Assembly (NCBI GenBank): GCA_014192425.1
Contig: BJHK01000007.1
Coordinates: 124,001 to 188,000 of the forward strand
Direction of reading: 5' to 3'
Length of the DNA: 64,000 nucleotides
DNA from: Planctomycetia bacterium
GTDB lineage: Bacteria; Planctomycetota; Planctomycetia; Pirellulales; UBA1268
The position numbers and the translations under genes are program-made. Positions 1 through 64,000 of this stretch are shown piece after piece; position 1 is the first letter of the stretch; every line of letters begins with the position of its first letter. The notes beneath the pieces are model-generated. The model did no database searches. It worked only from the letters and a program-made list of their open reading frames with translations, and was not told the DNA's origin.

Positions 1-1539
1 GGGCGTAGCCGGCTGCTTGCCCGGCGCCGTCGGCGACGGCGCTGCCGGTCGGGGCAACTCGACGAGGGCCTCGAACACGACGGGCTTTTGGGCCGTGGCG
101 TAGAGCATGAGCGACGTCGCGTCGGCCTCAGGCCGGAAGAACAGGACAAAAAGGTCGCGGGGAAGGTAGCAATGCTTTTCTTCGTGCGCGGGGACGAGGC
201 GGCCTTGGTCGTCGTGGATGCGGACGCTGACCGCCCTGTCGGCCGCGACGCCGGCGCGGTCGATGAGCAGCCAGGGAACCGGCGACAAGAAGGAGACCCG
301 CCCGACACCGCCCGAAGACGACGCCGTGACCCTCACGGAGGCGTGCTGATCGAAGGGGGCCATGACAAACACAGAACCACCGGGCAGGATTCCGAATCGA
401 GGTGCAGGCAACGCAACAGCTGACGTCCCCGAGCCGCCGGCGGCGACGAGTTTCAGTTCGCAGTCGCCGGCGGTCAGTGAGTGTTCGACTTCACGGCCTG
501 CATGCGCGGCCGGAATGGTCACGCCCGTCAGCCGGCCCCGCTCGTCGGCGGTGAACGCCGCCTTCTCATTGCGAACGCAGATCAGCGACATCTGCCACAC
601 GCGCTCGCGGAGGAGGGATGAATCCTCGGACGTCGCCCGGGCGGCAGCCGTTCCGGAGCGCAGCAGGTTCGTCGGCTCCGAGCTCACCGCCGTGCCGAGA
701 GGCGATTCGAACCGGACCGCGGACACCTCCCAGTCGGTCGTCGGCCTGCCCTGCCAGCGAAACTCCGCGTCGGGCCGGGCCCAGTACGTGCCGCCATCCA
801 CGCCGGTGCGGATGCCGGTCACGGTCACGGTGAGGTCGCCCGCGGTGAACGTCTGCGGCAGTGGTTCGGCCGTCCACTCGGGAAACGGCGTCGGCGCGGG
901 GTGGGGAACGTCGAACGAGGCGACCACGTCGCCGGCGGTGTTTTTGACGTTCAACTCGAGCCGTGCGCCCCGGGGACGAAAGGCGGGAAGCCGACTGCTG
1001 AGGAGCCAGTTCCGTTCGCTGGCGTGATCGGCCAGCAGCGGTGGTGGGCCATATCGTGTCGAGGAGCCGTTGGTGGGTGAAAAGCACGACAGTGCAGGGT
1101 ATTCCGCATCCGCATCCGACACCTTGGTGCCGGCCGCATCGACGACCACGTTCTCCGCCCACCAGTCGAAGTCGAGCGGCGCACCGGTGCGGGGATCCCG
1201 CCGCGACAGCCAGGCGACGATCTGGTGGGGGGTGGAAGAGTTGCCGGTGAGGACCTGCGGCTGTGAACCGAAGAGCCGGGCCCGCAGGTCGTCGGCGGGT
1301 GGGGTGTAAGAAAACGTGGGTTTCGCCCCGGTCGTCAGGGCCTCGATCCTCAGGATCGAGCCGTCGGGCATCCGGCACTCGTATTCACTCAGCGGCCGCG
1401 CCGCGCCGAGCGGGCCGTAGATCCGCACGGCGGCGAACCAGGCCAGCAGTGCGGCCAGCAACACGAGCGAAACCTGCAACCCCAACGGCAGCCACGTCGG
1501 GGACCGGCGACGGTCTGGAGCACATGGGGTCACGAGCAT
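1..1539 (-). CDS. Membrane-anchored hypothetical protein, 3' end beyond the window
   Basis: The minus strand is open from the ATG at 1539 to base 1 (513 codons, no stop), so the gene runs off the left edge. An in-frame TGA lies seven codons upstream of this ATG, which makes it the first possible ATG. Residues 18-40 form one hydrophobic segment after a short Arg-rich start, so the protein is probably anchored by an N-terminal signal anchor with a large outer domain. No enzyme motif was recognised. The following 450 residues are rich in Thr, Pro, Val and Asp, as in beta-rich extracytoplasmic proteins. It lies 72 bases downstream of the phosphatase on the same strand and may be co-transcribed. 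All overlapping frames read as Arg-rich shadows. Confidence 0.75.
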   Translation of the reverse strand, partial: MLVTPCAPDRRRSPTWLPLGLQVSLVLLAALLAWFAAVRIYGPLGAARPLSEYECRMPDGSILRIEALTTGAKPTFSYTPPADDLRARLFGSQPQVLTGNSSTPHQIVAWLSRRDPRTGAPLDFDWWAENVVVDAAGTKVSDADAEYPALSCFSPTNGSSTRYGPPPLLADHASERNWLLSSRLPAFRPRGARLELNVKNTAGDVVASFDVPHPAPTPFPEWTAEPLPQTFTAGDLTVTVTGIRTGVDGGTYWARPDAEFRWQGRPTTDWEVSAVRFESPLGTAVSSEPTNLLRSGTAAARATSEDSSLLRERVWQMSLICVRNEKAAFTADERGRLTGVTIPAAHAGREVEHSLTAGDCELKLVAAGGSGTSAVALPAPRFGILPGGSVFVMAPFDQHASVRVTASSSGGVGRVSFLSPVPWLLIDRAGVAADRAVSVRIHDDQGRLVPAHEEKHCYLPRDLFVLFFRPEADATSLMLYATAQKPVVFEALVELPRPAAPSPTAPGKQPATP

Positions 1540-1611
1540 CGGTCTCGCAGATGGGCTTCAGGCCGCCGCTGGGTGTGCGGGATCGTGGGTGGGCGTGCGG
1601 GGCGGAATGCG

Positions 1612-2595
1612 TCAGCCCTCCACGCGGACGCCGCCGTCGGCCCGCTTCGTGAACCGGTGCAGGAGGCCGCCGTCCACGCCGTAATGGGCGATCGCCAGGG
1701 CGTCGTTCGCCACGTGCAGATGGGTGAAGCCGTGCGCGGCACGGCCGAAGGCCGCCGGCCGGTCGTGCAGCGGCAGGTCGCGCGTCTGATGGCCGCCGCC
1801 CCCCGAGATGACGAACGACGTGAACCGGTCGGTCAGTTCGAGATGCTGCAGGTCGTGTTCGTGACCGGAGAGGAACACGTGCACCTTGTGCCGCTCGAAG
1901 AGCGGAGCCCAGTCGCGGACGAGATGGGGCGTGTCTCCATAGGCACCGTTGGAGAACACCGGGTGATGGGCCATGACCAACGTGAACGCGCCGCGCGGAG
2001 CCGCCAACTGCTTCTCCAGCCACGCCTGCTGCTCCCGCTGCTCCTCCGCGGCGAGGTGCTGGGGCACGGTGTTGCTGTCGAGGGCCAGGATCGTGAGCCG
2101 GCCCGGCCCGTCGCCGACGTCGATGCGGTACCACTTGGCCGGCATCCGCCAGCGGGTGCCGGGGGTTCGGGCGTATGCGAGTTGGGCCTGCTCGCCGCCG
2201 GCATTGTCACTGTAGTCATGGTTGCCGAGCACGGCATAGCACGGGCAGTCGAAGTCGCGGGCCGGGTACATCTCCTCGAAAACGTGTCGCCAACGCGGCG
2301 AGTCGGCGGCGAGCCCGCCGGGCACGCCACCGTAGATGTTGTCGCCGAGCAGCAGCAGAGACTCGAGGCGGATGCCGGCGCGTTCGCGGAAGGTGCGCAT
2401 CGCCCCGGCGACGGCGGTCTGGCGCTCGTCGCCCGTGCCGAAGTCGCCGAGGGCGAGCAGGTGCAGCCCGGCCCGATCGACGGGCGGCTGCGCCCGGCTG
2501 CGGCCGACGTTGACCGCGAGCGCGGCGCTCGAGCAGAACGCCGTCTGCAGCGCCCGCCGCCGGCTGATCAGCCGATCATCCCCGTGCTGGCCCAT
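1612..2595 (-). CDS. Tat-exported calcineurin-like metallophosphoesterase (purple acid phosphatase type)
   Basis: This is a probable secreted phosphomonoesterase with a binuclear metal site. The metallophosphoesterase ligands appear in order: GDFG at residues 50-53, GDN at 84-86, GNHD at 124-127, HH at 210-211 and GHEHD at 244-248. The N-terminus has a twin-arginine-like segment (SRRR at 11-14) followed by a hydrophobic stretch ending near Ala-Gln at 35-36, so it is probably exported folded. At 327 residues it matches the short purple acid phosphatase (ACP5-like) class. The Tyr ligand in GNHDY (128) fits that class. The fold and metal site are confident; the natural substrate is unknown. Confidence 0.85.
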   Translation of the reverse strand: MGQHGDDRLISRRRALQTAFCSSAALAVNVGRSRAQPPVDRAGLHLLALGDFGTGDERQTAVAGAMRTFRERAGIRLESLLLLGDNIYGGVPGGLAADSPRWRHVFEEMYPARDFDCPCYAVLGNHDYSDNAGGEQAQLAYARTPGTRWRMPAKWYRIDVGDGPGRLTILALDSNTVPQHLAAEEQREQQAWLEKQLAAPRGAFTLVMAHHPVFSNGAYGDTPHLVRDWAPLFERHKVHVFLSGHEHDLQHLELTDRFTSFVISGGGGHQTRDLPLHDRPAAFGRAAHGFTHLHVANDALAIAHYGVDGGLLHRFTKRADGGVRVEG

Positions 2596-2649
2596 GCGGT
2601 CCCTCTCCTGCCGGACGAAAACGTCCGCATTCTACCCGCCCCGCACGGT

Positions 2650-2694
2650 GTGGCCCAAGCCCGGCCACGCATGTGGCCCAAGCCCGGCCACGCA
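2650..2694. repeat. Two tandem copies of a 22-bp palindromic element
   Basis: A unit beginning GTGGCCCAAGCC and ending GGCCACGCA occurs at 2650-2671 and 2673-2694. Each unit has GTGGCC/GGCCAC ends and can fold back. It lies between the divergent phosphatase and thiL genes, so it is a REP-like intergenic palindrome or part of their control region. Its function is unknown. Confidence 0.6.
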
Positions 2695-2734
2695 GACCTT
2701 TCCCCGGCTCGTGCGGGCGGCGACAATCCCCGCC

Positions 2735-3676
2735 ATGGAAACCGCTTTCGTCTCCTGGCTGCTCGGCCGCATCCCCGCCGACCCCCGTCTCGAGGTGCCA
2801 CCGGGGGACGACGCTGCGGTGCTCCGTCCGCCGGCCATGCGCCGGACCGTCGTCACCGTCGACATGCTCAGCGAAGGCGTGGACTTCATCCTCGGTCCCG
2901 ACTGCCCGGCCGCGGCGGTCGGCCACAAGGCGCTGGCCGTGAGCCTCAGCGATCTGGCCGCCATGGCGGCCCGCCCCGAGGCGGCGTTCGTCGCCGTGAC
3001 CCTGCCGCGGCACGGCGGCGATGCGATCGGCCGCGGGCTGCAGGAGGGGATTGCCCGGCTCGCCGCCGCCCACGGCGTGACGATCGCCGGGGGCGACACG
3101 AACGCCTGGGACGGGCCGCTGGTCATCAGCGTGACCGCCATCGGCAGCGTGCCACCCGGGAGGGCGTGGCGGCGCGACGGCGCCCGGCCCGGCGATGCGA
3201 TCGTCGTCAGTGGGGCCTGCGGCGGCAGCCTGCTCGGCCGACACTTGGCCGTCGCCCCGCGCTGCCGCGAGGCAATCACGATCGCGGAGCGGTTCACGGT
3301 CCATGCCGCGATCGACGTCAGCGACGGCCTGGCGCTCGACCTCGCCCGGATGATGCAGGCCAGCGGCACTGGCGCCGTTCTCGATCCGGCGACGGTGCCG
3401 ATCCATCCCGACGCGGTGCGGATGAGCAGCCTGCCCGGCGACGGCCGCACGCCGCTCGACCATGCCCTCGGCGACGGCGAGGATTTTGAGCTGCTGATGA
3501 CGCTGCCGGCGGACGAGGCGGCCCGGCTCGTGGCCGCGGCCGGTGCGGCGCCGCTCGAATTGCCGCTGACGATCATCGGCGAGGTCGTCGCCGGCGGCGG
3601 CCTGTTTCTGCGGAACGCGGACGGCACCCGCACGCCGCTCGAGCCGCGCGGATTCGTTCATGCGTTCGACGGGTGA
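2735..3676 (+). CDS. thiL: Thiamine-monophosphate kinase
   Basis: ThiL phosphorylates thiamine monophosphate to thiamine diphosphate with ATP, the last step of cofactor synthesis. The protein from the ATG at 2735 has 313 residues, normal for ThiL, and shows the AIRS/ThiL landmarks: GDDAAV near residues 24-29, the Mg/ATP-binding IDVSDGL near 193 and GDGEDFELL near 246. The open frame extends upstream through the palindromic repeat, but the family start fits 2735. The tsaE frame starts 7 bases after the stop, or overlaps it if the upstream ATG is used, so the two genes are probably co-expressed. Confidence 0.9.
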   Translation: METAFVSWLLGRIPADPRLEVPPGDDAAVLRPPAMRRTVVTVDMLSEGVDFILGPDCPAAAVGHKALAVSLSDLAAMAARPEAAFVAVTLPRHGGDAIGRGLQEGIARLAAAHGVTIAGGDTNAWDGPLVISVTAIGSVPPGRAWRRDGARPGDAIVVSGACGGSLLGRHLAVAPRCREAITIAERFTVHAAIDVSDGLALDLARMMQASGTGAVLDPATVPIHPDAVRMSSLPGDGRTPLDHALGDGEDFELLMTLPADEAARLVAAAGAAPLELPLTIIGEVVAGGGLFLRNADGTRTPLEPRGFVHAFDG

Positions 3677-3683
3677 CGCTGCA

Positions 3684-4217
3684 ATGGATGAGCCCCGAAT
3701 CGCCATCGCGAGTTCGATCAGCGTGCCCGACGAGGCGGCGCTCGGGCCGTTCGCGCATGCGATCGTCGCCGCGCTCCCCGCGCATGCGTTCCTCGCCCTG
3801 CACGGCGATCTCGGCGCCGGCAAGACGACGTTCGTGAAGGCGATCGCCGCGGCGCTGGGGATCCACCCGGCGAGCGTCATCAGCCCGACGTTCGGCCTGA
3901 TCCACGTCCACGACGGCCCGCGTGGCCGGCTCCTGCACGCCGACATGTACCGGCTCGTAGACCCCGGCGACCTGCCCGAGACCGGCTGGGACGACGCCGT
4001 TGCGGCCTCCGACGTGGCGTGCGTGGAGTGGCCGGAGCGGATCGCGGCGGCGCTGCCCGATGAACGGCTCGACGTCACGATCGCGATCGATTCGCCGACG
4101 GCGCGGACGCTCTCGTTCGCGGCCCATGGTGCCGCCCACGCGCCGGTCGTCGCCGCGGTCGCCGCCCACGCCGCTGTGGACTGCGGGAATCCGTCGGATT
4201 CAATGTCTGGGAGCTGA
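3684..4217 (+). CDS. tsaE: tRNA threonylcarbamoyladenosine biosynthesis ATPase TsaE
   Basis: TsaE is the P-loop ATPase that works with TsaB and TsaD to make t6A37 on ANN-decoding tRNAs. The Walker A GDLGAGKTT is at residues 41-49, followed by the family SPTFGL segment and the HADMYRL segment. The protein has 177 residues from the ATG at 3684. An ATG at 3660, overlapping thiL by 17 bases, is also possible. About 40 Ala/His-rich residues at the C-terminus go beyond the usual domain. Confidence 0.85.
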   Translation: MDEPRIAIASSISVPDEAALGPFAHAIVAALPAHAFLALHGDLGAGKTTFVKAIAAALGIHPASVISPTFGLIHVHDGPRGRLLHADMYRLVDPGDLPETGWDDAVAASDVACVEWPERIAAALPDERLDVTIAIDSPTARTLSFAAHGAAHAPVVAAVAAHAAVDCGNPSDSMSGS

Positions 4218-4501
4218 CCGGGAACACGAGAGTGAGACCGTGAACACTGACGCTTGGCGAGCGAATGTGTTGAGCGAATGGACGGGCGCATGCTGGTGCG
4301 AGAAGGTTTCGCGAGCAGTTCGTAATCGGATGCTCTCCCGTTCGCCGGAATAAGTGAGCAGGCCCACGATCACGACAACGATTCAACTGACGCCTCCCTA
4401 CGACCTCGCACGCAAGGCTACCGCGGCCGGGTTGATGTCGTCCGAAGCCATGTGAGCAGGCCCGCCTCGCCATTGAGCAGATCACCCCAAGGAGTCATTT
4501 C

Positions 4502-5356
4502 ATGAAGATCGCATTTCTCGGCACCGGGTTGATGGGTAGCGGCTTCGTCCGTCGGCTTCTGGCGCAGGGGCACACGGTGCACGTGTGGAACCGTTCGCCA
4601 GCGGCGGCGAAGGCGCTCGAGGCCCATGGCGCCAAGGCGTGTGCGGCGTCCGCCGACGCGGTGGCGGAAGTCGAGCGGGTGCACCTGTCGCTGGCCGACG
4701 ACGCTTCGGTCGACGCGGTGCTCGAGCCGCTCGCCGACGTCATTCCCGCATCGTGCTGGATCATCGACCACACGACCACCACGCCGAGCGCGACCGGCGA
4801 GCGTGCCCGACGCTGGGCGGGAAGGGGGCGGGTGTACCTTCACGCGCCAGTGTTCATGGGGCCGGTGAATGCGACGGAGGGCACTGGCGTGATGCTCGTA
4901 TCTGGAGACCCCGAGCAGTGTGCGAGGGTGCTGCCGGAACTTGAGCGGATGACCGGCCAGGTGTTCCAGCTCGGGCCGCAGCCGGAACGGGCGGCGGCAT
5001 TCAAACTCTTTGGCAATCTGGCTTTTCTGGGGATGTCGGCATTGGCGGGCGACATCCTGCGGCTGGCGGACGCGACCGGCGTCGAACCGCAGGATGCAGC
5101 GATGATGTTTCAGCAGTTCAATCCGGGCGACTTCTTTCCGGCCAGGTTTGCCAAGGTGGCCGAAGGCCCATTCAAGCCGGCTTCGTTCACCGTCAGCATG
5201 GCCCGGAAGGATGTTCGGCTGATGGTGGAGGAAGCGGCGGAGCATGGTTGCCCGCTGGTCATCATGCCGGCGGTGGCGGCCCAATACGATGCGGCGATCG
5301 CCCGCGGCGAGTCAGCGATGGATTCGTCGGCCGCATTCCGGCATGTGGCGACGTAA
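4502..5356 (+). CDS. NAD(P)-dependent beta-hydroxyacid dehydrogenase (3-hydroxyisobutyrate dehydrogenase family)
   Basis: This is an NAD(P)H-dependent oxidoreductase of the 6-phosphogluconate dehydrogenase-like superfamily. The Rossmann motif GTGLMG is at residues 7-12, a substrate-loop HAPVFMG segment follows near 117-123, and the catalytic Lys is probably K168 in FKLFGN. The length of 284 residues is normal. An AAGGAG Shine-Dalgarno sequence at 4490-4495 sits correctly before the ATG. About 280 bases before it hold no gene, so it probably has its own promoter. The exact hydroxyacid substrate (3-hydroxyisobutyrate, glyoxylate, tartronate semialdehyde) cannot be read from sequence. Confidence 0.85.
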   Translation: MKIAFLGTGLMGSGFVRRLLAQGHTVHVWNRSPAAAKALEAHGAKACAASADAVAEVERVHLSLADDASVDAVLEPLADVIPASCWIIDHTTTTPSATGERARRWAGRGRVYLHAPVFMGPVNATEGTGVMLVSGDPEQCARVLPELERMTGQVFQLGPQPERAAAFKLFGNLAFLGMSALAGDILRLADATGVEPQDAAMMFQQFNPGDFFPARFAKVAEGPFKPASFTVSMARKDVRLMVEEAAEHGCPLVIMPAVAAQYDAAIARGESAMDSSAAFRHVAT

Positions 5357-5438
5357 CCGCCGGCCGTGAGTGAGGGGCCGGCGGCCACACGATTGCGCGC
5401 AGCACGACATTGGCGGGCGACCCGTGGCCACGGGTCGC

Positions 5439-5606
5439 TCACAGCGGCAAACGTCCCAGCAAGGCAAGGATCAGCAGGATGACCAGAACCAGCCCGAGCA
5501 ACCCGCCTCCCGCGCCGAGAACGTTGTTCCCGCTCCGGAAGCCGTAGCCGCCGCCCAGCAGGGACAGCACCAAAATCACAACAAGGATGAGCACGATCGG
5601 ACCCAC
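5439..5606 (-). CDS. Small two-helix membrane protein (DUF3309-like)
   Basis: This is a 55-residue protein with two hydrophobic helices separated by a Gly-rich loop and ending GRLPL, the pattern of the DUF3309 family of small bacterial membrane proteins. I place the start at the GTG at 5606 because AAGGAG lies six bases upstream. An ATG at 5624 would put this ribosome site inside the gene. Its function is unknown, although such proteins are often stress-induced. Confidence 0.7.
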   Translation of the reverse strand: MGPIVLILVVILVLSLLGGGYGFRSGNNVLGAGGGLLGLVLVILLILALLGRLPL

Positions 5607-5882
5607 AGTTCGCTCCTTATGCAAGAAGGGTGAAATTCAAGAAGAGTAAAAACGCCCTTGTGGAGTCCTTCCCTCAACGTCCGAAATACCTTTCATCGCT
5701 GACGAGCCGAGCAGCGGTCTGTCTCTCACTGGCACTCACACATGCCCTGCGCGACAGCTTCCTGTCGCACTGAAAAGGGGATCGAACCAACCGCGACACC
5801 CCCACGGACTCAGGGGAGACGGACACCACCCGTCGCCACCTTTTTCGACCGCCCCGCGCCGCCGTTTTCAACCGCCGTCAAC

Positions 5883-6080
5883 AATCACCCACTGTCGCAC
5901 GGACACCGGTGGAATCACGTGATCGACAAGATGCGCGGCGGTCTGCGTCATGTGCCTGCCATTGCAGGACGGACAGACGCCTCTTCCCTTGCACGAGAAC
6001 GCGATGACAAACCCCTGGCCGCAGCCCGTGCAGAGAGCACGGCCGAAACCGAAGCAGAGGATGCCGCACTCGAGAGAGCC
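5883..6080 (-). pseudogene. Remnant of an IS91-family transposase (zinc-binding N-terminal domain)
   Basis: A minus-strand frame keeps the zinc-ribbon region of IS91-type transposases: LECG, then CTGCGQ, CKGRGVCPSCNGR and HLVDHVIPPV, ending VRQWV. After VRQWV the similarity stops and the frame ends at a TGA at 5868-5870. Upstream of about 6080 it no longer matches the family. Only about 65 codons survive out of several hundred, with no catalytic Tyr/HUH part, so it is a dead fragment. It marks an old rolling-circle insertion. Confidence 0.7.
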
Positions 6081-6109
6081 GGACGACGCTGGCGGAAGAC
6101 TTTCCCGGA

Positions 6110-6238
6110 ATGAACGTCATCCACCGCGGCATTAGCGCCGCACGGCTGGCGGAGTTGGCGGGATTCGCCCCGCGACTCGTCGCCGGCTCCACGCCGCGCG
6201 TGATCGCGGTTTTAGCCGGCGCCAATGACATCGGGTCA
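6110..6238 (+). pseudogene. Fragment resembling an SGNH/GDSL hydrolase
   Basis: About 43 codons starting MNVIHRGIS and continuing to VLAGANDIGSG look like blocks II-III of SGNH hydrolases (NRGISG ... GxND). The block I Ser and the C-terminal DxxH are absent, and the frame runs into unrelated sequence. It is probably a gene fragment left by the rearrangements around the IS91 remnant. The match is short. Confidence 0.4.
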
Positions 6239-6291
6239 GGCGGCCGGTGCTCGAGGAGATGCTCGAAGATGCGAAGGAGACCGCTTCGAAA

Positions 6292-6348
6292 GTAGACCGC
6301 TTGCTCTGCAAGTGAATTTGGGATCCGCTTGCGAAGCAAGCGGTCTAC
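6292..6348. repeat. 13-bp inverted repeat downstream of the CBS gene
   Basis: GTAGACCGCTTGC at 6292-6304 is repeated in inverted form at 6336-6348. An inner palindrome CCGCTTGCGAAGCAAGCGG overlaps the right arm. It lies just after the stop of the minus-strand CBS gene, so it may act as a transcript end. It could equally be the end of a small mobile palindrome. Confidence 0.5.
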
Positions 6349-6353
6349 GGGTT

Positions 6354-6794
6354 TCACGCGCGGCGGTGGATGTATTCCTCCACCTGGTGGAGGGCGACCT
6401 CGCAGGAACTGAACCGCTGGGCGTTCACGTCGCCGATCGACACGATCCCCACGACGAGCCCTTCGCCATCGACCACCGGCAAGTGCCGCACACGCTGGCG
6501 ACGCATCACTTCGCTCACCTCGTCGATGGGGGTTTCCGGAACGCAGCACAGCACCTCTGCGGTCATCACGTCGGCGACGAGCGTCTCCTCCGGCCGCCGC
6601 ATCTCGGCGACCACCCGCCGCAGTACGTCGCGCTCGGTGAACATGCCAACAAGCTTGTCGGCGTGAATCACCAGGAGCGATCCGATCCGCTCGTCGTTCA
6701 TGAGCCGCGTCGCCTCGAGCACCGAGGCGGCGGGGTTCGTGGCTACGGGCGGCCTGAACCCCTTGAAACGCAAAATGTCCATGACGGTTTCCAT
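6354..6794 (-). CDS. CBS-domain pair protein
   Basis: This 146-residue protein consists almost only of two CBS motifs (about residues 5-60 and 70-125), a unit that binds adenine nucleotides and acts as an energy sensor. The first repeat ends VGMFTERDVLRR and the second VGIVSIGDV, both typical. The start at 6794 follows a clear GGAGG ribosome site, and an upstream extension of the frame has no such support. No catalytic domain is fused, so it probably works as a stand-alone regulator whose partner is unknown. Confidence 0.85.
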   Translation of the reverse strand: METVMDILRFKGFRPPVATNPAASVLEATRLMNDERIGSLLVIHADKLVGMFTERDVLRRVVAEMRRPEETLVADVMTAEVLCCVPETPIDEVSEVMRRQRVRHLPVVDGEGLVVGIVSIGDVNAQRFSSCEVALHQVEEYIHRRA

Positions 6795-7027
6795 GTCGCT
6801 TCCTCCCTTTGGTGGCGTTGCCTTTCCCGATACCCCGCGGATATGAGACAACCGTTTCCCTGGTACCAGCCCCGCTTCAATCCTAGCAGGAGGGGGATGC
6901 GGCTCCAAAAAGAGCCCCCGCGATCTCACGAGTGGAACACGACAGTCCCCGCTCGTTCCCGCCCGCCCGACGCCGCCGGGCAGCCTGTGACGCCAACTGG
7001 ACCGGCGCCGACAGCCTTCGCGCTCGC

Positions 7028-7170
7028 CTGCCGCGCCGTCTCCATTGGCAGGAACATGTGGAGGCGATGTCGGTCAGGCTTCGAAAACCGAACCGTGCGT
7101 AGAACGAACGTGCGGTGTCGTCTCTTGCATCAACCTCGATGACGGCCGATGCGATGAATTCAGCCGCGTG
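7028..7170 (-). pseudogene. C-terminal fragment of a GNAT acetyltransferase, frameshifted
   Basis: The minus strand encodes a GNAT C-terminus: AAEFIASAVIEVDARDD, then ARSFYARFGF, the usual YxxxGF end of the acetyl-CoA fold. The expected final RLHMFLPMETA sequence is present but in another frame, so a frameshift lies near 7070. No start or N-terminal half is visible. The pattern resembles TacT-type toxin acetyltransferases. It directly follows the isochorismatase gene. Confidence 0.55.
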
Positions 7171-7190
7171 GCTCGCACCGTTTGCCGTGT

Positions 7191-7724
7191 TCAGAGGACG
7201 AGGCGGCGGAGGTCCTGGAACCGGGGATGCTCCGCGCTGCCGCACCACTCGAAGATCAGCGATTCGCTCGTCACGGGAACCGCGCCGGCGCCTTCCAGCC
7301 GACGCAGCGCCGTCTCGTGGTCGACCGCGTGCCGCGAGGCGACGGCGTCGGTCGCGACGCAGACGTCGAGGCCGCGGGCGAGCAGGTCGAGGGCCGTCTG
7401 GGCGATGCAGACATGGGTCTCGAAGCCGACGACCACCACGGTCGCCACGTCGGCGGGAATGGCCGCCGCGAACTCCGGGCTGCCGCAGCAGCTGAAGGCC
7501 ATTTTGGCGATCGGCGCGGGGAGCAGGCCGGCCAGTTCCGGCGGCGTCGCGCCGAGGCCGCGCGGGTACTGCTCGGTCAACATCGCGCGGACGCCGAGGA
7601 TGCCGGCCGCCGTGGCGAGGCGGACGGACCGGTTCACGACCCGCGGGCCGTCGGCGACCGCGGCGATGAGCCGCTCCTGGATGTCCACGACGCAGAGCAG
7701 GGAGGTGGCGGGGTCGAGTCGCAT
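7191..7724 (-). CDS. Isochorismatase-family hydrolase
   Basis: This 177-residue cysteine hydrolase has the family catalytic triad: Asp14 in VVDIQER, Lys74 in AKMAF and nucleophile Cys106 in ETHVC. The family includes nicotinamidases, ureidosuccinate/biuret hydrolases and isochorismatases. The substrate cannot be assigned. It is on the same strand as, and downstream of, the ftsQ-like gene with about 30 bases between them, so it may be the last gene of that transcript. Confidence 0.85.
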   Translation of the reverse strand: MRLDPATSLLCVVDIQERLIAAVADGPRVVNRSVRLATAAGILGVRAMLTEQYPRGLGATPPELAGLLPAPIAKMAFSCCGSPEFAAAIPADVATVVVVGFETHVCIAQTALDLLARGLDVCVATDAVASRHAVDHETALRRLEGAGAVPVTSESLIFEWCGSAEHPRFQDLRRLVL

Positions 7725-7757
7725 CGATATCGCGGCCGCGTCGGCCGGCCTCGAGGG

Positions 7758-8642
7758 TCAGGGGATCGCCGGTGGATCGTTCGGCCGCGGGGCCGGTTCG
7801 ACGCCGGGCTCGCGGGTGAGGTCGATGCGGTCGGGTATCGGCGCGCGGGCCAAATCCTTGAGCCGGGCGATCCGGGCCGCCGCCGGCGGCTCGCCGTCGC
7901 GCTCCCGGCCGGGGGCCGAGCCGAAGCGGATCGTCCGTTCGCCGGGGCCGACCAGTTCCCAGAGCCTGCCGCTGCGGTCGCGGACCGGACGCAGCTCGAC
8001 GAGGCCAAGCGGCTTCCATTCCGGGCGCACCAGCGCGGCCAGCGCTGCGGCCTCCTCGACCTCGACGTCACCCCAGGCGATGCCGGCCGCCGACTGGGGG
8101 CTCGATTCCACGCCGCTGATCCGCGGGTAGTCGGCAGCCGCCTCCGGCGTGAAGTCGGCGGTCGGCAGGACGATGCCCTCCGCGTCGACCCCCACCAGAC
8201 CCCCCTTCCATCTGACCATCGCCACCGGCTCGCGGCACTCGAGCTCCACGTCGGCCGCGGCGGGATGCCGGACGGCGACGCGGACCACGCGCCGGACCCA
8301 GGGGTGGGCGTCGAAGGCGTTGGCCAGCTTGCGCTCGATCTCCGGATCGTCGATCGGCAGGCCATGGTCGAGGCTGGCGTCGCGCAGGGCCTCGGCGACG
8401 AGGTTCGTCGTCACCCACGGGGGCACTCCGCGGACCGTCACGTGGGCCGGAAACAGGAGCGCGTCAGGCTGGACGCGGATCGTCTCGCCGTACCGCGACC
8501 AGACCGCGGCGCCCGCCGCGATGGCGGCCGCGGCGACGACGACGGCCCCGATGCCGGCGCGATGCGAGGAGGCGAAGGCGGCGAGCGGCCCGCGGCTCGT
8601 GGGCTCGGTCGCGACGGCCGGGCGACGGGGAGGCGTCTTCAT
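7758..8642 (-). CDS. ftsQ: FtsQ-type cell division protein
   Basis: A bitopic divisome protein by architecture and place: a short cytoplasmic tail, one membrane helix at about residues 31-49, then a POTRA-like domain starting VTVRGVPP and a beta domain. The length of 294 residues fits FtsQ. It follows murB directly, as in many dcw clusters. The start at ATG 8642 was chosen because upstream codons are Arg/Ser-rich shadow sequence. FtsQ proteins diverge strongly, so the call rests on topology, the POTRA motif and neighbours. Confidence 0.7.
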   Translation of the reverse strand: MKTPPRRPAVATEPTSRGPLAAFASSHRAGIGAVVVAAAAIAAGAAVWSRYGETIRVQPDALLFPAHVTVRGVPPWVTTNLVAEALRDASLDHGLPIDDPEIERKLANAFDAHPWVRRVVRVAVRHPAAADVELECREPVAMVRWKGGLVGVDAEGIVLPTADFTPEAAADYPRISGVESSPQSAAGIAWGDVEVEEAAALAALVRPEWKPLGLVELRPVRDRSGRLWELVGPGERTIRFGSAPGRERDGEPPAAARIARLKDLARAPIPDRIDLTREPGVEPAPRPNDPPAIP

Positions 8643-8700
8643 GGGATACGGAACCTCGGGGGCGGGCAGCGCCGCCGGCCGCGCCGGCCGGCTCGACGTC

Positions 8701-9627
8701 TCACCAGGCCTCGATCTGCGGCGCGAGCTCGACGCCCAGCCGGTCGCGGACCCGGGAACGCACCGTCTCCAGGAGCGTGCGCACGTCGTCGGCGTCGCAG
8801 TGCGGCCCGGCGACGACGTAGTTGGCATGCGGCCCATGGACCGCGGCGTCGCCCACGCGCAGGTCGCGGGCCCCTGCCTGGACGATGAGCGACTCCGCCG
8901 TGGTGCCGAGCGGATCCTTGAACATCATCGCCACGGCGCGGGTGCCGGAGGGCTGTTGGGCGCGGCCGACGATCCACTGCTTCTGCATCCGCTTGGTGAG
9001 CATCTCCGGGTTTTCGGCGTCGAGTTCCAGGCGGCAGCCGATGACGATCGCGTCGTCGAGGTTGCTCCAGCGGGCGGCGAAAGCAAGCCGGCCCGCCTCG
9101 CGGATCTCCACGCTGCCGTCGGGCAGCATGACGGTGACGGCCCGCACCCGTTCGCCGATGTCGCCGCCATGGCCGCCGGCGTTGCCGACCAGCGCGCCGC
9201 CGACCGTTCCGGGGACGTCCACCAGCGTCTCCAGGCCCGCCAGCCCCGCCTGCACCGCGGCCGACACCACGTGGACGAGTTTGGCGCCGGCACCCGCGAT
9301 CATCTCCGGCGGCCGGACCTCGATGCCGCAGAAGGCGGGAGCCGAAAGGCGGACGACCATTCCTTGGAAGCCCGCGCCGGGCACGAGCACGTTCGAGCCG
9401 CCGCCGAGGACGCGAAGCGGAATGCCACGCTCGTGGCAGCGCCGGGCGACGCGGGCCAGCGCCTCGACGTCCACCGGCTCGCAGAAGTACGTCGCCGGGC
9501 CGCCGATGCCGAGCCAGGTATGCCGTGACAGCGGCTCACCGATCGCCACCGCAACGCCGAGATCGTCGAAGGGGGTCGCTGCGGGCTTCGCGGCGGCCGC
9601 GCTGGCGGGTTTCGGGGCGCTGGTCAT
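8701..9627 (-). CDS. murB: UDP-N-acetylenolpyruvoylglucosamine reductase-like protein (MurB), altered active site
   Basis: MurB reduces UDP-GlcNAc-enolpyruvate to UDP-MurNAc with NADPH and FAD. The FAD-domain signatures are clear: HTWLGIGGPA, LGGGSNVLV and VGNAGGHGGD, and the length (308) is normal. The segment that normally reads S-x-F-[KR]-N-P, whose Ser (or Cys) donates the proton, reads A-M-M-F-K-D-P here: Met replaces the Ser and Asp replaces the Asn. The protein may be a catalytically changed MurB. It is followed by the ftsQ-like gene 58 bases away. Confidence 0.8.
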   Translation of the reverse strand: MTSAPKPASAAAAKPAATPFDDLGVAVAIGEPLSRHTWLGIGGPATYFCEPVDVEALARVARRCHERGIPLRVLGGGSNVLVPGAGFQGMVVRLSAPAFCGIEVRPPEMIAGAGAKLVHVVSAAVQAGLAGLETLVDVPGTVGGALVGNAGGHGGDIGERVRAVTVMLPDGSVEIREAGRLAFAARWSNLDDAIVIGCRLELDAENPEMLTKRMQKQWIVGRAQQPSGTRAVAMMFKDPLGTTAESLIVQAGARDLRVGDAAVHGPHANYVVAGPHCDADDVRTLLETVRSRVRDRLGVELAPQIEAW

Positions 9628-9743
9628 CGGGACGTTCCTGGCAGGGCGGGACGACGGACGAAAAACATGGACGACGGGAATTGCCGTCGGAATTGTGGCC
9701 GACGAGTGGCGTCGCCGTCCATCCGGCCGGCCCGGCGGGCAGG

Positions 9744-11207
9744 TCAGGCCGCCCGACGCCCGGCGGAACCGGGCGGATGGGCGAGTTGAAACCAGCCGTC
9801 GATCACGTCCACGAGCGCGAACTCGCCGTCGTCCGGTCCCGGCGGGCCGCCGCCCGGCAGGCCGGGGCCGCCGAGCACGATCAGGCAGTCGTCCGCGCCG
9901 AGGTCGTTCAGCAGGCGGTCGATCCGCGCGTAGGCGGCGATGTCATGGTCCTCCGCGTCTGCGACCATCATCGTGGTCGGCACGACGAGGCTCGCGTCGC
10001 ACCAGCGGCCGAGCCAGTCGACGTCGGTGCCGACGGCCCGCGTCCAGCGTTCCTCGGCGATGGCCACGAGCCGACGCGGTGTCAGCCGACGCAGGCAGGC
10101 GAGCGTGGACGAGACGGCGTGGCGGCTCGTCGGAGCATCGACGAACACCGGCACGTCCTGGCCGCGATCGATCCGCTCCATCCGCCCGGCCACCGTTCCC
10201 GCGGCATCGATGCCGCGGGAGATCCGCTCCAGCGGCACGCCACAGCGGCCGCCCACGGCAGCCGCGAGGACGGCGTCGCGGACGAATGACGTGACCGGAG
10301 TGCCGACGGCGACGGGGGCCGTCTCGGCGGCCGTGCAGAGCAGGAACGTCTGGCCGTGGAGGCCGCGTTCCAGCGGCACCGCGCTGACCGTGGCTGCGGG
10401 GGTGAGGCCGGCCGTCACGATCTCGATGCCGCGCTGCCGCGCCTGCCGGCGCAGCCGCCCCAGCGGTCCCCTGCCGGGGGGCGCGATCAGGCAGCCGCCG
10501 GGAGCGACGGCGTCGAGGATCCGCGCCTTGATGGCGTGGTAGGCGGCGGCCGTGCCATGCAGGTCGAGGTGCGCCTCGTCGAGGTTCGTGACGACGACGG
10601 CGGCGCAGGGCACGCCCGCGAGCGCCTGCCGGGCCAGCATCCGGCTCGACACCTCGACCACGGCGTGCGTGCAGCCGCTGTCGGCGAGCCGGGTCAGCCA
10701 GCGGGCGAGGCCGCGGGGACTCCGATAGGCCGCCCGCTCGGGCGTCGTGCTCGCGCCGTCGAGGCAGCCGAGGTCGGAGAGGACGCCCACCTGCAGCCCC
10801 GCCTCCGCGAGCACGGAGGCCGTCAGCCATGCGCTGGTCGTCTTGCCGCTGGTGCCCGTGATCGCGATGACGCGCAGCGCCGAGGCGGGATCGCCGGCGA
10901 GCGCCTGGCAGAGCCGGGAGAAGGCCCAGTCGGCGTCGGGCACGAGGCACAGCGGACGGCCCGCGCTGGCGACCATCCGTTCCGCCACGACGCCGGCGGC
11001 GCCGCGGGCGAGGGCCCGGAGAACGCGATCATGGCCGTCTTCGGCCGCCGTGGTCCGGGCCACGAACAGGTCCCCTGGCCGGCAGGCTTCGGGATCGTCG
11101 TGGCAGCCCGTGAGGACCATGTCGTCGCAGGCGATGAAGCGGGCCCCCGGAAGCAGGGCGGACAACCGTGGACGACGACCAGAACGGCCGACAGGCGGGT
11201 CGAACAT
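9744..11207 (-). CDS. Mur ligase family protein (MurE-like, degenerate C-terminal motifs)
   Basis: This 487-residue protein has the three-domain Mur ligase plan. An N-terminal MurE-like domain is followed by the ATP site GTSGKTT near residue 115, a central domain with the usual EVSSR and TNLDEAHLDLHG, and a C-terminal domain. In MurE the third domain carries YAHTP, the GCGGDR-type loop and DNPR (meso-DAP recognition). Here the first reads DAPTS and the other two are absent. It is therefore probably a paralogue rather than the housekeeping MurE. The ATG at 11207 follows CAGGAGG at a 10-base distance, better than the ATG at 11270. Confidence 0.75.
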   Translation of the reverse strand: MFDPPVGRSGRRPRLSALLPGARFIACDDMVLTGCHDDPEACRPGDLFVARTTAAEDGHDRVLRALARGAAGVVAERMVASAGRPLCLVPDADWAFSRLCQALAGDPASALRVIAITGTSGKTTSAWLTASVLAEAGLQVGVLSDLGCLDGASTTPERAAYRSPRGLARWLTRLADSGCTHAVVEVSSRMLARQALAGVPCAAVVVTNLDEAHLDLHGTAAAYHAIKARILDAVAPGGCLIAPPGRGPLGRLRRQARQRGIEIVTAGLTPAATVSAVPLERGLHGQTFLLCTAAETAPVAVGTPVTSFVRDAVLAAAVGGRCGVPLERISRGIDAAGTVAGRMERIDRGQDVPVFVDAPTSRHAVSSTLACLRRLTPRRLVAIAEERWTRAVGTDVDWLGRWCDASLVVPTTMMVADAEDHDIAAYARIDRLLNDLGADDCLIVLGGPGLPGGGPPGPDDGEFALVDVIDGWFQLAHPPGSAGRRAA

Positions 11208-11432
11208 GGGTGCTGGGCCTCCTGCCCGGAAAACGTGACCGGCTTCTTCCCTGAATCCGGCCGGCGGCATTGTCGATGCGGGGCGAAAAGGGTCAAGGCG
11301 GAGTTGCGGCCGATCCTTCCCCCGACCGGCGTGCCGGTTCGCCGGCTTGCCCAGACCTCCCGGTCCGTGGTCGTCTTGTCGGGGAACGGCCTGCCTGGCT
11401 ACCGTGAACCGTTCCCGGGAGCAAACGTCCGC

Positions 11433-12263
11433 ATGGTCCTGTCGTCAGCCGCGAGCGTCGTGTCGCCATCGCGACCCAGCATCGCCTGGCTGGGAGACAC
11501 CGACGGCCTCGAACTGGAACTGGCCCGGCGCTGGGTGGGCGAACTCGCCGAGGTCGTCGAGGCCGCGGACGTCGCGGCGGGGGACGATGGTTCGCGTGGG
11601 CCCGCCGCCGTGATCCTCGCCGGCCGACGGCCGGGATGCTGGGACCTGCGTCGGGCGACCGCGGTCGTGCGCCGCTGGCCGTTGGCGCCGCTGATCGGGC
11701 TGGTCACCAGCCTCGACGACGGCCGCCGGCGCAGCGGCCCCGCGCTGCCGGGGGTCGAGGAGATGACCTGGAGCGACCTGCCCGGCAGGCTCGCGTGGTG
11801 GTTCGCGGAGCGCGACGCAGGACGGCCGGGCAGCCTCGGCATGCCGGCCACCGCGCGGCGCGAGGACCGGTTGCTCGACGCGGCCGCCGGCATCCGGGCC
11901 TTCGCGGCTCGTTTCGCACCGCGGCCGCGGATCGCCGCGGCCGCGACGCGGCGGATTGACCTGGAAGGGCTCGCCGATCTCGTCGGGGCCATTGCGGGCC
12001 CCGTCGCGAACCGCACCTGCGGCCGGCCGCCGCTCGACGTCGCCGCCGACCTGGTCGTCTGGGACGTCGGCCCGACGACGAACGCCGACCTCACCTGGCT
12101 GCGGCTGATCACCGCGCACCGGCCGGGGCTGCCGATCGTCGTCGTCGAGTCGTTTCCGCGCGGCGACACGGCGCTGGCGGCGCTGCGTGCCGGAGCGGCC
12201 GCCGTCCTCGGCCGGCCGCTGTCGGCGGAGGCTCTGGCCGGCACCCTCCTCCGGCTGGGATGA
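11433..12263 (+). CDS. Hypothetical protein with receiver-like C-terminal domain
   Basis: A 276-residue protein transcribed away from the Mur ligase gene. The last 80 residues (VVWDVG ... LPIVVVESFPRGDTALAALRAGAAAVLGRP) have the alternating hydrophobic strands and AAGAxAxLxKP-like end of a CheY fold. The phosphoacceptor pocket is not clear, so it may be a pseudo-receiver. The N-terminal 120 residues contain a second similar pattern (IAWLGD, AAVILAG). The start ATG at 11433 is chosen by codon use. No function is assigned. Confidence 0.6.
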   Translation: MVLSSAASVVSPSRPSIAWLGDTDGLELELARRWVGELAEVVEAADVAAGDDGSRGPAAVILAGRRPGCWDLRRATAVVRRWPLAPLIGLVTSLDDGRRRSGPALPGVEEMTWSDLPGRLAWWFAERDAGRPGSLGMPATARREDRLLDAAAGIRAFAARFAPRPRIAAAATRRIDLEGLADLVGAIAGPVANRTCGRPPLDVAADLVVWDVGPTTNADLTWLRLITAHRPGLPIVVVESFPRGDTALAALRAGAAAVLGRPLSAEALAGTLLRLG

Positions 12264-12355
12264 AAGAAAATGGGGAAAGAAAATGGGGACGGGAGCGGAA
12301 TTTCCTGGAGGAAATCGGCTCCCATCCCCAATTTTCCCCCCCATTTTTCCCCTTT
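12264..12355. repeat. Large imperfect inverted repeat between two plus-strand genes
   Basis: Two arms of about 40 bases built on AAAATGGGG and GGGGACGGGAGC face each other around a short TGGA loop, with the second arm ending in a C-tract. The element fills the gap between two plus-strand genes and would form a very strong hairpin in RNA, so it could end transcription. Its composition differs from both neighbours, which suggests a dispersed intergenic repeat. Confidence 0.6.
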
Positions 12356-12399
12356 GTGCCGCGGTGCGCGGCGGCTAGCATCCCGGCCCGAGGTCGTCG

Positions 12400-13272
12400 A
12401 TGTCGCTCCGCCTGTCCCTGACCGCACTCCTGCTCGCGATCGCGGCCGCGGGTTGCGCGCGGATGGTGGTCGGACCCGCCCTGAGCAGCATCAACGGCGC
12501 GGCCGTGGCGGCCGTCGCGCCCTGGAGCCGGTCGGCGGAGTTGCCGAGCCGTTCGGAGGTGGCGGCGGGGCAGTTGCTGATCCACGCTGACTTCCCGCTC
12601 GCCGTGCAGCACAGGCTCGTTCGCGAGCTCGAGACGCTGCGGATCGACGTCAGCCAGACGCTCGGCCTGCCCGTGTCGGACGAGCCGGTGCACCTCTACC
12701 TGTTCGAGAGTCCGCAGCGCTACGACGCCTTCGTGGCCCGGCACTTCCCCGCCTTTCCCCAGCGGCGCGCGTTCTTCATCGAGACCGACACCACGCTCGC
12801 CGTGTTCGCCGCCTGGCAGGAGCGGGTCGCGGAGGACCTGCGGCACGAGACGACCCACGGCTACGTCCATGCGGTGGTGCCGGGCATCCGACTCTGGCTC
12901 GACGAGGGGATCGCCGAGTACTTCGAGGTGCCGCGGAGCGAGCAGGGGGTTCATGCCATGCACGTCGCCCACCTCGCCGGCCGGCTGATCGAGGGAACGT
13001 GGCAGCCCGACCTCGCCCGCCTGGAGGCGATCACGGATGCCGGGGCGCTCACGCAGGACCACTACGCCGAGGCCTGGTGCTGGGCCCACTGGCTGTTACA
13101 GACCACGCCGGAACGGCGCCGGCTGCTCCAGGACCACCTGGCCGACGTCCGCCGCGAGGGGGTGGCCGCGGTGCCACTGTCGCTGCGCCTGCGGCACGAC
13201 GCGACGATGCCGACCGACCTGACGGCGGCGATCCGCGAGCACGTCGAGGCGTTGGCCCGAGCGGCCAACTGA
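12400..13272 (+). CDS. Gluzincin-type lipoprotein metallopeptidase (DUF1570-like)
   Basis: A probable membrane-attached zinc peptidase. The N-terminus is a lipoprotein signal with a lipobox-like AAAGC, putting the modified Cys near residue 19. The zinc site is HETTH at residues 149-153, and the Glu of the DEG triplet at 168-170 is the likely third ligand, as in gluzincins. The length is 290 residues. Nothing indicates a substrate. It is followed by the convergent GNAT gene. Confidence 0.75.
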   Translation: MSLRLSLTALLLAIAAAGCARMVVGPALSSINGAAVAAVAPWSRSAELPSRSEVAAGQLLIHADFPLAVQHRLVRELETLRIDVSQTLGLPVSDEPVHLYLFESPQRYDAFVARHFPAFPQRRAFFIETDTTLAVFAAWQERVAEDLRHETTHGYVHAVVPGIRLWLDEGIAEYFEVPRSEQGVHAMHVAHLAGRLIEGTWQPDLARLEAITDAGALTQDHYAEAWCWAHWLLQTTPERRRLLQDHLADVRREGVAAVPLSLRLRHDATMPTDLTAAIREHVEALARAAN

Positions 13273-13285
13273 CACGCCGCGGGCG

Positions 13286-14242
13286 TCAGGGGGGGGGCGG
13301 GCTCCGGAACACGATCCCCTCGTCGGCCCGGGTGAAGCCCAGCTTCTCGAACAGCGCCACCGCGTTGCCGTTCCCCTCGGGGGCCTGCGCCTCGACGAGC
13401 GTCACTCCCTCCTGGGCGAGATCGTGCAGGGCCTCGGCGATGAGATAATTGGCGAGCCCCTGCCGCCGGCGCGGCCCGGCGATCTCCACGTGGAGCAGCC
13501 CGGCTGCCGTCACGCCCCACGTGGCGGAGGCCGACTGCATGTCGCAGAAAGTGGCGGCGCCGAGCAGCTCGTCGGCGACGTTTGCGAGCTGGTAGCGGCG
13601 CAGCGAAAGCCCCGCGGTCGTGGCCGCCTCCCACCAGGAGCCATGCATCGGCTCGTCGATGGCCCGCAGCACCGTCGCCCGGCGGATGGCGAGGTGCAGG
13701 CGGTTCACCGGGGGGCGGAATCCGGCCAGCGGCCGGCGCAGCACGGCGATCCGCTCGTCGTCGGCGTATCCGGCGCGGCGAAACACGTCCTGCATCCCCG
13801 GCGACGACCCGAGGATGCCGGGGAGGTTGGCCCCTCCGTAGAGCCCGAGGTAGAACCCGCACATCGACGCGTTGCCGCCGCCGAGGAGCACCTGTGCGCC
13901 GCGTTGCCGGAGGTAGGCCTCGCTGCGGGCGAGGAGGTCGGCGCCGATCGAGGCCGACTGCTCGTGCGGCACGACGACGACGAGCATCGTCGTGCCGGTG
14001 GTCGTGTCGAGTCCGGTGCGATCGGCGTTGGGACCGAAGCCCGCATGGGCGAAGCCCACGATCCTCTCGTCCTCGACGGCGATCGCGAGCCCGTCGCGGT
14101 CGAAGTAGGGCTTGGAGAAGACGGCCGCCTCGAGGAGCGCCGCGGTCATCGGCTGGACGGCGGAGGGGCCGAGGTCGGCGGCCCGCCAGGTCTCGGCGAG
14201 CCGCGGCGGATCACCGTTGCGAAATCTGCGAATCTCGATCAC
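13286..14242 (-). CDS. GNAT N-acetyltransferase, tandem-domain type
   Basis: A 318-residue acetyltransferase with two GNAT-like halves. The first (residues 1-165) contains the VVVPHEQSASIGADLL acetyl-CoA loop-like region. The second ends with GPRRRQGLANYL, an R/Q-x-x-G-x-A acetyl-CoA loop, and NAVALFEKLGF. The GTG at 14242 overlaps the stop of the Rieske gene in GTGA, so it is translationally coupled, and it is used instead of a longer upstream frame. The acceptor substrate is unknown. Confidence 0.75.
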   Translation of the reverse strand: MIEIRRFRNGDPPRLAETWRAADLGPSAVQPMTAALLEAAVFSKPYFDRDGLAIAVEDERIVGFAHAGFGPNADRTGLDTTTGTTMLVVVVPHEQSASIGADLLARSEAYLRQRGAQVLLGGGNASMCGFYLGLYGGANLPGILGSSPGMQDVFRRAGYADDERIAVLRRPLAGFRPPVNRLHLAIRRATVLRAIDEPMHGSWWEAATTAGLSLRRYQLANVADELLGAATFCDMQSASATWGVTAAGLLHVEIAGPRRRQGLANYLIAEALHDLAQEGVTLVEAQAPEGNGNAVALFEKLGFTRADEGIVFRSPPPP

Positions 14243-14574
14243 GCCTGCGGCTCCAGGCCGGGGGCGAGCCGCACCAGCAACTGCCCCGCCGCGACGCGGA
14301 TCTCGTGCACCTGCTGCCGGACCGTGGGCGAGATCCGGTGCCGGCCCGTCGTCACGTCGAACTGCCAGCCGTGCCACGGGCAGGTGAGGGTGGTGCCGCA
14401 GACCGCGCCGGTGCCCAACGGTCCGCCCTGGTGCGGGCAGAGGCCGTCGATCGCATGGAACGCGCCGTCGACGTTGACGATGGCGATCATCCGGTCACCG
14501 GCGACCCGCTCGATGCCTCTGCCCGGCGGGCAGTCGGCAACCGTGGCGACGGGTATCCAGTCGGACGCGGGCAT
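14239..14574 (-). CDS. Rieske [2Fe-2S] ferredoxin-type protein
   Basis: A small 111-residue Rieske protein with cluster ligands Cys46 and His48 in CPHQGG and Cys65 and His68 in CPWHGW. No membrane anchor or oxygenase domain is attached, so it is of the NirD/BphF ferredoxin class and shuttles electrons to an unknown partner. It overlaps the GNAT gene by four bases. It starts about 60 bases after the acyltransferase. Confidence 0.85.
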   Translation of the reverse strand: MPASDWIPVATVADCPPGRGIERVAGDRMIAIVNVDGAFHAIDGLCPHQGGPLGTGAVCGTTLTCPWHGWQFDVTTGRHRISPTVRQQVHEIRVAAGQLLVRLAPGLEPQA

Positions 14575-14633
14575 GGCGGTTGTCTGGCGGGCAGGCGGCT
14601 GCAAACGACCGCCGTGCGGAGGGGCGGGAGGGC

Positions 14634-15578
14634 TCAGGCGGCGGACCGTTTTACTGTAGCCGCTTTCGGCTGGCCCCGCCATCGGCGGTGCACCCACCAG
14701 TACTGACCGGGTTCGCGCCGGATCGCGCGCTCGAGCAGGCTCGTGTACCACTGGGAGAGGGCCTTGAGGTCGGCAGTCTCGGGCCCGGCGGCGGCCGGGT
14801 CGGCCACGCCCTCGAGCCGGAGGTCGTAGTCGAACAGGCCGTCGCGCCGCGTGGCGGAGCAGACGAGAACCGGGGCCGACGAGGACAGGGCGAAGACGCC
14901 GATCGCCTTGTGGACGCTCGCCGGCCGGCCGAAGAAATCGACCCAGCAGCCCTTCGGCCCGGCCGCCTGGTCGCCGAGGAGCCCGATGGCCCCGTTCTCC
15001 TCGAGGACCAGCGCGACGTCGGGAGCGCTCCCCTTCTTGGGGAGGATCCGCTGGCCGCGCGACTCGCGAAACTCTGTCACGAACCGGTCGAGCCGCGGGT
15101 TGTCGAGTTCGCGGGCCACCGAGAAGACGCGGAAGCCGAACAGGCCGAACAGGTAGGCGGCGAGTTCGAAGTTGCCGTAGTGGCCCGAGAGGATGACCTT
15201 CGGCCTGTCGAGCCAGAGGAGGCGGACGAATTCCTCCATGCCGTGGATCCGCAGATATTTCCGCCACGTGGTCCGCGTGATCACCCGGTTGGCATGGGCG
15301 ATCTCCACGACCATCAGCAGGAGGTGCTCCCACATCTGTCGCGCCGTCTCGCGCCGGGCGGCGGCGTCGAACTCGGGGAATGCCGTGCGCAGATTGTCGC
15401 GAACGACCTGACGCCGGATCCGCAGCCGGTGGGCGAGGAACGACGACAGCCTGCGGGCGCCGCGCTCGCAGGCGGCGCGGGGCAGGGACTGGATCACGCA
15501 GATCGCGACCCGCACCGCCGCGTAGGCGGCGAGATCGATGCAGCGGGTGGCGAGGGAACGGCGGGCCAAGGGGGTCAT
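14634..15578 (-). CDS. Lysophospholipid/lauroyl acyltransferase (LpxL/HtrB family)
   Basis: An inner-membrane acyltransferase of the lipid A biosynthesis family. The HX4E catalytic motif is in SGHYGNFELA near residues 131-137, and the conserved GDQ appears in GLLGDQAA. The length is 314 residues from the ATG at 15578, with an amphipathic/hydrophobic N-terminus. It probably adds a secondary acyl chain to lipid A, but other lyso-lipid acceptors are known in this family. Confidence 0.8.
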   Translation of the reverse strand: MTPLARRSLATRCIDLAAYAAVRVAICVIQSLPRAACERGARRLSSFLAHRLRIRRQVVRDNLRTAFPEFDAAARRETARQMWEHLLLMVVEIAHANRVITRTTWRKYLRIHGMEEFVRLLWLDRPKVILSGHYGNFELAAYLFGLFGFRVFSVARELDNPRLDRFVTEFRESRGQRILPKKGSAPDVALVLEENGAIGLLGDQAAGPKGCWVDFFGRPASVHKAIGVFALSSSAPVLVCSATRRDGLFDYDLRLEGVADPAAAGPETADLKALSQWYTSLLERAIRREPGQYWWVHRRWRGQPKAATVKRSAA

Positions 15579-15697
15579 CCGTGACGCGGGCGGGCGGACC
15601 AGGGCGGATTGTCGCCGCCGGCCCCGCCTGCGGACAGATCGGTTTTTCGACCCGTTTCCTCCAGCCGGCCGGAAGATGGCGAGACTTTGCCGGGGTG

Positions 15698-16576
15698 TCA
15701 GCCGGCCGGGAGCGCAGGGGCGGCTGTCTGCCAGACGAGCAGGGCGACGCTGACGGCGTTGAACAGGGCGTGGAGGAGGATGCAGGGGACGATCGAGCCG
15801 GTGCGGCGGGCGATGGTCCCGAGGACGAGCCCGAGGGGAAACAGGGGCACGTACGCCAGCCCCTGCCCGAGATGGAGGAGGGCGAAGAGCGCCGCCGACA
15901 GGGCCACCGCCATGCGTCCATCGCCGTCGGGGAAGATTTTTTCCAGCCATCCTTGGAGGACGCGGCGAAAGAAAAACTCCTCGGCCAGCGGCGCCGCGAC
16001 GACGGTCGACAGCACGACGAGCGCCAGCGACGCCGGATCGCGGTGGGTCGTCATGAAGTCGATGATCGGGTGCTGGTAAGGCACGACCGCGTCGAGCAGG
16101 GCCGCCAGCGTTAACAACGGAGCAACGAGGAGGGCCACGCCCGCGGCGGCGATGCGCAGGTCCGCGGCCGGCCGCAGCGGCGCCAGTCCGAGATCGGCGA
16201 GGCTGGCCCCGCGGGCCGAGAGGTAGGCAATCGAGAAGGCGGTCGCGGCGAGCTTGGCGATCAGATCGAGCGGGATCAGCTTCTCGAGCGGGATCAGCTT
16301 CGCGAGACCGTCCTCCTCGCGCAGGCCGGCGAGGCCGACGGCGAGGACCACCACATGGAGTGCGAGCACCTGGAGAACGTCGAGTCCGTTCCAGGGCACC
16401 GGCTCGTGGGGCCGGGGGGTGATGGCCGGCGCGCCTGCGCGCAGGCGGCCGATGATGGCGAACGCCACGCCGGCGCTGGCCGTCGCGGCGAGACCCACGA
16501 GCAGGAGCCAGATGGCCGACGCGGAGCCGGTGCCGGGGTTCGAGACGCCGAGGTCGGTGGTGGCGGCGAGCAGCAT
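15698..16576 (-). CDS. CPBP-family intramembrane protease
   Basis: A multi-helix membrane protein with all CPBP (Abi/type II CAAX-protease) motifs: the EE of AEEFFFRR, the H of FALLHLG, and the final LLHALFN. The start is probably the ATG at 16576. The ATG at 16639 would overlap pgsA by 38 bases. The role in bacteria is mostly unknown; such proteins process peptides or act in immunity to them. Confidence 0.8.
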   Translation of the reverse strand: MLLAATTDLGVSNPGTGSASAIWLLLVGLAATASAGVAFAIIGRLRAGAPAITPRPHEPVPWNGLDVLQVLALHVVVLAVGLAGLREEDGLAKLIPLEKLIPLDLIAKLAATAFSIAYLSARGASLADLGLAPLRPAADLRIAAAGVALLVAPLLTLAALLDAVVPYQHPIIDFMTTHRDPASLALVVLSTVVAAPLAEEFFFRRVLQGWLEKIFPDGDGRMAVALSAALFALLHLGQGLAYVPLFPLGLVLGTIARRTGSIVPCILLHALFNAVSVALLVWQTAAPALPAG

Positions 16577-16601
16577 GGAGGCGGAGTTGGTCCGACGCGG
16601 G

Positions 16602-17198
16602 TCAGGGACGTCGCTCGTCGCCGGCGCCGAGCAGGCCACGGGCGGCGATCAGGTATTCGAGGCCCGACCAGACGGTGGCCAGGACGGCCGCCCAAGCGCA
16701 GCACGCCGCGAGCGACGTGAGACCGATGCCGTCGGGGTCGGGTGCGACTCCGGCACGTGCGGCCAGTTCGAGGGCGATGGCCGCGCACTGGAGGAGCATC
16801 TTCAGCTTGCCGGACAGGGCCGCGGAGAAGTCGCGGCCGGCCCGCTCCATCTCGGCCCGCACGGCCGTGACCACGAGTTCGCGGACGACGACGACCAGGG
16901 CCATCCAGGGCACGATCGCCGAGCCGGCCCGGTCGGCGAGGAGGACGAAGGCCCCGCAGACGATCACCTTGTCGACGAGCGGGTCGAAGATCCGGCCCAG
17001 CCGGCTCACCTGCCCGAAGCGGCGGGCCCACCAGCCGTCGACCCAGTCGGTGGAGGCGGCGACAAGAAACAGCCCCAGCGCCGCCGGCCAGGCCGATCGC
17101 TCGATGGCCGCGAAGAGAATGAAGGCGAGCAGGAGCCGCAGCGCCGAGAGCATGTTCGGCACGGTCCAGACACGGTCGAGCGGCGCTGGGGAGGTCAT
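16602..17198 (-). CDS. pgsA: CDP-diacylglycerol--glycerol-3-phosphate 3-phosphatidyltransferase
   Basis: PgsA makes phosphatidylglycerol phosphate, the first committed step to PG and cardiolipin. The CDP-alcohol phosphotransferase signature is complete at about residues 50-76 (DGWWARRFG, then G-x3-D-x3-D in GRIFDPLVDK). The length of 198 residues and several hydrophobic helices fit. It lies between rimO and the CPBP gene on the same strand with small gaps, so it is probably in one transcript. Confidence 0.9.
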   Translation of the reverse strand: MTSPAPLDRVWTVPNMLSALRLLLAFILFAAIERSAWPAALGLFLVAASTDWVDGWWARRFGQVSRLGRIFDPLVDKVIVCGAFVLLADRAGSAIVPWMALVVVVRELVVTAVRAEMERAGRDFSAALSGKLKMLLQCAAIALELAARAGVAPDPDGIGLTSLAACCAWAAVLATVWSGLEYLIAARGLLGAGDERRP

Positions 17199-17235
17199 GT
17201 CGAATCAATCGTATCCCGTCGCACCGGCCGCGGGC

Positions 17236-18690
17236 TCAGGTATTCCCGGTCGCGAGCACGCCGGCGAGGTCGTAGCCAGCGGCGGCGACGATCTCCACCG
17301 GCACGATCCGGCCCGTCAGCGGCCGGGCTGCCGAGGTGCCGGGGGCCGTGACGTAGACGACGCAGTCGATCTCCGGCGCGTCGGCCTTCGAGCGGCCGAT
17401 CCAGACGTCCGCGCGGTCGGCGCTCTGCCGGTCGATGATCACGTCGAGCGTCCGCCCCACCTGCCGCCGGGCGTGGTCGTGGGCGATTTCCTGCTGCACG
17501 GTCATGAGCTCGTCGCGGCGGGCGGCCTTCTCCTCTTCGGGGAGATGGCCGTCGAGCCGGGCGGCGGGCGTGTCGGGCTCGAGGGAGTAGGTGAACACGC
17601 CGACCCGCTCGAACCGCCACTGCCGGGCGAAGTCGACGAGCTCCGCGAACTGCTCGCGGGTCTCGCCGGGAAAGCCGGTGATGAACGTCGTCCGGAGCGT
17701 GAGGCCGGGGATGCGGTCGCGGAGCCGGCCGAGGAGATCCTCTGTGGCGGCCCGGCCGACACGCCGCTGCATGCGCTTGAGCACCGGGTCGCTGGCATGC
17801 TGCAGCGGCATGTCGAGGTAGGGGAGGATGCGGCGGCTGGCGGCGATCGTATCGACGAGCTCGGGGGTGAAGTGGATCGGATACAGGTACATGAGCCGGA
17901 TCCATTCCAGGCCGTCCACCTCCTCGAGGCGGCGGAGCAGCTCGACGAGCCGCGGCTCGCCATACAGGTCCATGCCGTAGTAGGTCGTGTCCTGGGCGAC
18001 GATCACGAGTTCCTTGACGCCGTCGGCGGCGAGCTCGCGGGCCTCGGCGACGACCGCCTCGATCGGCTTGGTGGCGTGCTTGCCGCGCATCTTCGGGATC
18101 GCGCAGAACGTGCACGTCCGGTCGCAGCCCTCGGAGATCTTCAGATAGGCCATGTGCCGCGGCGTGACCCGCATCCGGCCGGTGTCGTCGAGCGGCCGGG
18201 CCGGCGCCGGGCGGAACACGCTGCGCTGGTCGCCGAGACCGCCGACGAGCCGTTCCGCCGCCCGCGCGATCTCGTCCCGCGAGAACACGCCGATCACGGC
18301 GTCGAGGCCGGGCAGCTCCGTGAGCAGCTGCTCCTTCTGCCGCTCGGCGAGGCAGCCGGAGACGACGACGCCGCGGGTGCCGCCGGCCTTCTTGAGGTCG
18401 AGCATCTCGTGGAGGGCGGCGTAGGACTCCTGCCGCGAGGCGTCGATGAAGGCGCAGGTGTTGACGATCACGAAATCCGATCCGGCCGGCTCGGCGATGA
18501 ACTGCCAGCCGTCGTCGCGCAGCAGGCCGAGCATCCGCTCGCCGTCGACGAGGTTCTTCGGGCAGCCGAGGCTGACCATCGAGAACGTGCCGCGGCGCGA
18601 GGCCGGATCGCCGGGGGCGATCACCGGCAGCGGCGCGGCCGCCGTGGCGCAGGCCCCGGGGCCGCCGTCGACGATCTGCAGGGATTGCAT
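17236..18690 (-). CDS. rimO: Ribosomal protein uS12 methylthiotransferase RimO
   Basis: A radical-SAM enzyme that adds a methylthio group to the conserved Asp of ribosomal protein S12. The N-terminal methylthiotransferase domain starts SLGCPKNLVDGERM, the radical-SAM cluster site is CDRTCTFCAIPKMRG, and a TRAM domain closes the protein. The length is 484 residues, with about 35 extra residues before the core. The stop of ispG and this ATG share a base (TGATG), indicating coupled translation. Confidence 0.9.
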   Translation of the reverse strand: MQSLQIVDGGPGACATAAAPLPVIAPGDPASRRGTFSMVSLGCPKNLVDGERMLGLLRDDGWQFIAEPAGSDFVIVNTCAFIDASRQESYAALHEMLDLKKAGGTRGVVVSGCLAERQKEQLLTELPGLDAVIGVFSRDEIARAAERLVGGLGDQRSVFRPAPARPLDDTGRMRVTPRHMAYLKISEGCDRTCTFCAIPKMRGKHATKPIEAVVAEARELAADGVKELVIVAQDTTYYGMDLYGEPRLVELLRRLEEVDGLEWIRLMYLYPIHFTPELVDTIAASRRILPYLDMPLQHASDPVLKRMQRRVGRAATEDLLGRLRDRIPGLTLRTTFITGFPGETREQFAELVDFARQWRFERVGVFTYSLEPDTPAARLDGHLPEEEKAARRDELMTVQQEIAHDHARRQVGRTLDVIIDRQSADRADVWIGRSKADAPEIDCVVYVTAPGTSAARPLTGRIVPVEIVAAAGYDLAGVLATGNT

Positions 18691-19829
18691 CAGGCCCGCT
18701 CCGCGATCAGCGTGTCGAGCTCGTGGCGGAGCTTGGGCAGGATCTCGTCGTAGGGGAAGGCACCGAGCTCAACGCTGCGCCGCTTGAGATTGACGTGGGT
18801 CGGGCCGCACCACAGGCCGAGGTCGGCATCGTCGGTCTCGCCGGGGCCGTTCACGCGGCAGCCCATGACGGCGATCGTGATCGCGTGGTCGCGGGCGTAG
18901 GCGGTCATCTCCTTGACCTGCCGGGCGAGGTCGATGAAGGCCTCGTTCTCGACCCGCGAGCAGCTCGGGCAGGAGATGATGTTGAGCGTGGACAGGCCGT
19001 AGTCGACGACGCTCCGCACCCGGCCGGCGGCGATGTCGTCGAGGATGGCGCGGGCGGCGGCGATCTCCTGGGGCTTGTCGGCGTTGGGGACGGTAAGGGA
19101 GACGCGGACGGTGTCGCCGATGCCGCGCGAGATCAGCTGCTCGAAGGCGATCCGCGTCTTGATGATGCCGTCGGGGGGCATGCCCGCTTCGGTGACGCCG
19201 AGGTGCAGCGGCACGTCGGGCCGTTCGGCGGCGAACCGCCGGTTGACCTCGATCACCTTGAGGGGATCGGAGTCTTTGAGGGAGACGACGTAGCGCGTGA
19301 AGCCGAGCGCGTCGAGGAGGGCACAGTGCTCGAGGGCGCTGGCGAGCATCGGCCCGAGGGAGTCGTCGGCGGCGAACTGCTCCTTCTTGGCGGGATCGAC
19401 GCTGCCGCAATTGACGCCCACCCGCAGGCCGCAGTCGTTGGCGGCGGCCACGTCGGCGATGAACTTCACCTTGTCCTGCCAGGGCTTGGTCGGTTCGTGG
19501 TGGTAGAGGTGGCCGGGGTTGTAGCGGAGCTTGTCGACGTGGGGGGCAACGTCGAGGGCGAGGCGGTAGTTTTCCTGGAGGTCGATGGCAAGGTTGGCGG
19601 GAGTGCCGGCCCGGATTGCGGGCAGGGCGGCGGCGTCCTTCTTCGAGTCGACGGCGATGCGGACGACGCCGGCGCCGGCGGCGTGCAGGGCGTTCGCCTG
19701 CTCGAGCGTGGCGGCCACGTCCTGGGTGTGGGTGGCCGTCATGCTCTGGGTGGCGATGGGATGGCCGCCGCCGATGGTGATCGAGCCGATCCTCACGCCC
19801 CGCGTCGGATTTCGTCGCAACTCGACCAC
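18690..19829 (-). CDS. ispG: 4-hydroxy-3-methylbut-2-enyl diphosphate synthase IspG (GcpE)
   Basis: IspG is the [4Fe-4S] enzyme of the MEP isoprenoid pathway that converts MEcPP to HMBPP. The N-terminal [21 protein letters not shown], the TQSMT segment and the three cluster Cys (CPSC, then [10 protein letters not shown]) are present. The family start fits the GTG at 19829, with AGGGAG six bases upstream, giving 379 residues. A GTG at 19847 is also possible. A longer frame overlaps the divergent trmL gene and is rejected. Confidence 0.9.
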
Positions 19830-19923
19830 CTGCCGCTCCCTCGCCACACTCTTTGGACCATCTGCGGTCGGCACCAGCCGCCGCCGACCCCCAAACAATA
19901 GCAAACCGCCGGCTGGCGGCGAT

Positions 19924-20403
19924 ATGGCCATGAAGTACTCCCCGGTCCTGCACGTCGTCCTGCACGAGCCCGAGATCCCGCCCAACGCCGGGAACGTGGG
20001 CCGGACGTGCGTGGCGATCGCCGCCAAGATGTGGCTGGTGCGGCCGCTGGGCTTCAAACTCGACGACTACTACCTGCGCCGGGCGGGGCTCGACTACTGG
20101 GAGGAGTTGGAATGGGAGGTGGTCGACTCGTGGGCCGATCTTTGCCGGCGGCTCGACGAGTCAGGCGCCGGCGCGCAGTGGCTGTTTTCGGCGCGGGCGA
20201 GCCGGCCGTACACGGAGCCGCGGTATGCGCGGGGCGACGTGCTGGTGTTCGGCAGCGAGTCGCGCGGGCTGCCCCGCGATCTGACGGCCGCCCATGCCGA
20301 CCGGCTGCTCACGATCCCGTCTCGGCCGCAGGTGCGCAGCCTCAATCTTGCCAACTGCGCGGCGATCGTGGCCTACGAGGCGTTGCGGCAGTGGTCGGTG
20401 TGA
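19924..20403 (+). CDS. trmL: tRNA (cytidine/uridine-34 2'-O)-methyltransferase TrmL
   Basis: A SPOUT methyltransferase that methylates the wobble ribose of tRNA-Leu isoacceptors. The SPOUT/TrmL motifs are [20 protein letters not shown] and [14 protein letters not shown], in the right order, and the length is 159 residues. The ATG at 19924 or the one six bases later could be used. It is divergent from ispG across a 94-base gap that must hold both promoters. Confidence 0.9.
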
Positions 20404-20438
20404 CGGCGGGCGAGTGACGGCGGGTGGACGGGGAAGGA

Positions 20439-22088
20439 TCAGCGCGGCGGTTCGGCCATCGCGGCGGCCGACGGGATCTCGGCGTACAGGGGCAGGTGTC
20501 GGTAGTAGACCTCGAGCATGTAGGTGCAGAAGCAGGTCGCGTACAGGCGGCCGCCGACGGCGCCCCAGCGATCCCCACCGGGGTCCCACGATCCACGGTC
20601 GGGGCCGGTGGTGAGCTGGGCCTTGGGCAGCGTCTCGCGCATGGCTGTGTTCCAGCGGTCCCAGGCCGTGCCTCCGGCGTGGTGGGCGACCTGGGCGATG
20701 TAGTACCAGGCGTACATGTCCCGCTCGCCGGCGAAGTCGAGCGGGCGGGCGACGAGCTGTTCGAGTCCGGCCACCAGCCGCGGCTCGCGGGCCGTCCAGC
20801 CCAGGTACTGCCGGCAGAGCAGACCCTCTGCCGACATGGCGGGCGAGACCAGTTCCACCGCGCCGTTGGCATTCCTGAAATAGCCGTAACGGGCTCCGCC
20901 ATCGATGGCCAGGCCGTCGAGCAGCCGGCCGATGCCCTCGAAGGCCGTGGGCGGCACGGTGATGCCGGCCATCTGCCCGCTCTTGAGGGCCATCATGAAC
21001 CAGCCGGTCACCGAGAGGTCGCCATCCTGCCCGGGCTGGTAGCGCCAGCCGCCGTTGGGACCCTGCGCCGCGAGGCAGTAGGCGATCGCCCGCCGGGCGG
21101 GCACCTCGTAGGCCGGGTTCTTCGTCATGCCGAAGAGCTCGCAGACCGCGATCGTCGCCTGGGCGTGGGAGTAGAGGGCGTGGTGCTGCGGCATGGGCTC
21201 GAAGTCGAAGCGGCCGTCGGCAGCCTGGCGCTGCAGGAGCCGGCGCCAGGCGCGGGCCAGGACGGCCCGGTGCTTGCCCGTGTCCGGCAGGTGCCCCGCG
21301 CCCTGGAAGGCGATCAGCGCCATGGCGGTGGCGGCCAGATGGTTTTCCTGGGAGCCGGCATTCGAGTACGGACCGGCGAGGCTCCACAGACCGTCGGATT
21401 GCTGCTGCCGCACAAGCCAGTCGAGGGCGCGGGTCACGGCGTCCTCGGTGGCCTCGGTGCCGCCGAAGGCCCGGACGAGCGCCTCGCGCCGGCCGACGTC
21501 GCGGCCCTGAAGGAGCGCACCGACGACGGGGGCCGGCACGCGTGAATCGCCGGCCAGCAGCGGCCCGTTTTGCTCGGGCGCCGGCTGCGGCGGTGCGACG
21601 ACCGGATTGGCGACCGGTGGAAGATTGACATCGACGGGTTCCGGTTCCGGAGGCTTTTCCGGTTCCTTTTCCACCGTCACGCCCGGTTCCTCGGCCGGCT
21701 CCGCGGAAACGAACGCCACGTCCAGGGTGGGCACGCGGCGCGGTTCGCCACGGATCATCCAGATGGCGAGCATGAGCAGGCCGATCACGTGCAGCGAGAT
21801 GCTGACCGTCAGGGGTGGGCTCTTGCGCACCGCCTTGTCGATGCGGGTCCGCAGCGAACGCCACGACAGCGGGTCGGCGTCGGCGGGTTCGTCGAAGTAG
21901 CTCTCGGTGGCGACTTGGACCGGCGACGCGACGACGATCGGCTCGCGGCCGGTGCGGGGAAAGCCCGGCTTGGCGGAATCTTCGCCGGCAGGAGGGCCGC
22001 CGAGGATCGTCTTCGCGGCGGAGGCTCCGGGCGCCGAGCGAGTCGCGGGCTGGTCTGGGGGCCAGATGTCGTCGGCGGGGAAGTTCAT
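20439..22088 (-). CDS. Membrane-anchored prenyltransferase/squalene-oxidase-repeat protein
   Basis: A 549-residue protein with a disordered N-terminus, one membrane helix at about residues 93-112 and a Pro-rich linker. The large C-terminal part is made of alpha-alpha repeats such as ALDWLVRQQQSDGLWS and AIAYCLAAQGPNGGWRY, the QxxDGxW pattern of the prenyltransferase/squalene cyclase toroid. The repeats carry no DCTAE or DxDD cyclase motif, so enzymatic activity is doubtful. Proteins of this plan are common in planctomycetes and their role is unknown. Confidence 0.75.
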   Translation of the reverse strand: MNFPADDIWPPDQPATRSAPGASAAKTILGGPPAGEDSAKPGFPRTGREPIVVASPVQVATESYFDEPADADPLSWRSLRTRIDKAVRKSPPLTVSISLHVIGLLMLAIWMIRGEPRRVPTLDVAFVSAEPAEEPGVTVEKEPEKPPEPEPVDVNLPPVANPVVAPPQPAPEQNGPLLAGDSRVPAPVVGALLQGRDVGRREALVRAFGGTEATEDAVTRALDWLVRQQQSDGLWSLAGPYSNAGSQENHLAATAMALIAFQGAGHLPDTGKHRAVLARAWRRLLQRQAADGRFDFEPMPQHHALYSHAQATIAVCELFGMTKNPAYEVPARRAIAYCLAAQGPNGGWRYQPGQDGDLSVTGWFMMALKSGQMAGITVPPTAFEGIGRLLDGLAIDGGARYGYFRNANGAVELVSPAMSAEGLLCRQYLGWTAREPRLVAGLEQLVARPLDFAGERDMYAWYYIAQVAHHAGGTAWDRWNTAMRETLPKAQLTTGPDRGSWDPGGDRWGAVGGRLYATCFCTYMLEVYYRHLPLYAEIPSAAAMAEPPR

Positions 22089-22128
22089 CGGCCTTCCTGA
22101 CGAAAACGACCGGTTATGGGGCTGGGCT

Positions 22129-22157
22129 TTGCTTTGAAGGGTTCACGGTGTATTATG
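22129..22157 (+). promoter_or_regulatory. Possible promoter of tRNA-fMet
   Basis: TATTAT at 22152-22157 matches five of six bases of a -10 box and lies 17 bases after a weak -35-like TTTGCT at 22129-22134. It is 67 bases before the tRNA and in the right orientation. The -35 match is poor. Confidence 0.35.
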
Positions 22158-22224
22158 AGGAAGTCGTTCGCATCGCCCTATCCGATTTTCGGGTCGGGTC
22201 GATCCGGACGACGCCAAACACCGT

Positions 22225-23694
<1,470 letters not shown>

Positions 23695-23756
23695 AGCCGC
23701 CTCCTCTCAACGTGATGTTTTTTGTACCGTGCCACCATAAAGACCGTCGAGATTTG

Positions 23757-24002
23757 CTAGGGGCATTCGCCGGGGTCGTCCTCCGCCGTGGTCGCCTTGG
23801 CGGCCAGCCAGTTCTTCAGGACCTCGACCGGGTACAGCACCACGTTGCCGATGCGGACATGCGGCACGCCCTCGGTGCGGGTCCAATCCCAGAGGAGCCG
23901 CTCCGAAATCCCAAGTACCCGGGCGGCGTCACGTGGTCGCAGGGCGAGCGGATCGACCACGCGCTCCGGCGTGGACAGCGTGAAAGGTGATTGACGCATC
24001 AT
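23757..24002 (-). CDS. Excisionase-like helix-turn-helix protein
   Basis: An 81-residue MerR/Xis-type DNA-binding protein: LALRPRDAARVLGISERLLW is the helix-turn-helix, then DWTRTEGVPHVRIGNVVLYPVE is the wing that fits 'select phenotype by site' helix-17 proteins. It lies 62 bases upstream of the integrase start on the same strand and overlaps the preceding wHTH gene by four bases. The position suggests that it directs excision. Confidence 0.75.
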   Translation of the reverse strand: MMRQSPFTLSTPERVVDPLALRPRDAARVLGISERLLWDWTRTEGVPHVRIGNVVLYPVEVLKNWLAAKATTAEDDPGECP

Positions 24003-24421
24003 CGTGTACCTCCTTCGGTGGCGTTACGGTTCCGTTCCCAATCGAGTCGATCGGTGATGATTTCCACCTCGGCACACCGCCCGCGGCCGCCGCGCTGGAC
24101 CTTCACGAGCCCCGCTGCCTCCAGCGCATGGACGCCGCGGCTGGCCTGATCGTGGGATAGCCCCATCGCCTTCCGCGTGGACGCATCGACGCGGATCGGC
24201 GCTACCAGCCCCGCGCGGAGGCCGTGCTTGAACCACAGGGCGATCCCGAGGGCGAGGGCGGCCCTACCCCGCGCCGCGGCCCGCTGGAGCCACCACATCG
24301 GCGGTTTGCCGCCCAGGTACACCGCGGCACCGCGGCGGCGAGCCTTGGTGGGCGCCACGGCTGGCAGCGGGCCATTCGCGCGGAAGGTCTCCAGGTCCAA
24401 CTCCACAGTCCTGTACCCCAT
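23999..24421 (-). CDS. Winged-helix DNA-binding protein
   Basis: A 140-residue protein whose C-terminal half is a winged helix (RKAMGLSHDQASRGVHALEA, then GLVKVQRGGRGRCAEVEI), like bacterial regulators that read out a recognition helix and a basic wing. The ATG at 24421 is preferred over a GTG start 24 codons upstream, because the intervening codons are translated from a pyrimidine tract. Two palindromes sharing the half-site TCCGCAC lie 60-110 bases upstream, so it probably regulates itself and the polymerase-side genes. Confidence 0.65.
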   Translation of the reverse strand: MGYRTVELDLETFRANGPLPAVAPTKARRRGAAVYLGGKPPMWWLQRAAARGRAALALGIALWFKHGLRAGLVAPIRVDASTRKAMGLSHDQASRGVHALEAAGLVKVQRGGRGRCAEVEIITDRLDWERNRNATEGGTR

Positions 24422-24472
24422 TACTATTAGAAGAAGAACTACTAGAAGAAATAGAAGAAGAATTGGACCGGT
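24417..24472 (-). promoter_or_regulatory. Pyrimidine-rich leader before the wHTH gene
   Basis: Read on the minus strand, a 45-base tract of almost only T and C with a few A/G lies between ACCGGTCC and the ATGGGG start. It is strikingly unlike the GC-rich surroundings and lacks a Shine-Dalgarno sequence. A similar tract, also framed by ACCGGTTC and ATGGGG, lies at 50799-50860 on the other strand. Confidence 0.4.
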
Positions 24473-24481
24473 TCCGCGCTC

Positions 24482-24532
24482 GTGCGGACCCACATCCGCA
24501 CCACCGCGGAACTACCTCCGCACTACTGCGGA
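24482..24532. promoter_or_regulatory. Two operator-like palindromes with a common half-site
   Basis: GTGCGGA-6 bases-TCCGCAC occupies 24482-24501, and TCCGCA-4 bases-TGCGGA occupies 24517-24532. They lie upstream of the wHTH gene and overlap the 3' end of the polymerase gene. The shared half-site suggests binding by one dimeric regulator, most simply the wHTH protein. Confidence 0.45.
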
Positions 24533-26298
24533 TGTGGCACCGGCCCGGCCAACCGCGTGACGGTGTCCCAGAAGCCCCCCCCCCTCTCGTCGATGTAGCG
24601 GTCGGGGTACTTGATGATCTCGGCGCCTGTGCTGATCTCGAACCCGCCCAGCACGATCTTCGATGCCTCGGCCATGATCCCGCGGGCCCGAGCCACCACC
24701 TCATCAACCGAGTCCGCCGGCCCCTCTATGACCACCGCATCATGAACAGGGGCGCACAGGCCAATCCCGGCTTCGACGAGCATGCAGCAAGCCAGCCGAA
24801 GCATCTCGGCACCATGGGCCTGGCAAGGGAAGTTCGCCAGGCTCCGGGCGTTGGCCCCCTTCAGGGGGTCGGCCGAGGGCCCGACGTGGATCGGCCACCC
24901 GAACACGGTCTCCAGCCGCCCGAGCAGCATCGCCCTGTCTACCGCTGCCTGCGACCACATCCAGAACGCGCGATAGGTCTCACGGTGCAGCCGGAGGAGC
25001 CGCTTGGCCATGTCGACCGGCTGGCCGATCCGATCCGCCAGCGCCTCCGCGCCCATGCCGTATTGCACAGCCAGCACGCACGCCTTGAAGAGCTCCCGTT
25101 CTCCCTTGTGCGACGTCTTTGTGCCCTCCGGCGGAATCCCGCCTGCCTGTTTGCCGAACGCGAGGTAGGGGTCCCCCGAGCGGTAGGCGTCCATCATCGC
25201 CGTGTCACCGGAGAGCGCCGCCGCTATACCAAACTCTTGCTGGTCATAGTCGATGTAGGCGACCGCCATACCTGGCTCCGGTTTGATCAGGCTCCGCAGC
25301 CAACGCGACGGCCCGAAGATGAACTTGGCGTTGCTCGGCTGGTTGCGGCCCGTCCTCGCACGGAAAGGCATGATCCCGGTGCGGTTCCTGCCGTCGGGAC
25401 CAATCGCAAGGTCATCGAACAGCCGCATCTTGCCCAGCGCCGACCGCAGTTCCCGCAATTCCGCGACGACGGGGTACGCCTTCGCCATGGAGCGGAACGT
25501 GTCGTCATCCATTGCGAGCTGGCCGCTCTCCAGCCGCGGCCACGGGATGTCGTGGGCGATGAGCCAGTCCGCGAACTTCTCCCGCTTGAATGTCGTGCCG
25601 TCGAAAACGCCATACCGGGCGTCCACCTCCACCACGAGCGCCGCCTGGATCTCCTGCCAGCGGGCCCGCAGGTGTTCGAACATTGGCACATCGATCGGGA
25701 TGCCGCGGTGCTCCATGCTCGCCACCGCCCAACCGTACCGGCCGCGGAGTAGCGCCCGCGGCAGGTCGATCCGGGTCAGCATTCGCGGCAGCAGGCGTTC
25801 AAGCGCGTACACGTCCTCGGCGCAGTAGTCGAGCAAAGCCTGCCGCTCGTCGGCAGTGAACGGGCCGCCGCGAATGGCGAGGTCTCGCATCGCCGTCTTC
25901 TCGGTGCCCTCCATCGCCGGCAAACCGTGGTAGACGAGCGCCCCGAGCAGGCCGGCGCCGCTCGGCGTCTTCAGGCCGTTCGTCATCGCCCGAAACTCGA
26001 CGAACAGGTCGAGGATCCGTGCGGGCGCCGGCCACCCCAGGGCGTGGAACACACTGAACTCGGCCGGCGCGGCGTACGACACGAACAGCACCCGATCGTC
26101 GATCCGGAAGGGCGGCACTGCCGCGGCGGCAAGTTCGTCCTCCCACAGCCGCAGTTCGCGGCCGGTGAAGGCCTCCTTTGCGACCAGGCAGATCGGCACC
26201 GGCCGGCATCCCGGCTGCGCGGAATACTCGGCATCGACGAGCCAGACCTCGTCGAAGGCTTCGAGGCCGGAGAGGTTGAAGGTCGTGAATGCGGTCAT
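24523..26298 (-). CDS. Family-A DNA polymerase with 3'-5' exonuclease domain
   Basis: A 591-residue phage-like Pol I. The DEDDy exonuclease ligands are visible: D22 and E24 in VDAEY, and Y158/D162 in YCAED. The polymerase domain has motif A in IDYDQQEFG near residue 350, motif B RELFKACVLAVQYG near 406 and motif C VHDAV near 517. In motif C the usual HDE Glu is Ala. No 5'-3' exonuclease domain is present. The ATG at 26298 follows the stop of the upstream gene by two bases. It probably copies the element or fills gaps during its transfer. Confidence 0.88.
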   Translation of the reverse strand: MTAFTTFNLSGLEAFDEVWLVDAEYSAQPGCRPVPICLVAKEAFTGRELRLWEDELAAAAVPPFRIDDRVLFVSYAAPAEFSVFHALGWPAPARILDLFVEFRAMTNGLKTPSGAGLLGALVYHGLPAMEGTEKTAMRDLAIRGGPFTADERQALLDYCAEDVYALERLLPRMLTRIDLPRALLRGRYGWAVASMEHRGIPIDVPMFEHLRARWQEIQAALVVEVDARYGVFDGTTFKREKFADWLIAHDIPWPRLESGQLAMDDDTFRSMAKAYPVVAELRELRSALGKMRLFDDLAIGPDGRNRTGIMPFRARTGRNQPSNAKFIFGPSRWLRSLIKPEPGMAVAYIDYDQQEFGIAAALSGDTAMMDAYRSGDPYLAFGKQAGGIPPEGTKTSHKGERELFKACVLAVQYGMGAEALADRIGQPVDMAKRLLRLHRETYRAFWMWSQAAVDRAMLLGRLETVFGWPIHVGPSADPLKGANARSLANFPCQAHGAEMLRLACCMLVEAGIGLCAPVHDAVVIEGPADSVDEVVARARGIMAEASKIVLGGFEISTGAEIIKYPDRYIDERGGGFWDTVTRLAGPVPHPQ

Positions 26299-26300
26299 GG

Positions 26301-26792
26301 TCAGTTCCAATTCGGGACGAGGGGGTGGTCTTCGGACGCAATGAGCCGGCCGCGGAAGGCGGCGTGGAGAACATCCAGGAAGTCGTCAGCCGGCCAGGTG
26401 GGCGGCGGCGGCGCGTCGTCATCCTTCAAGGTGGATACGACGTATTGCCCGGCCGCCTCGTCCGCCACGACGCGGCACCACCGCATTTCGGCGAGGCTGG
26501 CGAGCACCCCGGCGGTTTCCCGCCAGGGTGCCGAGCCGCCGCGACCGGGGGTGGGTGTCGGCACCGGCCACACGAACATCTCGCCGTCGTGGTTGACGCA
26601 CAGCCGCGGGCAGACCATCGTGAGCCTGTCTGCCAACCGCGGCCACAACTGCCCGACGACGAGGTACAGTTCGCCCGATGACGGGTCCCGCAACACCGGC
26701 GTGTTGAACCGGCTCTCCGGCCCCGGCTTCACCTGGATCCATTCGTCAGCCTGCGGGTTGCGGCAAACGATCGGCGGCAGCGTCGTGCTCAT
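26301..26792 (-). CDS. Hypothetical island protein, paralogue of its upstream neighbour
   Basis: A 163-residue protein with no recognised domain. It matches the C-terminal two thirds of the next gene upstream: WIQVKPG aligns with WFQVRPG, LYLVVGQLWP with TYLVAPSLWA, CVNHDGEMFVWPV with CVNRANDLFIWRV, MRWCRVVAD with TTWCRMVSD, and FRGRLIASEDHPLV with FRGRMIDSLDHPIL. The two genes overlap by four bases. They lie directly before the polymerase, so a role in element replication is possible. Confidence 0.7.
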   Translation of the reverse strand: MSTTLPPIVCRNPQADEWIQVKPGPESRFNTPVLRDPSSGELYLVVGQLWPRLADRLTMVCPRLCVNHDGEMFVWPVPTPTPGRGGSAPWRETAGVLASLAEMRWCRVVADEAAGQYVVSTLKDDDAPPPPTWPADDFLDVLHAAFRGRLIASEDHPLVPNWN

Positions 26793-27493
26793 GCGCCACC
26801 CCGCAGTTCACGAAGGATCGGGTGGTCGAGACTGTCGATCATCCGGCCGCGGAAGCCCAACTTGATGATCTCGTTGAACGACAGGTCGGGCCACTTCGGG
26901 TCGGGTAGCTCGGCGGTCGGCACGTAGTGGGTGTAGATGCCGTTCGTCGTGTCCGAGACCATCCTGCACCACGTCGTCTCCGCGGCCTTGGCGATCTGCA
27001 ACGCGGAATCGGTCCACGTGTTCGAGCGACCGTCGGATCCGGGCAGCTTGACCCGCCAGATGAACAGGTCGTTCGCCCGGTTCACGCACGTCAGCAAGAG
27101 CGCCGGCGTGATCTCGCCAGACAGGTCCGCCCACAGCGACGGCGCGACTAGGTACGTCGACCTCTCGACTCCTTTTTCCAGCTCGAGCACCGCCGTCTGG
27201 AGTCGCCATTCCTCGCCCGGACGAACCTGGAACCATTCGCTCTTGTTCGGCTTTCGGTTCGGCACCGTCGTGATGACCTTCCGGACGCCGAGACCTTCTG
27301 AATAGTCGGCCCCGAGCCGCAGCGAAGCCGGATCGAACGGGTCCGGCGGCTCGGGGCGTGCGGGCGGTGCCGGGGGCGGCGTCGCGGGCAGTTCCGGCGC
27401 CGCCGGCTCCGGCGTAGGCGTCGGATTAGTGATTGGCTCGGGCGCCGCTTGGTCCTCGTGAGGGCTCGGGGTGGAATCACCGTTCGTGGTCAT
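26789..27493 (-). CDS. Hypothetical island protein with Pro-rich N-terminus
   Basis: A 234-residue protein. The first 75 residues are Pro/Ala/Glu-rich and probably disordered; the rest is the domain shared with the downstream paralogue. The ATG at 27493 has a strong GGAGG ribosome site, so the longer upstream frame (to 27661) is not used. No function is recognised. It forms a tight group with its paralogue and the DNA polymerase. Confidence 0.7.
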   Translation of the reverse strand: MTTNGDSTPSPHEDQAAPEPITNPTPTPEPAAPELPATPPPAPPARPEPPDPFDPASLRLGADYSEGLGVRKVITTVPNRKPNKSEWFQVRPGEEWRLQTAVLELEKGVERSTYLVAPSLWADLSGEITPALLLTCVNRANDLFIWRVKLPGSDGRSNTWTDSALQIAKAAETTWCRMVSDTTNGIYTHYVPTAELPDPKWPDLSFNEIIKLGFRGRMIDSLDHPILRELRGGA

Positions 27494-27667
27494 GTGGGGC
27501 TCCTCCTTTCGCTTGGGAGTCTTGGGTTTCACGGATACGTTCAGTTCGCGGCCATCAACAGGCGCAGTGGCGGTTGCCATAAGTGGCCTCCGGGGGGGTC
27601 TCGAGAGCTGGTCGGCCGACATTCGGCCTTCCTGACTTCCGAAAAAAGCGTCGTAGTCCAAGGGGTT

Positions 27668-27976
27668 TCACCGGATCCGGCCGCGGCACACCGCAATGGA
27701 CATGGCCGCCGGGGCCCGCACGCTGTCGAGCGGCACCAGCACGCTCGTGACGTCCGGCAGGCGGAGCGTTGGGACCGTGAGGTTGCTCAAGCCGCCGTGG
27801 ACTTCAACCACCTTCACGCCGTCGATCTGTCGCAGGCGGTCGAGGATCTCGTCTGCCGAGCTGGCGATGACGCCGAGCACCTTGTCGGTGATGGTGTAGA
27901 CCACGCCGTAGCAGCAGGGGATCATCGCCTTCGCACCAGTCATTTGATGCGCGGGTCGCTTCAATCGGCTCTTCAT
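27668..27976 (-). CDS. Hypothetical island protein
   Basis: A 102-residue protein starting at the ATG at 27976, which follows AGGAG at seven bases. It has alternating hydrophobic strands (YGVVYTITDKVLGVIASS, then GVKVVEVHGG) that suggest a small alpha/beta or ferredoxin-like fold. No family is recognised. It lies in the same minus-strand run as the polymerase group. Confidence 0.55.
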   Translation of the reverse strand: MKSRLKRPAHQMTGAKAMIPCCYGVVYTITDKVLGVIASSADEILDRLRQIDGVKVVEVHGGLSNLTVPTLRLPDVTSVLVPLDSVRAPAAMSIAVCRGRIR

Positions 27977-28028
27977 GGAATCGCTCCTGGGGTAGGGGAA
28001 GTCGGGCGTTGGTTCCGGGGTATCGCGG

Positions 28029-28400
28029 TCAGGTACGGCGCGGCCGTCGCACGCGACCACGCTCGAGGGCCGCGAGCTGCGTCGGGCTCGCCTTTCTGGT
28101 CCGTCGCGGCTTCATGATTCCGGTCACGGACGAGAGGCGGCCGCGCGGGAAAACAACCGTGACGCCGTCGCTGCCGTCGTGGGCGATCTCGACGAAAGGC
28201 AGCCGCCGCAGCCGGTTGGCCACCGCGCCCGCGCTGGTCGTTGAGGCCGCGAGCAGGTCGCCTCCCCAGGGGCAGATGTCCCCGTACCGGCAGAGCACCT
28301 TGTAGTTCCACGGGTCCGACCAGCGCCCGCCGGCGGCCTCGTCGAGGCCGATCTTCCAGCGATGGCCGAACTCCGATCGCAGATTGATGGGCGTGCTCAT
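28029..28400 (-). CDS. Hypothetical island protein
   Basis: A 123-residue protein of unknown function. Its ATG overlaps the stop of the upstream gene (ATGA), so translation is coupled. The middle (CRYGDICPWGGDLLAAST) has two Cys and Trp residues, and the C-terminus is Arg-rich and may bind nucleic acid. Similar proteins occur in integrase-linked planctomycete islands as far as I recall; I could not test this. Confidence 0.6.
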   Translation of the reverse strand: MSTPINLRSEFGHRWKIGLDEAAGGRWSDPWNYKVLCRYGDICPWGGDLLAASTTSAGAVANRLRRLPFVEIAHDGSDGVTVVFPRGRLSSVTGIMKPRRTRKASPTQLAALERGRVRRPRRT

Positions 28401-28699
28401 CGGCGAGCCTCCCGCTTCGTGACGAAGTCGATGAGGTCGCTGCCGAGGACGTAGAGCCGCTTGCCCGAGCGGTGGGTCTTCAGACCCGCCCGGACGGCTG
28501 CCCGGAAGGCGGCGTCGCGCCAGCCCATTCGGTCCTTGATTTCATCGAGTCGGTATAGGGCATTCGGTATGACTGCCCCTATCGACGTCGGGGGGGACTG
28601 AAATGCCCCAAGACGACTGCCGGTCTTTTTCACAGGTTGGCTCCCAGTTCGCCGGAGCACAACCGCGTGCCCCAGATAACTGAGACAACTTGTGGACAA
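28397..28699 (-). CDS. Small HTH protein of island/phage type
   Basis: The C-terminal 55 residues (YRLDEIKDRMGWRDAAFRAA ... GKRLYVLGSDLIDFV) have the winged HTH pattern of excisionase-like or helix_turn-helix_17 proteins. The N-terminal 45 codons begin at a TTG and look non-conserved, so the real start may be an internal GTG. It is upstream of the 123-residue gene with a four-base overlap. Confidence 0.55.
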   Translation of the reverse strand: MSTSCLSYLGHAVVLRRTGSQPVKKTGSRLGAFQSPPTSIGAVIPNALYRLDEIKDRMGWRDAAFRAAVRAGLKTHRSGKRLYVLGSDLIDFVTKREARR

Positions 28700-28778
28700 T
28701 CACCGTCAGCAAGGAGCTGCTAACCGAAGAAAAACCCGTGCGTCACTGCACATTGTTCGTGGACTATGAACATCACTG

Positions 28779-29693
28779 TTAGTCCGCGGACTCCTCGGCA
28801 TCGGCCAGCTCATCAAGTTTGGACCCGTTCTGGGCATACCAGGCTTTGGCCGCGGGATCGTTTTCAATCGCCCGGCGGGCCGCGGCATCGAGCGGCTGCA
28901 GCTTCACCTCACGGCCAATACTGAGGCCATTTTTAGCAGCGAACTCGTTGTTCCTCGTCGCGCCCGATTTCGAAGCTTCGCCGCCGTTGCCATTCAACTC
29001 ACTCGCCGCGTTGTTCGGGTCCAATCTCGCCGCATTGCCACGCTTCCGGTGCAGCGCCCAACTCTTGTATTCATCCGTTCGCCGGAAAGTCTTGGCGGCT
29101 TTTTCGGTGTAACCGCACGCGGTCGCGTGCTCATAGTCGTACAAACTGTACACCTTCTTGATCAGCTCCTGCTCGATCTCCCCCTCCGTTCGTCCCGCAT
29201 TTGTCATCCGCACGATGATCGCGTTCACTTTGGCTCGCAATTTTTCGCCGGCCTCCTTCTTGGTGACCTCTCTGCGCCGTTTCTTGCCCCCCTTGGCCTT
29301 ACCGCCAAGTGATCGCTTCTGACACGACGCCGATGTTCGATGTCCGCCGACGCGGTTGTCGCCCCAAAGTCTCGACTTGTTGCCCTGGGGGCGGGCAAGG
29401 CTGTCTCGCCGATCGTTGCCGTCGGCGGGCGCCGCCGGCAACGCAAGATCACGGAAGCCGTCCAGCGATTCCAGAGAATCGCCGCCCGACCCAAGTAAGA
29501 ACGCAGGCCGTCGGGCCATCTGCTGCTTCATTTTGAGGAGCGGGTAGTGAGGGTGCCGCTCCAAGGTTCGTTCCAGTTCCAGCAGGCCTGGGGTCTGGAA
29601 CATTTCCTTGCCGAGCGCATCCAAGCTTTCGCAGCCCGAGCAAGATGTGAGTGGGTTACGGTCGCCGGCGATGCCGCTGGGGTGGGTGGTCAT
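28779..29693 (-). CDS. Hypothetical island protein, highly charged C-terminus
   Basis: A 304-residue protein read from the ATG at 29693, which follows GGAGG at eight bases. No family is recognised. The centre is a Lys/Arg-rich stretch (KAKGGKKRRREVTKKEAGEK) followed by a predicted helical region with TEGEIEQELIKKVYSLYDYE. The positive region suggests nucleic acid binding. It is divergent from the BREX operon, sharing its upstream region. Confidence 0.6.
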   Translation of the reverse strand: MTTHPSGIAGDRNPLTSCSGCESLDALGKEMFQTPGLLELERTLERHPHYPLLKMKQQMARRPAFLLGSGGDSLESLDGFRDLALPAAPADGNDRRDSLARPQGNKSRLWGDNRVGGHRTSASCQKRSLGGKAKGGKKRRREVTKKEAGEKLRAKVNAIIVRMTNAGRTEGEIEQELIKKVYSLYDYEHATACGYTEKAAKTFRRTDEYKSWALHRKRGNAARLDPNNAASELNGNGGEASKSGATRNNEFAAKNGLSIGREVKLQPLDAAARRAIENDPAAKAWYAQNGSKLDELADAEESAD

Positions 29694-29788
29694 GATTGAG
29701 CCTCCGCTCGGTAATACGGCGTCCCTGCCTAGGTTGAAGACAGACCTCGCTTGAGCCGCAGATAGGCTACCCATATTGACTTGCCAGT

Positions 29789-29864
29789 CCAGCATCTTTT
29801 TTGGAAGGCGTATTTTCTCCGCGAAATAAAGCGTTTCCGATGCTGGCCGGCGGGTTTGCCGGCC
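29789..29864. promoter_or_regulatory. Control region before the BREX operon
   Basis: CCAGCATC at 29789-29796 and its inverted copy at 29839-29846 frame an AT-rich 42-base stretch. A hairpin GGCCGGC/GCCGGCC follows at 29845-29864. It lies between divergent genes, 80-150 bases before the first BREX gene. The layout fits an operator over a promoter, but I see no good -35/-10 pair. Confidence 0.4.
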
Positions 29865-29941
29865 AAATGCACAACCCCCTTGCGAGGCCCCCTTCCGCGC
29901 TGGCACATTGGTCCCCAATCCACCCCCTTGGGGAGCCGCCT

Positions 29942-30805
29942 GTGCAGGCCACCACCGCTCTACCGTTCTTCCCGCAGCGCATCGCGATCGACATCAAGGT
30001 CGGCCCGAAGCCGCGCGCCTACCGCGACGTAGACGGCGTCGGCTTCCGCCGCGGCGACGTCGGCACGCACACCAGCCGCACGATCATGCTCGCCGAACTC
30101 ACGGCGCTCTTCGACGCCGTGCCGGCCACCGCGAGCGAGGCCGACATCACCGTCGCCATTCGCCATGCCAACTGCTTGAGCAAGTCGACCACCTCCACGC
30201 GGCGGCTCACCCACCAGCGGCTCACTGAACTCTACGCCCTCGATCCTCACGTGCCGATCTACCGCGTCCTGCGGCGGCTCTGGTCGCTCGAGCCATCGGG
30301 CCGACCGCTGCTCGCGCTGCTCGTCGCCATCGCCCGCGACCCGATGCTCGCCGCCAGCGCTCCCGCGGTCGTGCTGCTACCAATCGGCGCCGACTTCGCT
30401 CGCGGCCCCATGAAGGACGCGATCCGGGCAGCCATCGGCGACCGACTCAGCGACGCCATCCTCGACAAGGTCGTTCGCAACGCCGCCAGCTCGTGGACGC
30501 AGTCGGGCCACCTCGCAGGCCGTTCGATCAAGACGCGACGCCGCGTCATCGCGACGCCGGCCACGGTAGCGCTCGCGGTCTACCTCGCCCACGCGGCCGG
30601 CTTCCGCGGCCCGCATGTGTTCGCGAGCGCCTGGACGAAGCTCCTCGACGCCGACGCTGACGCGGCTCGCAGCCTGGCGATCGAGGCCAAGCGGGCCGGG
30701 CTCATCGACATGCGTGCGTTCGGCGACGTGGTGGACGCGTCCTTCGACCGCCTCGACCCGGGCCTGCCCGCCGCCAGCACGACCACCTCGGAAGGAGTCG
30801 CCTGA
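29942..30805 (+). CDS. First gene of the BREX operon (brxA position)
   Basis: A 287-residue protein at the place of brxA in type-1 BREX. The GTG at 29942 has GGGGAG six bases upstream. The sequence is mostly helical, with the conserved-looking segments RTIMLAELTALFDAVP, VPIYRVLRRLW, GRPLLALLVAIARDP and ASSWTQSGHLAG. DUF1819 BrxA proteins are usually nearer 200 residues, and I do not see a clear match, so it may be a divergent BrxA or a class-specific replacement. It is 14 bases before brxB. Confidence 0.65.
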   Translation: MQATTALPFFPQRIAIDIKVGPKPRAYRDVDGVGFRRGDVGTHTSRTIMLAELTALFDAVPATASEADITVAIRHANCLSKSTTSTRRLTHQRLTELYALDPHVPIYRVLRRLWSLEPSGRPLLALLVAIARDPMLAASAPAVVLLPIGADFARGPMKDAIRAAIGDRLSDAILDKVVRNAASSWTQSGHLAGRSIKTRRRVIATPATVALAVYLAHAAGFRGPHVFASAWTKLLDADADAARSLAIEAKRAGLIDMRAFGDVVDASFDRLDPGLPAASTTTSEGVA

Positions 30806-30819
30806 CGGCGTAGTCACCC

Positions 30820-31383
30820 ATGGGCCGCATCGAAGAACTCTCCGAGCACTACGCCAAGCACGTCTCCCTGCCCTGGGAACGGGGCGTCGCCGGCGCCCAG
30901 CGCGTGATCATGGTCGTCTACGACAAGGAGGCCGAGCGGATGCTCCGGGCCCGCCGGCAGCTCTTCGCCACCGCCACTGAGGCCGCCGGCCACGGCTGGC
31001 ACGTAGTCGACCTCTCCGACGCCTTCGCCGCCTGGATCGCGGCCGACGATTTTCGGGACGCCTACTTCGAGTCGCCCGAGGATCTGGAACTCAAGCTCCA
31101 GACCGAGTTCGTGGACGTCCTGGCCGCCAAGGTCCGCGAGGCCCTCACCGCCGCCGAGGTCACCGACAACTCCGTCGTCGCCCTGTTTGGCGTCGGCAGC
31201 CTGTTCGGATTCGCCCGCGTCTCGCAGATCGTCCGGGCCATCGAGCGTGACGTCCGCGGCCGCCTCGTGATCTTTTTCCCGGGCCACTTCGAGCAGAACA
31301 ACTACCGGCTCCTCGACGCCCGCGACGGCTGGAACTACCTCGCCGTCCCCATCACCCACGCCGGCAACCAGCACGCCCAGTAG
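30820..31383 (+). CDS. brxB: BREX protein BrxB (DUF1788)
   Basis: A 187-residue DUF1788 protein. The family hallmarks are RVIMVVYDKEAERMLRARR near the start and the end region GRLVIFFPGHFEQNNYRLLDARDGWNYLAVP. BrxB is required for type-1 BREX defence, and its biochemical role is unknown. It lies 14 bases after the first gene and 21 before brxC. Confidence 0.9.
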   Translation: MGRIEELSEHYAKHVSLPWERGVAGAQRVIMVVYDKEAERMLRARRQLFATATEAAGHGWHVVDLSDAFAAWIAADDFRDAYFESPEDLELKLQTEFVDVLAAKVREALTAAEVTDNSVVALFGVGSLFGFARVSQIVRAIERDVRGRLVIFFPGHFEQNNYRLLDARDGWNYLAVPITHAGNQHAQ

Positions 31384-31404
31384 CACCACCACCAGAGGTC
31401 CGCC

Positions 31405-34400
31405 ATGAGCATGGCCACCATCAAAGACATCCTCCTCATCGACCCGTCCCGGGAGCCGCTGGTCAACAACGGCCAAGCCCGCCTCGCGGACCAGACCGAC
31501 GAGAAGGTCGTCGCCGAGCTGCGCGGCGAGCTGAAGATGTTCGTCTGCGAGGGTGAGTTCGCCCGCGGCCTCGACTGCATCCTCTCGGAGTACCTCGGCA
31601 ACCTCGGCAACTCGTCGCAGAAGGCCGTCTGGGTCAGCGGCTTCTTCGGCAGCGGCAAAAGCCACCTCCTCAAGATGCTCGCCCACCTCTGGGCCGACAC
31701 GCCCTTCGCCGACGGCGCCACGGCCCGCGGGATCGTGCCCGAGATGCCGAAGGAGATCCGGGCCCACTTCACCGAACTCGACAACGCCGGCCGCCGCCAT
31801 GGCGGACTGTTCTCCGCCGCCGGCACGCTCCTGGCCGGCTCCCACGACCGCGTCCGCGAGACGGTCCTCGGCGTGATCCTGCGTGCCGCCGGGCTGCCGG
31901 AGCAGTATCCCGTCGCCCGGTTCGTCCTCTGGCTCGAGCGGGAAGGGGCTCTCGACAAGGTGAAGAAGCACGTCGAGGCCAACGGCGGCGTGTGGGAGAA
32001 GGAACTCGCGAACCTCTGGGTGAGCACGCGGATCCGCAAGGCGATTCTGGCGTGGGACAAGAACTTCGCCCCCAGCGAGGCCGACGTTCGGGCGGCGCTC
32101 AAGCAGCAGTTCCAGGAGCAGACCGGCGACCTGACCACGCCGGAGTTCATCGGCCTGGCCAAGGACGTCCTCCTCCGCCACGCCGCCAACACCTCCAACA
32201 ACCCCGAGCAGCTGCCCTGCACCATCATCCTGCTCGACGAGGCCCAGCAATACATCGGCGACTCGCACGACCGCTCGACGGTCTTCACCGAGTTGGCAGA
32301 GGCGCTCACCAAGCAGTTCGACGGCCGCATGCTGCTCGTGGCCGCCGGACAGCAGTCGCTCAACGACGTCGAACTGCTCCACAAGCTGATGGACCGGTTC
32401 GTCGTGAAGGTGCCGCTCTCCGACACCGACGTCGAGACGGTCACCCGCAAGGTGTCGCTCCGCAAGAAGCCCGGCGCGATCCCCACCGTCACGAGCACCG
32501 TCGAGTCCCACGGCGGCGAAATCGCCCGCCACCTTCAGGGCACGAAGATCGGGCCGCGCACGAGCGACGACAAGACGATCGTGGCCGACTACCCGCTCCT
32601 GCCGGTCCGCCGTCGGTTCTGGGAGGAGTGCTTTCGTCAGATCGACGCCGCCGGAACGAAGAGCCAACTGCGGTCGCAGCTCTCGATCATCCACGACGCC
32701 GTCGGCAAGCTCGCCGACGACCGGCTCACGGCCGTCATCCCGGCCGACGCCCTCTACGACTCGCTCAAGGCCTACATGCTCGGCACGGGCGTTCTCCTGC
32801 GGGAGATCCACGAACGGATCGAGGAGCTGGGCGTGCCGGGCACCACCGACGCCGTTCTCGCCAAGCGGATCGCCAGCCTCGTGTTCCTGATCTCGAAGCT
32901 GCCCACCAACCTCGGGGCCGATCTCGGCGTCCGCGCGTCCGCCGCCCACATCGCCGACCTGCTCGTCAGCGATCTGGCCGCCGACAACCACGTCCTGCGG
33001 CAGAAGGTCGCCGAGTCGCTCGAAAAACTCGTCGAGAGCGGCCTGCTCATGAAGGTGGACGACGAATACCGGATGCAGACGCGGGCCGGATCGGAGTGGC
33101 TGGCCACCTACAACAAGAAGCAGCAAGAGATCCGCGGCAGCGAGCCGAAGATCCAGGAGGTCCGCAACAACCTCGTCTATGCCGCCATCGACGAGGCCGT
33201 CCGCGGGGTGCGCATCCTCCAAGGCCTGCCGAAGGAGCCACGCGACCTGTCGGTAGACCGCGACGCCACGCCGCCCACCCCCGGCGGTCGCGGCCTAACC
33301 GTCTGGGTCCGCGACGGCTGGTCCGCTGCCGAGAAGGATGTGACGGCGGCTGCCCGGAAAGCCGGAGCCTCGTCATCGCTCATCTACTCGTTCATTCCCA
33401 AGGCCTACGCCGACGACCTCAAAACCGCGATCGTCAACTCCGAGGCCGCCAACAGCACGCTCGAAACCTACGGCCCGCAGTCCGAGGCCGAGGGCCAGGA
33501 GGCGATGCGGGCGATGACGAGCCTGCGGGATAGCGCCATCAACAACCGCGACCGGCTGATCCGCGACATCGTCAGCGGCACGAAGGTCTGGCTCGGCGGC
33601 GGCACCGAACAGCTCCACACCACGCTCGCCGAGAAGCTGAAAGTCGCCGCCGAGGCTGCTGTCGCCCGCCAGTTCAAGGATTTTTCCGCGGCCGACAAGG
33701 CGTCGTGGGACGTCGTGATGAAGCGGGCGAAGGAGGGCACCGACAAGCCAATGGAGCCGATCGGGCATACGGGCGCGGTCGAGACCCACGCCGTCTGCGT
33801 CGAGGTGCTCGGCCGCACGGCCACGGGCGCGACGGGCAGCGAAGTCCGCTCACAGCTCCAAGACCCACCCTTCGGCTGGCCGAAGGACGCAATCGATGGC
33901 GTGCTCGTCGTACTCGTGGGCGCCGGGCACCTGTCGGCCAAGCTCAACAACGCGCCCATAGCCGCGGCCCAACTCGACCAGAACAAGATCACAAAGACGA
34001 TCTTCACGCGCGAAACGAAGACCATCTCGATGGCCGACCGGCTCAAGGTTCGCGGCACGCTCGCAAAACTCGGCTTCAAGCCCAAAGGCAACGATGAGGA
34101 CGGTCCGCTTGCCGCCGACTTCCTGAAGAAACTCGCCGAAATAGGGCGGCATACCGGTGGCGAGGAGCCGCTGCCGCCGCACAAGTCGGTGGTGTTCATC
34201 GAAGACATCCAGCGGCTCACCGGCGTCGAGATGCTCGCCGAGATGGTCGCCAAGAAGGCCGACCTCGATACCGCCGCCGATGTGTGGCCCGCGCTTGCCA
34301 CGCTCGCCGAAACCCGCCTCGCCGCCTGGGACGAACTCCACAAGCTCTTCGACCACGCCAAGAACGAGCCGGGCGCTGCCACCATCAACGCCGACATCGA

Positions 34401-34890
34401 GGCTGTCCGCACCGGCCGCCTGCTCCTCGATTCGTCCGACCCGCTGCCGCCGATCCGCGCCAAGATCGCCGAGATCCTCCGCAAGCGGCTCAAGGACACC
34501 TTCGACGACCACAAGGCCACCTTCGACCGCGAGGTGGCGCAGCTCACCGCCACACCCGTCTGGGGCCAGCTCCCGGCCGACAAGCAGACGGCCATCCTCG
34601 CCGATATCGGCCTCCGCGAGCCTGACGCCGTGGACGTCTCCACCGACGCGACCATTGCCGCTGCCCTCGCCGAACGGTCGATCGACGCCCGCCGCAACGC
34701 CGCCCTCGCCGTGCCCACGCTCGCTGGCCAGGCCCTCCGCAAGGCCGCGGCCACCGTCGAGCCCCAGGCCCGCAGCGTCACGGTCGAGAAGACCACGCTC
34801 CGCAACGGCGACGACGTCCGCGAGTGGGCCAAGCGGGCCGAGAGCCAGCTGCTCGAGGAAGTGAAGAAGGGCCCCGTGCTCGTCTCGTAA
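31405..34890 (+). CDS. brxC: BREX P-loop ATPase BrxC
   Basis: A 1161-residue AAA-like ATPase of BREX (earlier PglY). Walker A GFFGSGKSHLLK is at about residues 79-90, and Walker B IILLDEAQQ is near 275-280, followed by the long C-terminal helical region normal for BrxC. It interacts with the methylation/defence complex. It is encoded between brxB and pglX with small gaps, and the codon use is uniformly GC-rich. Confidence 0.92.
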   Translation: MSMATIKDILLIDPSREPLVNNGQARLADQTDEKVVAELRGELKMFVCEGEFARGLDCILSEYLGNLGNSSQKAVWVSGFFGSGKSHLLKMLAHLWADTPFADGATARGIVPEMPKEIRAHFTELDNAGRRHGGLFSAAGTLLAGSHDRVRETVLGVILRAAGLPEQYPVARFVLWLEREGALDKVKKHVEANGGVWEKELANLWVSTRIRKAILAWDKNFAPSEADVRAALKQQFQEQTGDLTTPEFIGLAKDVLLRHAANTSNNPEQLPCTIILLDEAQQYIGDSHDRSTVFTELAEALTKQFDGRMLLVAAGQQSLNDVELLHKLMDRFVVKVPLSDTDVETVTRKVSLRKKPGAIPTVTSTVESHGGEIARHLQGTKIGPRTSDDKTIVADYPLLPVRRRFWEECFRQIDAAGTKSQLRSQLSIIHDAVGKLADDRLTAVIPADALYDSLKAYMLGTGVLLREIHERIEELGVPGTTDAVLAKRIASLVFLISKLPTNLGADLGVRASAAHIADLLVSDLAADNHVLRQKVAESLEKLVESGLLMKVDDEYRMQTRAGSEWLATYNKKQQEIRGSEPKIQEVRNNLVYAAIDEAVRGVRILQGLPKEPRDLSVDRDATPPTPGGRGLTVWVRDGWSAAEKDVTAAARKAGASSSLIYSFIPKAYADDLKTAIVNSEAANSTLETYGPQSEAEGQEAMRAMTSLRDSAINNRDRLIRDIVSGTKVWLGGGTEQLHTTLAEKLKVAAEAAVARQFKDFSAADKASWDVVMKRAKEGTDKPMEPIGHTGAVETHAVCVEVLGRTATGATGSEVRSQLQDPPFGWPKDAIDGVLVVLVGAGHLSAKLNNAPIAAAQLDQNKITKTIFTRETKTISMADRLKVRGTLAKLGFKPKGNDEDGPLAADFLKKLAEIGRHTGGEEPLPPHKSVVFIEDIQRLTGVEMLAEMVAKKADLDTAADVWPALATLAETRLAAWDELHKLFDHAKNEPGAATINADIEAVRTGRLLLDSSDPLPPIRAKIAEILRKRLKDTFDDHKATFDREVAQLTATPVWGQLPADKQTAILADIGLREPDAVDVSTDATIAAALAERSIDARRNAALAVPTLAGQALRKAAATVEPQARSVTVEKTTLRNGDDVREWAKRAESQLLEEVKKGPVLVS

Positions 34891-34905
34891 CAAGCGCCAT
34901 CATCC

Positions 34906-37900
34906 ATGCCACCACTCGATCGCACGCTCCGCCGGGGCCTCGAAAACGCCGTGAAGGCTGCCCGCCGGGTGGCCGAACAGGCCGCAACGAAGGCGCTCGA
35001 ATCGCTCGCCGTCGGCCACCACGAACCGTGGCCGGGCCAGCCGACCGCCGACCGCACGCTCCGCGTCAAACTCCGCGCCCGCGGCCGGCAACTCGGCGAC
35101 GCCCTCGATCCCAAAACAGGAAAACAAGCCACCACGCGGCTCGTCCACGAGGTCGCCTACGAGCACTGGCACCGGATGCTCTTCGCGCGGTTCCTCGCCG
35201 AGAACGACCTGCTCATCGAACCCGACTCCGGCGTCGCCATCAGCCTCGACACCTGCCGCGAACTGGCGAAGGAACGCGGCACCGACGTCTGGATGCTCGC
35301 CAGCCGATTCGCCCAGACGATGCTGCCCGAGATCTTTCGGGCCGACGATCCCGTGCTCGCCGTGGAACTGGCCCGCGAGGACCAGCTTGAACTGGAGAAG
35401 ATCGTCGCCGACCTCGGCACCGACGTCTTCACGGCGTCCGACTCGCTCGGCTGGTGCTACCAGTTCTGGCAGGCGGAGAAGAAAGATTCCGTGAACGCCT
35501 CGGGCGTGAAGATCGGCGCCGACGAGCTGCCCGCCGTCACGCAGCTCTTCACCGAGGACTACATGGTGGATTTCCTGCTCGACAACACGCTCGGCGCGTG
35601 GTGGGCCGGGAAAGTGCTCGCGGCCGATCCGTCGATCGCCGCGTCAGCCACGAGCGAAGACGACCTCCGCAAGGCCGTGTCGCTGCCGGGCGTACCGTGG
35701 GCCTACCTGCGGTTCATCAAGCCTGACGACGGCGAAGGCGCGGGCACGTGGCGACCGGCCGCGGGCACGTTCGACGGCTGGCCACGCGCCGTCAAGGATC
35801 TCACCTGCCTCGACCCCTGCATGGGCAGCGGCCATTTTGTTGTCGCGATGTTCGACCGGCTCGTTCCGCTGCGGATGCGCGAAGAGGGCCTGAGCGAGAC
35901 GGCGGCGATCAAGGCCGTCATCCGCGACAACCTCTATGGGTTGGAGATCGACCCCCGCTGCACGCAGATCGGCGCCTTCAACCTCGCCCTCGCAGCCTGG
36001 CGGCGGGTCGGCCACATCCCCCTGCCGCCCATGCACATCGCTTGCTCCGGCCTCGCGCCAAACGCCACCGAGGACGAATGGGTGGCGCTAGCCGAGGGTA
36101 ACTCGCGGCTCGAAGAAGGTATGCGGCGGCTCCACGGGCTGTTCAAGGACGCCCCGGTGCTCGGCAGCCTCATCAACCCAGGGGCCGAAGGCTACGCGGC
36201 GTTCGAGGCGTCATTCGCCGAGTTGCAGCCGATTCTGGGGAAGGCGCTCGCGAAGGAAGGCAGCGACGACGCCGAGCACGAGATGGCGGTGACGGCCCGC
36301 GGCGTGGCGAAGGCGGCGGAGATTCTTGGGCGACAGTTCACGCTCGTGGCGACGAACGTGCCGTATCTGGCGAAAGACAAGCACGCGCCGCTGCTCGCTT
36401 CTCGTTGTGAATCGAGATTCCCGGCGGCCCAGCGCAATCTGGCGTACGTATTTCTGCAATGCGGACTGGAAATCGCCCGCGCGGGAGGGACCGTTGCCAT
36501 GGTCACTCTTCAAAACTGGTTGTTTCAACCGGCATATCCCGAGCTGCGGAAAGCGATATTGAGCCAAAGCGACTGGAATCAAGTCGTCCGGTTGGGGGCG
36601 AAAGGATTCCAAACGCCGATGTGGGACTTCAACGTGATGCTTTTCATCACATCAAAGTCGCTCCCGACTGACTCATCCTGTCTCCCATCACTCAATGTTG
36701 AAGGCGCTCGATCCCCGGAAGAGAAGGCTCGGTCATTGGTCACCACACAAGTGACCACGTCGAACCAGCTCGGGCAAATGCGAAATACTGACTGCATCGT
36801 GCTGGAGGATCTGACGCGGTCCGCCATGACGACGCTTGGTGACTACATGACGACGGCCCAAGGCCTTGTCACTGGCGATGACAACAAATTTGTCAGGCGA
36901 TGGTGGGAATCGCCGCTCCTTAGCGATGAGTGGACTTGGTTGCACCTTCAGCCTCGAAACACGGAACCGTATTCCGGGCGTGTAGCCACAATCCGGTGGC
37001 AAGGCGGATCGGGTGATCTGCACAAGCGATCCAAGGCTCACAACTTTCCACCTCCTGAGTTCTTGGGGGCGGCAGGTGTCGCCATCCAAAGGATGGATCT
37101 CAATGCGACAATTTTCTCTGGCAATGTTTTCGGTGACCACCTAGCGCCCCTCGTACCACGAGATGTATCGACGCTTCTTCCCTTGTGGTGTTTCTGCGAG
37201 TCAGCCGATTTTACAGCCGAAGTTCGCAAAGTAGACGCGGCGCTAAAGGTGGCGGTGGGCTCTTTCGCCAAGGTGCCATTCGATCTTCCTCACTGGGAAA
37301 CAGTTGCCGCCGAACGTTACCCGGCAGGCATGCCAGTTCCACACACCTCCGACCCCACCCAGTGGCTCTTCAACGGCCACCCGAAGGACTCCGACAGCCC
37401 GCTCCACGTCGCCGTCGCCCGGCTCGTCGGCTACCAGTGGCCGCGGCAGACGGGCTCGGAGTTTCCCGACTGCCCGGCGCTCGGCGCCGACGGTCTCGAA
37501 CGGCACGCCGACGCCGACGGGATCGTCTGCCTGTCGAGCGTCCGCGGTGAGCCAACGGCGGCGGATCGGCTCCTCTCCCTGCTGGCCGACGCCTACGGCT
37601 CCGACTGGTCGGCTGACCTCCGCGACAAGCTGCTCGCCGACGTGGACGCCAATGGAAAAACCCTCGACGACTGGCTCCGCGACTCGTTTTTCGAGCAGCA
37701 CCTGAAGCTGTTCCACCAGCGGCCTTTCGTCTGGCACATCTGGGACGGCCTCCGCGACGGGTTTCATTGCCTCGTCAACTACCACCGGCTCGCGGGCCCC
37801 GATGGGCAAGGCCGCCGCACGCTCGAAAAGATCGCGTACGAATACCTCGGCGACTGGATCACCCGGCAGAAGGCGCAGCAGGCGGCCGGCGAGGAAGGCG

Positions 37901-38352
37901 CCGACGCCCGTGTGGCCGCCGCCGTTCACCTCCAAGAACAGCTCGCCAAGATCATCGAGGGCGAGCCGCCGTTCGACATTTTTGTGCGTTGGAAGCCGCT
38001 CGCGGAACAGCCGATCGGCTGGGATCCCGACATCAACGACGGCGTGCGGCTCAATATCCGCCCGTTCATGACCGCCCGACCGCTCGGGGCGAAGGCCAAG
38101 AAGGCGTGCATCCTCCGCGCGGCCCCCGGCATCAAGTGGGACAAGGACCGCGGCAACGAGCCCGACCGCCCCAAGGACCAGTTCCCATGGTTCTGGACGT
38201 GGGATGAGGAATCGCAGGATTTCCTGGGCGGCACGAAGTTCGACGGCAAGCGACACAACGACCTCCACTACACCCGTAGGGCGAAGGAAGCTGCGCGGGC
38301 GAAGGCGGGCGGCACGAGCACGAAGCCCAAGGCTGCAGAGGCCCGGGCATGA
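34906..38352 (+). CDS. pglX: BREX adenine-specific DNA methyltransferase PglX
   Basis: PglX methylates the host BREX motif at adenine N6 to mark self DNA and sets the specificity of the system. It has 1148 residues. SAM motif I DPCMGSGHF starts at residue 303, and motif IV is TNVPYL with N484-V-P-Y487 instead of N-P-P-Y. The helical N-terminal part and a C-terminal domain are normal. From about 36380 to 37330 the DNA drops from roughly 70% to about 50-57% GC in sampled lines, with T/A-ending codons, just where the target-recognition region should lie. It overlaps pglZ by four bases. Confidence 0.92.
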   Translation: MPPLDRTLRRGLENAVKAARRVAEQAATKALESLAVGHHEPWPGQPTADRTLRVKLRARGRQLGDALDPKTGKQATTRLVHEVAYEHWHRMLFARFLAENDLLIEPDSGVAISLDTCRELAKERGTDVWMLASRFAQTMLPEIFRADDPVLAVELAREDQLELEKIVADLGTDVFTASDSLGWCYQFWQAEKKDSVNASGVKIGADELPAVTQLFTEDYMVDFLLDNTLGAWWAGKVLAADPSIAASATSEDDLRKAVSLPGVPWAYLRFIKPDDGEGAGTWRPAAGTFDGWPRAVKDLTCLDPCMGSGHFVVAMFDRLVPLRMREEGLSETAAIKAVIRDNLYGLEIDPRCTQIGAFNLALAAWRRVGHIPLPPMHIACSGLAPNATEDEWVALAEGNSRLEEGMRRLHGLFKDAPVLGSLINPGAEGYAAFEASFAELQPILGKALAKEGSDDAEHEMAVTARGVAKAAEILGRQFTLVATNVPYLAKDKHAPLLASRCESRFPAAQRNLAYVFLQCGLEIARAGGTVAMVTLQNWLFQPAYPELRKAILSQSDWNQVVRLGAKGFQTPMWDFNVMLFITSKSLPTDSSCLPSLNVEGARSPEEKARSLVTTQVTTSNQLGQMRNTDCIVLEDLTRSAMTTLGDYMTTAQGLVTGDDNKFVRRWWESPLLSDEWTWLHLQPRNTEPYSGRVATIRWQGGSGDLHKRSKAHNFPPPEFLGAAGVAIQRMDLNATIFSGNVFGDHLAPLVPRDVSTLLPLWCFCESADFTAEVRKVDAALKVAVGSFAKVPFDLPHWETVAAERYPAGMPVPHTSDPTQWLFNGHPKDSDSPLHVAVARLVGYQWPRQTGSEFPDCPALGADGLERHADADGIVCLSSVRGEPTAADRLLSLLADAYGSDWSADLRDKLLADVDANGKTLDDWLRDSFFEQHLKLFHQRPFVWHIWDGLRDGFHCLVNYHRLAGPDGQGRRTLEKIAYEYLGDWITRQKAQQAAGEEGADARVAAAVHLQEQLAKIIEGEPPFDIFVRWKPLAEQPIGWDPDINDGVRLNIRPFMTARPLGAKAKKACILRAAPGIKWDKDRGNEPDRPKDQFPWFWTWDEESQDFLGGTKFDGKRHNDLHYTRRAKEAARAKAGGTSTKPKAAEARA

Positions 38353-40727
38353 GCACGGCCACCTCCACATCTCCGACGCTCACCACTAGCACGCTCGCCG
38401 ATGCCGTGCTCGAATCACTCGCGCGGCTCGTCTCCACGCCCGACGGTGAGGTGCCGCCCGCCGCGATCCTCTGGCCCGACGCCGAGGGCCAGTGGAAGAG
38501 CCTCGTCGCGCTGCTGCGGGGCCGCGTGCCGCACCTCTACGAACTCGGCACCTTCTCCCCCGACGACCACATCGGCCCGGCGATCTGGCTCGTCTGCGCC
38601 GTCGCTCGCACGCTCTCCGACCATTCGCCGCCCGCGGGCACTGTCCCGATCCTCTACCTGCCCGGCGTCGCTCGGCAGGAACTCCGTGCCGGTGCCGACT
38701 GCCCCATGCTCCACCAGCCGCTCGTGGAACTCCAGTATCGCGGGAAGGTGTGGCACCAACGCAACGGCCGCGACTGGACGATCGAGGCGTTCCTGACGAG
38801 CAAAGACGCCCTCGACCTCGACGTGGCCCGCGATGCCGCCAGCCAGCAGGCGATGCTCCGCGCGATCGACCGGCTCGCCGATGAGCCGATCGCGGCGCTC
38901 ACCGGGAGGCGGCTCGACGTCGGCTTCTTCGAGTCGCTCTCCGTCAGCGACATCGAACGTGAAATCCTCGCCTGGATGGCCGACGCCGACGAGTATCGGA
39001 AGACCAAGAAGGCCGACGCTGCCGCGTTCGAGACGTTCGTCGGCAAGATGGCCCGCGAATACGGTGTCGATCCAACCAAGCAGTCGCCCGCCGAAGCCGC
39101 GAAGTGCCTGGCCCGCGGAGAAACGGCGTGGGATCCGATCTGGCGCCGCTATGCCGACGCCCCGCAGGCGTATCCCAAGATGCAGGTGCTCATGGCCGCG
39201 GTGCCGGAGCAGGAGTTTTCGATTCAGTGCCTCGACCGCAGCCCACGCAGCAATCTGCAGTCGGAATCAACGCTCCGCTCGGACCTCGGGAAACTGCTCT
39301 CGCTCCCGCATGCCGACACCTGTGCCGCCGTCACCAAGCTCGATCGTGAACACCGCGAGCGGCTCGACCGTCCGTGGACCAAACTCGGCGAGAGCCTGCT
39401 CGCCGAAGTGCTCGTGCCGCTCGCGAAGTTGGCGACCGCCGCGACTTCACCGCTCGGCGGGCCCGACGTGGCGACAATCGCCCGGGCCTACGCCAAGGGC
39501 GGCTGGGACGTGGACCGGCAGGCGATGCGGGCGCTGGCCGTCGCCCAACACTCCGCCGACGCCGAACTCGTCGGTCAGGTTGTGCGGGCGGTCTACCTGC
39601 CGTGGCTCGACAAGACGGCGGCGCATTTCCTATCGGTAAGCCAGGGCGGCGCCGCGATCGCCTCACTCGTCACTGCCGTGCAGCCGGAACGGGAGCAGTG
39701 CCTCGTATTCGCCGATGGCTTGCGGTTCGACGTCGCCGTGTCCCTCCAGGAAAAGCTCGAGGCCCGTGGGCTCGTGGCTCGGCTCGGCCACCGGATCGCC
39801 CCGCTGCCGAGCGTGACCGCCACGGCCAAGCCCGCGGTGATGCCCCTGCCGGCCAGCGGCTACGGTTCGATCGTGGGCGGCCAGATGCCCGAGACGTTCC
39901 TGCCGCAGGTGCGGACGGCCGCGGGCCAGAAACCTGCCACCACGAATGAACTCCACGACGTGCTCTCCGAGCTGCGCGTCGCCGTCCTCGCCGCCGACGA
40001 GACCTCCGACGCCGCCACCGCCGAGAAGGGCGGCTGGACGGAGGTGGGGCGGATCGACGAACTGGGCCACAAGCTCGGCGCGGAACTCGCCGGCTCCCTC
40101 GACGAACAGGTGGAGCGGATCGCCCGCCGCGTGGCCGACCTGCTCGACGCGGGCTGGACGCGGGTGCGGGTCGTCACCGACCACGGCTGGCTACTCGTGC
40201 CCGGCGGCCTTACGAAGGTCGAAGTCCCGAAGTCGGTCGTCGAATCGAAGTGGTCCCGCGCTGCCGCAGTAAAAGGCTCGTCGCAGGTGACGGTGCCGGT
40301 CGTGGGATGGCACTGGAACGATGCCGACCGCGTGGCCACACCACCGGGGGCTGGTGCGTTTCGGGCGAGCGAGGCCTACGCACACGGCGGCATGAGCCCG
40401 CAGGAGTGCGTGACGCCGGAACTCATCGTTGAGCGGCTCAGGCCCGCGGAGACGACCTCGATCACGAACATCCGCTGGGTCGGAATGCGGTGCCGCGTGT
40501 CCGTGGGTGGCGGCGTCTCTCCACTCTTCGTGGACCTGCGCACTACCGACCGCGACCCAGCCTCGACCGTCGTCGGCGGCCTGAAGCCCTACGACGCCAA
40601 GAAAGACGAGGCCGCGATGGTCGTGGCCGACGACAGCCTCGAATCGAAACCCGCCGTCGTGGTCGTGCTCAACGCCGACGGCACCGTCCTTGATCGCATG
40701 AAGACCACCATTGGAGGCAAGACATGA
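38349..40727 (+). CDS. pglZ: BREX phosphatase-like protein PglZ (type B-like)
   Basis: A 792-residue alkaline-phosphatase-superfamily protein of BREX. Metal-ligand-like motifs are ADGLRFD (D456) and VVTDHGWLLVPGG (D611, H612). The long N-terminal helical part (residues 1-430) and the shorter length compared with classical type A PglZ suggest the type B form. It overlaps pglX and brxL by ATGA on each side, so the three are co-translated. Confidence 0.9.
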   Translation: MSTATSTSPTLTTSTLADAVLESLARLVSTPDGEVPPAAILWPDAEGQWKSLVALLRGRVPHLYELGTFSPDDHIGPAIWLVCAVARTLSDHSPPAGTVPILYLPGVARQELRAGADCPMLHQPLVELQYRGKVWHQRNGRDWTIEAFLTSKDALDLDVARDAASQQAMLRAIDRLADEPIAALTGRRLDVGFFESLSVSDIEREILAWMADADEYRKTKKADAAAFETFVGKMAREYGVDPTKQSPAEAAKCLARGETAWDPIWRRYADAPQAYPKMQVLMAAVPEQEFSIQCLDRSPRSNLQSESTLRSDLGKLLSLPHADTCAAVTKLDREHRERLDRPWTKLGESLLAEVLVPLAKLATAATSPLGGPDVATIARAYAKGGWDVDRQAMRALAVAQHSADAELVGQVVRAVYLPWLDKTAAHFLSVSQGGAAIASLVTAVQPEREQCLVFADGLRFDVAVSLQEKLEARGLVARLGHRIAPLPSVTATAKPAVMPLPASGYGSIVGGQMPETFLPQVRTAAGQKPATTNELHDVLSELRVAVLAADETSDAATAEKGGWTEVGRIDELGHKLGAELAGSLDEQVERIARRVADLLDAGWTRVRVVTDHGWLLVPGGLTKVEVPKSVVESKWSRAAAVKGSSQVTVPVVGWHWNDADRVATPPGAGAFRASEAYAHGGMSPQECVTPELIVERLRPAETTSITNIRWVGMRCRVSVGGGVSPLFVDLRTTDRDPASTVVGGLKPYDAKKDEAAMVVADDSLESKPAVVVVLNADGTVLDRMKTTIGGKT

Positions 40728-42778
40728 CGCTCGTGCTCGACCGACTCGATGAAGTGGCCTCGAGCGCCTTCGACGGCTACCTCGTCCGCAAGGACCTCGT
40801 GCGGAGGTACGCCAAGGAATACCCCGTGCCCAGCTACGTCGTGGAGTTTCTGCTGGGCCGGTACTGCGCCACGACCGACCCCGAGGAGATCGAGCAGGGT
40901 CTGGGAATCGTCACCCAGCAGCTCGCCGACCGCACCGTCCGCACGGGCAACGAGGAACTCTTCAAGAGCCGCGCCAAGGAGCAGCGGCAGGTAAAACTCA
41001 TCGACATCGTGCGGGCCCGGCTCGACGCCAAGAACGACTGCTACGTGGCCGAGTTGCCGAGCCTGGCCCTGCGTGACGTGCGGATCCCCGACGATCTTGT
41101 CCGCGACAACGAGCGAATGCTCACCGACGGGTTCTACGCCGAGGTGACGCTCGCCTACGACAGCGTGATCGCATCGCAGCAGGGCGGCCGGGCGTTCGGC
41201 ATCGAGGCCATGCGGCCGATCCAGATGTCGAAGTCGGACGTGCTCGAGGCCCTGCAGCGCGGCCGTCGCACGTTCTCGACCGAGGAGTGGAAGAAGTTCC
41301 TGATTCGCTCGATCGGGCTGGAGCCAGACGCGCTCGACGAAAAGGCGATCCGTGTGCTGCTCCTGCGGATGGTGCCCTTCGTGGAGCGGAACTACAACCT
41401 CGTCGAACTCGGCCCCCGCGGCACCGGCAAGAGCCATCTCTTCCAGCAGATCTCTCCCTACGCCCACCTGATCTCGGGCGGCAAGGCGTCGGTGGCCAAG
41501 ATGTTCGTCAACAACGCCACCGGCCAGAAGGGCCTGGTCTGCCAGTACGACGTCGTCTGCTTCGACGAGGTGTCTGGCATCTCCTTCGACCAGAAGGACG
41601 GCGTCAACATCATGAAGGGCTACATGGCCAGCGGGCAGTTCAGCCGCGGCAAAGAGAACATCCGGGCTGACGGCGGCATCGTGATGGTCGGCAACTTCGA
41701 CGTGGATGTAGACCAGCAGCAGCGGATCGGGCACCTGCTCAGCCCGCTACCGCCGGAGATGCGGTCCGACACGGCGTTCATGGACCGGCTGCATGCCTTC
41801 GCGGCGGGCTGGGATTTCCCGAAACTCAAGCCCACCGACCACCTGACGAACCACTTCGGCCTTGTGAGCGACTTCCTGAGCGAATGTTGGAGCCACCTGC
41901 GGACGACGAGCCGGGCGACGGTGATGTACGAGCGGGTCCACCTCGGCGGCGCTCTTTCGGGCCGCGACATCGAGGCGGTGAGCAAGACGGTGAGCGGCCT
42001 GACGAAGCTGCTCTTCCCCGATCCCGAGATGCCGGTGCCGGACGAGGACCTGGAGTGGATGGTGCGGCTGGCGCTCGAATCCCGCCGACGGGTGAAGGAG
42101 CAACAGAAGCGGCTTCTCAAGAGCGAGTTCCGCAACACCCACTTCAGCTACGTCATGGGCGCCGAGGGCGTGGAGCAGTTCGTGGCCACGCCGGAGTTGC
42201 ACAGCGACGAGGCGATCGAAAGCGACCCGTTGCCGCCGGGGCAGGTCTGGGCGGTGAGCCCGGGCGGCCCCGATTCCGAGCCGGGCCTCTACCGGATCGA
42301 GGTGACGGTAGGTCCTGGGAGCACGGTGCGGATCCTGAACCAACCGGTCCCGGCCGGATTCCGTGAGAGCGTGCGGATCGGTGAGCAGAACCTGTACACG
42401 CGGGCGAAGGAGCTGGTGGGAGACCGGGACCCCCGCGCCCACGAGTTCTCGCTCCAACTGCGGGCGATGGACGCCGACAAGAACGGCGCCGGACTGGGCC
42501 TTCCGGTGCTCGTGGCGATGTGCAGCGCCCTCCTCGGCCGCAACACCCGCGGCGGCACGATCCTGATCGGCCCTTTGAACCTGGGCGGCTCGTTCGAGTT
42601 GATCCCCAACGCCCAGCGGATCGCGGAGCTGGCGGTCGACAAGCAGGCCGGCACGGTGCTGATGCCGGTCGCCGCCCGGCGGCAGTTGGCCGACCTGCCG
42701 GACGACGTTTGGACCCGGCTGAACATCGAGTTCTACAAGGACGCCGCCGACGCGGTGTTCAAAGCCTTGGTGGAGTAG
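40724..42778 (+). CDS. brxL: BREX Lon-like AAA protein BrxL
   Basis: A 684-residue AAA+ protein that forms ring complexes on DNA. Walker A GPRGTGKSHLF is at residues 230-240, and the Walker B-like VVCFDEVSG follows near 285. The C-terminal Lon-protease-like domain (residues about 500-684) has the fold landmarks LRAMDADKNGAGLGLPVLVAM and GPLNLGGSFEL, but the catalytic Ser (normally in GPSAG) and the Lys after GG are missing. A proteolytic role is therefore unlikely; the domain is probably structural. Confidence 0.92.
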   Translation: MTLVLDRLDEVASSAFDGYLVRKDLVRRYAKEYPVPSYVVEFLLGRYCATTDPEEIEQGLGIVTQQLADRTVRTGNEELFKSRAKEQRQVKLIDIVRARLDAKNDCYVAELPSLALRDVRIPDDLVRDNERMLTDGFYAEVTLAYDSVIASQQGGRAFGIEAMRPIQMSKSDVLEALQRGRRTFSTEEWKKFLIRSIGLEPDALDEKAIRVLLLRMVPFVERNYNLVELGPRGTGKSHLFQQISPYAHLISGGKASVAKMFVNNATGQKGLVCQYDVVCFDEVSGISFDQKDGVNIMKGYMASGQFSRGKENIRADGGIVMVGNFDVDVDQQQRIGHLLSPLPPEMRSDTAFMDRLHAFAAGWDFPKLKPTDHLTNHFGLVSDFLSECWSHLRTTSRATVMYERVHLGGALSGRDIEAVSKTVSGLTKLLFPDPEMPVPDEDLEWMVRLALESRRRVKEQQKRLLKSEFRNTHFSYVMGAEGVEQFVATPELHSDEAIESDPLPPGQVWAVSPGGPDSEPGLYRIEVTVGPGSTVRILNQPVPAGFRESVRIGEQNLYTRAKELVGDRDPRAHEFSLQLRAMDADKNGAGLGLPVLVAMCSALLGRNTRGGTILIGPLNLGGSFELIPNAQRIAELAVDKQAGTVLMPVAARRQLADLPDDVWTRLNIEFYKDAADAVFKALVE

Positions 42779-42788
42779 GGAGGCCGCC

Positions 42789-44573
42789 GTGCAAATCGAC
42801 CCCATGGTGTCGCTCGCCCATGCGATTCACAGCCGGCCGCGGCGTTACGCGCTGCTGCTGGGATCGGGCGTGTCCAGGGCGGCAGGGATTCCCACCGGCT
42901 GGGAGATACTCGGCGAACTCATCGCGCGGGTGCGGAGCCTCGAAGGTGCGGATGGCGACGACGACAACGTGAAGTGGTTTACGAAGCGTTTCGGTGAGGC
43001 CCCAGACTACTCACGGGTTGTCGAGCGGCTGGGTCAGACTGAGTGGGAACGTCAAGAGATGCTTCGCGGGTTTTTCGAACCCGCTGCCGATGGCCGGGGA
43101 GCACACGACAGGAAGCCAACCGCTGCCCACCGAGCGATCGCCCGCCTCGTGAAGGGTGACTTCGTCCAAGTCATCGTGACGACGAACTTCGATCGACTAG
43201 TGGAGACGGCTTTGGTCGATGAGGGAATCCACCCGAAGGTCATCTCCTCCGAACACCAAGTCGACGGGATCGTGTCATTGGTTCACGAGAAGGTCGTCGT
43301 CTTCAAGCTTAACGGCGACTACCGGGACCCATCCATCCGAAACACCGCCGGCGAGTTGAGCAAGTATGACCCAGAAACCACACTATTTCTGAACCACATC
43401 TGCGAGTCTTACGGCCTCGTCGTGTGCGGGTGGTCGGGAGAATGGGATCTCGCTCTTCGCGTGGCTTTGGAGGCGACCAAGGCGAGGCGATTCTCGATGT
43501 TCTGGGCGAGTCGTCGCGAACCAGTGGGCCACGCCCTTTCTCTCGTGCGCACGCGAGAAGCGGAAGTCGTTCTGGGGATGGATGCCGACACGTTCTTTGA
43601 TGACCTAGCCGGCAAGGTCCTCTCGCTTCAGGAAGCAGCCACCGCACATCCGAGGTCGCTTCAGATTCTTGCAGCGGAGTCCCGCCGACTCGTCCGCGTC
43701 GGGGAGGACGTGCCCCAGCTTCAGAGAACTGTACAGGCGGTTGTCGAGCGAGCCAGGGCGGCACTGGTCGAAGCGGTCCGCGTCGAGGCGCCCAAGCCTC
43801 TGCCCGCGACCGCGGACTGGATCAACTTTTCGAATCGCCAGTTGGGCGAGGTATACGCGGTGTGTATGCCGGCGGCGCGCTGGGCCGTCGGAAGGCAAGT
43901 TCCGATCCTACAGGAGGTTGTCCAGCGACTACATGAAGGCCCTGCGGTTCCGTCGAATCACGTCGTGCCTGAGGAATCGTACTGGGCAGTGCCGTCGTTT
44001 CTGGCGTTTCATATGATCGGCGCGACGATGGCGGCAGGTCGTAACTGGCCGGCGCTGTTTGAGTTTGTCGCCGGGGCGCGGGTCAAAACCAGGAATGGCT
44101 TCTCGCCGTACGTAGTCGGTCTGGATTGGGGACACGTTCAGAATCATTTCGCTGAAGCGTTCGGCTCCAGCGGGCGTGGGCCGGCCGCGAGCCGATGGCT
44201 CTTCGATCAATGGAATGCCGTTGGCACTGGCGAGGTGCCGAGCGTCCAAGATCGCGACGAAGCCTTCCTTCGGTTTGAGCTGGCTATCGCGATCACGCAC
44301 CGCGCTTTGACGGTGCCACCATCGGGCATGAACGATCGGAAGGGTGTGTACATCCGCGACGATACGCCCCCTTGGATGCTGTCAGGACTCTACAATTGGA
44401 GAGCATCGTGGGGGGGAGGTGAGCGACAATTTGTGGACGAGCTACAGGAAGACCAGAGGTTCACCCTTGCCCTCCAGGAGTTCGTTTCGTCCCTGAGAGA
44501 GCCGGTGAGCGTGCAGTCGCTCTACGACTACCTTCAGTCTTGGCTTCAGCGCACCCGGCAGGGAGCTGGATGA
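42789..44573 (+). CDS. SIR2-like domain protein appended to the BREX operon
   Basis: A 594-residue protein with an N-terminal SIR2-like NAD-binding fold: LLLGSGVSRAAGIPT at residues 22-36, the TTNFD motif at 131-135, then FKLNGDYRD around 172-180, where the usual catalytic His of KLHGD is replaced by Asn175, and VCGWSGEWDLALR. The C-terminal 320 residues have no recognised domain. The GTG start at 42789 has GGAG nearby and lies 10 bases after brxL, so it is in the operon. Codon use is less GC-rich than in BREX, suggesting a later acquisition. Probably an abortive defence effector or a regulator. Confidence 0.8.
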   Translation: MQIDPMVSLAHAIHSRPRRYALLLGSGVSRAAGIPTGWEILGELIARVRSLEGADGDDDNVKWFTKRFGEAPDYSRVVERLGQTEWERQEMLRGFFEPAADGRGAHDRKPTAAHRAIARLVKGDFVQVIVTTNFDRLVETALVDEGIHPKVISSEHQVDGIVSLVHEKVVVFKLNGDYRDPSIRNTAGELSKYDPETTLFLNHICESYGLVVCGWSGEWDLALRVALEATKARRFSMFWASRREPVGHALSLVRTREAEVVLGMDADTFFDDLAGKVLSLQEAATAHPRSLQILAAESRRLVRVGEDVPQLQRTVQAVVERARAALVEAVRVEAPKPLPATADWINFSNRQLGEVYAVCMPAARWAVGRQVPILQEVVQRLHEGPAVPSNHVVPEESYWAVPSFLAFHMIGATMAAGRNWPALFEFVAGARVKTRNGFSPYVVGLDWGHVQNHFAEAFGSSGRGPAASRWLFDQWNAVGTGEVPSVQDRDEAFLRFELAIAITHRALTVPPSGMNDRKGVYIRDDTPPWMLSGLYNWRASWGGGERQFVDELQEDQRFTLALQEFVSSLREPVSVQSLYDYLQSWLQRTRQGAG

Positions 44574-44749
44574 CTGAGCCTGCCTCCACCAGGTGTTGCT
44601 GAATCCCGCCCGAAAACGCGGCATATTCAGTGACCACACCCAAGCCCTCAGCCGTCCCGAAGGCTGACGGCCCTCGCCGCTGACGCCCCTCTCGCGACAG
44701 CGTTTCCCCAGTCCCTACAACTGCGCCACCGCTGCGCACCCACCCCACC

Positions 44750-45271
44750 GTGAAACTCCACATCCACGTGCTCGCCATCCCTCCGCCCGGCCACCCCGAC
44801 AGCACACCCGACCCGCCGAACGTCTTCCACTACACGACCGGTCAGAAGCTCGACCTCATCCTCCGCTCCGGCGCCATCCTTCCCACCGCCGCCCGCGTAC
44901 CCGGCAACGAAAAGCCCGTCGCATGGTTCTCCACCAGCCCTGCGTGGGAGCCTACGGCGACCAAGTGCCCCATCCCCGGCAAACTCGGCCAACTGATCAC
45001 GGCCAAGGCCCAGAACGGCTTGGTCCGCATCACAGTGCCCGGTACCTGTGCTCCCTACATCTTCCCGCAGCTCCCCCTTATCGCCGGCACCAAGCCCAGC
45101 GTCTGCTTTGGCCTGCTCGTCGCCGGCCTCGAACTCGGCTCTGACCCCGACACCTGGCGATTCACCCCGCATCCCGTCCCGACGGCTCTTTTCCGGGAAG
45201 TCGAGTTCTTTGACTTCGCGAGCGACCGCTGGCTGGCCGTGGATCTCGCCGAGCTTTCCTGCCGCAACTGA
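44750..45271 (+). CDS. ADP-ribosyltransferase-like protein (possible)
   Basis: A 173-residue protein starting at the GTG at 44750. The N-terminal FHYTTGQKLDLILRSGAILP (H27, Y28) and later VAWFSTSP resemble ART-fold proteins in which His-Tyr starts the NAD site and a short helix with 'IL-x-x-G' follows. The family is not certain, and the final catalytic Glu is not identified. It follows the SIR2-like gene by 176 bases on the same strand. Confidence 0.5.
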   Translation: MKLHIHVLAIPPPGHPDSTPDPPNVFHYTTGQKLDLILRSGAILPTAARVPGNEKPVAWFSTSPAWEPTATKCPIPGKLGQLITAKAQNGLVRITVPGTCAPYIFPQLPLIAGTKPSVCFGLLVAGLELGSDPDTWRFTPHPVPTALFREVEFFDFASDRWLAVDLAELSCRN

Positions 45272-45309
45272 CCAACCTGTTTCATTCACCCCCGAGGCCT
45301 CCCCCCCTC

Positions 45310-45477
45310 ATGACCACCACTGTTCTCGTTTCCCTGCTCGCCGCCGGGCTGGCCCTTGCGCTGGCCCGGGAGAACCGGGTTCGCCGGGCTTTCCAAGACC
45401 TGGTGCTCCGGCTCCGAGCCAAACTCCGGCAGCAGCCCCAGCAACCCTTTCCCACTCACCGCCGGAGGCGCCCATGA
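45310..45477 (+). CDS. Small single-helix membrane protein
   Basis: A 55-residue protein: hydrophobic residues 4-20 (TVLVSLLAAGLALALA), then an Arg-rich cytoplasmic tail with many Gln and Pro. Its stop overlaps the next ATG (ATGA at 45474), so the two membrane proteins are translated together. No family is recognised. Confidence 0.6.
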   Translation: MTTTVLVSLLAAGLALALARENRVRRAFQDLVLRLRAKLRQQPQQPFPTHRRRRP

Positions 45478-46127
45478 CGTTCTCAGCAATTCTCACAACC
45501 CTGCTCGGCTGGGCCATCTGGCTCGTCAGGTCACTGCTCCTTGCGGGGCGGCCCCTGGTGACGACCATCCTTTCGATCTTCTCCCCCGCATGGCTCCTGG
45601 CGGCGCTGGGGCTCGTCTCGATGGTCCTGGCGGGGCCGGCCAAGGCGGGCTGGTTCTGGGGTCCCGATCCCAAGGTCGAGGCTGCCAATCGTGCGCTCCA
45701 GCAGGCCGCCCAGATCGCCACCGAGGCAGCCAGGACCCAAGCCAGCCAGCAGGGACAGCTCCTGGCGGCCGTGGAGGCTCTCTCCAACGAGCGCACACAG
45801 CTCGCTGGGCACCTGACGCACCTGGGCGAAATGGCTGCCCGGGACTCCGCCTGGGCCGCTGCGCTACAGGCAGCCGGGCCGGTACTCGTCACGGTGGCGG
45901 TGCTGGCCCTGGGCTGCATGGCCATCTGGCTGGTCACGCGCAGCAGCGACCAGGACGCCCGACTGGCCAGCGTGCTCGTGGATGAGATCGCCGGGATGGG
46001 CCCGGGAGTTTTCGGGCAGGCAGCGCACGACACGGCGCTCGAGGAGAAGCCAGCCGTTCACGTCACCAGCCTCGAACACAACCAGGTGGTATCCCCCCAA
46101 CCAGAACCCCAGGAGATGCCCTTCTAA
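45474..46127 (+). CDS. Membrane protein with coiled coil
   Basis: A 217-residue protein with hydrophobic helices at about residues 5-25 and 30-55, a long Ala/Gln-rich coiled-coil segment (65-125, NRALQQAAQIATEAARTQAS as start), a third helix at about 130-153, and a disordered tail. It overlaps the preceding small membrane gene and lies two bases before the DUF1257 gene. The function is unknown; the layout suggests a membrane anchor for the following cytoplasmic proteins. Confidence 0.65.
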   Translation: MTFSAILTTLLGWAIWLVRSLLLAGRPLVTTILSIFSPAWLLAALGLVSMVLAGPAKAGWFWGPDPKVEAANRALQQAAQIATEAARTQASQQGQLLAAVEALSNERTQLAGHLTHLGEMAARDSAWAAALQAAGPVLVTVAVLALGCMAIWLVTRSSDQDARLASVLVDEIAGMGPGVFGQAAHDTALEEKPAVHVTSLEHNQVVSPQPEPQEMPF

Positions 46128-46129
46128 CC

Positions 46130-46498
46130 ATGTCCCACATCGTCGAGATCAAGACGGAGGTACGCGACGAGGTAGCCGTGAAAGCCGCCTGCGTCCGCCT
46201 CCAGATTCCCACCCCCGAACACAAGACTGTGAGGCTGTTCAACGCGACGGCTACTGGGTTGTGCGTCCAGCTCCAGGGCTGGTCGTACCCAGTGGTGGCC
46301 AATCTCGCGACCGGCCAACTCCAGTACGACAACTACCAAGGCCACTGGGGCGAGCAGAAGCACCTGAATTCGTTTCTGCAGGGCTACGCCGTCGAGAAGG
46401 CCAAGGTCGAGGCCCGGAAGAAGGGCCACTCGGTCACGGAAACCAGCCTGCAGGACGGCTCGATCAAGGTCACCGTGCGCGTGGGAGGTGCCGCCTGA
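46130..46498 (+). CDS. DUF1257 protein (Ycf35-like)
   Basis: A 122-residue DUF1257 protein. The family start MSHIVEIKTEVRD, the middle YPVVANLATGQLQYDNYQG, and the end LEARKKGHSV-type pattern (here VEARKKGHSVTETSLQDGSI) are clear. The family includes the plastid/cyanobacterial Ycf35. The function is unknown. It overlaps the DUF2997 gene by one base and lies near a Ycf46-like AAA ATPase. Confidence 0.85.
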   Translation: MSHIVEIKTEVRDEVAVKAACVRLQIPTPEHKTVRLFNATATGLCVQLQGWSYPVVANLATGQLQYDNYQGHWGEQKHLNSFLQGYAVEKAKVEARKKGHSVTETSLQDGSIKVTVRVGGAA

Positions 46499-46713
46499 TG
46501 AGCACGCCCACCACCACGCCCCCCAAGACCATCGAGGTCACCGTCAGCCCCGAAGGCGCCGTGAGCATCAAGACCGCGGGCTTCGCGGGCTCTTCGTGCA
46601 GGGACGCCACCCGGGACCTCGAGCGGGCCCTGGGAGCCTCTGGAATTGAGCACCTGCTGCCGGAGTATTTCCAGCGGGCGAGCACCGGCCAGCAGCTTCA
46701 GCAGGGCTCATAG
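46498..46713 (+). CDS. DUF2997 protein
   Basis: A 71-residue protein: KTIEVTVSPEGAVSIKTAGF followed by GSSCRDATRDLERALG, the DUF2997 signature. DUF2997 genes usually lie next to DUF1257 genes, as here. Its ATG overlaps the last base of the DUF1257 stop (TGATG). No biochemical role is known. Confidence 0.85.
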   Translation: MSTPTTTPPKTIEVTVSPEGAVSIKTAGFAGSSCRDATRDLERALGASGIEHLLPEYFQRASTGQQLQQGS

Positions 46714-46842
46714 CGCTGATAGCAAGGAAAAACCTGCACGCCCCAAACGTGCGGGCCGGGGCTGGGCGGTGGCGCTGAATTCTGCGCCGCCGTCCAGCCT
46801 GTCGGCCGCTCTGTACCAGCACCCCAACCCCGGGAGCCAACC

Positions 46843-47280
46843 ATGGCCAAAGCCAAGCACACCGAGCCCGAGCCCGTCCCCGACCCGTCCGTCCAAGAAC
46901 TCCTCGCTGGTTACTTCCGGGCTGAAGAAGCCCGGCTCGAGACAGCGAAGGCGAAGCTCAAGCGTGAGATCATCCCCCGCCTCAAGAAGTGGGGCGTCGC
47001 CAAGGTGAAGTGTGAGTATTCGGGCTACGGCGACTCCGGCTGCATCAACCACATCGCCTACCTGGACGCCCACGACCAGCCCGTGAACATGGACCTGGTC
47101 CGGTCAGCCAGCGATCCCGAGATCGAACGAGTGCTCTACCAATTCCTTCCCGACGGCTTCGAGATCAACGAGGGTGGCCAGGGTGATGTCACGATCGACG
47201 TCGCGGCTGGCACCGTGAAGCTCGAGCACCAGGAGAACTACACCGAGACCCGTGACAACACCCGGGAGTTCGACCTGTAA
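46843..47280 (+). CDS. DUF6878-like protein
   Basis: A 145-residue protein with the segment YSGYGDSGCI followed later by LPDGFEINEGGQGDVTIDV, the GxGDSG ... WEINEGGxG pattern I associate with DUF6878. A charged coiled helix (residues 25-50) opens the protein. It follows the DUF2997 gene by 129 bases and overlaps the next gene by one base. Confidence 0.7.
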   Translation: MAKAKHTEPEPVPDPSVQELLAGYFRAEEARLETAKAKLKREIIPRLKKWGVAKVKCEYSGYGDSGCINHIAYLDAHDQPVNMDLVRSASDPEIERVLYQFLPDGFEINEGGQGDVTIDVAAGTVKLEHQENYTETRDNTREFDL

Positions 47281-47627
47281 TGGCGCACCCCTACCACCAT
47301 GCCGAAAGCTCCGCCAAGAAGTTCGGCGGCATTCTCGAGGAGTACCTGAGGTTCCACGAGTTTCTGGACCGCTCCAAGAGCCACATGGCCGACTTCCGGC
47401 ACCGGGCCCTGAGGCACCATTCCGAGGGCATTTTCCTGCTGGAGGAGTTCTTCGGGACCACGACCGTGCTCTCGACCGGCAGGGTGCTTCCCGTGCGATT
47501 CATCGGCGAGCAGCACGTCCTCGAAGACCTGGGCAGGATCCCCACGGTCCAGGACTGGCTGGGACGCATTCAGCCCGAGAGCTGGATGCTGGGACGGGGG
47601 CAGAAGCTGGCCGAATCGCTCGACTAG
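47280..47627 (+). CDS. DUF6915-like protein
   Basis: A 115-residue protein: MAHPYHHAESSAKKFGG, DRSKSHMADFRHRALRHHSE, GEQHVLEDLGRIPTV, all characteristic of the DUF6915 family seen on mobile elements. It is rich in His but has no recognised catalytic motif. It shares one base with the DUF6878-like stop (TAATG). Confidence 0.75.
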   Translation: MAHPYHHAESSAKKFGGILEEYLRFHEFLDRSKSHMADFRHRALRHHSEGIFLLEEFFGTTTVLSTGRVLPVRFIGEQHVLEDLGRIPTVQDWLGRIQPESWMLGRGQKLAESLD

Positions 47628-47628
47628 T

Positions 47629-48042
47629 TCAGCGCGTTCGCTGCCGCTCCGCTTCGATGAATCGACTCCATTGCTCAGGCGTATCGAAAGCCAGGGGCGA
47701 ATGCTTGGTGAAGTACCAACTGTTGCTCTTGGCGTTCTCCCGAAGCCACGCAACAGCCTCTTGCCACCGGTGCGTGAATCGCTGGACGAACGCTCTCGCC
47801 AGCAGATTGCCCGCAGCGACTGACCCGCCGCCCAACCCCATTTGCTCCTCAAGCGTGACCAAACCGCGAAGGAGGTCCCAGCAATCGGCTTCTGGTTGCG
47901 CAGCTACAAGTTTCTCCCATTCAGCCGCCCCAAGGTGGCCAATCTCGGCCATTCCATCCAGCCGGGCTCGCAGCTCATCCGTAAGGCCATGCCGCCCGAC
48001 GTCCTTGACGTCATCAAAGGCTGGTCGCCACTCACTTTTCAC
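47629..48042 (-). CDS. Hypothetical protein on the opposite strand inside the DUF1257/AAA cluster
   Basis: A 137-residue protein, convergent with the DUF6915 gene and divergent from the AAA gene. The composition (WRPAFDDVKDVGRHGLTDE, QPEADCWDLLRGLVTLE, SWYFTKHSPLAFDTPE) looks like a real soluble helical protein. The start is uncertain: GTG 48042, or ATG 48096 which would overlap the AAA gene start. No family is recognised. Confidence 0.55.
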   Translation of the reverse strand: MKSEWRPAFDDVKDVGRHGLTDELRARLDGMAEIGHLGAAEWEKLVAAQPEADCWDLLRGLVTLEEQMGLGGGSVAAGNLLARAFVQRFTHRWQEAVAWLRENAKSNSWYFTKHSPLAFDTPEQWSRFIEAERQRTR

Positions 48043-48094
48043 GGACGCACCCCACGTTCTTGTGTTGAATCTCGAAGCCGCTAACAGGATACCC

Positions 48095-49651
48095 ATGCCA
48101 AAGACCACCCGCACCACAACTCGACAGCCTCCGACAGCCCCACACTCCACCCTCACCACCCACCTCCGCGAACTCGTCTCCGCCTGCTTCACCGGCTTGT
48201 GGGTCCAGACAAACGAGCCCACCGAAGCCACCCGCGATCTGACCAGCCTGTGCCGTGACGAGGGCTGGCGGCTCGGCGTCTGGGACTGCGACCGGGGCAT
48301 GACATTTCCGCTGGAGCCGATCCAGATGCCCGGGGTGAGCGACGCCCAGGATCCCCTCGCCGTCATCCGGGCACTGCCGCAGGTCGCCAACGGGTCCGGG
48401 ACGACGCTCGTGGTCTTCGAGAGCCTGCATAGGTTCCTGGGAGCCACCGAGATCGTCCAGGCCCTCGCCCGACAGATCCACGCGGGCAAGAACAATCGAT
48501 GCTTCGTGATCGTGCTCGCGCCAGTCGTCCAGATACCGCCGGAGCTGGACAAGCTCTTCACCGTCGTCGATCACGATCTGCCTGGCCGCGCTCAGCTCGA
48601 GGAGATCGCCCGCGGAGTGGCCACCCAGGACGGCGAGCTTCCTGAGGGCGATGAACTGTCCCGCGTCATCGAAGCCGCCGCCGGCCTCACCGCCAGCGAG
48701 GCCGAGAACGCCTTCAGCCTGGCCCTCGTACGGCACGGGAAGCTGGAGCCCGAGACGCTGTGGGAACTGAAGAGCCAGCAGCTCAAGAAGTCGGGGCTTG
48801 TCTCCCTTCACAGGGGCACCGAGTCATTCGACCAGCTCGGTGGCCTCGACAACCTCAAGGCATTCTGTCTGCGGGCCATGAGGCGACAGGGCGAAGGCAC
48901 CGTCAGCAACCGACCCCGTGGTGTTCTGCTTCTCTCTCCTCCCGGCTGCGGCAAAAGCCAGTTCGCGAAGGCCCTCGGCAACGAAACCGGCAGGCCGACT
49001 GTGGTGCTCGATGTCGGCGCGCTACTCGGCTCGCTCGTCGGCCAGTCGGAGAGCAACGTCCGGGCGGCACTGAAGTTGGCCGATGCGATGGCTCCGTGCG
49101 TTGTCTTTTGCGATGAACTGGAAAAAGCGCTCGCGGGTTCTAGTTCATCGGGCCAGACAGACTCCGGTGTCACAGCCCGCGTGTTCGGCTCGCTGCTCAC
49201 GTGGCTGAACGACCACGAGAGCGACGTCTTCTTCGTCGGCACCTGCAACGACGCCTCGAAGTTGCCGCCCGAGTTCGCCCGTGCAGAGCGTTTCGACGGC
49301 GTGTTCTTCGTGGACTTGCCGGGCCGTGACCAGAAGGACGCGATCTGGGGCATCTACACGCGGCACTACGGTCTGACCGCGAACTGCTCTCGGCCGGATG
49401 ACACCAACTGGACCGGGGCCGAGATCAAGTCGTGCTGCAGGCTGGCGTCACTCTTGGACGTGCCGCTCGTTCAGGCCGCCCAGAACGTCGTACCCGTGGC
49501 TGTCACTGCGGGCGACAAGATCGAAGGGTTACGCCAGTGGGCCTCGGGTCGGTGCCTGTCGGCGGATCGGGCGGGGGTGTATTCCCATGAGCAGCAGCCG
49601 TCGCCGGGATCACGAGCGAGGCGGGTGATGCGGGAGCCGGGGGTGAATTGA
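48095..49651 (+). CDS. AAA ATPase of the Ycf46 type
   Basis: A 518-residue AAA protein. The N-terminal 270 residues are the Ycf46-type domain with GTTLVVFESLHRFLG and IVLAPVVQIPPELDK. Walker A PPGCGKS is at 282-288, and Walker B VVFCDELEKAL has D340/E341, followed by SSGQTDSGVTARVFGSLLTW, VFFVGTCND and RAERFD, all typical of Ycf46. The start is the ATG at 48095; the longer frame upstream is shadow. Ycf46 and Ycf35 (DUF1257) relatives occur together here, which suggests that they work together. Confidence 0.88.
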   Translation: MPKTTRTTTRQPPTAPHSTLTTHLRELVSACFTGLWVQTNEPTEATRDLTSLCRDEGWRLGVWDCDRGMTFPLEPIQMPGVSDAQDPLAVIRALPQVANGSGTTLVVFESLHRFLGATEIVQALARQIHAGKNNRCFVIVLAPVVQIPPELDKLFTVVDHDLPGRAQLEEIARGVATQDGELPEGDELSRVIEAAAGLTASEAENAFSLALVRHGKLEPETLWELKSQQLKKSGLVSLHRGTESFDQLGGLDNLKAFCLRAMRRQGEGTVSNRPRGVLLLSPPGCGKSQFAKALGNETGRPTVVLDVGALLGSLVGQSESNVRAALKLADAMAPCVVFCDELEKALAGSSSSGQTDSGVTARVFGSLLTWLNDHESDVFFVGTCNDASKLPPEFARAERFDGVFFVDLPGRDQKDAIWGIYTRHYGLTANCSRPDDTNWTGAEIKSCCRLASLLDVPLVQAAQNVVPVAVTAGDKIEGLRQWASGRCLSADRAGVYSHEQQPSPGSRARRVMREPGVN

Positions 49652-49763
49652 GCGTTGCGGGGGCGGGTAGGCGGCGTTCTCCGGGCATGGAGGCAGTAGT
49701 AGACTTCGGGTCGGCTACTGGCCCCGAGGCCGTCTCGCCCCGCCTTTCCTTGTGACACACGCC

Positions 49764-50663
49764 ATGAACATCCTCGCTCGCTTTTCAGTGCTCTTGGTCG
49801 CCCTCCTCGTGTCCGGCTTCTCATTCGGCTTCGCTCTCGTGAGGGCCGACGAGTTGCCCGAGGACACGAACAAGATCGAGAGCCTGACACCAGAGCAGGC
49901 GAGGAAACTGGCGAAGGAGTTTTCGGGAACGCGGGTGTGGGTTGAGTCGAAGCGCGGGAAGTACTGCTGCGACCGCTGCCTTGTCCTGAATGGCCTGAAG
50001 TCGCTGGACGCTGTAACGGCGAGTGTACTGGCAGGCTATAGCAAAGGCCCTCTTCTGCTCAACGGCCTGACGACGCTCGACGCCGAAACCGCCATGGCGC
50101 TCGCGGAGTTCCCCGACGATAGCCTGTACCTCGACGGCCTCGCCACGCTCGACGCCCGCACTGCCAAGGTGGTCGCGCAGTTCAAATGCGGATGGCTATT
50201 CCTCAACGGCCTGACCACGCTCGACGCCGACGCGGCAAAATCACTCGCGGCATTCAACGGCTACTATCTTTCCCTCGGCGGCCTGCCCGCGCTCTCTGAC
50301 GAAGCGACCAAGGCACTGACGCAGCAGAATGGCTTTTCGCTGTCCCTCTACGGCCTGACCACGCTCCCCCCCAAAACCGCCAAGGCACTCGCAGCTGCTG
50401 ACAAATGGGACGGCCTACTTCCCAACCTCACCGCCCTCGACTCCCCCGACTCTGTCGCCATCGCCAAAGCCCTCGCCACGCGGAAAGGCCCGCTTTACCT
50501 CCGCAACCTCAAGAAAATCTCTCCCAAGACGCTCACGGCTTTGATCCAGAAAGAAGACGTCGAAATCCCGCTCATCGAGACGCTGGAGTTGATTCAGGAA
50601 CCGGATGGGAGCGTCACCGAGGACTTTTTGATCCCCGAGGGCTTCAAGCAGCAATCTCGGTAG
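49764..50663 (+). CDS. Secreted leucine-rich repeat-like protein
   Basis: A 299-residue protein with a signal peptide (residues 1-27) and about eight 22-24-residue repeats of the form LxLNGLTTLDAETAxALAxF. The repeats resemble leucine-rich repeats of planctomycete secreted proteins. Two Cys close together (CCDRC, near residue 73) precede the repeats. The ATG at 49764 is preferred over the GTG four codons upstream. The function is unknown. Confidence 0.75.
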   Translation: MNILARFSVLLVALLVSGFSFGFALVRADELPEDTNKIESLTPEQARKLAKEFSGTRVWVESKRGKYCCDRCLVLNGLKSLDAVTASVLAGYSKGPLLLNGLTTLDAETAMALAEFPDDSLYLDGLATLDARTAKVVAQFKCGWLFLNGLTTLDADAAKSLAAFNGYYLSLGGLPALSDEATKALTQQNGFSLSLYGLTTLPPKTAKALAAADKWDGLLPNLTALDSPDSVAIAKALATRKGPLYLRNLKKISPKTLTALIQKEDVEIPLIETLELIQEPDGSVTEDFLIPEGFKQQSR

Positions 50664-51102
50664 CCCAAGAAGCCGAGTGAACCCCGACCAGCCGCGAGGC
50701 GATCCCGTCGAAGTCTCTTTTGAAGCCCGGCCGCCAACCTCCGCACCCATGCCGACCGAGTTCAGCACTCACGTCGACCTACATCGGTGCCAGTGCTGAA
50801 CCGGTTCTATCTTTCTATAGTTCTTTCTCTTCTTCTTTCTGCTTCTATCTACCTATGGGGCACCCCTCGCGGCCCCATCCCTCTGCCCGATAGAAGCCCG
50901 CCGTTCGTCCGGGATTTTCGCCCCCTGACTCCGGCTCACGGTGACAGGCGGCTCCATGATCGCCTCGATGGCTGATCGGGCTTTCCAGCGCCCGAAAACC
51001 GTCACCAGCCAGAGGGATTTTCCATCCTGAGCCGCCACCGGTCTGTCAGCAGTCTTGGCGGCCGGGCCTTCCATCCAACCATCAAGGAGATCGCGCTTAC
51101 CG
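50664..51102. other. Intergenic region without a credible gene
   Basis: This 439-base stretch has only Arg-rich shadow frames. It contains the pyrimidine tract at 50799-50860 and is otherwise GC-rich. A control region for the next gene is likely. Confidence 0.5.
50799..50860 (+). promoter_or_regulatory. Pyrimidine-rich tract similar to that at 24417-24472
   Basis: About 50 bases of T/C-rich sequence (TTCTTTCTCTTCTTC repeats) are framed by ACCGGTTC and ATGGGG. The AT content contrasts with the surroundings. It may be a shared leader or protein-binding tract of the island; the following ATG opens only 12 codons. Confidence 0.35.
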
Positions 51103-52119
51103 ATGTCCACCGCAACCACCACATCCCACGATACCGGCCAGACCAGTTCTCGCCGGACCACAACCCAACCCACCAACACCCCGACAACCCAACTTGAACG
51201 CTCCGCCGCCCAGAGACTCCGCACCACGATGGCCGCCGTGAAACTTGCCTTCACGTGGCTGGGCGTGCGAAAGACCCTCGCCCCAGAGCAGCGCACGACG
51301 GCGGCCCGAGCGTTCCATGCCGACCGTGAATTGCTCACGGCCAGCAAGACGATTCTCGACCTCAAACACCCCGCCTATCGTGCCGTGGCTGCCGTTCGCT
51401 CTGAGGCGTCTTCCTACTGGCGCACGGTCACGCTGCCGTTCCCCGAGGCTGGCATACGGCTCCTCCCCCAGAATTCCCTCGGCCGGTTCGCGCAAACCAT
51501 GCAGACCTACCGCGAGCGACTCCAAGAAGCCGCCCGGGAACTCGCCGCCCAGTACGACACGATCAAGAGCGAATCCCAGCGGCGCCTCGGCACACTCTTC
51601 AACGCCAGCGACTACCCCACCACGCTCGACGGCCTGTTCGATCTGGAAGTCTCGTACCCGACCATCGAGCCGCCGAACTACCTCATGGCCCTGCACCCCG
51701 ACGTGTACCAAGCCGAGCAGGCCCGGGTTCGTGAGCGGTTCGAGTCAGCCGTCGAACTCGCCGAGCAGGCTTTCGCCACCGAACTCCAGCGGCTCACGGC
51801 CCACCTCGCTGAACGCCTGACTGGCCTGCATGACGGCCAGCCAAAAGTTTTCAGGGATTCGGCCGTCGAGAACCTGCGGGAGTTCTTCGAGCGGTTCCGG
51901 CGGCTCAACATTCGGTCTAGTCCCGAGTTGGATTCCCTCGTCGAACAAGCCCAGCAGACGATTGCCGGAATCGAGCCGCAGACGCTTCGCGATTCCAACA
52001 GGCTCCGGCAGATGGTCGCCCGGGACTTCGAGCAGATTCAGGCCAGCGTCGGCGAACTGCTCGTCGATCGGCCCCGCAGGAACATTCTCAGGCGCGGGGG
52101 TGTTGGAGGTGCCGTATGA
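51103..52119 (+). CDS. Hypothetical island protein, helical (DUF3150-like appearance)
   Basis: A 338-residue protein. A Thr/Ser-rich N-terminus (residues 1-40) is followed by a long helical domain with LTASKTILDLKHPAY, FPEAGIRLLPQ and an EQARVRERFESAVELAE coiled-coil segment. The order and length recall DUF3150-type proteins of plasmids and phages, but I cannot confirm it. The next gene overlaps by four bases (ATGA). Confidence 0.6.
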   Translation: MSTATTTSHDTGQTSSRRTTTQPTNTPTTQLERSAAQRLRTTMAAVKLAFTWLGVRKTLAPEQRTTAARAFHADRELLTASKTILDLKHPAYRAVAAVRSEASSYWRTVTLPFPEAGIRLLPQNSLGRFAQTMQTYRERLQEAARELAAQYDTIKSESQRRLGTLFNASDYPTTLDGLFDLEVSYPTIEPPNYLMALHPDVYQAEQARVRERFESAVELAEQAFATELQRLTAHLAERLTGLHDGQPKVFRDSAVENLREFFERFRRLNIRSSPELDSLVEQAQQTIAGIEPQTLRDSNRLRQMVARDFEQIQASVGELLVDRPRRNILRRGGVGGAV

Positions 52120-52358
52120 CCAGCGACATGGAGTTGATCGTCGCCGCAGATGGAGTCGCCCGGTGCATCTACGACGAGGCACTGGACCTGCGGGAGATCG
52201 GCACGCTGAAGATCACCCGGGCGAGCCACGTGGAGCCAGACGCCGAGGGCTGCTGGTGGGCCGACATGGGGCCTCTTGATGGGCCGGTGCTGGGGCCTTA
52301 TGGCAGTAGGTCAGAGGCGTTGGGGGCGGAGAGGGAGTGGCTCCGTCGCCAGCACTGA
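52116..52358 (+). CDS. Small island protein with WWAD motif
   Basis: An 80-residue protein: MELIVAADGVARCIYDEALD, RASHVEPDAEGCWWADMGP, GPVLGPYGSRSEALGAEREW. I know this type as a frequent small gene on integrative elements, without function. A second partial copy lies 400 bases downstream. Confidence 0.7.
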   Translation: MTSDMELIVAADGVARCIYDEALDLREIGTLKITRASHVEPDAEGCWWADMGPLDGPVLGPYGSRSEALGAEREWLRRQH

Positions 52359-52404
52359 TAGATTGTCGGAGTTGCACGATTCTCTTCTTAGTGGTGGTGA
52401 CCCC

Positions 52405-52749
52405 ATGCCCGTCCTCCTCCAGACCACGCTGCTCCTCATCTGCTCGAACGTCTTCATGACGTTCGCGTGGTATGCCCACCTCAAGGACCTCAACGGCAAA
52501 CCGTGGTTCATCGCGGCGCTCGTCAGCTGGGGCGTCGCGCTGGCCGAGTATCTCCTCCAGGTCCCTGCAAACCGGATCGGCTACACGACGATGAATCTCG
52601 GGCAGCTCAAGATCCTGCAGGAGGTGATCGCGCTGAGCGTGTTCGTCCCGTTCGCCGTGCTCTATATGAAGCAGCCCCTGAAACTCGGCTACCTCTGGGC
52701 GGCGCTGTGCATGTGCGGGGCCGTCTACTTCGTGTTCCGCGACTCCTGA
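52405..52749 (+). CDS. DUF486 family membrane protein (EmrE-like)
   Basis: A 114-residue protein of DUF486, four predicted helices, with FAWYAHLKDLNGKPW, SWGVALAEYLLQVPANRIGY and FPFAVLYMKQPLKLGYLWA-type segments. The fold is like the small multidrug transporters. It sits between the small WWAD gene and its broken copy. It may be passive cargo; its function is unknown. Confidence 0.85.
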   Translation: MPVLLQTTLLLICSNVFMTFAWYAHLKDLNGKPWFIAALVSWGVALAEYLLQVPANRIGYTTMNLGQLKILQEVIALSVFVPFAVLYMKQPLKLGYLWAALCMCGAVYFVFRDS

Positions 52750-52773
52750 CGGCGCGGTGCTCAGGGAGGGTGC

Positions 52774-52980
52774 GTAGCCCGGTGCATCTACGACGAGGTA
52801 CTAGACCTGCGTGAGATCGGGAAGGTGCAGATCACCCGAGCGAGCCACGTCGAGCCAGATGCCAAGGGCTACTGGTGGGCCGATATGGGGCCGTCAGGAG
52901 GGCCGGTGCTGGGGCCTTACGGAAGCAGGTCGGAGGCGTTGGGGGCGGAGCGGGAGTGGCTGCGGCGATCCACGGCGTGA
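52774..52980 (+). pseudogene. Truncated second copy of the WWAD gene
   Basis: The frame from 52774 reads VARCIYDEVLDLREIGKV, then RASHVEPDAKGYWWADMGP and GSRSEALGAEREWLRRS, matching most of the gene at 52116-52358 with only a few changes. No start codon exists between the preceding in-frame stop (52747) and the first shared codon, and the first 12 codons are missing. It is a partial duplication with DUF486 between the copies. Confidence 0.75.
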
Positions 52981-53061
52981 CGTCGTGGTTCAGCGACGGG
53001 CCACGGAGCGGGCCGTCCGCTGCAACCGCTGGTGGCTGGCGCGATAACTGCTGCTCCACCC

Positions 53062-54063
53062 TTACTTGAAGCGGTAGACAACCTTCCAGTCCTGCTTCAT
53101 GTCTACCACTGTCCAACCTCTCGACTTCGCCTCGTCGAGGCCTTTATCCAGCCGGCCGACGCTGGACTTACGGTCGTAGGCGTGTTCCCGATCACCATCC
53201 GTATGGTGGACGTAGAGCGCGAAGCGAGGACCTTGCCCAGCAGTGGTCCACTGCAGCATCTGCAGATCCCCGTCGGAGTTACCGAACGCGGCAATGGGCC
53301 GCCGGCCGATATGCCGATTGATGCCCACTGGCTTGCCGGCGTTGTCGTCAATGAAGTCGATCTCGGGCAGGCGCACAAGCACGGGCTTGCCGTCCCGCAT
53401 TTCGAACTTGGTCTTGATACTGCTGCCGATCACCTGCTCAGGCGGGATGCCATAGACCTCCTCGGACCATGGGCGCATGAATTCGATGCCACCGCCGGAA
53501 ACGATGAAGGTCTTGAAGCCATTTGCCTGCAAGTAGCGGAGGACTTCGAGCATCGGCTGATACACCATCTCCGTGTAGAAGCAGTTGGTCGAAGGGTGCT
53601 TTGCCGTGGATATCCACTCCTTCACGATCTCCTCGAACTCCTCGGTGGTGTTTCCCGCGTGGGTAGCCGTGACGATTTCGAGCATCGCATGCTCACCACC
53701 TGCCAGCGCGCCCTCTAGGTCGCCCTTGAGCAGCGAGGCGAAGGGTTCCTTATCCTTCCACTCAGGATGCGCCGGTACGAGCGCCTTGACACGGTCGATC
53801 GCGAAGGCGAGTTGGACATACATCGGCTGCTCTGCCCACAGCGTGCCGTCGTTATCGAAGACGGCGATCCGCTCGGATGGTGGCACGAAGTCGGGGGATT
53901 CCGACTGTGATATCTGTGCCACAAAGGCGAGGATGGACTGCTTAGCCTTGCCGTCGTTCCAGGATGGAAGCGGGTCGCTGGTCTGCGCCGCCGCCAAGCC
54001 ACCGAGAACCAAGGCAACACCGAAAGCGAGAACAGTCGAGAGGCTGCGTTTCATGGACACCAA
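53062..54063 (-). CDS. Secreted HAD-superfamily phosphatase
   Basis: A 333-residue protein with an N-terminal signal peptide (residues 4-26 hydrophobic, AAAQT cleavage region). HAD motif I FDNDGTLW has nucleophile D70 and acid D72, motif II is FIVSGGG and motif IV GNSDGD. It resembles phosphoserine phosphatase-like hydrolases. The GTG at 54063 is supported by AAGGAG six bases upstream; an ATG three codons later is the alternative. Confidence 0.8.
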   Translation of the reverse strand: MVSMKRSLSTVLAFGVALVLGGLAAAQTSDPLPSWNDGKAKQSILAFVAQISQSESPDFVPPSERIAVFDNDGTLWAEQPMYVQLAFAIDRVKALVPAHPEWKDKEPFASLLKGDLEGALAGGEHAMLEIVTATHAGNTTEEFEEIVKEWISTAKHPSTNCFYTEMVYQPMLEVLRYLQANGFKTFIVSGGGIEFMRPWSEEVYGIPPEQVIGSSIKTKFEMRDGKPVLVRLPEIDFIDDNAGKPVGINRHIGRRPIAAFGNSDGDLQMLQWTTAGQGPRFALYVHHTDGDREHAYDRKSSVGRLDKGLDEAKSRGWTVVDMKQDWKVVYRFK

Positions 54064-54378
54064 TCTCTCCTTGGGCAGATGAATCTAGGCCGGTTAACTT
54101 ACCCCGCTCAGCAGTGTCGGAGCACCGGCGCCCCAGCGAACCCGACGCAAGTCTCGCCGCCGCCTGCCGTTCGGTCAACTTCCGCCCGCAGGCATCCGCG
54201 CGTCCTCCGCCAAACATCGCCGGATGACGCCCCCGCTTGAGCCGTGAAGGCCGGGCTGCGTCGAGTTCACCACGCCGACCGCCCGCCTCGACTCGCCCTC
54301 TCCCGTTCACCCGTCGGCCCCTCTGGCTGCCGGGCGTGTTCCCTGTCCCGTTCCCCCTTTTCATGGAGATGCTCTGTC
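54064..54378. other. Divergent intergenic region
   Basis: This 315-base gap separates the secreted HAD gene and the next plus-strand gene. I see no credible reading frame and no clear promoter box. It must contain both transcription starts. Confidence 0.4.
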
Positions 54379-54666
54379 ATGAGTGACCTCGAACTGATCG
54401 ACGCCGTGGCCCAGAAGACCGGCGAAGACTCCCACGAGATCCGCCGCCGGGGCTTCATGCTTACTGGCCCCGATGACGCTGGCTCTGATCTGGACCCGGA
54501 GTGCCTGCTCGACGTGATGCTGGTCGACCTCCCGGAAACGGGCACGGTCGACTGGGACGCGTTGGGATTCGGCTGCCGTGAGCCGTTTTTCACGAGCACG
54601 CTGAAGGCTCGGAAGAAGAGTCGAGCCAAGACCAGCGTGAAGAAGCAGGCAGCCCGAGCGGCGTGA
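54379..54666 (+). CDS. Small acidic hypothetical protein
   Basis: A 95-residue protein: MSDLELIDAVAQKTGEDSHE, IRRRGFMLTGPDD, then an acidic middle with VDWDALGFG, and a Lys/Arg-rich tail. The start has GGAG upstream. Such genes are common on planctomycete elements as I recall, without known function. A strong terminator follows at 54710-54770. Confidence 0.7.
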   Translation: MSDLELIDAVAQKTGEDSHEIRRRGFMLTGPDDAGSDLDPECLLDVMLVDLPETGTVDWDALGFGCREPFFTSTLKARKKSRAKTSVKKQAARAA

Positions 54667-54709
54667 CCTGCTGCTGACCGGCTCGAAGACTCCCGTGATC
54701 CCAACAAGT

Positions 54710-54770
54710 GACGGGCGTGGAGTGTGGTGGAGGTGCCCAAGCCTCCCTGCACCCACGCCCGTCGCTTTTT
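54710..54770 (+). terminator. Rho-independent terminator
   Basis: GACGGGCGTGG at 54710-54720 pairs with CCACGCCCGTC at 54753-54763, with further inner pairing, followed by GCTTTTT. It ends the 54379-54666 transcript. Confidence 0.8.
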
Positions 54771-54929
54771 CTACGTGCCTACTTCCCCGGCAAGTCACGG
54801 TGGCGTCGAAATCAACACCGCCGTCTGGTCCTACCTGCCGAGGATGGCGGAAACGAATTCGCATCCGCCATCCCGCCCACTTCACACCCGACGCCGAACG
54901 ACGGAGAAGCCCAAGGCCGCTCCGGGAAC

Positions 54930-55487
54930 TCACTCCGGGCGAGGCGGCACGGCATGATTCTTCCGCACCTCTTCGTGGCCGTTCTCAATGAACTGGCTCA
55001 CAACGTCGGCATGGGAGTGTATGAGCGATGCCACGTACGGGTCATCGGATGTCTCGACCACACGCACACCCTTGTCCGTGTCTGTGATCTCCATGCTGAT
55101 CTTGTCGGCATGGCGAAAGACCTCGCGAAACAACGGGTCTCGCATGTGGATTCCGCGGCCTTCCTTCACTCTGGCGTGCATGGCAGCAACGTGCGTCTGG
55201 ATGCCTGCCGTGACCTCGGGATCGTCGGATTCGGTGACGGTATCCACGCCCTTGTCGGTTCGCGTAATCGTCCGCCTGATCTTGGCTCTGTTGTCGAGTA
55301 GGAAGTGGAACCATTTCCTATCCTCGATGAACCGCGGGTCGTCCCACTGACCACGGCCACGTCCCCGCCCGAAGCCTTGTTGAGCGGGGGCAGCTTCCTG
55401 ATTCACGGCGGAAGGCGGCTCCGCTGCGTGAACCACAAAACCCACGCCTGCGGTAACGAGAGCCACCACGACGTACGTCTGATTCAT
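54930..55487 (-). CDS. Secreted hypothetical protein with two TDKGV/DDP repeats
   Basis: A 185-residue protein with a signal peptide (residues 1-22), a Gln/Gly/Arg-rich linker (GFGRGRGRGQ), then two related units: ITRTDKGVDTVTESDDPEVT and ITDTDKGVRVVETSDDPYVA, each followed by a His-rich helix (IQTHVAAMHARVKEG, IHSHADVVSQFIENG). The conserved His suggest metal or heme binding, but this is inference. I cannot name a family. Confidence 0.7.
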   Translation of the reverse strand: MNQTYVVVALVTAGVGFVVHAAEPPSAVNQEAAPAQQGFGRGRGRGQWDDPRFIEDRKWFHFLLDNRAKIRRTITRTDKGVDTVTESDDPEVTAGIQTHVAAMHARVKEGRGIHMRDPLFREVFRHADKISMEITDTDKGVRVVETSDDPYVASLIHSHADVVSQFIENGHEEVRKNHAVPPRPE

Positions 55488-55696
55488 GTTGTGCCTTTCG
55501 GTGGTCCAGTGCGACAGCCCACGAGCGTGTCATCAACGCCATGACGACACATTATGCACACACCTTGATCTCGGCGGCCAACGGTCTGGCCTGCCTTGTG
55601 CCGCCATGCAGCACATATGGCGACTGCTTCCCCACACCGCCCACGGGACACCCCGCGGGCACACACACCTCCGTTTCCACGAAAGCGAGAATCAGG

Positions 55697-56419
55697 ATGC
55701 TCAAACTCCACGCGGGCGTCTCGAAGAAGGTCGGCCTGCCCGGCTTCTCCAGCGCCTCGGCCAGCTGCACCATCGAGGCCGAACTCGACTCCTCCCTGCT
55801 CAACGACACCGCGGGCTTCCAGATCGTCGTCCAGCGGGCATACCAGTCATGCGAGCAGGCTGTCCAAGATGAGATCGCCAGGCTCCAGGGCCACAACGGC
55901 GCGAACAACGACGGCACCGATCACGCCACGTCCAGCCAGAACCGCATCCAGGATTTCGCGCCCTCTTCCAGCCCCGACAGCGCCCAGGCCTACTCCGCAC
56001 TGCCCCACACCACGAACGGGTCACACGCGCGAAGCCAGGGCCCTTCTCGCGCATCCCAGCCGATGGTCGCCCAGGAGCCCGTCTCCGTCATCGAGGTCCG
56101 CACGGCTCCGGCCATCCAGGGCGCCACGGTCACGGCCAACCAGCGCGCCCCCGTCCAGCGCATCCCGAGCCAGCCCAGCCCCCGTCCCGCCACGGCTTCT
56201 CAGGTGAAAGCCATCAGGGCCATCGCCGCTCGCCGGAAGATCGATCTCGTCGGCCTGCTTCGGGAGCGCTTCGGCCTGACCACCGCGGACGAACTCGGCA
56301 TCCGGCAGGCTTCGGCTTTGATCGACGAACTCAAGAGCGACGAGGGAACAACCAGCCCGGGCACCAACGGCCATGCGAACGGCAACGGGGCCTACGCCGT
56401 GACTGGAGGTGCCCGATGA
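55697..56419 (+). CDS. Hypothetical island protein with N-terminal MLKL-type domain
   Basis: A 240-residue protein. The N-terminal 60 residues (MLKLHAGVSKKVGLPGFSSA, then ASCTIEAELDSSLL) are a domain I recall from integrative elements of planctomycetes. A long Ser/Thr/Gln linker leads to a C-terminal helical domain (ASQVKAIRAIAARRKIDL ... LIDELK) like a small SAP/ubiquitin-associated-type DNA-binding unit. Codons before 55697 look non-coding, so this ATG is used. It overlaps the nuclease gene by ATGA. Confidence 0.65.
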   Translation: MLKLHAGVSKKVGLPGFSSASASCTIEAELDSSLLNDTAGFQIVVQRAYQSCEQAVQDEIARLQGHNGANNDGTDHATSSQNRIQDFAPSSSPDSAQAYSALPHTTNGSHARSQGPSRASQPMVAQEPVSVIEVRTAPAIQGATVTANQRAPVQRIPSQPSPRPATASQVKAIRAIAARRKIDLVGLLRERFGLTTADELGIRQASALIDELKSDEGTTSPGTNGHANGNGAYAVTGGAR

Positions 56420-57270
56420 TCGCCGGCGTAGCACAGTTGCCCATCATCACGCCCTCCAGCACCAACCCGGCCAACGAGGTCGCCAAGAAGATCACCGGCC
56501 GAGACTACGTGAGCTGGTCGGCTATCTCGACGTTCCGAACCTGCCCGTTGAAATACAAGTTTCGGTACGTCGACGGCCTGCCCGAAGAGTCCGTCTCCAG
56601 TGCCCTCGTGTTCGGCACCGGGATTCATTCCGCCGTCGAGCAGCACTTCCAAGCGATACTGTCCGGCGAAGAGCAACCCGACGTCGAGCGGCTCATGTTC
56701 GCCTATCGCTCCGCATGGCTGCCGCACGATCCGGACGCGATCTCATTCGGCAGCACGGAGACTCGGGCCTCGCTGGATGCCCTGGCCTCGAAGATGCTCA
56801 CGGCGTTCCTGAACAGCCCCGTGGCGAGCGTTCAGGGGCGGGTGCTGGGCGTCGAGGAGGAGATTCGCGGCATGCTGGTCGAGGGTGTGCCGGACCTCTA
56901 CGGCCGGGTGGATTTGCTCACGGAAGACTCGGATTCACTGGTGATCACAGACATCAAAACGTCGCGCGGCAAATGGAGTCAGGAGCAGGTCGAGGATTCA
57001 GGTGAGCAGTTATTGCTGTATAGCCACCTTGCCTCGGAGATCGCGCCCGGGAAGAATTTGAAGACGCGATTCTTGGTCCTGACGAAAACCAAGGAGCCGG
57101 TCGTCGAGGAGCATGTCAGTGAGGTCGAGCCTGCCGCCGTGAAACGCACCTTGGCGGGCGTGGAGCGGGGCTGGCGGGCGATCGAGTCCGGGGTGTTCTA
57201 TCCGGCGCCCAGCACGATGAACTGCGCGTCATGCGGCTATCGGGCGGCTTGTCGGGCGTGGGCGGGCTGA
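56416..57270 (+). CDS. PD-(D/E)XK nuclease with Fe-S cluster (Cas4/AddB-like)
   Basis: A 284-residue exonuclease-like protein. The PD-(D/E)XK core is visible: VEEE, GRVDLL and TDIKTS (D and K), then the QLLLYS Q-Y motif. Four Cys, C43 in RTCPLKY and C270, C273, C279 in CASCGYRAAC, match the iron-sulfur box of Cas4, AddB and RecB-family nucleases. Its first ATG overlaps the preceding stop. Such genes on mobile elements act in recombination; no CRISPR is nearby. Confidence 0.88.
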   Translation: MIAGVAQLPIITPSSTNPANEVAKKITGRDYVSWSAISTFRTCPLKYKFRYVDGLPEESVSSALVFGTGIHSAVEQHFQAILSGEEQPDVERLMFAYRSAWLPHDPDAISFGSTETRASLDALASKMLTAFLNSPVASVQGRVLGVEEEIRGMLVEGVPDLYGRVDLLTEDSDSLVITDIKTSRGKWSQEQVEDSGEQLLLYSHLASEIAPGKNLKTRFLVLTKTKEPVVEEHVSEVEPAAVKRTLAGVERGWRAIESGVFYPAPSTMNCASCGYRAACRAWAG

Positions 57271-57396
57271 CGCAGGGAGACACGGGCTGCACAGGATTGG
57301 CATGATCGCCCGGGCGGGGTACGCTCTCCCACGATTTTGGTACGCACTGAAGTGCTATCGTTGCCAACACATTCACAGCGAGAGAAGGAGATATCG

Positions 57397-57633
57397 ATGG
57401 CCAAAGCCTTACACGTTTCCCGACAAGCCCTAATCGCCCGCGTGAATCGTCGGTTGGCGAAACAGAATGAATCGCTGCGTCGATGCCCCGAGAATCGAAG
57501 GGATTACCACACGCTCGGAGACTTCTACATCTTGGATATCTCCCGCAATGTCGTACTCGCGAAGCATGTCGATCTCCAGAAACTTGCGAAGAAACTGGGA
57601 TCGCTGAAGCCCGGCGAACGGCTGTCGGGCTAG
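57397..57633 (+). CDS. Small basic hypothetical protein
   Basis: A 78-residue basic protein: MAKALHVSRQALIARVNRRL, then YHTLGDFYILDISRNVV. The start at 57397 has a very good AGAAGGAG. The fold looks like a short alpha/beta unit. No family function is known; a terminator follows at 57663. Confidence 0.7.
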   Translation: MAKALHVSRQALIARVNRRLAKQNESLRRCPENRRDYHTLGDFYILDISRNVVLAKHVDLQKLAKKLGSLKPGERLSG

Positions 57634-57662
57634 GTCAAGCTTCCGCGCCTGACGAGAAACAG

Positions 57663-57697
57663 GCGGCCGGGGTTGAAACACACCTCGGCCGCTTTTT
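57663..57697 (+). terminator. Rho-independent terminator
   Basis: GCGGCCGGGG pairs with CTCGGCCGC (one mismatch) around a 10-base loop, followed by TTTTTCTT. It ends the small basic gene on the plus strand. Confidence 0.75.
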
Positions 57698-57728
57698 CTT
57701 AGATGTCAGTGGCTGTGGTGGAACCGAG

Positions 57729-58094
57729 TCACTCCCTCAACCCTCGCGCCCTCGCCCACCCCCGCGCCTCCAAGTCCAGCCTCGCGTGGCCAATGGCTTC
57801 AAGCGACTTCTGGCACTCGTAGATCATCTCGTTCAGGACCCGCTCTCCCGCATCTAGGTCCGCGTGCCTGATCCCGTCGGCGTGCTGGGGGTCAAACTCG
57901 TAGTACTGCGGCATGCGACGCGCGTTGGTCTCGATCTTGGCCAGGAACTCCAGGTAGGGGGAAGCGTATTCCTTCTTCGGCCTGCCCGAGTGGTACTTCG
58001 GGTCGCCGGAGGTCATGCGCCGGATCTTGGCCGCCGTGGCAACAATCTGGCGGGCGAGGTCGGTGCTGGAAACGTTCTTCGTGTCGCTGGTCAT
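57729..58094 (-). CDS. Hypothetical island protein
   Basis: A 121-residue helical protein (RQIVATAAKIRRMTSG, then EYASPYLEFLAKIETNARRM). The ATG at 58094 follows AAGGAGG at six bases. No family is recognised. It is transcribed toward the terminator of the previous gene. Confidence 0.6.
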   Translation of the reverse strand: MTSDTKNVSSTDLARQIVATAAKIRRMTSGDPKYHSGRPKKEYASPYLEFLAKIETNARRMPQYYEFDPQHADGIRHADLDAGERVLNEMIYECQKSLEAIGHARLDLEARGWARARGLRE

Positions 58095-58503
58095 GGGCAT
58101 CCTCCTTGATGCGCTGGGTGAATCGGCCTGCTCGTATCAGGGCCGTCGGGAATCGGTACTTTCTTTCGTTGCGGGTCCCTGTGAGCGTCCGGAATCACAA
58201 GGTTCCCCATGAGCACCCGCAGGGCCGTACCAATAATTCTAGCGCGGCGGGGCTCCATTCACGGCATGGTTTTGCCTGCCCAGACGTGAATCACCGCTGA
58301 ATGCCGTGCAGGACGGTGGGTGTTGCAGAACGCTCCACCGGAAAAGCATGTACCCAAAAGTTCGGGGCGTCCGTGGGGCGCGAAACGGCGCCACCAGAGC
58401 CCGAAGGAGCCGCGATGGAGGCCGCGGGTTACGTCATAGGCTGGGGCACGCGCTGGGCCTTTGGCTGCGCCCTGCCGCGCCCCCACACTGCCCAGCGCCG
58501 CCC
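58095..58503. other. Intergenic region without a credible gene
   Basis: Shadow frames cover this 409-base region. It lies between two minus-strand genes, contains an AT-richer spot (ACCAATAATTCTAG near 58230) suitable for a promoter, and shows no good reading frame. Confidence 0.4.
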
Positions 58504-59271
58504 TCACGCCGACTTCACGACGGGCACCTCAACGCCTGACGGCCCACTTCCCGAGCCCATGTCGGCCCCACGCGGCGAAGGTTGGCCCGGCGTTGCGCTC
58601 ACGGGCGTCGAGCCCCCTTCAACCTTGGGCATCACGGCCGGGGCCTGACACGCGGCCATGATCGGCGCCTGCGTGGCCATGAAGGCCAGAATCCCCTCAC
58701 GCAGGCCCTCGGGGAGGCTCTCAAACCATGAAATCCACCCGTAGGCAGTCGTCCGGGGCACCTTGAAGAACCGGGCCAGAGCCGCGCCGCCATAGCCCGC
58801 CCGCGTGTGCAGGTAGACGGCCAAGGTCCGCCGTTCGTTCTTGAGGACCACCTTTCGGACCGTAGCGTCGTCGGGCTTGGCGAAGTGGGCGAGCCGGTAC
58901 CGGAGTTGCCGCTCAAGGATCTCCACCTCGGCTCGCATGCGGTCCCGGTCGCGGCCGTAGAGTTCGATGAGGGGCCGGAGAGATTTGCTGCCGGGGTCCT
59001 TGGTGAAGTTCAGGACCAGCGTCAGGAACTTGCTCTGCCAGTCGATCATCTGGAGCCAGTGCGCCGCGTCCACGAGCGTCACGGCATCCTCGAGCAAGAC
59101 ACCCCGACTCTCAGCCTCACGGAGCAGTTCGACCACGGTGTACGTGTTCTGAGCGAGAAACTCATGGCAGCGGATGAACTCCTGCTTCATGAGCGTGACC
59201 TTGTAGATCACCTCTGCGGCTTTCTCGAGGTCGGCTTGGGCCGGCATGGAGGTCGGGGGACTGGTGTCCAT
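58504..59271 (-). CDS. Hypothetical island protein, helical
   Basis: A 255-residue protein with a helix-rich core: LEKAAEVIYKVTLMKQEFIR, ESRGVLLEDAVTLVDAA and EILERQLRYRLAHFA, then a possible HTH (YGGAALARFFKVPRTTAYGW). I choose the ATG at 59271 (MDTSPPTSM); an in-frame ATG upstream is possible. No family is known. The HTH-like part suggests DNA binding. Confidence 0.6.
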   Translation of the reverse strand: MDTSPPTSMPAQADLEKAAEVIYKVTLMKQEFIRCHEFLAQNTYTVVELLREAESRGVLLEDAVTLVDAAHWLQMIDWQSKFLTLVLNFTKDPGSKSLRPLIELYGRDRDRMRAEVEILERQLRYRLAHFAKPDDATVRKVVLKNERRTLAVYLHTRAGYGGAALARFFKVPRTTAYGWISWFESLPEGLREGILAFMATQAPIMAACQAPAVMPKVEGGSTPVSATPGQPSPRGADMGSGSGPSGVEVPVVKSA

Positions 59272-59426
59272 ACGTTGAAGATAGCGCAGTTGTCGCATGC
59301 GCGCTACGGCGGCCGCACCGACTGTCGCACGCCGGGAACACCAAGCCACAGATGGAAATAGCGCCGCGACAGGACCGTCGGCGGTGGTGAACTTGCGCGC
59401 AGCTGAAGACGCGCTAGACTGCCCAG

Positions 59427-59903
59427 ATGAGCCCCACACACCGCCGCCCCTTGTCGGTCCTGTGTTGCCACCGCGCTGCCCTCACCGGCCTCGCGGATGC
59501 CCCCAGCGTGCAGCCGCCAGCCCTACGGCGAAGCCTGGGAAATCGCCCTGGCTGGCGCGAGTTTTGGAGCGTTTTGGCAGGCCTCCGGGCGTTGTGCCCA
59601 CCGGCGATGCCCGTCGTCGTCCGGGCCTCCCAGCTGTCCGAAACTGTTCTGGGCCAGTGTGTACGGCGGCGGAAGCGGTTCGTGGTGCTTCTCAACGACC
59701 AGATGGGTGAACCCCAGGCCGTCGAGGTCCTGTGCCACGAATGGGCCCACGCGCTGGCCTGGAACTACTCGCTCGACCGGCTCGCCAAGACGCCCGGACT
59801 CGACCCGGCGGAGTTCGATCGGGCGAGCCACGACGAGGCCTGGGGCTGTGCCTATTCGCGGGTCTGGAGGGCGTACCTGGACGTCATTCGGGAGGACGCA
59901 TAG
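59427..59903 (+). CDS. Putative small zinc metallopeptidase
   Basis: A 158-residue protein with HEWAH (H104, E105, H108) in VLCHEWAHALAWNYSLD, an HExxH zinc site like those of ImmA/SprT-type proteins on mobile elements. A third ligand is not certain; H or E residues around 135 (SHDEAWG) are candidates. The N-terminal 40 codons are not conserved-looking. The start is the ATG at 59427. Confidence 0.6.
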   Translation: MSPTHRRPLSVLCCHRAALTGLADAPSVQPPALRRSLGNRPGWREFWSVLAGLRALCPPAMPVVVRASQLSETVLGQCVRRRKRFVVLLNDQMGEPQAVEVLCHEWAHALAWNYSLDRLAKTPGLDPAEFDRASHDEAWGCAYSRVWRAYLDVIREDA

Positions 59904-59913
59904 ACACCCGGAC

Positions 59914-60141
59914 CTACCCCTCCGGCTGCCTTGTGGATTGGTGGGCCAAGTCCGCGAGCACTCGCGCCAGGACGGCCTCCCTGGCCGCCTCCGGGATCGC
60001 CATGCCCGCGACGAGGATGACCGCCCGGGCCAGCAGTTCCACCCGATCAGGCGAAAGTGCGTCGTATCGTGCGTCGCAGCCGGACGTGACCTCCGGGTTT
60101 GCCGCGCGAGACACAGGTTGTTCGCTCGCTGTCCCCGCCAT
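59914..60141 (-). CDS. Small protein encoded at the right end, start codon in attR
   Basis: A 75-residue helical protein (DALSPDRVELLARAVILVAG, then AAREAVLARVLADLAHQ). Its ATG at 60141 lies inside the attR core (GCCAT on the plus strand). The gene is therefore cut from or joined to its upstream DNA by recombination. Two TGCGTCG motifs lie in its 5' part. No function is known. Confidence 0.55.
   Translation of the reverse strand: MAGTASEQPVSRAANPEVTSGCDARYDALSPDRVELLARAVILVAGMAIPEAAREAVLARVLADLAHQSTRQPEG
60058..60078 (+). repeat. Putative right arm-type sites (TGCGTCGCA motif pair)
   Basis: TGCGTCGTA at 60058 and TGCGTCGCA at 60070 have the same 12-base period as the pair near attL (22412 and 22424) and the pair in the old integrase scar (60380 and 60392). 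Confidence 0.5.
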
Positions 60142-60143
60142 TT
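60112..60143 (+). repeat. attR core with imperfect T-arm copy
   Basis: The 15-base core CTGTCCCCGCCATTT at 60129-60143 is identical to the tRNA end. CACAGGTT at 60112-60119 repeats the T-arm start of the tRNA, with nine unmatched bases between the two parts where the tRNA has six. So attR is a changed copy of the tRNA 3' end. Confidence 0.85.
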
Positions 60144-60145
60144 TC

Positions 60146-60182
60146 AGCCCGCCCGGCCCTCCTGGCCCGGGCGGGCTTTTTC
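60146..60182 (+). terminator. Terminator hairpin outside attR
   Basis: AGCCCGCCCGG at 60146-60156 pairs exactly with CCGGGCGGGCT at 60167-60177, followed by TTTTCT. A terminator directly after a tRNA 3' end copy suggests the original terminator of tRNA-fMet, displaced 38 kb by the island. Confidence 0.75.
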
Positions 60183-60289
60183 TTGCGCGGGCCCGCCCTC
60201 CAGGCGGGCAGTCTTGCGTTGCCATCCATGGCCCCTGCCGGTTGTTTTTTTGCGCGGCCTCCTGCCGCGGGCCAGTTTTGAAAACTGGC

Positions 60290-60620
60290 GTGATTTCCGA
60301 AGAACACGCTGTAACCCCCTAGGCTGCAGCGGGTTCTGGCGTGTTTTGCGGCTCCGTGCATTTCGGTGCGGACGCCTGCTGCGTCGCAATTCGCGTCGCA
60401 CTCCGACGAACCGGTCTGGGAACGAGGACCGTCGATGGTCTCGTCAGCGTGTGGCTCCGCTGCGATCGCCGCAGGATCCGTTTGCTCCCGGACAGGGGAG
60501 GCATGCTCGGCGGCCGCGACCGCGGGCGTACCGCCCGCCACCACGCTCTCGAAGTGGTGCTCCCGCGACATCAGGGGGTTGCCCATGCCCTGAGAGGCGG
60601 CGTTGCTGGCACGTGAAGAC
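60290..60620 (-). pseudogene. C-terminal remnant of a second tyrosine integrase
   Basis: The minus strand encodes NPLMSREHHFESVVAGG, matching HYLMSREHHFEHVVSGG of the intact integrase, followed by a Thr/Ala-rich tail including CDANCDAAG (intact gene: CDAYCAAPA). Nucleotide similarity continues (TTCCGAAGAAC, GGGTTCTG). The catalytic Tyr codon and everything before it are gone. This is the scar of an older element in the same site. Confidence 0.8.
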
Positions 60621-60802
60621 AGGATGTCGAAAACGCAGCCAGTATCGAGTGAACGAAGGCCGGGAAGGCCGAAGTGAACGTCCGCCGAGCGGGGCATGGG
60701 CAACCCCGAACAGTCGGAGCGTTCTGTCCACTATTGGATGCTCCCGGTAGTATCTTTAATAACTACGAGAATCCCGGCGCTCACTCACGACATTTTCACC
60801 CC

Positions 60803-61402
60803 GTGCCCGCTCAACCTCCCCCGCGCTACGCCCCGACCCTCGAACTCCCGCCCTCCAGCTACGTTCCTGGCCACGACCTCCCCCATCCGGTGAACGACCC
60901 CGCCGGTCATCTCTATGCCCAAGCTCGCCAAGCCCACGGACCGGTGCTTTCTCCCGACGTGCTCCTGAGCCTTCCCGCTGAGCCCCACTCCCGGCGGTGA
61001 GCCCTTGCCGCTTTCTTGGCCGAGAACACCCGGTGGCGGCATGCCCTCGACTTGTTCAATAGCGGCTACGCCTGGGAAGCTCACGAAGCCTGGGAAAGCT
61101 TCTGGAACGCTCTCGGCCGCACCACTCCTGAGGCCCAGTTCGTCCAGGGGCTCATTCACCTTGCGGCTGCGGGCGTGAAGATCCGCGAGGGCAAACCCCA
61201 GGGTGTCAGCCGGCATACCAAGCGGGCCCGGGAACTTCTTGGCGACCTGACAGCGGCAAACCCTGGCGGCGCACTCGGCCTGGCTCCCGAGAGTGTTTCA
61301 GCCGTGCTCGCCGAACTGGAGAAGTCCACCCCCGAGTGCTGGCACACCTCGCGGACGCCAGTTGTGCGGGTGTTGGATGCGCCTTTGCGGCTGGCAGAGT
61401 AG
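60803..61402 (+). pseudogene. DUF309 protein gene with in-frame TGA
   Basis: The frame from the GTG at 60803 gives RYAPTLELPPSSYVPGHDLP and HPVNDPAGHLY, then a TGA at 60998-61000, and continues without a shift as LAENTRWRHALDLFNSGYAW, EAHEAWESFW and GLIHLAAAGVKIREG, the DUF309 core. The part before the TGA belongs to the same gene in planctomycete relatives as I recall it, so one nonsense change (for example TGG to TGA) splits it. A TTG at 61016 could still start the DUF309 core, which might remain active. Confidence 0.75.
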
Positions 61403-61412
61403 GGGAGAACTA

Positions 61413-61451
61413 CAGGCTTGCCCATGGTTCGCCGGAGGTTGGCCGGAGGCG
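61413..61451 (+). repeat. 39-bp direct repeat, copy 1
   Basis: An exact 39-base sequence starting CAGGCTTGCCCATGG and ending GGCCGGAGGCG is present here and at 62146-62184, 733 bases apart, on both sides of the EF-hand gene. Confidence 0.85.
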
Positions 61452-61553
61452 TGCCTGGGCGGAATTCGAAACCCTCAGGGCTGTTCGCCGTTGAATGAAG
61501 AGCCCGACGATCCAACCACGCAGAAAAGCCACCCCCACGCGGAGCCCCCAATC

Positions 61554-61928
61554 ATGTGCCGCCGAGCCTGCATTCCCCTCGTGTCCCTCGTTTTCGTGGC
61601 TTGTTCCTGCTGCTTGGCCGTCAGTCAGCCAGCCTTTGCCGCCCCTGGGGAAGGCAACGGTAAGCGGGCTGAACGACGCCAACGAGCCCTGCAGAAGTTC
61701 GACACCAACGGCAACGGCCAGCTGGACCCGGACGAGAAACAAGCCGCCAAAGCAGCCATGCAAAACCGGCGGGACCAAGGTCAAGGCCAAGGCCCGGGCG
61801 GACAGGGGGCACGTGATCCAGAGCGCCGCCGAAAGCTCCTGGAGAAGTTCGACAGTGACGGCGATGGCAAACTCAGCGAGACCGAGCGGGCGGCAGCCAA
61901 AGAGGCCCGGGCAAAACGCGGAAAATGA
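61554..61928 (+). CDS. Secreted EF-hand protein
   Basis: A 124-residue protein with a signal peptide (residues 8-30) and two calcium-binding EF-hand loops, FDTNGNGQLDPDE and FDSDGDGKLSETE, joined by a Gln/Gly-rich linker. Ligand positions D1, N3/D3, N5/D5 and E12 are kept. Such small EF-hand proteins are numerous in planctomycetes. It is flanked by two exact 39-bp repeats. Confidence 0.8.
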   Translation: MCRRACIPLVSLVFVACSCCLAVSQPAFAAPGEGNGKRAERRQRALQKFDTNGNGQLDPDEKQAAKAAMQNRRDQGQGQGPGGQGARDPERRRKLLEKFDSDGDGKLSETERAAAKEARAKRGK

Positions 61929-63184
61929 CTTCGAGCCGCCGCGGGCTCTCGCCAATGTCACCACCAACGAGCGCGCCAAGATACGCGCGAGGCCTGCCGG
62001 CTGCATTCTTGTGAACTGTGTGCCCAGGCGTAGCGCTGCTCTGGTGGTTTCATGGCGAACCGCTGGCTGCCGGGGTTTGCCAGAACATTCGCCGGTCGTT
62101 CGGTCTCTCGGTCGCTGGCGTGATCTCCCGTTGTGTGGGGCTCTGCAGGCTTGCCCATGGTTCGCCGGAGGTTGGCCGGAGGCGGTGGGTTGGCGGAGCA
62201 GGGGCGAGCCTAGGTACAAGTCCCTCCCGGAGCGCGTAGCGTGCGTTCTCAGGCCCGTGTGGTTCCGGCGGGTGCTTGGGGCGAAGCCAGGAGTGATGCC
62301 GGGTTTGGGTGCGTGCCAGGGCGCTCCTGCGGCGGAGCGAAAAACAGCGCCGCCGAAGAAGTGAGCCGGCGTGACTCCGTGGCCGGCCCGCCGGAAGACT
62401 GTGAGATCGCCCCCAATAGCCGCGAGCTGAAACGCGCGGCTGAAACGCCATGGAACGGCGTCAGCGACCGGGGGAAACCCTTCGGTAACTCCCCCGGCAG
62501 GGATGTTTGCGGGCTGAAAGTACGTCGGAATCCTTGATATTGGGTGCGAACCAGGCCGATTTGGAGCTGTTGTTCTGCTGACTGTGCCGAAAAACCGCAC
62601 GGCGTGCCCCGAAAGCGGGCTTGTGGCGGCCAAACACGGAGTGTTCCGCGCTACGCAATACCGTCGTGCGACTTCGCGCCGGCGCGGGTGGTCGGGATTT
62701 GGTCTCACACGGGATGGGGTCTGAGGCGTGCTATTGGGGTGGCGGCCTGAGGAGGTCGCTCCGGGGCGTACGAGCCGGCGATTCTCAAGCATCGCCCAAC
62801 GAGCTGCCCGCGATCGAAATCCGCAGCATCTGACGGCATTCCATGCCACAGAGCGGACGACCCGCGAGAAGAGCGGCTTCAAGGCCGGTCTGCGTTGAGG
62901 AGAAGAATCCGGCCTGGAGCGTGGACAGAACGGTCCGCGGAACCTCCACGATCGGGTCGCATCCAGCCCGATCAGCTCTGGCTGTTGCTCCTCATGATCC
63001 GCACCGCTCGGCCGACCCAGGGCCGGCGAAGGTGCCACGCACCGCGCCTGAACGCCTGCATCTTGCCCAGTTTTGGTGGCTGGCACCTTTCTCCTTTTCC
63101 GGGCCGGGCAACTGCTAGGGCACCACGGGTGCGGGCACGCGAACGACTCGGCAGCCTCGAGTGGTTTGGCAACGCCGGCGCGGA
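61929..63184. other. 1.2-kb region without a credible gene
   Basis: Several long but Arg/Pro/Ser-rich frames on both strands have shadow composition. It contains the second copy of the 39-bp repeat and further partial copies of GGTTCGCC/GGCGAACC-like words. No RNA gene is recognised. It looks like decayed or repeat-derived DNA. Confidence 0.5.
62146..62184 (+). repeat. 39-bp direct repeat, copy 2
   Basis: Identical to 61413-61451 and in the same orientation. Confidence 0.85.
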
Positions 63185-63991
63185 TCATTCCCGCCAGTTA
63201 TCGAGAAACACAGGCGGAATGTCACGTGGATCCATTTGCTCGCCGGCTTCCCGAGCGTTGCGGCGGGCGGCCAGAAAGGCTTCGTTGAAGGCTTTCGAGC
63301 CGGCCTTCGTGGTTCGCAACGTGCGAGTTACGCGACGCAACGAATTCCAGCCGACGAGACTCATCAGGCCTTTGTCGGTGACATTCGTGCGACCAAGGAG
63401 CAATTCCTCCAGCTTTGGAAAACGGGGAATTGCAGCCAGCGACTCGTCGGTCACCGGACAATCATTCAGCGTGAGCTGGTAGAGACTCACCATGTCGGCC
63501 CGGTCCTTCAAGCCGGTGCCGGTGACCCGCGTGTCGGTGAGATTCAGATAGCGGAGGTTTTCCAGCCCCGCGAGCGCCGCGATGCCGGCGTCGGTAACAC
63601 CGGGATTGCGGCTCAGATCTAAATACTCAAGATTCTTCATGCCGGCCAAGGCTGAGACGTCATCGTCGTTGGCCTCAACACGTCGCACACGCAGCGACAA
63701 GACGTGCTTCACCTTCGCAACGCGCGAGAGGGTGTCGGCAAGTTTTGCCATTTTCGGCACAACCAACTCCCGGACCGATGGGCAGCGAGCCAATGCGGCC
63801 AGTGAATCGACAAACGGTTGGTCCGCCATGCCGGCCGGAACAAAACTGTATTCGTCTGCGCCAACACCATGGCCCACGCCTTGGTGAAGAGAGCCGTACT
63901 TTCGTAATTCATGCAGCGGCTCTACCTGCTGAAAGCCGACTGCCACTGCGATCACCGCACAAGCGCCTATCACCACCCAACGGCGTCTCAT
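63185..63991 (-). CDS. Membrane-anchored leucine-rich repeat protein
   Basis: A 268-residue protein with an N-terminal hydrophobic anchor (residues 5-20) and about five leucine-rich repeats (LEYLDLSRNPGVTDAGIAAL, LRYLNLTDTRVTGTGL, LEELLLGRTNVTDKGL). This is the cysteine-free 'VTDxGL' type found widely in planctomycetes. It probably binds another protein outside the cytoplasmic membrane; the partner is unknown. The gene is complete, with its start nine bases from the right edge of the window. Confidence 0.8.
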   Translation of the reverse strand: MRRRWVVIGACAVIAVAVGFQQVEPLHELRKYGSLHQGVGHGVGADEYSFVPAGMADQPFVDSLAALARCPSVRELVVPKMAKLADTLSRVAKVKHVLSLRVRRVEANDDDVSALAGMKNLEYLDLSRNPGVTDAGIAALAGLENLRYLNLTDTRVTGTGLKDRADMVSLYQLTLNDCPVTDESLAAIPRFPKLEELLLGRTNVTDKGLMSLVGWNSLRRVTRTLRTTKAGSKAFNEAFLAARRNAREAGEQMDPRDIPPVFLDNWRE

Positions 63992-64000
63992 CTCAAGGGT

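What the first reader, a model, noticed from the sequence alone, without database searches (positions are those of the whole stretch)
36380..37330. pglX contains a lower-GC segment at the expected target-recognition region
Hand counts give 43/60 GC in line 35581 but 34/60 in line 36661 and 28/60 in line 37081; the codons change from C/G-ending to mixed, then revert to GC-rich at about 37330. The frame stays open. This is the signature of a swapped recognition domain, which would change the BREX methylation motif between strains.
Basis: partly seen in the sequence, partly recalled or inferred. Interest (0 to 1): 0.65.

Follow-up and report, generated by a model that had tools for sequence, protein, structure and literature searches.

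The report
Swappable DNA-recognition cassette in BREX methyltransferase
The gene that tells this bacterium's BREX anti-phage system which DNA sequence to mark has had its recognition middle section replaced, as its relatives do routinely; the lower GC content of that section is real but is shared by all 80 relatives checked, so GC content alone does not prove the swap.

Summary
Confirmed and extended. pglX (34906-38352, 1148 aa) lies in a complete Type I BREX operon. Its third-codon-position GC falls from 0.87 to 0.60 over codons 498-812 (36397-37341), the strongest such mosaic among 41 window genes. The segment covers nearly everything after catalytic motif IV: the distal methyltransferase half plus the whole target-recognition domain (TRD). 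The closest full-length relative (L005) is 79-90% identical in flank blocks and 17-41% in the centre. Four-fold synonymous sites match in 67% of flank sites but 29% of centre sites, the level of unrelated genes, which points to replacement. Among 81 homologues, flank and centre identities are decoupled (r=0.20). One pair shares the centre (83%) while its flanks are 61%, and flank and centre trees conflict in other members. So this is an exchangeable specificity cassette. It is a family property, only partly explained by import. TRD exchange is a known kind of event in restriction enzymes. The motif-IV boundary and universal dip appear undescribed in the papers I could search. Motif change between strains was not testable here.

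The parts
34906..38352 (+). pglX (brxX): BREX site-specific adenine methyltransferase and specificity protein, 1148 aa
   Evidence: PADLOC PDLC02528 PglX, 1477 bits over residues 2-1135; model pLDDT 88.9, best PDB matches Salmonella PglX 8c45 (Z 31.8) and E. coli BrxX 9ewz (Z 30.5)
36397..37341 (+). low-GC3 segment = exchangeable specificity cassette, codons 498-812
   Evidence: GC3 0.60 against 0.87 outside; identity to L005 falls to 17-41%
34906..36372 (+). conserved N-terminal flank: helical domain and the methyltransferase core up to motif IV (residues 1-489)
   Evidence: 84-90% identity to L005
35812..35835 (+). motif I, DPCMGSGH (residues 303-310), SAM binding
   Evidence: conserved columns; GxG motif role from PMC11341690
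36355..36366 (+). motif IV, NVPY (residues 484-487); upstream junction of the cassette lies just after it
   Evidence: close-pair identity 0.96 at residues 483-488, 0.55 at 489-494 and 0.43 at 495-500
36373..36783 (+). distal half of the methyltransferase domain (about residues 490-626), part of the cassette
   Evidence: profile alignment to E. coli BrxX with MTD/TRD border at 650/651 (PMC11842806)
36784..37290 (+). target-recognition domain proper (about residues 627-795)
   Evidence: profile alignment to E. coli BrxX TRD 651-837; structural match
37342..38349 (+). conserved C-terminal flank (residues 813-1148)
   Evidence: 79-86% identity to L005
29801..30805 (+). brxA (true start uncertain; the match begins at residue 75)
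   Evidence: PADLOC BrxA 297 bits
30820..31383 (+). brxB
   Evidence: Pfam BrxB and PADLOC BrxB
31405..34890 (+). brxC
   Evidence: PADLOC BrxC 1286 bits
38349..40727 (+). pglZ
   Evidence: PADLOC PglZ 823 bits
40724..42778 (+). brxL
   Evidence: Pfam BrxL_ATPase and BrxL_N; PADLOC BrxL 946 bits

Best explanation
The segment is a specificity cassette of a Type I BREX PglX that is exchanged as a unit by recombination in the conserved flanks. One junction lies just after catalytic motif IV and the other at about residues 790-812, at the end of the TRD. Exchange replaces the distal methyltransferase half together with the TRD, so that all base-contacting surfaces move together while the SAM-binding core and the C-terminal BREX-specific domain stay. 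The expected result is a new methylation and restriction site for the same machinery. Shown: the mosaic composition; the conserved-flank and unrelated-centre pattern against L005; random-level synonymous similarity in the centre; cassette sharing and tree conflict in other family members; gene conversion between tandem pglX copies. Inferred: that Q or L005 received its cassette by homologous recombination, that the recognition motif changed, and that the lower GC is partly import and partly weaker long-term GC pressure on a segment with few homologous partners.
For: Flanks 79-90% and centre 17-41% identical to L005, with sharp borders. Four-fold sites identical in 270/404 of flank against 13/45 of centre, p=1e-6; seven further close pairs behave alike or reciprocally. 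In 53 close pairs the centre matches at 0.28 of four-fold sites, against 0.26 for unrelated pairs and 0.61 in flanks. L025/L037: centre 83% aa and 0.59 of four-fold sites, flanks 61% and 0.25. Flank tree rejects the centre clades L013+L031+L038 (p-AU 1.7e-5) and L010+L033 (1e-6); centre tree rejects the flank clade L031+L033+L038 (6e-5). Tandem pglX copies in G240 share a stretch identical at DNA level over most of residues 181-330, but 27-37% in the TRD. Structure places the segment on MTD-distal plus TRD.
Against: The centre-tree test cannot reject Q+L005 as sisters (p-AU 0.59): both branches are very long, so for this particular pair the case rests on divergence level and synonymous sites, not topology. 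No donor was found: the best centre match anywhere is about 36%. The GC dip is family-wide, so it adds little to the case for a swap. Only one relative with >75% flank identity is complete.
Confidence: 0.82

Rival explanations
1. Diversification in place: the centre has diverged rapidly under selection by phages, without exchange between genes.
For: The TRD is the most variable part of BrxX (PMC11842806). Topology does not separate Q from L005 in the centre.
Against: Selection on amino acids does not randomise synonymous sites, yet four-fold sites in the centre are at the unrelated level while flanks are at 0.61-0.67. Shared cassettes on different flanks (L025/L037) and reciprocal tree conflict need exchange, at least elsewhere in the family. 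No reverse transcriptase of a diversity-generating element was recognised; the PADLOC RT-like hit is a DNA polymerase A.
Confidence: 0.1
2. The GC dip is not a mark of import. Variable TRDs drift to lower third-position GC in every host because codon selection or GC-biased conversion is weak there. This rival concerns the dip, and is compatible with the swap.
For: Dip in 81/81 homologues, including AT-rich hosts where random imports should often raise GC. It scales with host GC (slope 0.73, intercept near 0) and vanishes in an AT-rich Ligilactobacillus PglX.
Against: Conservation-matched flank columns show little of it (-0.07 against -0.20). brxC and pglZ of the same operon, only about 36% identical to order-level relatives, show no such segment. 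Centre GC3 is noisier than flank parts (residual sd 0.08-0.10 against 0.05-0.06), and L037's dip is slight (-0.04) in the pair that shares a cassette, as if composition travelled with it.
Confidence: 0.5
3. A phase-variable pglX switched by inversion between expressed and silent copies, as described for some other BREX loci.
For: pglX phase variation is known (discussed in PMC11341690). A tandem pglX pair with gene conversion exists in G240.
Against: One pglX match in the own genome at full length and for the centre alone. No long inverted repeats around the gene; the best are 36 and 26 nt at 81%.
Confidence: 0.03
4. Assembly chimera joining two organisms inside pglX.
For: The genome is an assembly of 70 contigs.
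Against: The frame is open through both junctions, the junctions lie at domain borders, and the same mosaic is seen in 80 independent records.
Confidence: 0.02

Closest known systems
Type I BREX PglX/BrxX of E. coli HS and Salmonella (PDB 9ewz, 8c45; PMC11842806, PMC11341690)
   Same: Gene context, domain order, fold, variable TRD between conserved methyltransferase core and C-terminal domain.
   Different: About 19-20% identity in structural alignment; motif IV is NVPY instead of NPPY; the exchanged unit here starts at motif IV, upstream of the TRD border.
Domain movement of TRDs in Type I HsdS and other methyltransferases (PMC3077401, PMC3983042)
   Same: Recognition modules move between alleles while the rest of the protein stays.
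   Different: Here the methyltransferase and TRD are one polypeptide and the unit includes half of the catalytic domain. No movement between positions within the gene was seen.
Type IIL enzymes MmeI and DrdV (PDB 5hr4, 7lo5)
   Same: Gamma-class methyltransferase followed by TRD; structural match.
   Different: They carry an N-terminal nuclease; PglX has none and has a conserved BREX-specific C-terminal part.

Membership tests
Type I BREX system | brxA, brxB, brxC, pglX, pglZ, brxL in one cluster | tested here: met
   All six found in this order and strand, 29801-42778
Type I BREX system | methylates a 6-bp non-palindromic site and excludes unmethylated phage | not testable with these tools
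   No methylome or phage assay
PglX/BrxX | gamma-class adenine methyltransferase with SAM motif I and catalytic motif IV | tested here: met
   DPCMGSGH and NVPY are conserved in 69 aligned members. Motif IV differs from the canonical NPPY at its second residue throughout; activity not shown
PglX/BrxX | NTD-MTD-TRD-CTD fold of solved BrxX | tested here: met
   Z 31.8 to 8c45 and 30.5 to 9ewz over 944-959 residues
exchangeable TRD (domain movement) systems | same recognition module on different backbones, and different modules on the same backbone | tested here: met
   For the family: L025/L037 and close pairs. For this gene only the second half is met, against L005; no donor found
phase-variable pglX | silent second copy and inverted repeats | tested here: not met
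   Single copy in own genome, no long inverted repeats
Type IIL/IIG restriction enzyme (MmeI-like) | nuclease domain in the same chain | tested here: not met
   Pfam finds only methyltransferase domains

The most novel reading that the evidence does not exclude
In BREX, specificity evolves by trading one standard cassette (motif IV to the end of the TRD) across bacterial phyla. These cassettes form a gene pool with its own, always AT-shifted, codon composition, so that codon composition alone marks the specificity module of a PglX without any alignment.
Probability: 0.4. Interest if true: 0.6.

Novelty: new member of a known kind. Interest (0 to 1): 0.45.

Why it matters
It explains how one BREX machine can acquire new target sites without rebuilding its other parts, and gives exact natural junctions (just after motif IV and at residues 790-812) that could guide domain-swap tests of PglX specificity in laboratory strains. 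It also warns that a GC dip over a recognition domain is not by itself evidence of a recent swap, because the whole family shows it.

Tried and rejected
Donor search for the centre: own genus, plasmids, phages and viral contigs gave nothing above about 36% identity. Full-length pglX in 397 genomes of the class and 60 relatives: no closer complete gene than L005; G002 (same genus) is 94% identical over residues 1-262 and then its contig ends. Tree test of Q+L005 in the centre: inconclusive. Tree test of L025+L037 in flanks: not rejected (p-AU 0.32), so that pair rests on the reversal of distances. Silent copies and inverted repeats: none of note. Amino-acid composition and conservation as full causes of the dip: rejected. 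Four genome searches for the AAA gene failed on the machine's side.

Full report
1. The observation. The statistical optimum on third-position GC is codons 498-812, 36397-37341, GC3 0.60 inside and 0.87 outside. The likelihood gain (97.7) is far above shuffles (maximum 22.6 of 40) and above every other gene in the window. The claimed stretch is the lowest-GC 951 nt in the window.

2. What the gene is. The cluster brxA-brxB-brxC-pglX-pglZ-brxL (29801-42778) is a complete Type I BREX operon. The PglX model (mean pLDDT 88.9) matches Salmonella PglX and E. coli BrxX best (Z 31.8 and 30.5). By profile alignment and the published E. coli domain borders (MTD 211-650, TRD 651-837; PMC11842806), the TRD is about residues 627-795. 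The segment thus starts just after motif IV (NVPY, residues 484-487), covers the distal methyltransferase half and the TRD, and ends where the conserved C-terminal part begins. In E. coli BrxX both TRD and methyltransferase domain contact the site, and the sixth base is read by the closed methyltransferase domain (PMC11842806). In Salmonella PglX a loop at 591-600 in the methyltransferase domain was among the regions chosen for altering specificity (PMC11341690). A unit that carries both surfaces therefore makes mechanistic sense; that is inference.

3. Relatives. A scan of genome contigs gave 80 full or nearly full homologues from many phyla. The nearest, L005, is 79-90% identical by block in the flanks and 17-41% in the centre. 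Its record title says Kuenenia, but the locus GC of 0.67 makes that name doubtful, so I make no claim about its taxon. The drop is abrupt at residue 489 and the recovery is at about 790-812. Where the amino acid is the same, four-fold sites agree in 67% of flank sites and 29% of centre sites (p=1e-6). Unrelated pairs agree in 26% of centre sites. Selection for amino-acid change would not randomise synonymous sites, so an unrelated allele has been brought in on one side or the other.

4. The family. Across 3160 pairs, flank and centre identity correlate at only 0.20. Parts of the flanks correlate with each other at 0.42-0.67 and with the TRD half of the centre at 0.05-0.07; saturation of the centre contributes to this. 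Of 53 close pairs (flanks over 80%), 51 have centres under 55%. The converse also occurs: L025 and L037 have flanks 61% and centre 83% identical, with four-fold sites 0.25 and 0.59. Trees conflict in both directions for other members. For Q and L005 themselves the tree test is inconclusive (p-AU 0.59), because both centres sit on very long branches. In G240 two full pglX genes lie in tandem. They are identical at DNA level over most of residues 181-330 but 27-37% identical in the TRD. This shows that homologous recombination in the flank can homogenise the backbone and leave the centres different.

5. The GC dip. The dip is not special to this gene. After correction for amino-acid content, all 81 genes have lower third-position GC in the centre than their own flanks predict (mean -0.187). 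Without the correction, 46 of 52 GC-rich genes fall by more than 0.1. Distant PglX subfamilies mostly show it too: in 14 of 16 genes with a readable TRD interval, GC3 is below the flank mean. The exceptions are L128, where TRD and flanks are about equal, and the AT-rich Ligilactobacillus gene. One further Acinetobacter gene was cut short and could not be read. Columns of equal conservation in the flanks show little of the dip. Centre GC3 follows host GC3 with slope 0.73 and more scatter than any flank part. I read this as two forces together: cassettes keep some memory of where they came from, and a region with few homologous partners and fast turnover does not hold the host's GC-rich codon choice. 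The data do not separate these.

6. Verdict. The swapped-domain reading is right for this gene with good but not complete evidence. TRD exchange is a known kind of event in restriction-modification enzymes (PMC3077401, PMC3983042), the TRD was already known as the variable part of BrxX (PMC11842806), and divergence inside pglX between E. coli and Salmonella was noted (PMC9009780). In the papers I could search I found no description of the motif-IV junction, of cross-lineage cassette sharing in PglX, or of the family-wide dip. The library lacks most subscription journals, so this is not proof of novelty.

Noticed in passing
47252-49648: AAA ATPase gene (IetA-like by PADLOC) is a second mosaic: residues 1-297 have GC3 about 0.54 and the rest 0.83. 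The best plasmid homologues shown all align only from residue 301 onward, so a variable N-terminus seems joined to a conserved ATPase.
   Followed up: partly
36355-36366: Catalytic motif IV is NVPY rather than NPPY; N484, V485 and P486 are invariant in 69 aligned members. No paper in the library holds 'NVPY' with methyltransferase.
   Followed up: partly
L112 (G240:C1:880500-894500): Two full-length pglX genes in tandem between brxC and pglZ, with a long stretch of identical DNA in the N-terminal part and divergent centres: gene conversion between paralogues.
   Followed up: yes
L114 and L115 (G040): A BREX operon broken inside pglX: residues 1-339 lie on one contig; residues about 330-440 joined to 805-1140, with pglZ and brxL, on another. 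The centre is absent and brxC is split over two frames.
   Followed up: partly
42789-44573: SIR2-domain gene (PADLOC candidate PDC-S65) directly after brxL, possibly an accessory defence gene.
   Followed up: no
24523-26310: PADLOC calls this gene RTasPolA (DRT), but Pfam sees a family A DNA polymerase; a phage-integrase-like gene lies next to it at 22258-23694.
   Followed up: partly
L088: A viral-collection contig (IMG/VR) carries a PglX-like gene (3570-6842) whose centre is 35% identical to the query's; whether the contig is truly viral was not checked.
   Followed up: no

Follow-up and report, generated by a model that had tools for sequence, protein, structure and literature searches.

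The island and its borders

The window, by which we mean the whole 64,000-bp stretch of DNA that was analysed (G000:C7:124001-188000), comes from an assembly of 70 contigs and 3.98 Mb. It carries an element of about 38 kb that lies between a tRNA-Met gene and a second copy of the tRNA 3' end (Table 1). Read from the left, the element begins with an outward-reading tyrosine integrase, followed by an excisionase-like HTH gene. A hairpin like the one past attR is found directly 3' of element-free tRNA-Met genes in relatives (compared in G050, at L174), and the right border of the element can therefore be fixed at this point. BREX-type genes (AAA, Eco57I/N6_Mtase, PglZ, BrxL), and then a SIR2-like gene, lie in the element at 31405-44573. 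A search of genome contigs for related loci returned one strong relative, a Planctomycetia contig.

Pfam identifies the integrase as a tyrosine integrase with its catalytic domain, and an AlphaFold (AF2) model predicts a b-b-b-a N-terminal domain (residues 2-58, mean pLDDT 89) ahead of helical and catalytic parts. As a whole, the model matches XerA, Tn1549 Int and full-length lambda Int (1z1b, 1z1g). The N-terminal domain matched no Pfam arm-binding family, and its model taken alone gave no significant match in the PDB (Foldseek best E 0.18, a dsRBD; VIA best Z 4.6). The integrase reading frame passes through the P' array into the antisense strand of the tRNA, ending AGTGFEPVTSRL; integrase relatives at other tRNAs likewise run into antisense tRNA, with ends such as GLEPPTPSV and RQGSNLRPRL. 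The protein adjoining the integrase scores above the Pfam cut-off for HTH_17, and below the NCBIfam cut-off for an "excise" domain.

Table 1. Features of the att regions and adjoining genes, in positions of the window
Feature	Position	Strand	Basis or remark
tRNA-Met (cat), target gene	22224..22299	+	ARAGORN; 22278-22298 = GTTCGAATCCTGTCCCCGCCA
Tyrosine integrase, 478 aa	22258..23694	-	Pfam, AlphaFold model
attL core identity block CCTGTCCCCGCCA, tRNA 3' end	22286..22298	+	sequence
Three ~10-bp units (TGCGAGGGCA CGCTGTCCCG CGCGGACCCC) ahead of the P' array	22379..22408	+	sequence; lag-10 peak in relatives
P' arm copy 1, TGCGTCGCC (putative)	22412..22420	+	
P' arm copy 2, TGCGTCGCA (putative)	22424..22432	+	
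P' arm copy 3, TGCTGCGCA (putative)	22435..22443	+	
P' arm copy 4, TGCGTCGCA (putative)	22447..22455	+	
81-residue HTH_17 / excisionase-like protein, candidate RDF	23757..24002	-	Pfam, NCBIfam
P arm copy 1, TGCGTCGTA (putative)	60058..60066	+	
P arm copy 2, TGCGTCGCA (putative)	60070..60078	+	
attR core GTTCGCTCGCTGTCCCCGCCA	60120..60140	+	begins 62 bp past the start of the P pair
Terminator-like hairpin past attR	60143..60190	+	marks the right border of the element
Remnant of an integrase tail from an older element, the "old scar"	60274..60658	-	tblastn
Pair left over from the P' array of the older element (TGCGTCGCAATTCGCGTCGCA)	60380..60400	+	pattern search

Copies of the motif in the window and the genome

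The exact 9-mer TGCGTCGCA occurs four times in the window, always on the forward strand (22424, 22447, 60070 and 60380). Shuffled windows contain a mean of 1.48 matches, and 5 of 100 shuffles reach four or more; the lone 9-mer is therefore weak evidence. The spaced form TGCGTCGCA-N3-TGCGTCGCA, with up to three mismatches allowed, is found on the forward strand at 22412, 60058 and 60380 (one mismatch each) and at 22435 (two mismatches), each place having a near-palindromic twin on the minus strand. Its chance mean is 0.20, and none of 100 shuffles attained the observed count. A preliminary description had reported the motif pair at three places, near attL, near attR and in the old scar; their common orientation and spacing hold good, with the amendment that one copy in each pair is degenerate (22412 TGCGTCGCC, 60058 TGCGTCGTA, 60392 CGCGTCGCA). 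At attL, the copies given at 22412, 22424 and 22447 are real, but that at 22447, listed there as an extra one, is half of a second pair with a copy at 22435 that had been missed. attL therefore carries a four-copy array with 12/11/12 spacing, and attR and the old scar carry one pair each.

The genome-wide count proposed in the preliminary description found the pair to be infrequent elsewhere. With at most one mismatch, TGCGTCGYA-N3-TGCGTCGCA has three matches in 3,979,160 bases, all of them in the window, and the reversed control pattern has none. When TGCGTCGCA-N3-TGCGTCGCA is searched at two mismatches, the genome yields 10 matches: four in the window, four at att sites of a tRNA-Asn island on contig C6, and two elsewhere (C3 and C27).

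Immediately ahead of the P' array, the three units of about 10 bp are candidate sites of a second protein, possibly the RDF. Such a second set of ~10-bp TGCG repeats also stands beside the 12-bp set at L101, L113 and L118.

The distance between the attR core and the pair in the old scar is 238 bp. The attL array of G047 lies 236 bp past the tRNA, beyond a similar terminator, and we read the scar as the truncated and decayed left end of an older, G047-like element. Relics that lie past the tRNA terminator rather than at the core, in the form of integrase tails or arrays, were also seen at L077 (G047), L175 (G057) and L166 (G009).

Both ends of sister elements

An integrase relative is present at E 1e-20 in 40 of the 72 genomes of the family. 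At 26 integrase-tRNA loci (29 before dereplication), the sequence after the tRNA matches itself most strongly at lags of 12 (z 14.1) and 23 (z 15.3); lesser peaks occur at lags 10 (z 5.5) and 11. The array motif varies among these relatives (TGCGTCGCA, TGCACTGCA, TGCGCCGGA, TGTGCCGGA and others), and the 12/11/12-bp layout recurs at tRNA-Met, Val, Phe, Pro, Ser, Arg and others, some loci showing two copies only. Across the phylum, the exact pattern TGCGTCGGATTCTGCGTCG matches in 3 of 392 genomes, our own among them. In G362, which like G432 lies outside the family, the two matches are 46.6 kb apart and form both ends of a single tRNA-Ala element encoding an integrase relative with 34.5% identity; in G432, one match is an array by tRNA-Gln with an integrase and the other stands by tRNA-Lys without one.

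The opposite end of the elements was sought independently of the motif. A search with the core only returned 17 attR-like sites of tRNA-Met (the non-AAT sites), from which the unrelated look-alikes L159 and L161 and the contig-edge site L162 were dropped. Fourteen sites remained: the pair stands at exactly -62 in 12 of them, one has a variant pair and one a single copy. Across those 12, likeness is highest in the motif columns (0.913) and lower in the flank (0.775) and the spacer (0.679). A blind attR search gave the same picture: a tRNA was present in 12 of 14 integrase stretches and a second 15-mer core in 7 of these 12, and all seven elements with a second core (tRNA-Met, Val, Lys) have a 12-bp pair 67-70 bp ahead of it; at the other five loci, no second core was found within the stretch examined. 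The preliminary description had put the pairs forward as arm-type site candidates and suggested looking for them in related islands, and the rarity of the pair, its conservation in sister elements and its fixed distances from the core support that candidacy.

The two arms also correspond within an element. In 10 elements with both ends, the P pair resembles its own P' array (18.2 of 21) more than the arrays of others (14.9), with a permutation p of ~1e-5, which becomes 4e-5 when two related Met elements are left out. The element's own P pair ranks first or tied first in eight of the 10, and third in G047-Met and G011-Asn. This likeness of P and P' may also stem from descent.

Over 14 integrases, arm sequence and N-domain distance show no co-variation (r 0.10, p 0.27). 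Among pairs of integrases with a catalytic identity of at least 0.89, to which the closer comparison was limited, N-domain (identity 0.58) and arm motif both differ between the window and G008 (catalytic identity 0.91), and both agree in L010/L013 (0.89) and L029/L030 (0.99); in L029/L031 (0.99) and L030/L031 (0.98), the N-domain differs (0.73) and the arm motif is the same, so that these pairs point neither way.

tRNA-Asn arrays and toxin-antitoxin units

Attachment sites at tRNA-Asn were compared in a sample that is a subset of those found, drawn from the collected loci; 48 sites, less nine tRNA variants, one short site and four near-duplicates, left 34. A 12-bp pair, defined as a self-match of at least 7 of 9 at lag 12, stands at -70 from the core in 29 of these 34 attR-like sites, compared with 0-2 sites at other lags. 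By sequence, the pairs can be sorted into classes, TGCGTCG (A), TGAGTCG (B) and TACGTCG (C), plus rarer forms; the sample is partly enriched, as some loci had been chosen for TGCGTCG, while the TGAGTCG and TACGTCG classes were not sought by that pattern. Judged by eye, the class is the same at both ends of three Asn elements that have a P' array adjoining the tRNA (G000 A/A, G011 B/B, G048 C/C). The tRNA-Asn sites also carry a ~10-bp repeat signal (5.15 at lag 10, versus 3.37 when shuffled). The second tRNA island of our own genome (L242, G000:C6:24353-36631) consists of a tRNA-Asn followed by three further cores, delimiting units of 2.2 kb with a sulfatase-like ORF (by eye), 794 bp with HicA/HicB, and 9.3 kb.

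Most core-to-core units at tRNA-Asn are short, 23 of 34 measuring 1.5 kb or less. From Pfam searches on representatives, nucleotide similarity and reading of ORFs, 22 of these 23 were judged to be toxin-antitoxin-like pairs; the exception, a 1061-bp unit of G043, has no obvious pair. The Pfam families involved are HicA/HicB, PIN, HEPN/nucleotidyltransferase, DUF2442, DUF4160 and Phd/PIN, and we take DUF2442/DUF4160 to form a toxin-antitoxin pair as well. No integrase was seen among the ORFs of the short units inspected, and a clear P' array was present only in that of G011.

Several units are far more alike between genomes than a host gene beside tRNA-Met. G042 and G050, which are different species, have in common a unit with 99.46% identity over 930 bp, and the identity is bounded by the cores; the host gene beside tRNA-Met is 67.9% identical between the two. 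G057 and G059 share 714 bp at 99.0%, versus 68.3% for the same host gene, and G043 and G057, of different genera, share 708 bp at 95.9%, versus 62.0%. These comparisons fit unit-wise transfer.

Discussion

We suggest that the motif copies very probably serve the tyrosine integrase encoded beside attL as its arm-type (P and P') sites. In the circular element, the arms would flank the core, the P pair starting 62 bp before GTTCG...CCTGTCCCCGCCA and the four-copy 12/11/12-bp array starting 113 bp past the end of the tRNA. The integrase would hold the core DNA by its catalytic and SAM-like domains and the arms by its small N-terminal domain, and the resulting intasome would insert the 38-kb BREX-bearing island into tRNA-Met. 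From the sequence, we infer that the integrase rather than an RDF binds the copies and that recombination needs them; the integrase is favoured because the motif is present on both arms, as a pair on one and as a four-site array on the other. Points on the other side are the lack of a family or fold match for the N-terminal domain, the missing co-variation of that domain with arm sequence, and the five loci at which no second core was found within the stretch examined.

The strongest competitor is that the 12-bp copies are sites of an excisionase/RDF, for example the 81-residue HTH_17 protein, and that the integrase uses others, such as the ~10-bp TGCG repeats. Binding of an RDF to att DNA beside arm sites is known (PMC11963761). 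An excisionase-like gene does adjoin the integrase, and on both arms the 12-bp set has a distinct set of ~10-bp repeats next to it, so that two proteins probably bind the att region. However, RDF sites are usually confined to one arm, whereas a motif on both arms, in a pair and a four-site array, is what integrase arm sites predict, and helically phased 10-bp units would seem better suited to a cooperative RDF. We consider this assignment of the two repeat sets unlikely.

Much less probable is that the copies are shared by descent or protein coding alone and have no binding function. The two integrase tails are homologous, and this can account for the motif at attL and in the scar, as the preliminary description had allowed; it had also noted that the attR copy falls outside that explanation, and the flanks of attR and attL are indeed unrelated. 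A conserved reverse-strand frame (CDAxCDA) runs across the P pair, whose conservation could thus be partly at the protein level. In the integrase frame, however, the copy at 22424 reads ATH and that at 22447 reads CDA, so that the repetition is one of DNA and a pure protein repeat was rejected. Against shared descent or coding there is also the better conservation of the motif than of its flanks, and the constant position of the pair at tRNA-Asn while its sequence class changes. Chance recurrence of a short GC-rich word is hardly credible and was rejected, for although a lone 9-mer should turn up 1.5 times per window, chance does not account for the spaced pair, which at one mismatch is confined genome-wide to att sites.

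Arm-type binding by the integrase would be ordinary in kind. Phage lambda Int has arm sites P1, P2 and P'1-P'3, and the island resembles lambda in having two arms with unequal numbers of sites and a predicted integrase that matches full-length lambda Int; it differs from the lambda arrangement in motif and spacing, and no IHF or Xis sites were identified on the island. The attP of IntS from ICEMlSymR7A of Mesorhizobium has five P/arm-type sites with the consensus TGKTGGTATC, and all five are reported as necessary for efficient integration (PMC11963761). The likenesses are short arm repeats around the core, an integrase gene beside attL and a separate RDF; the differences are the motif, the pair plus 12/11/12 array, and the position of the sites within the integrase frame.

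The arm-type sites are thus well supported, while the layout of arm-marked toxin-antitoxin units at tRNA genes is less ordinary. We hypothesize that these units could be moved by integrases acting in trans. In its full form, the proposal is that an arm pair and a tRNA core together signal the end of a unit in a cassette system. The units, ~0.8-1.2 kb long, mostly consist of one toxin-antitoxin pair with no integrase, and most of them lack a P' array; integrases acting in trans would insert them serially at tRNA-Asn (and tRNA-Met), and the arm class (TGCGTCG, TGAGTCG, TACGTCG) would decide which integrase moves which unit and so keep array neighbours apart. We offer this tentatively and lean slightly against it.

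Integron cassette arrays also carry toxin-antitoxin genes. Another parallel is provided by the additive flexible genomic islands of Methylophilaceae, which are described with repeated tRNA-Lys 3' ends (PMC10872708). Like these islands and like integron arrays, the units here are tandem, bounded by a short repeated attachment sequence, and small in cargo. Unlike both, each unit carries at its right end a putative integrase arm pair, set at a constant distance from the tRNA core, and the short units are mostly toxin-antitoxin pairs. Integron cassettes are recognized by attC folding sites and an integron integrase; the units here end in tRNA 3' cores instead. No description of such arm-marked tRNA units was found in the literature searched, which is no proof that they are unpublished.

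A practical border rule follows this layout: a core, a pair ~70 bp ahead of it, and a 12/11/12 array ~113 bp past the tRNA. This rule shows where elements inserted at tRNAs start and end in this planctomycete family, even for units far from any integrase gene. If the arm class does fix the acting integrase, tandem arrays at one tRNA would offer a natural way to test how similar elements keep from mobilizing one another; if the cassette proposal is true, the toxin-antitoxin units would amount to integron-like cassettes that use tRNA attachment sites.

As a separate observation, two composite units of G057 (L235, 5679-6859 and 6859-8336) each resemble two toxin-antitoxin units fused with loss of the core between them.
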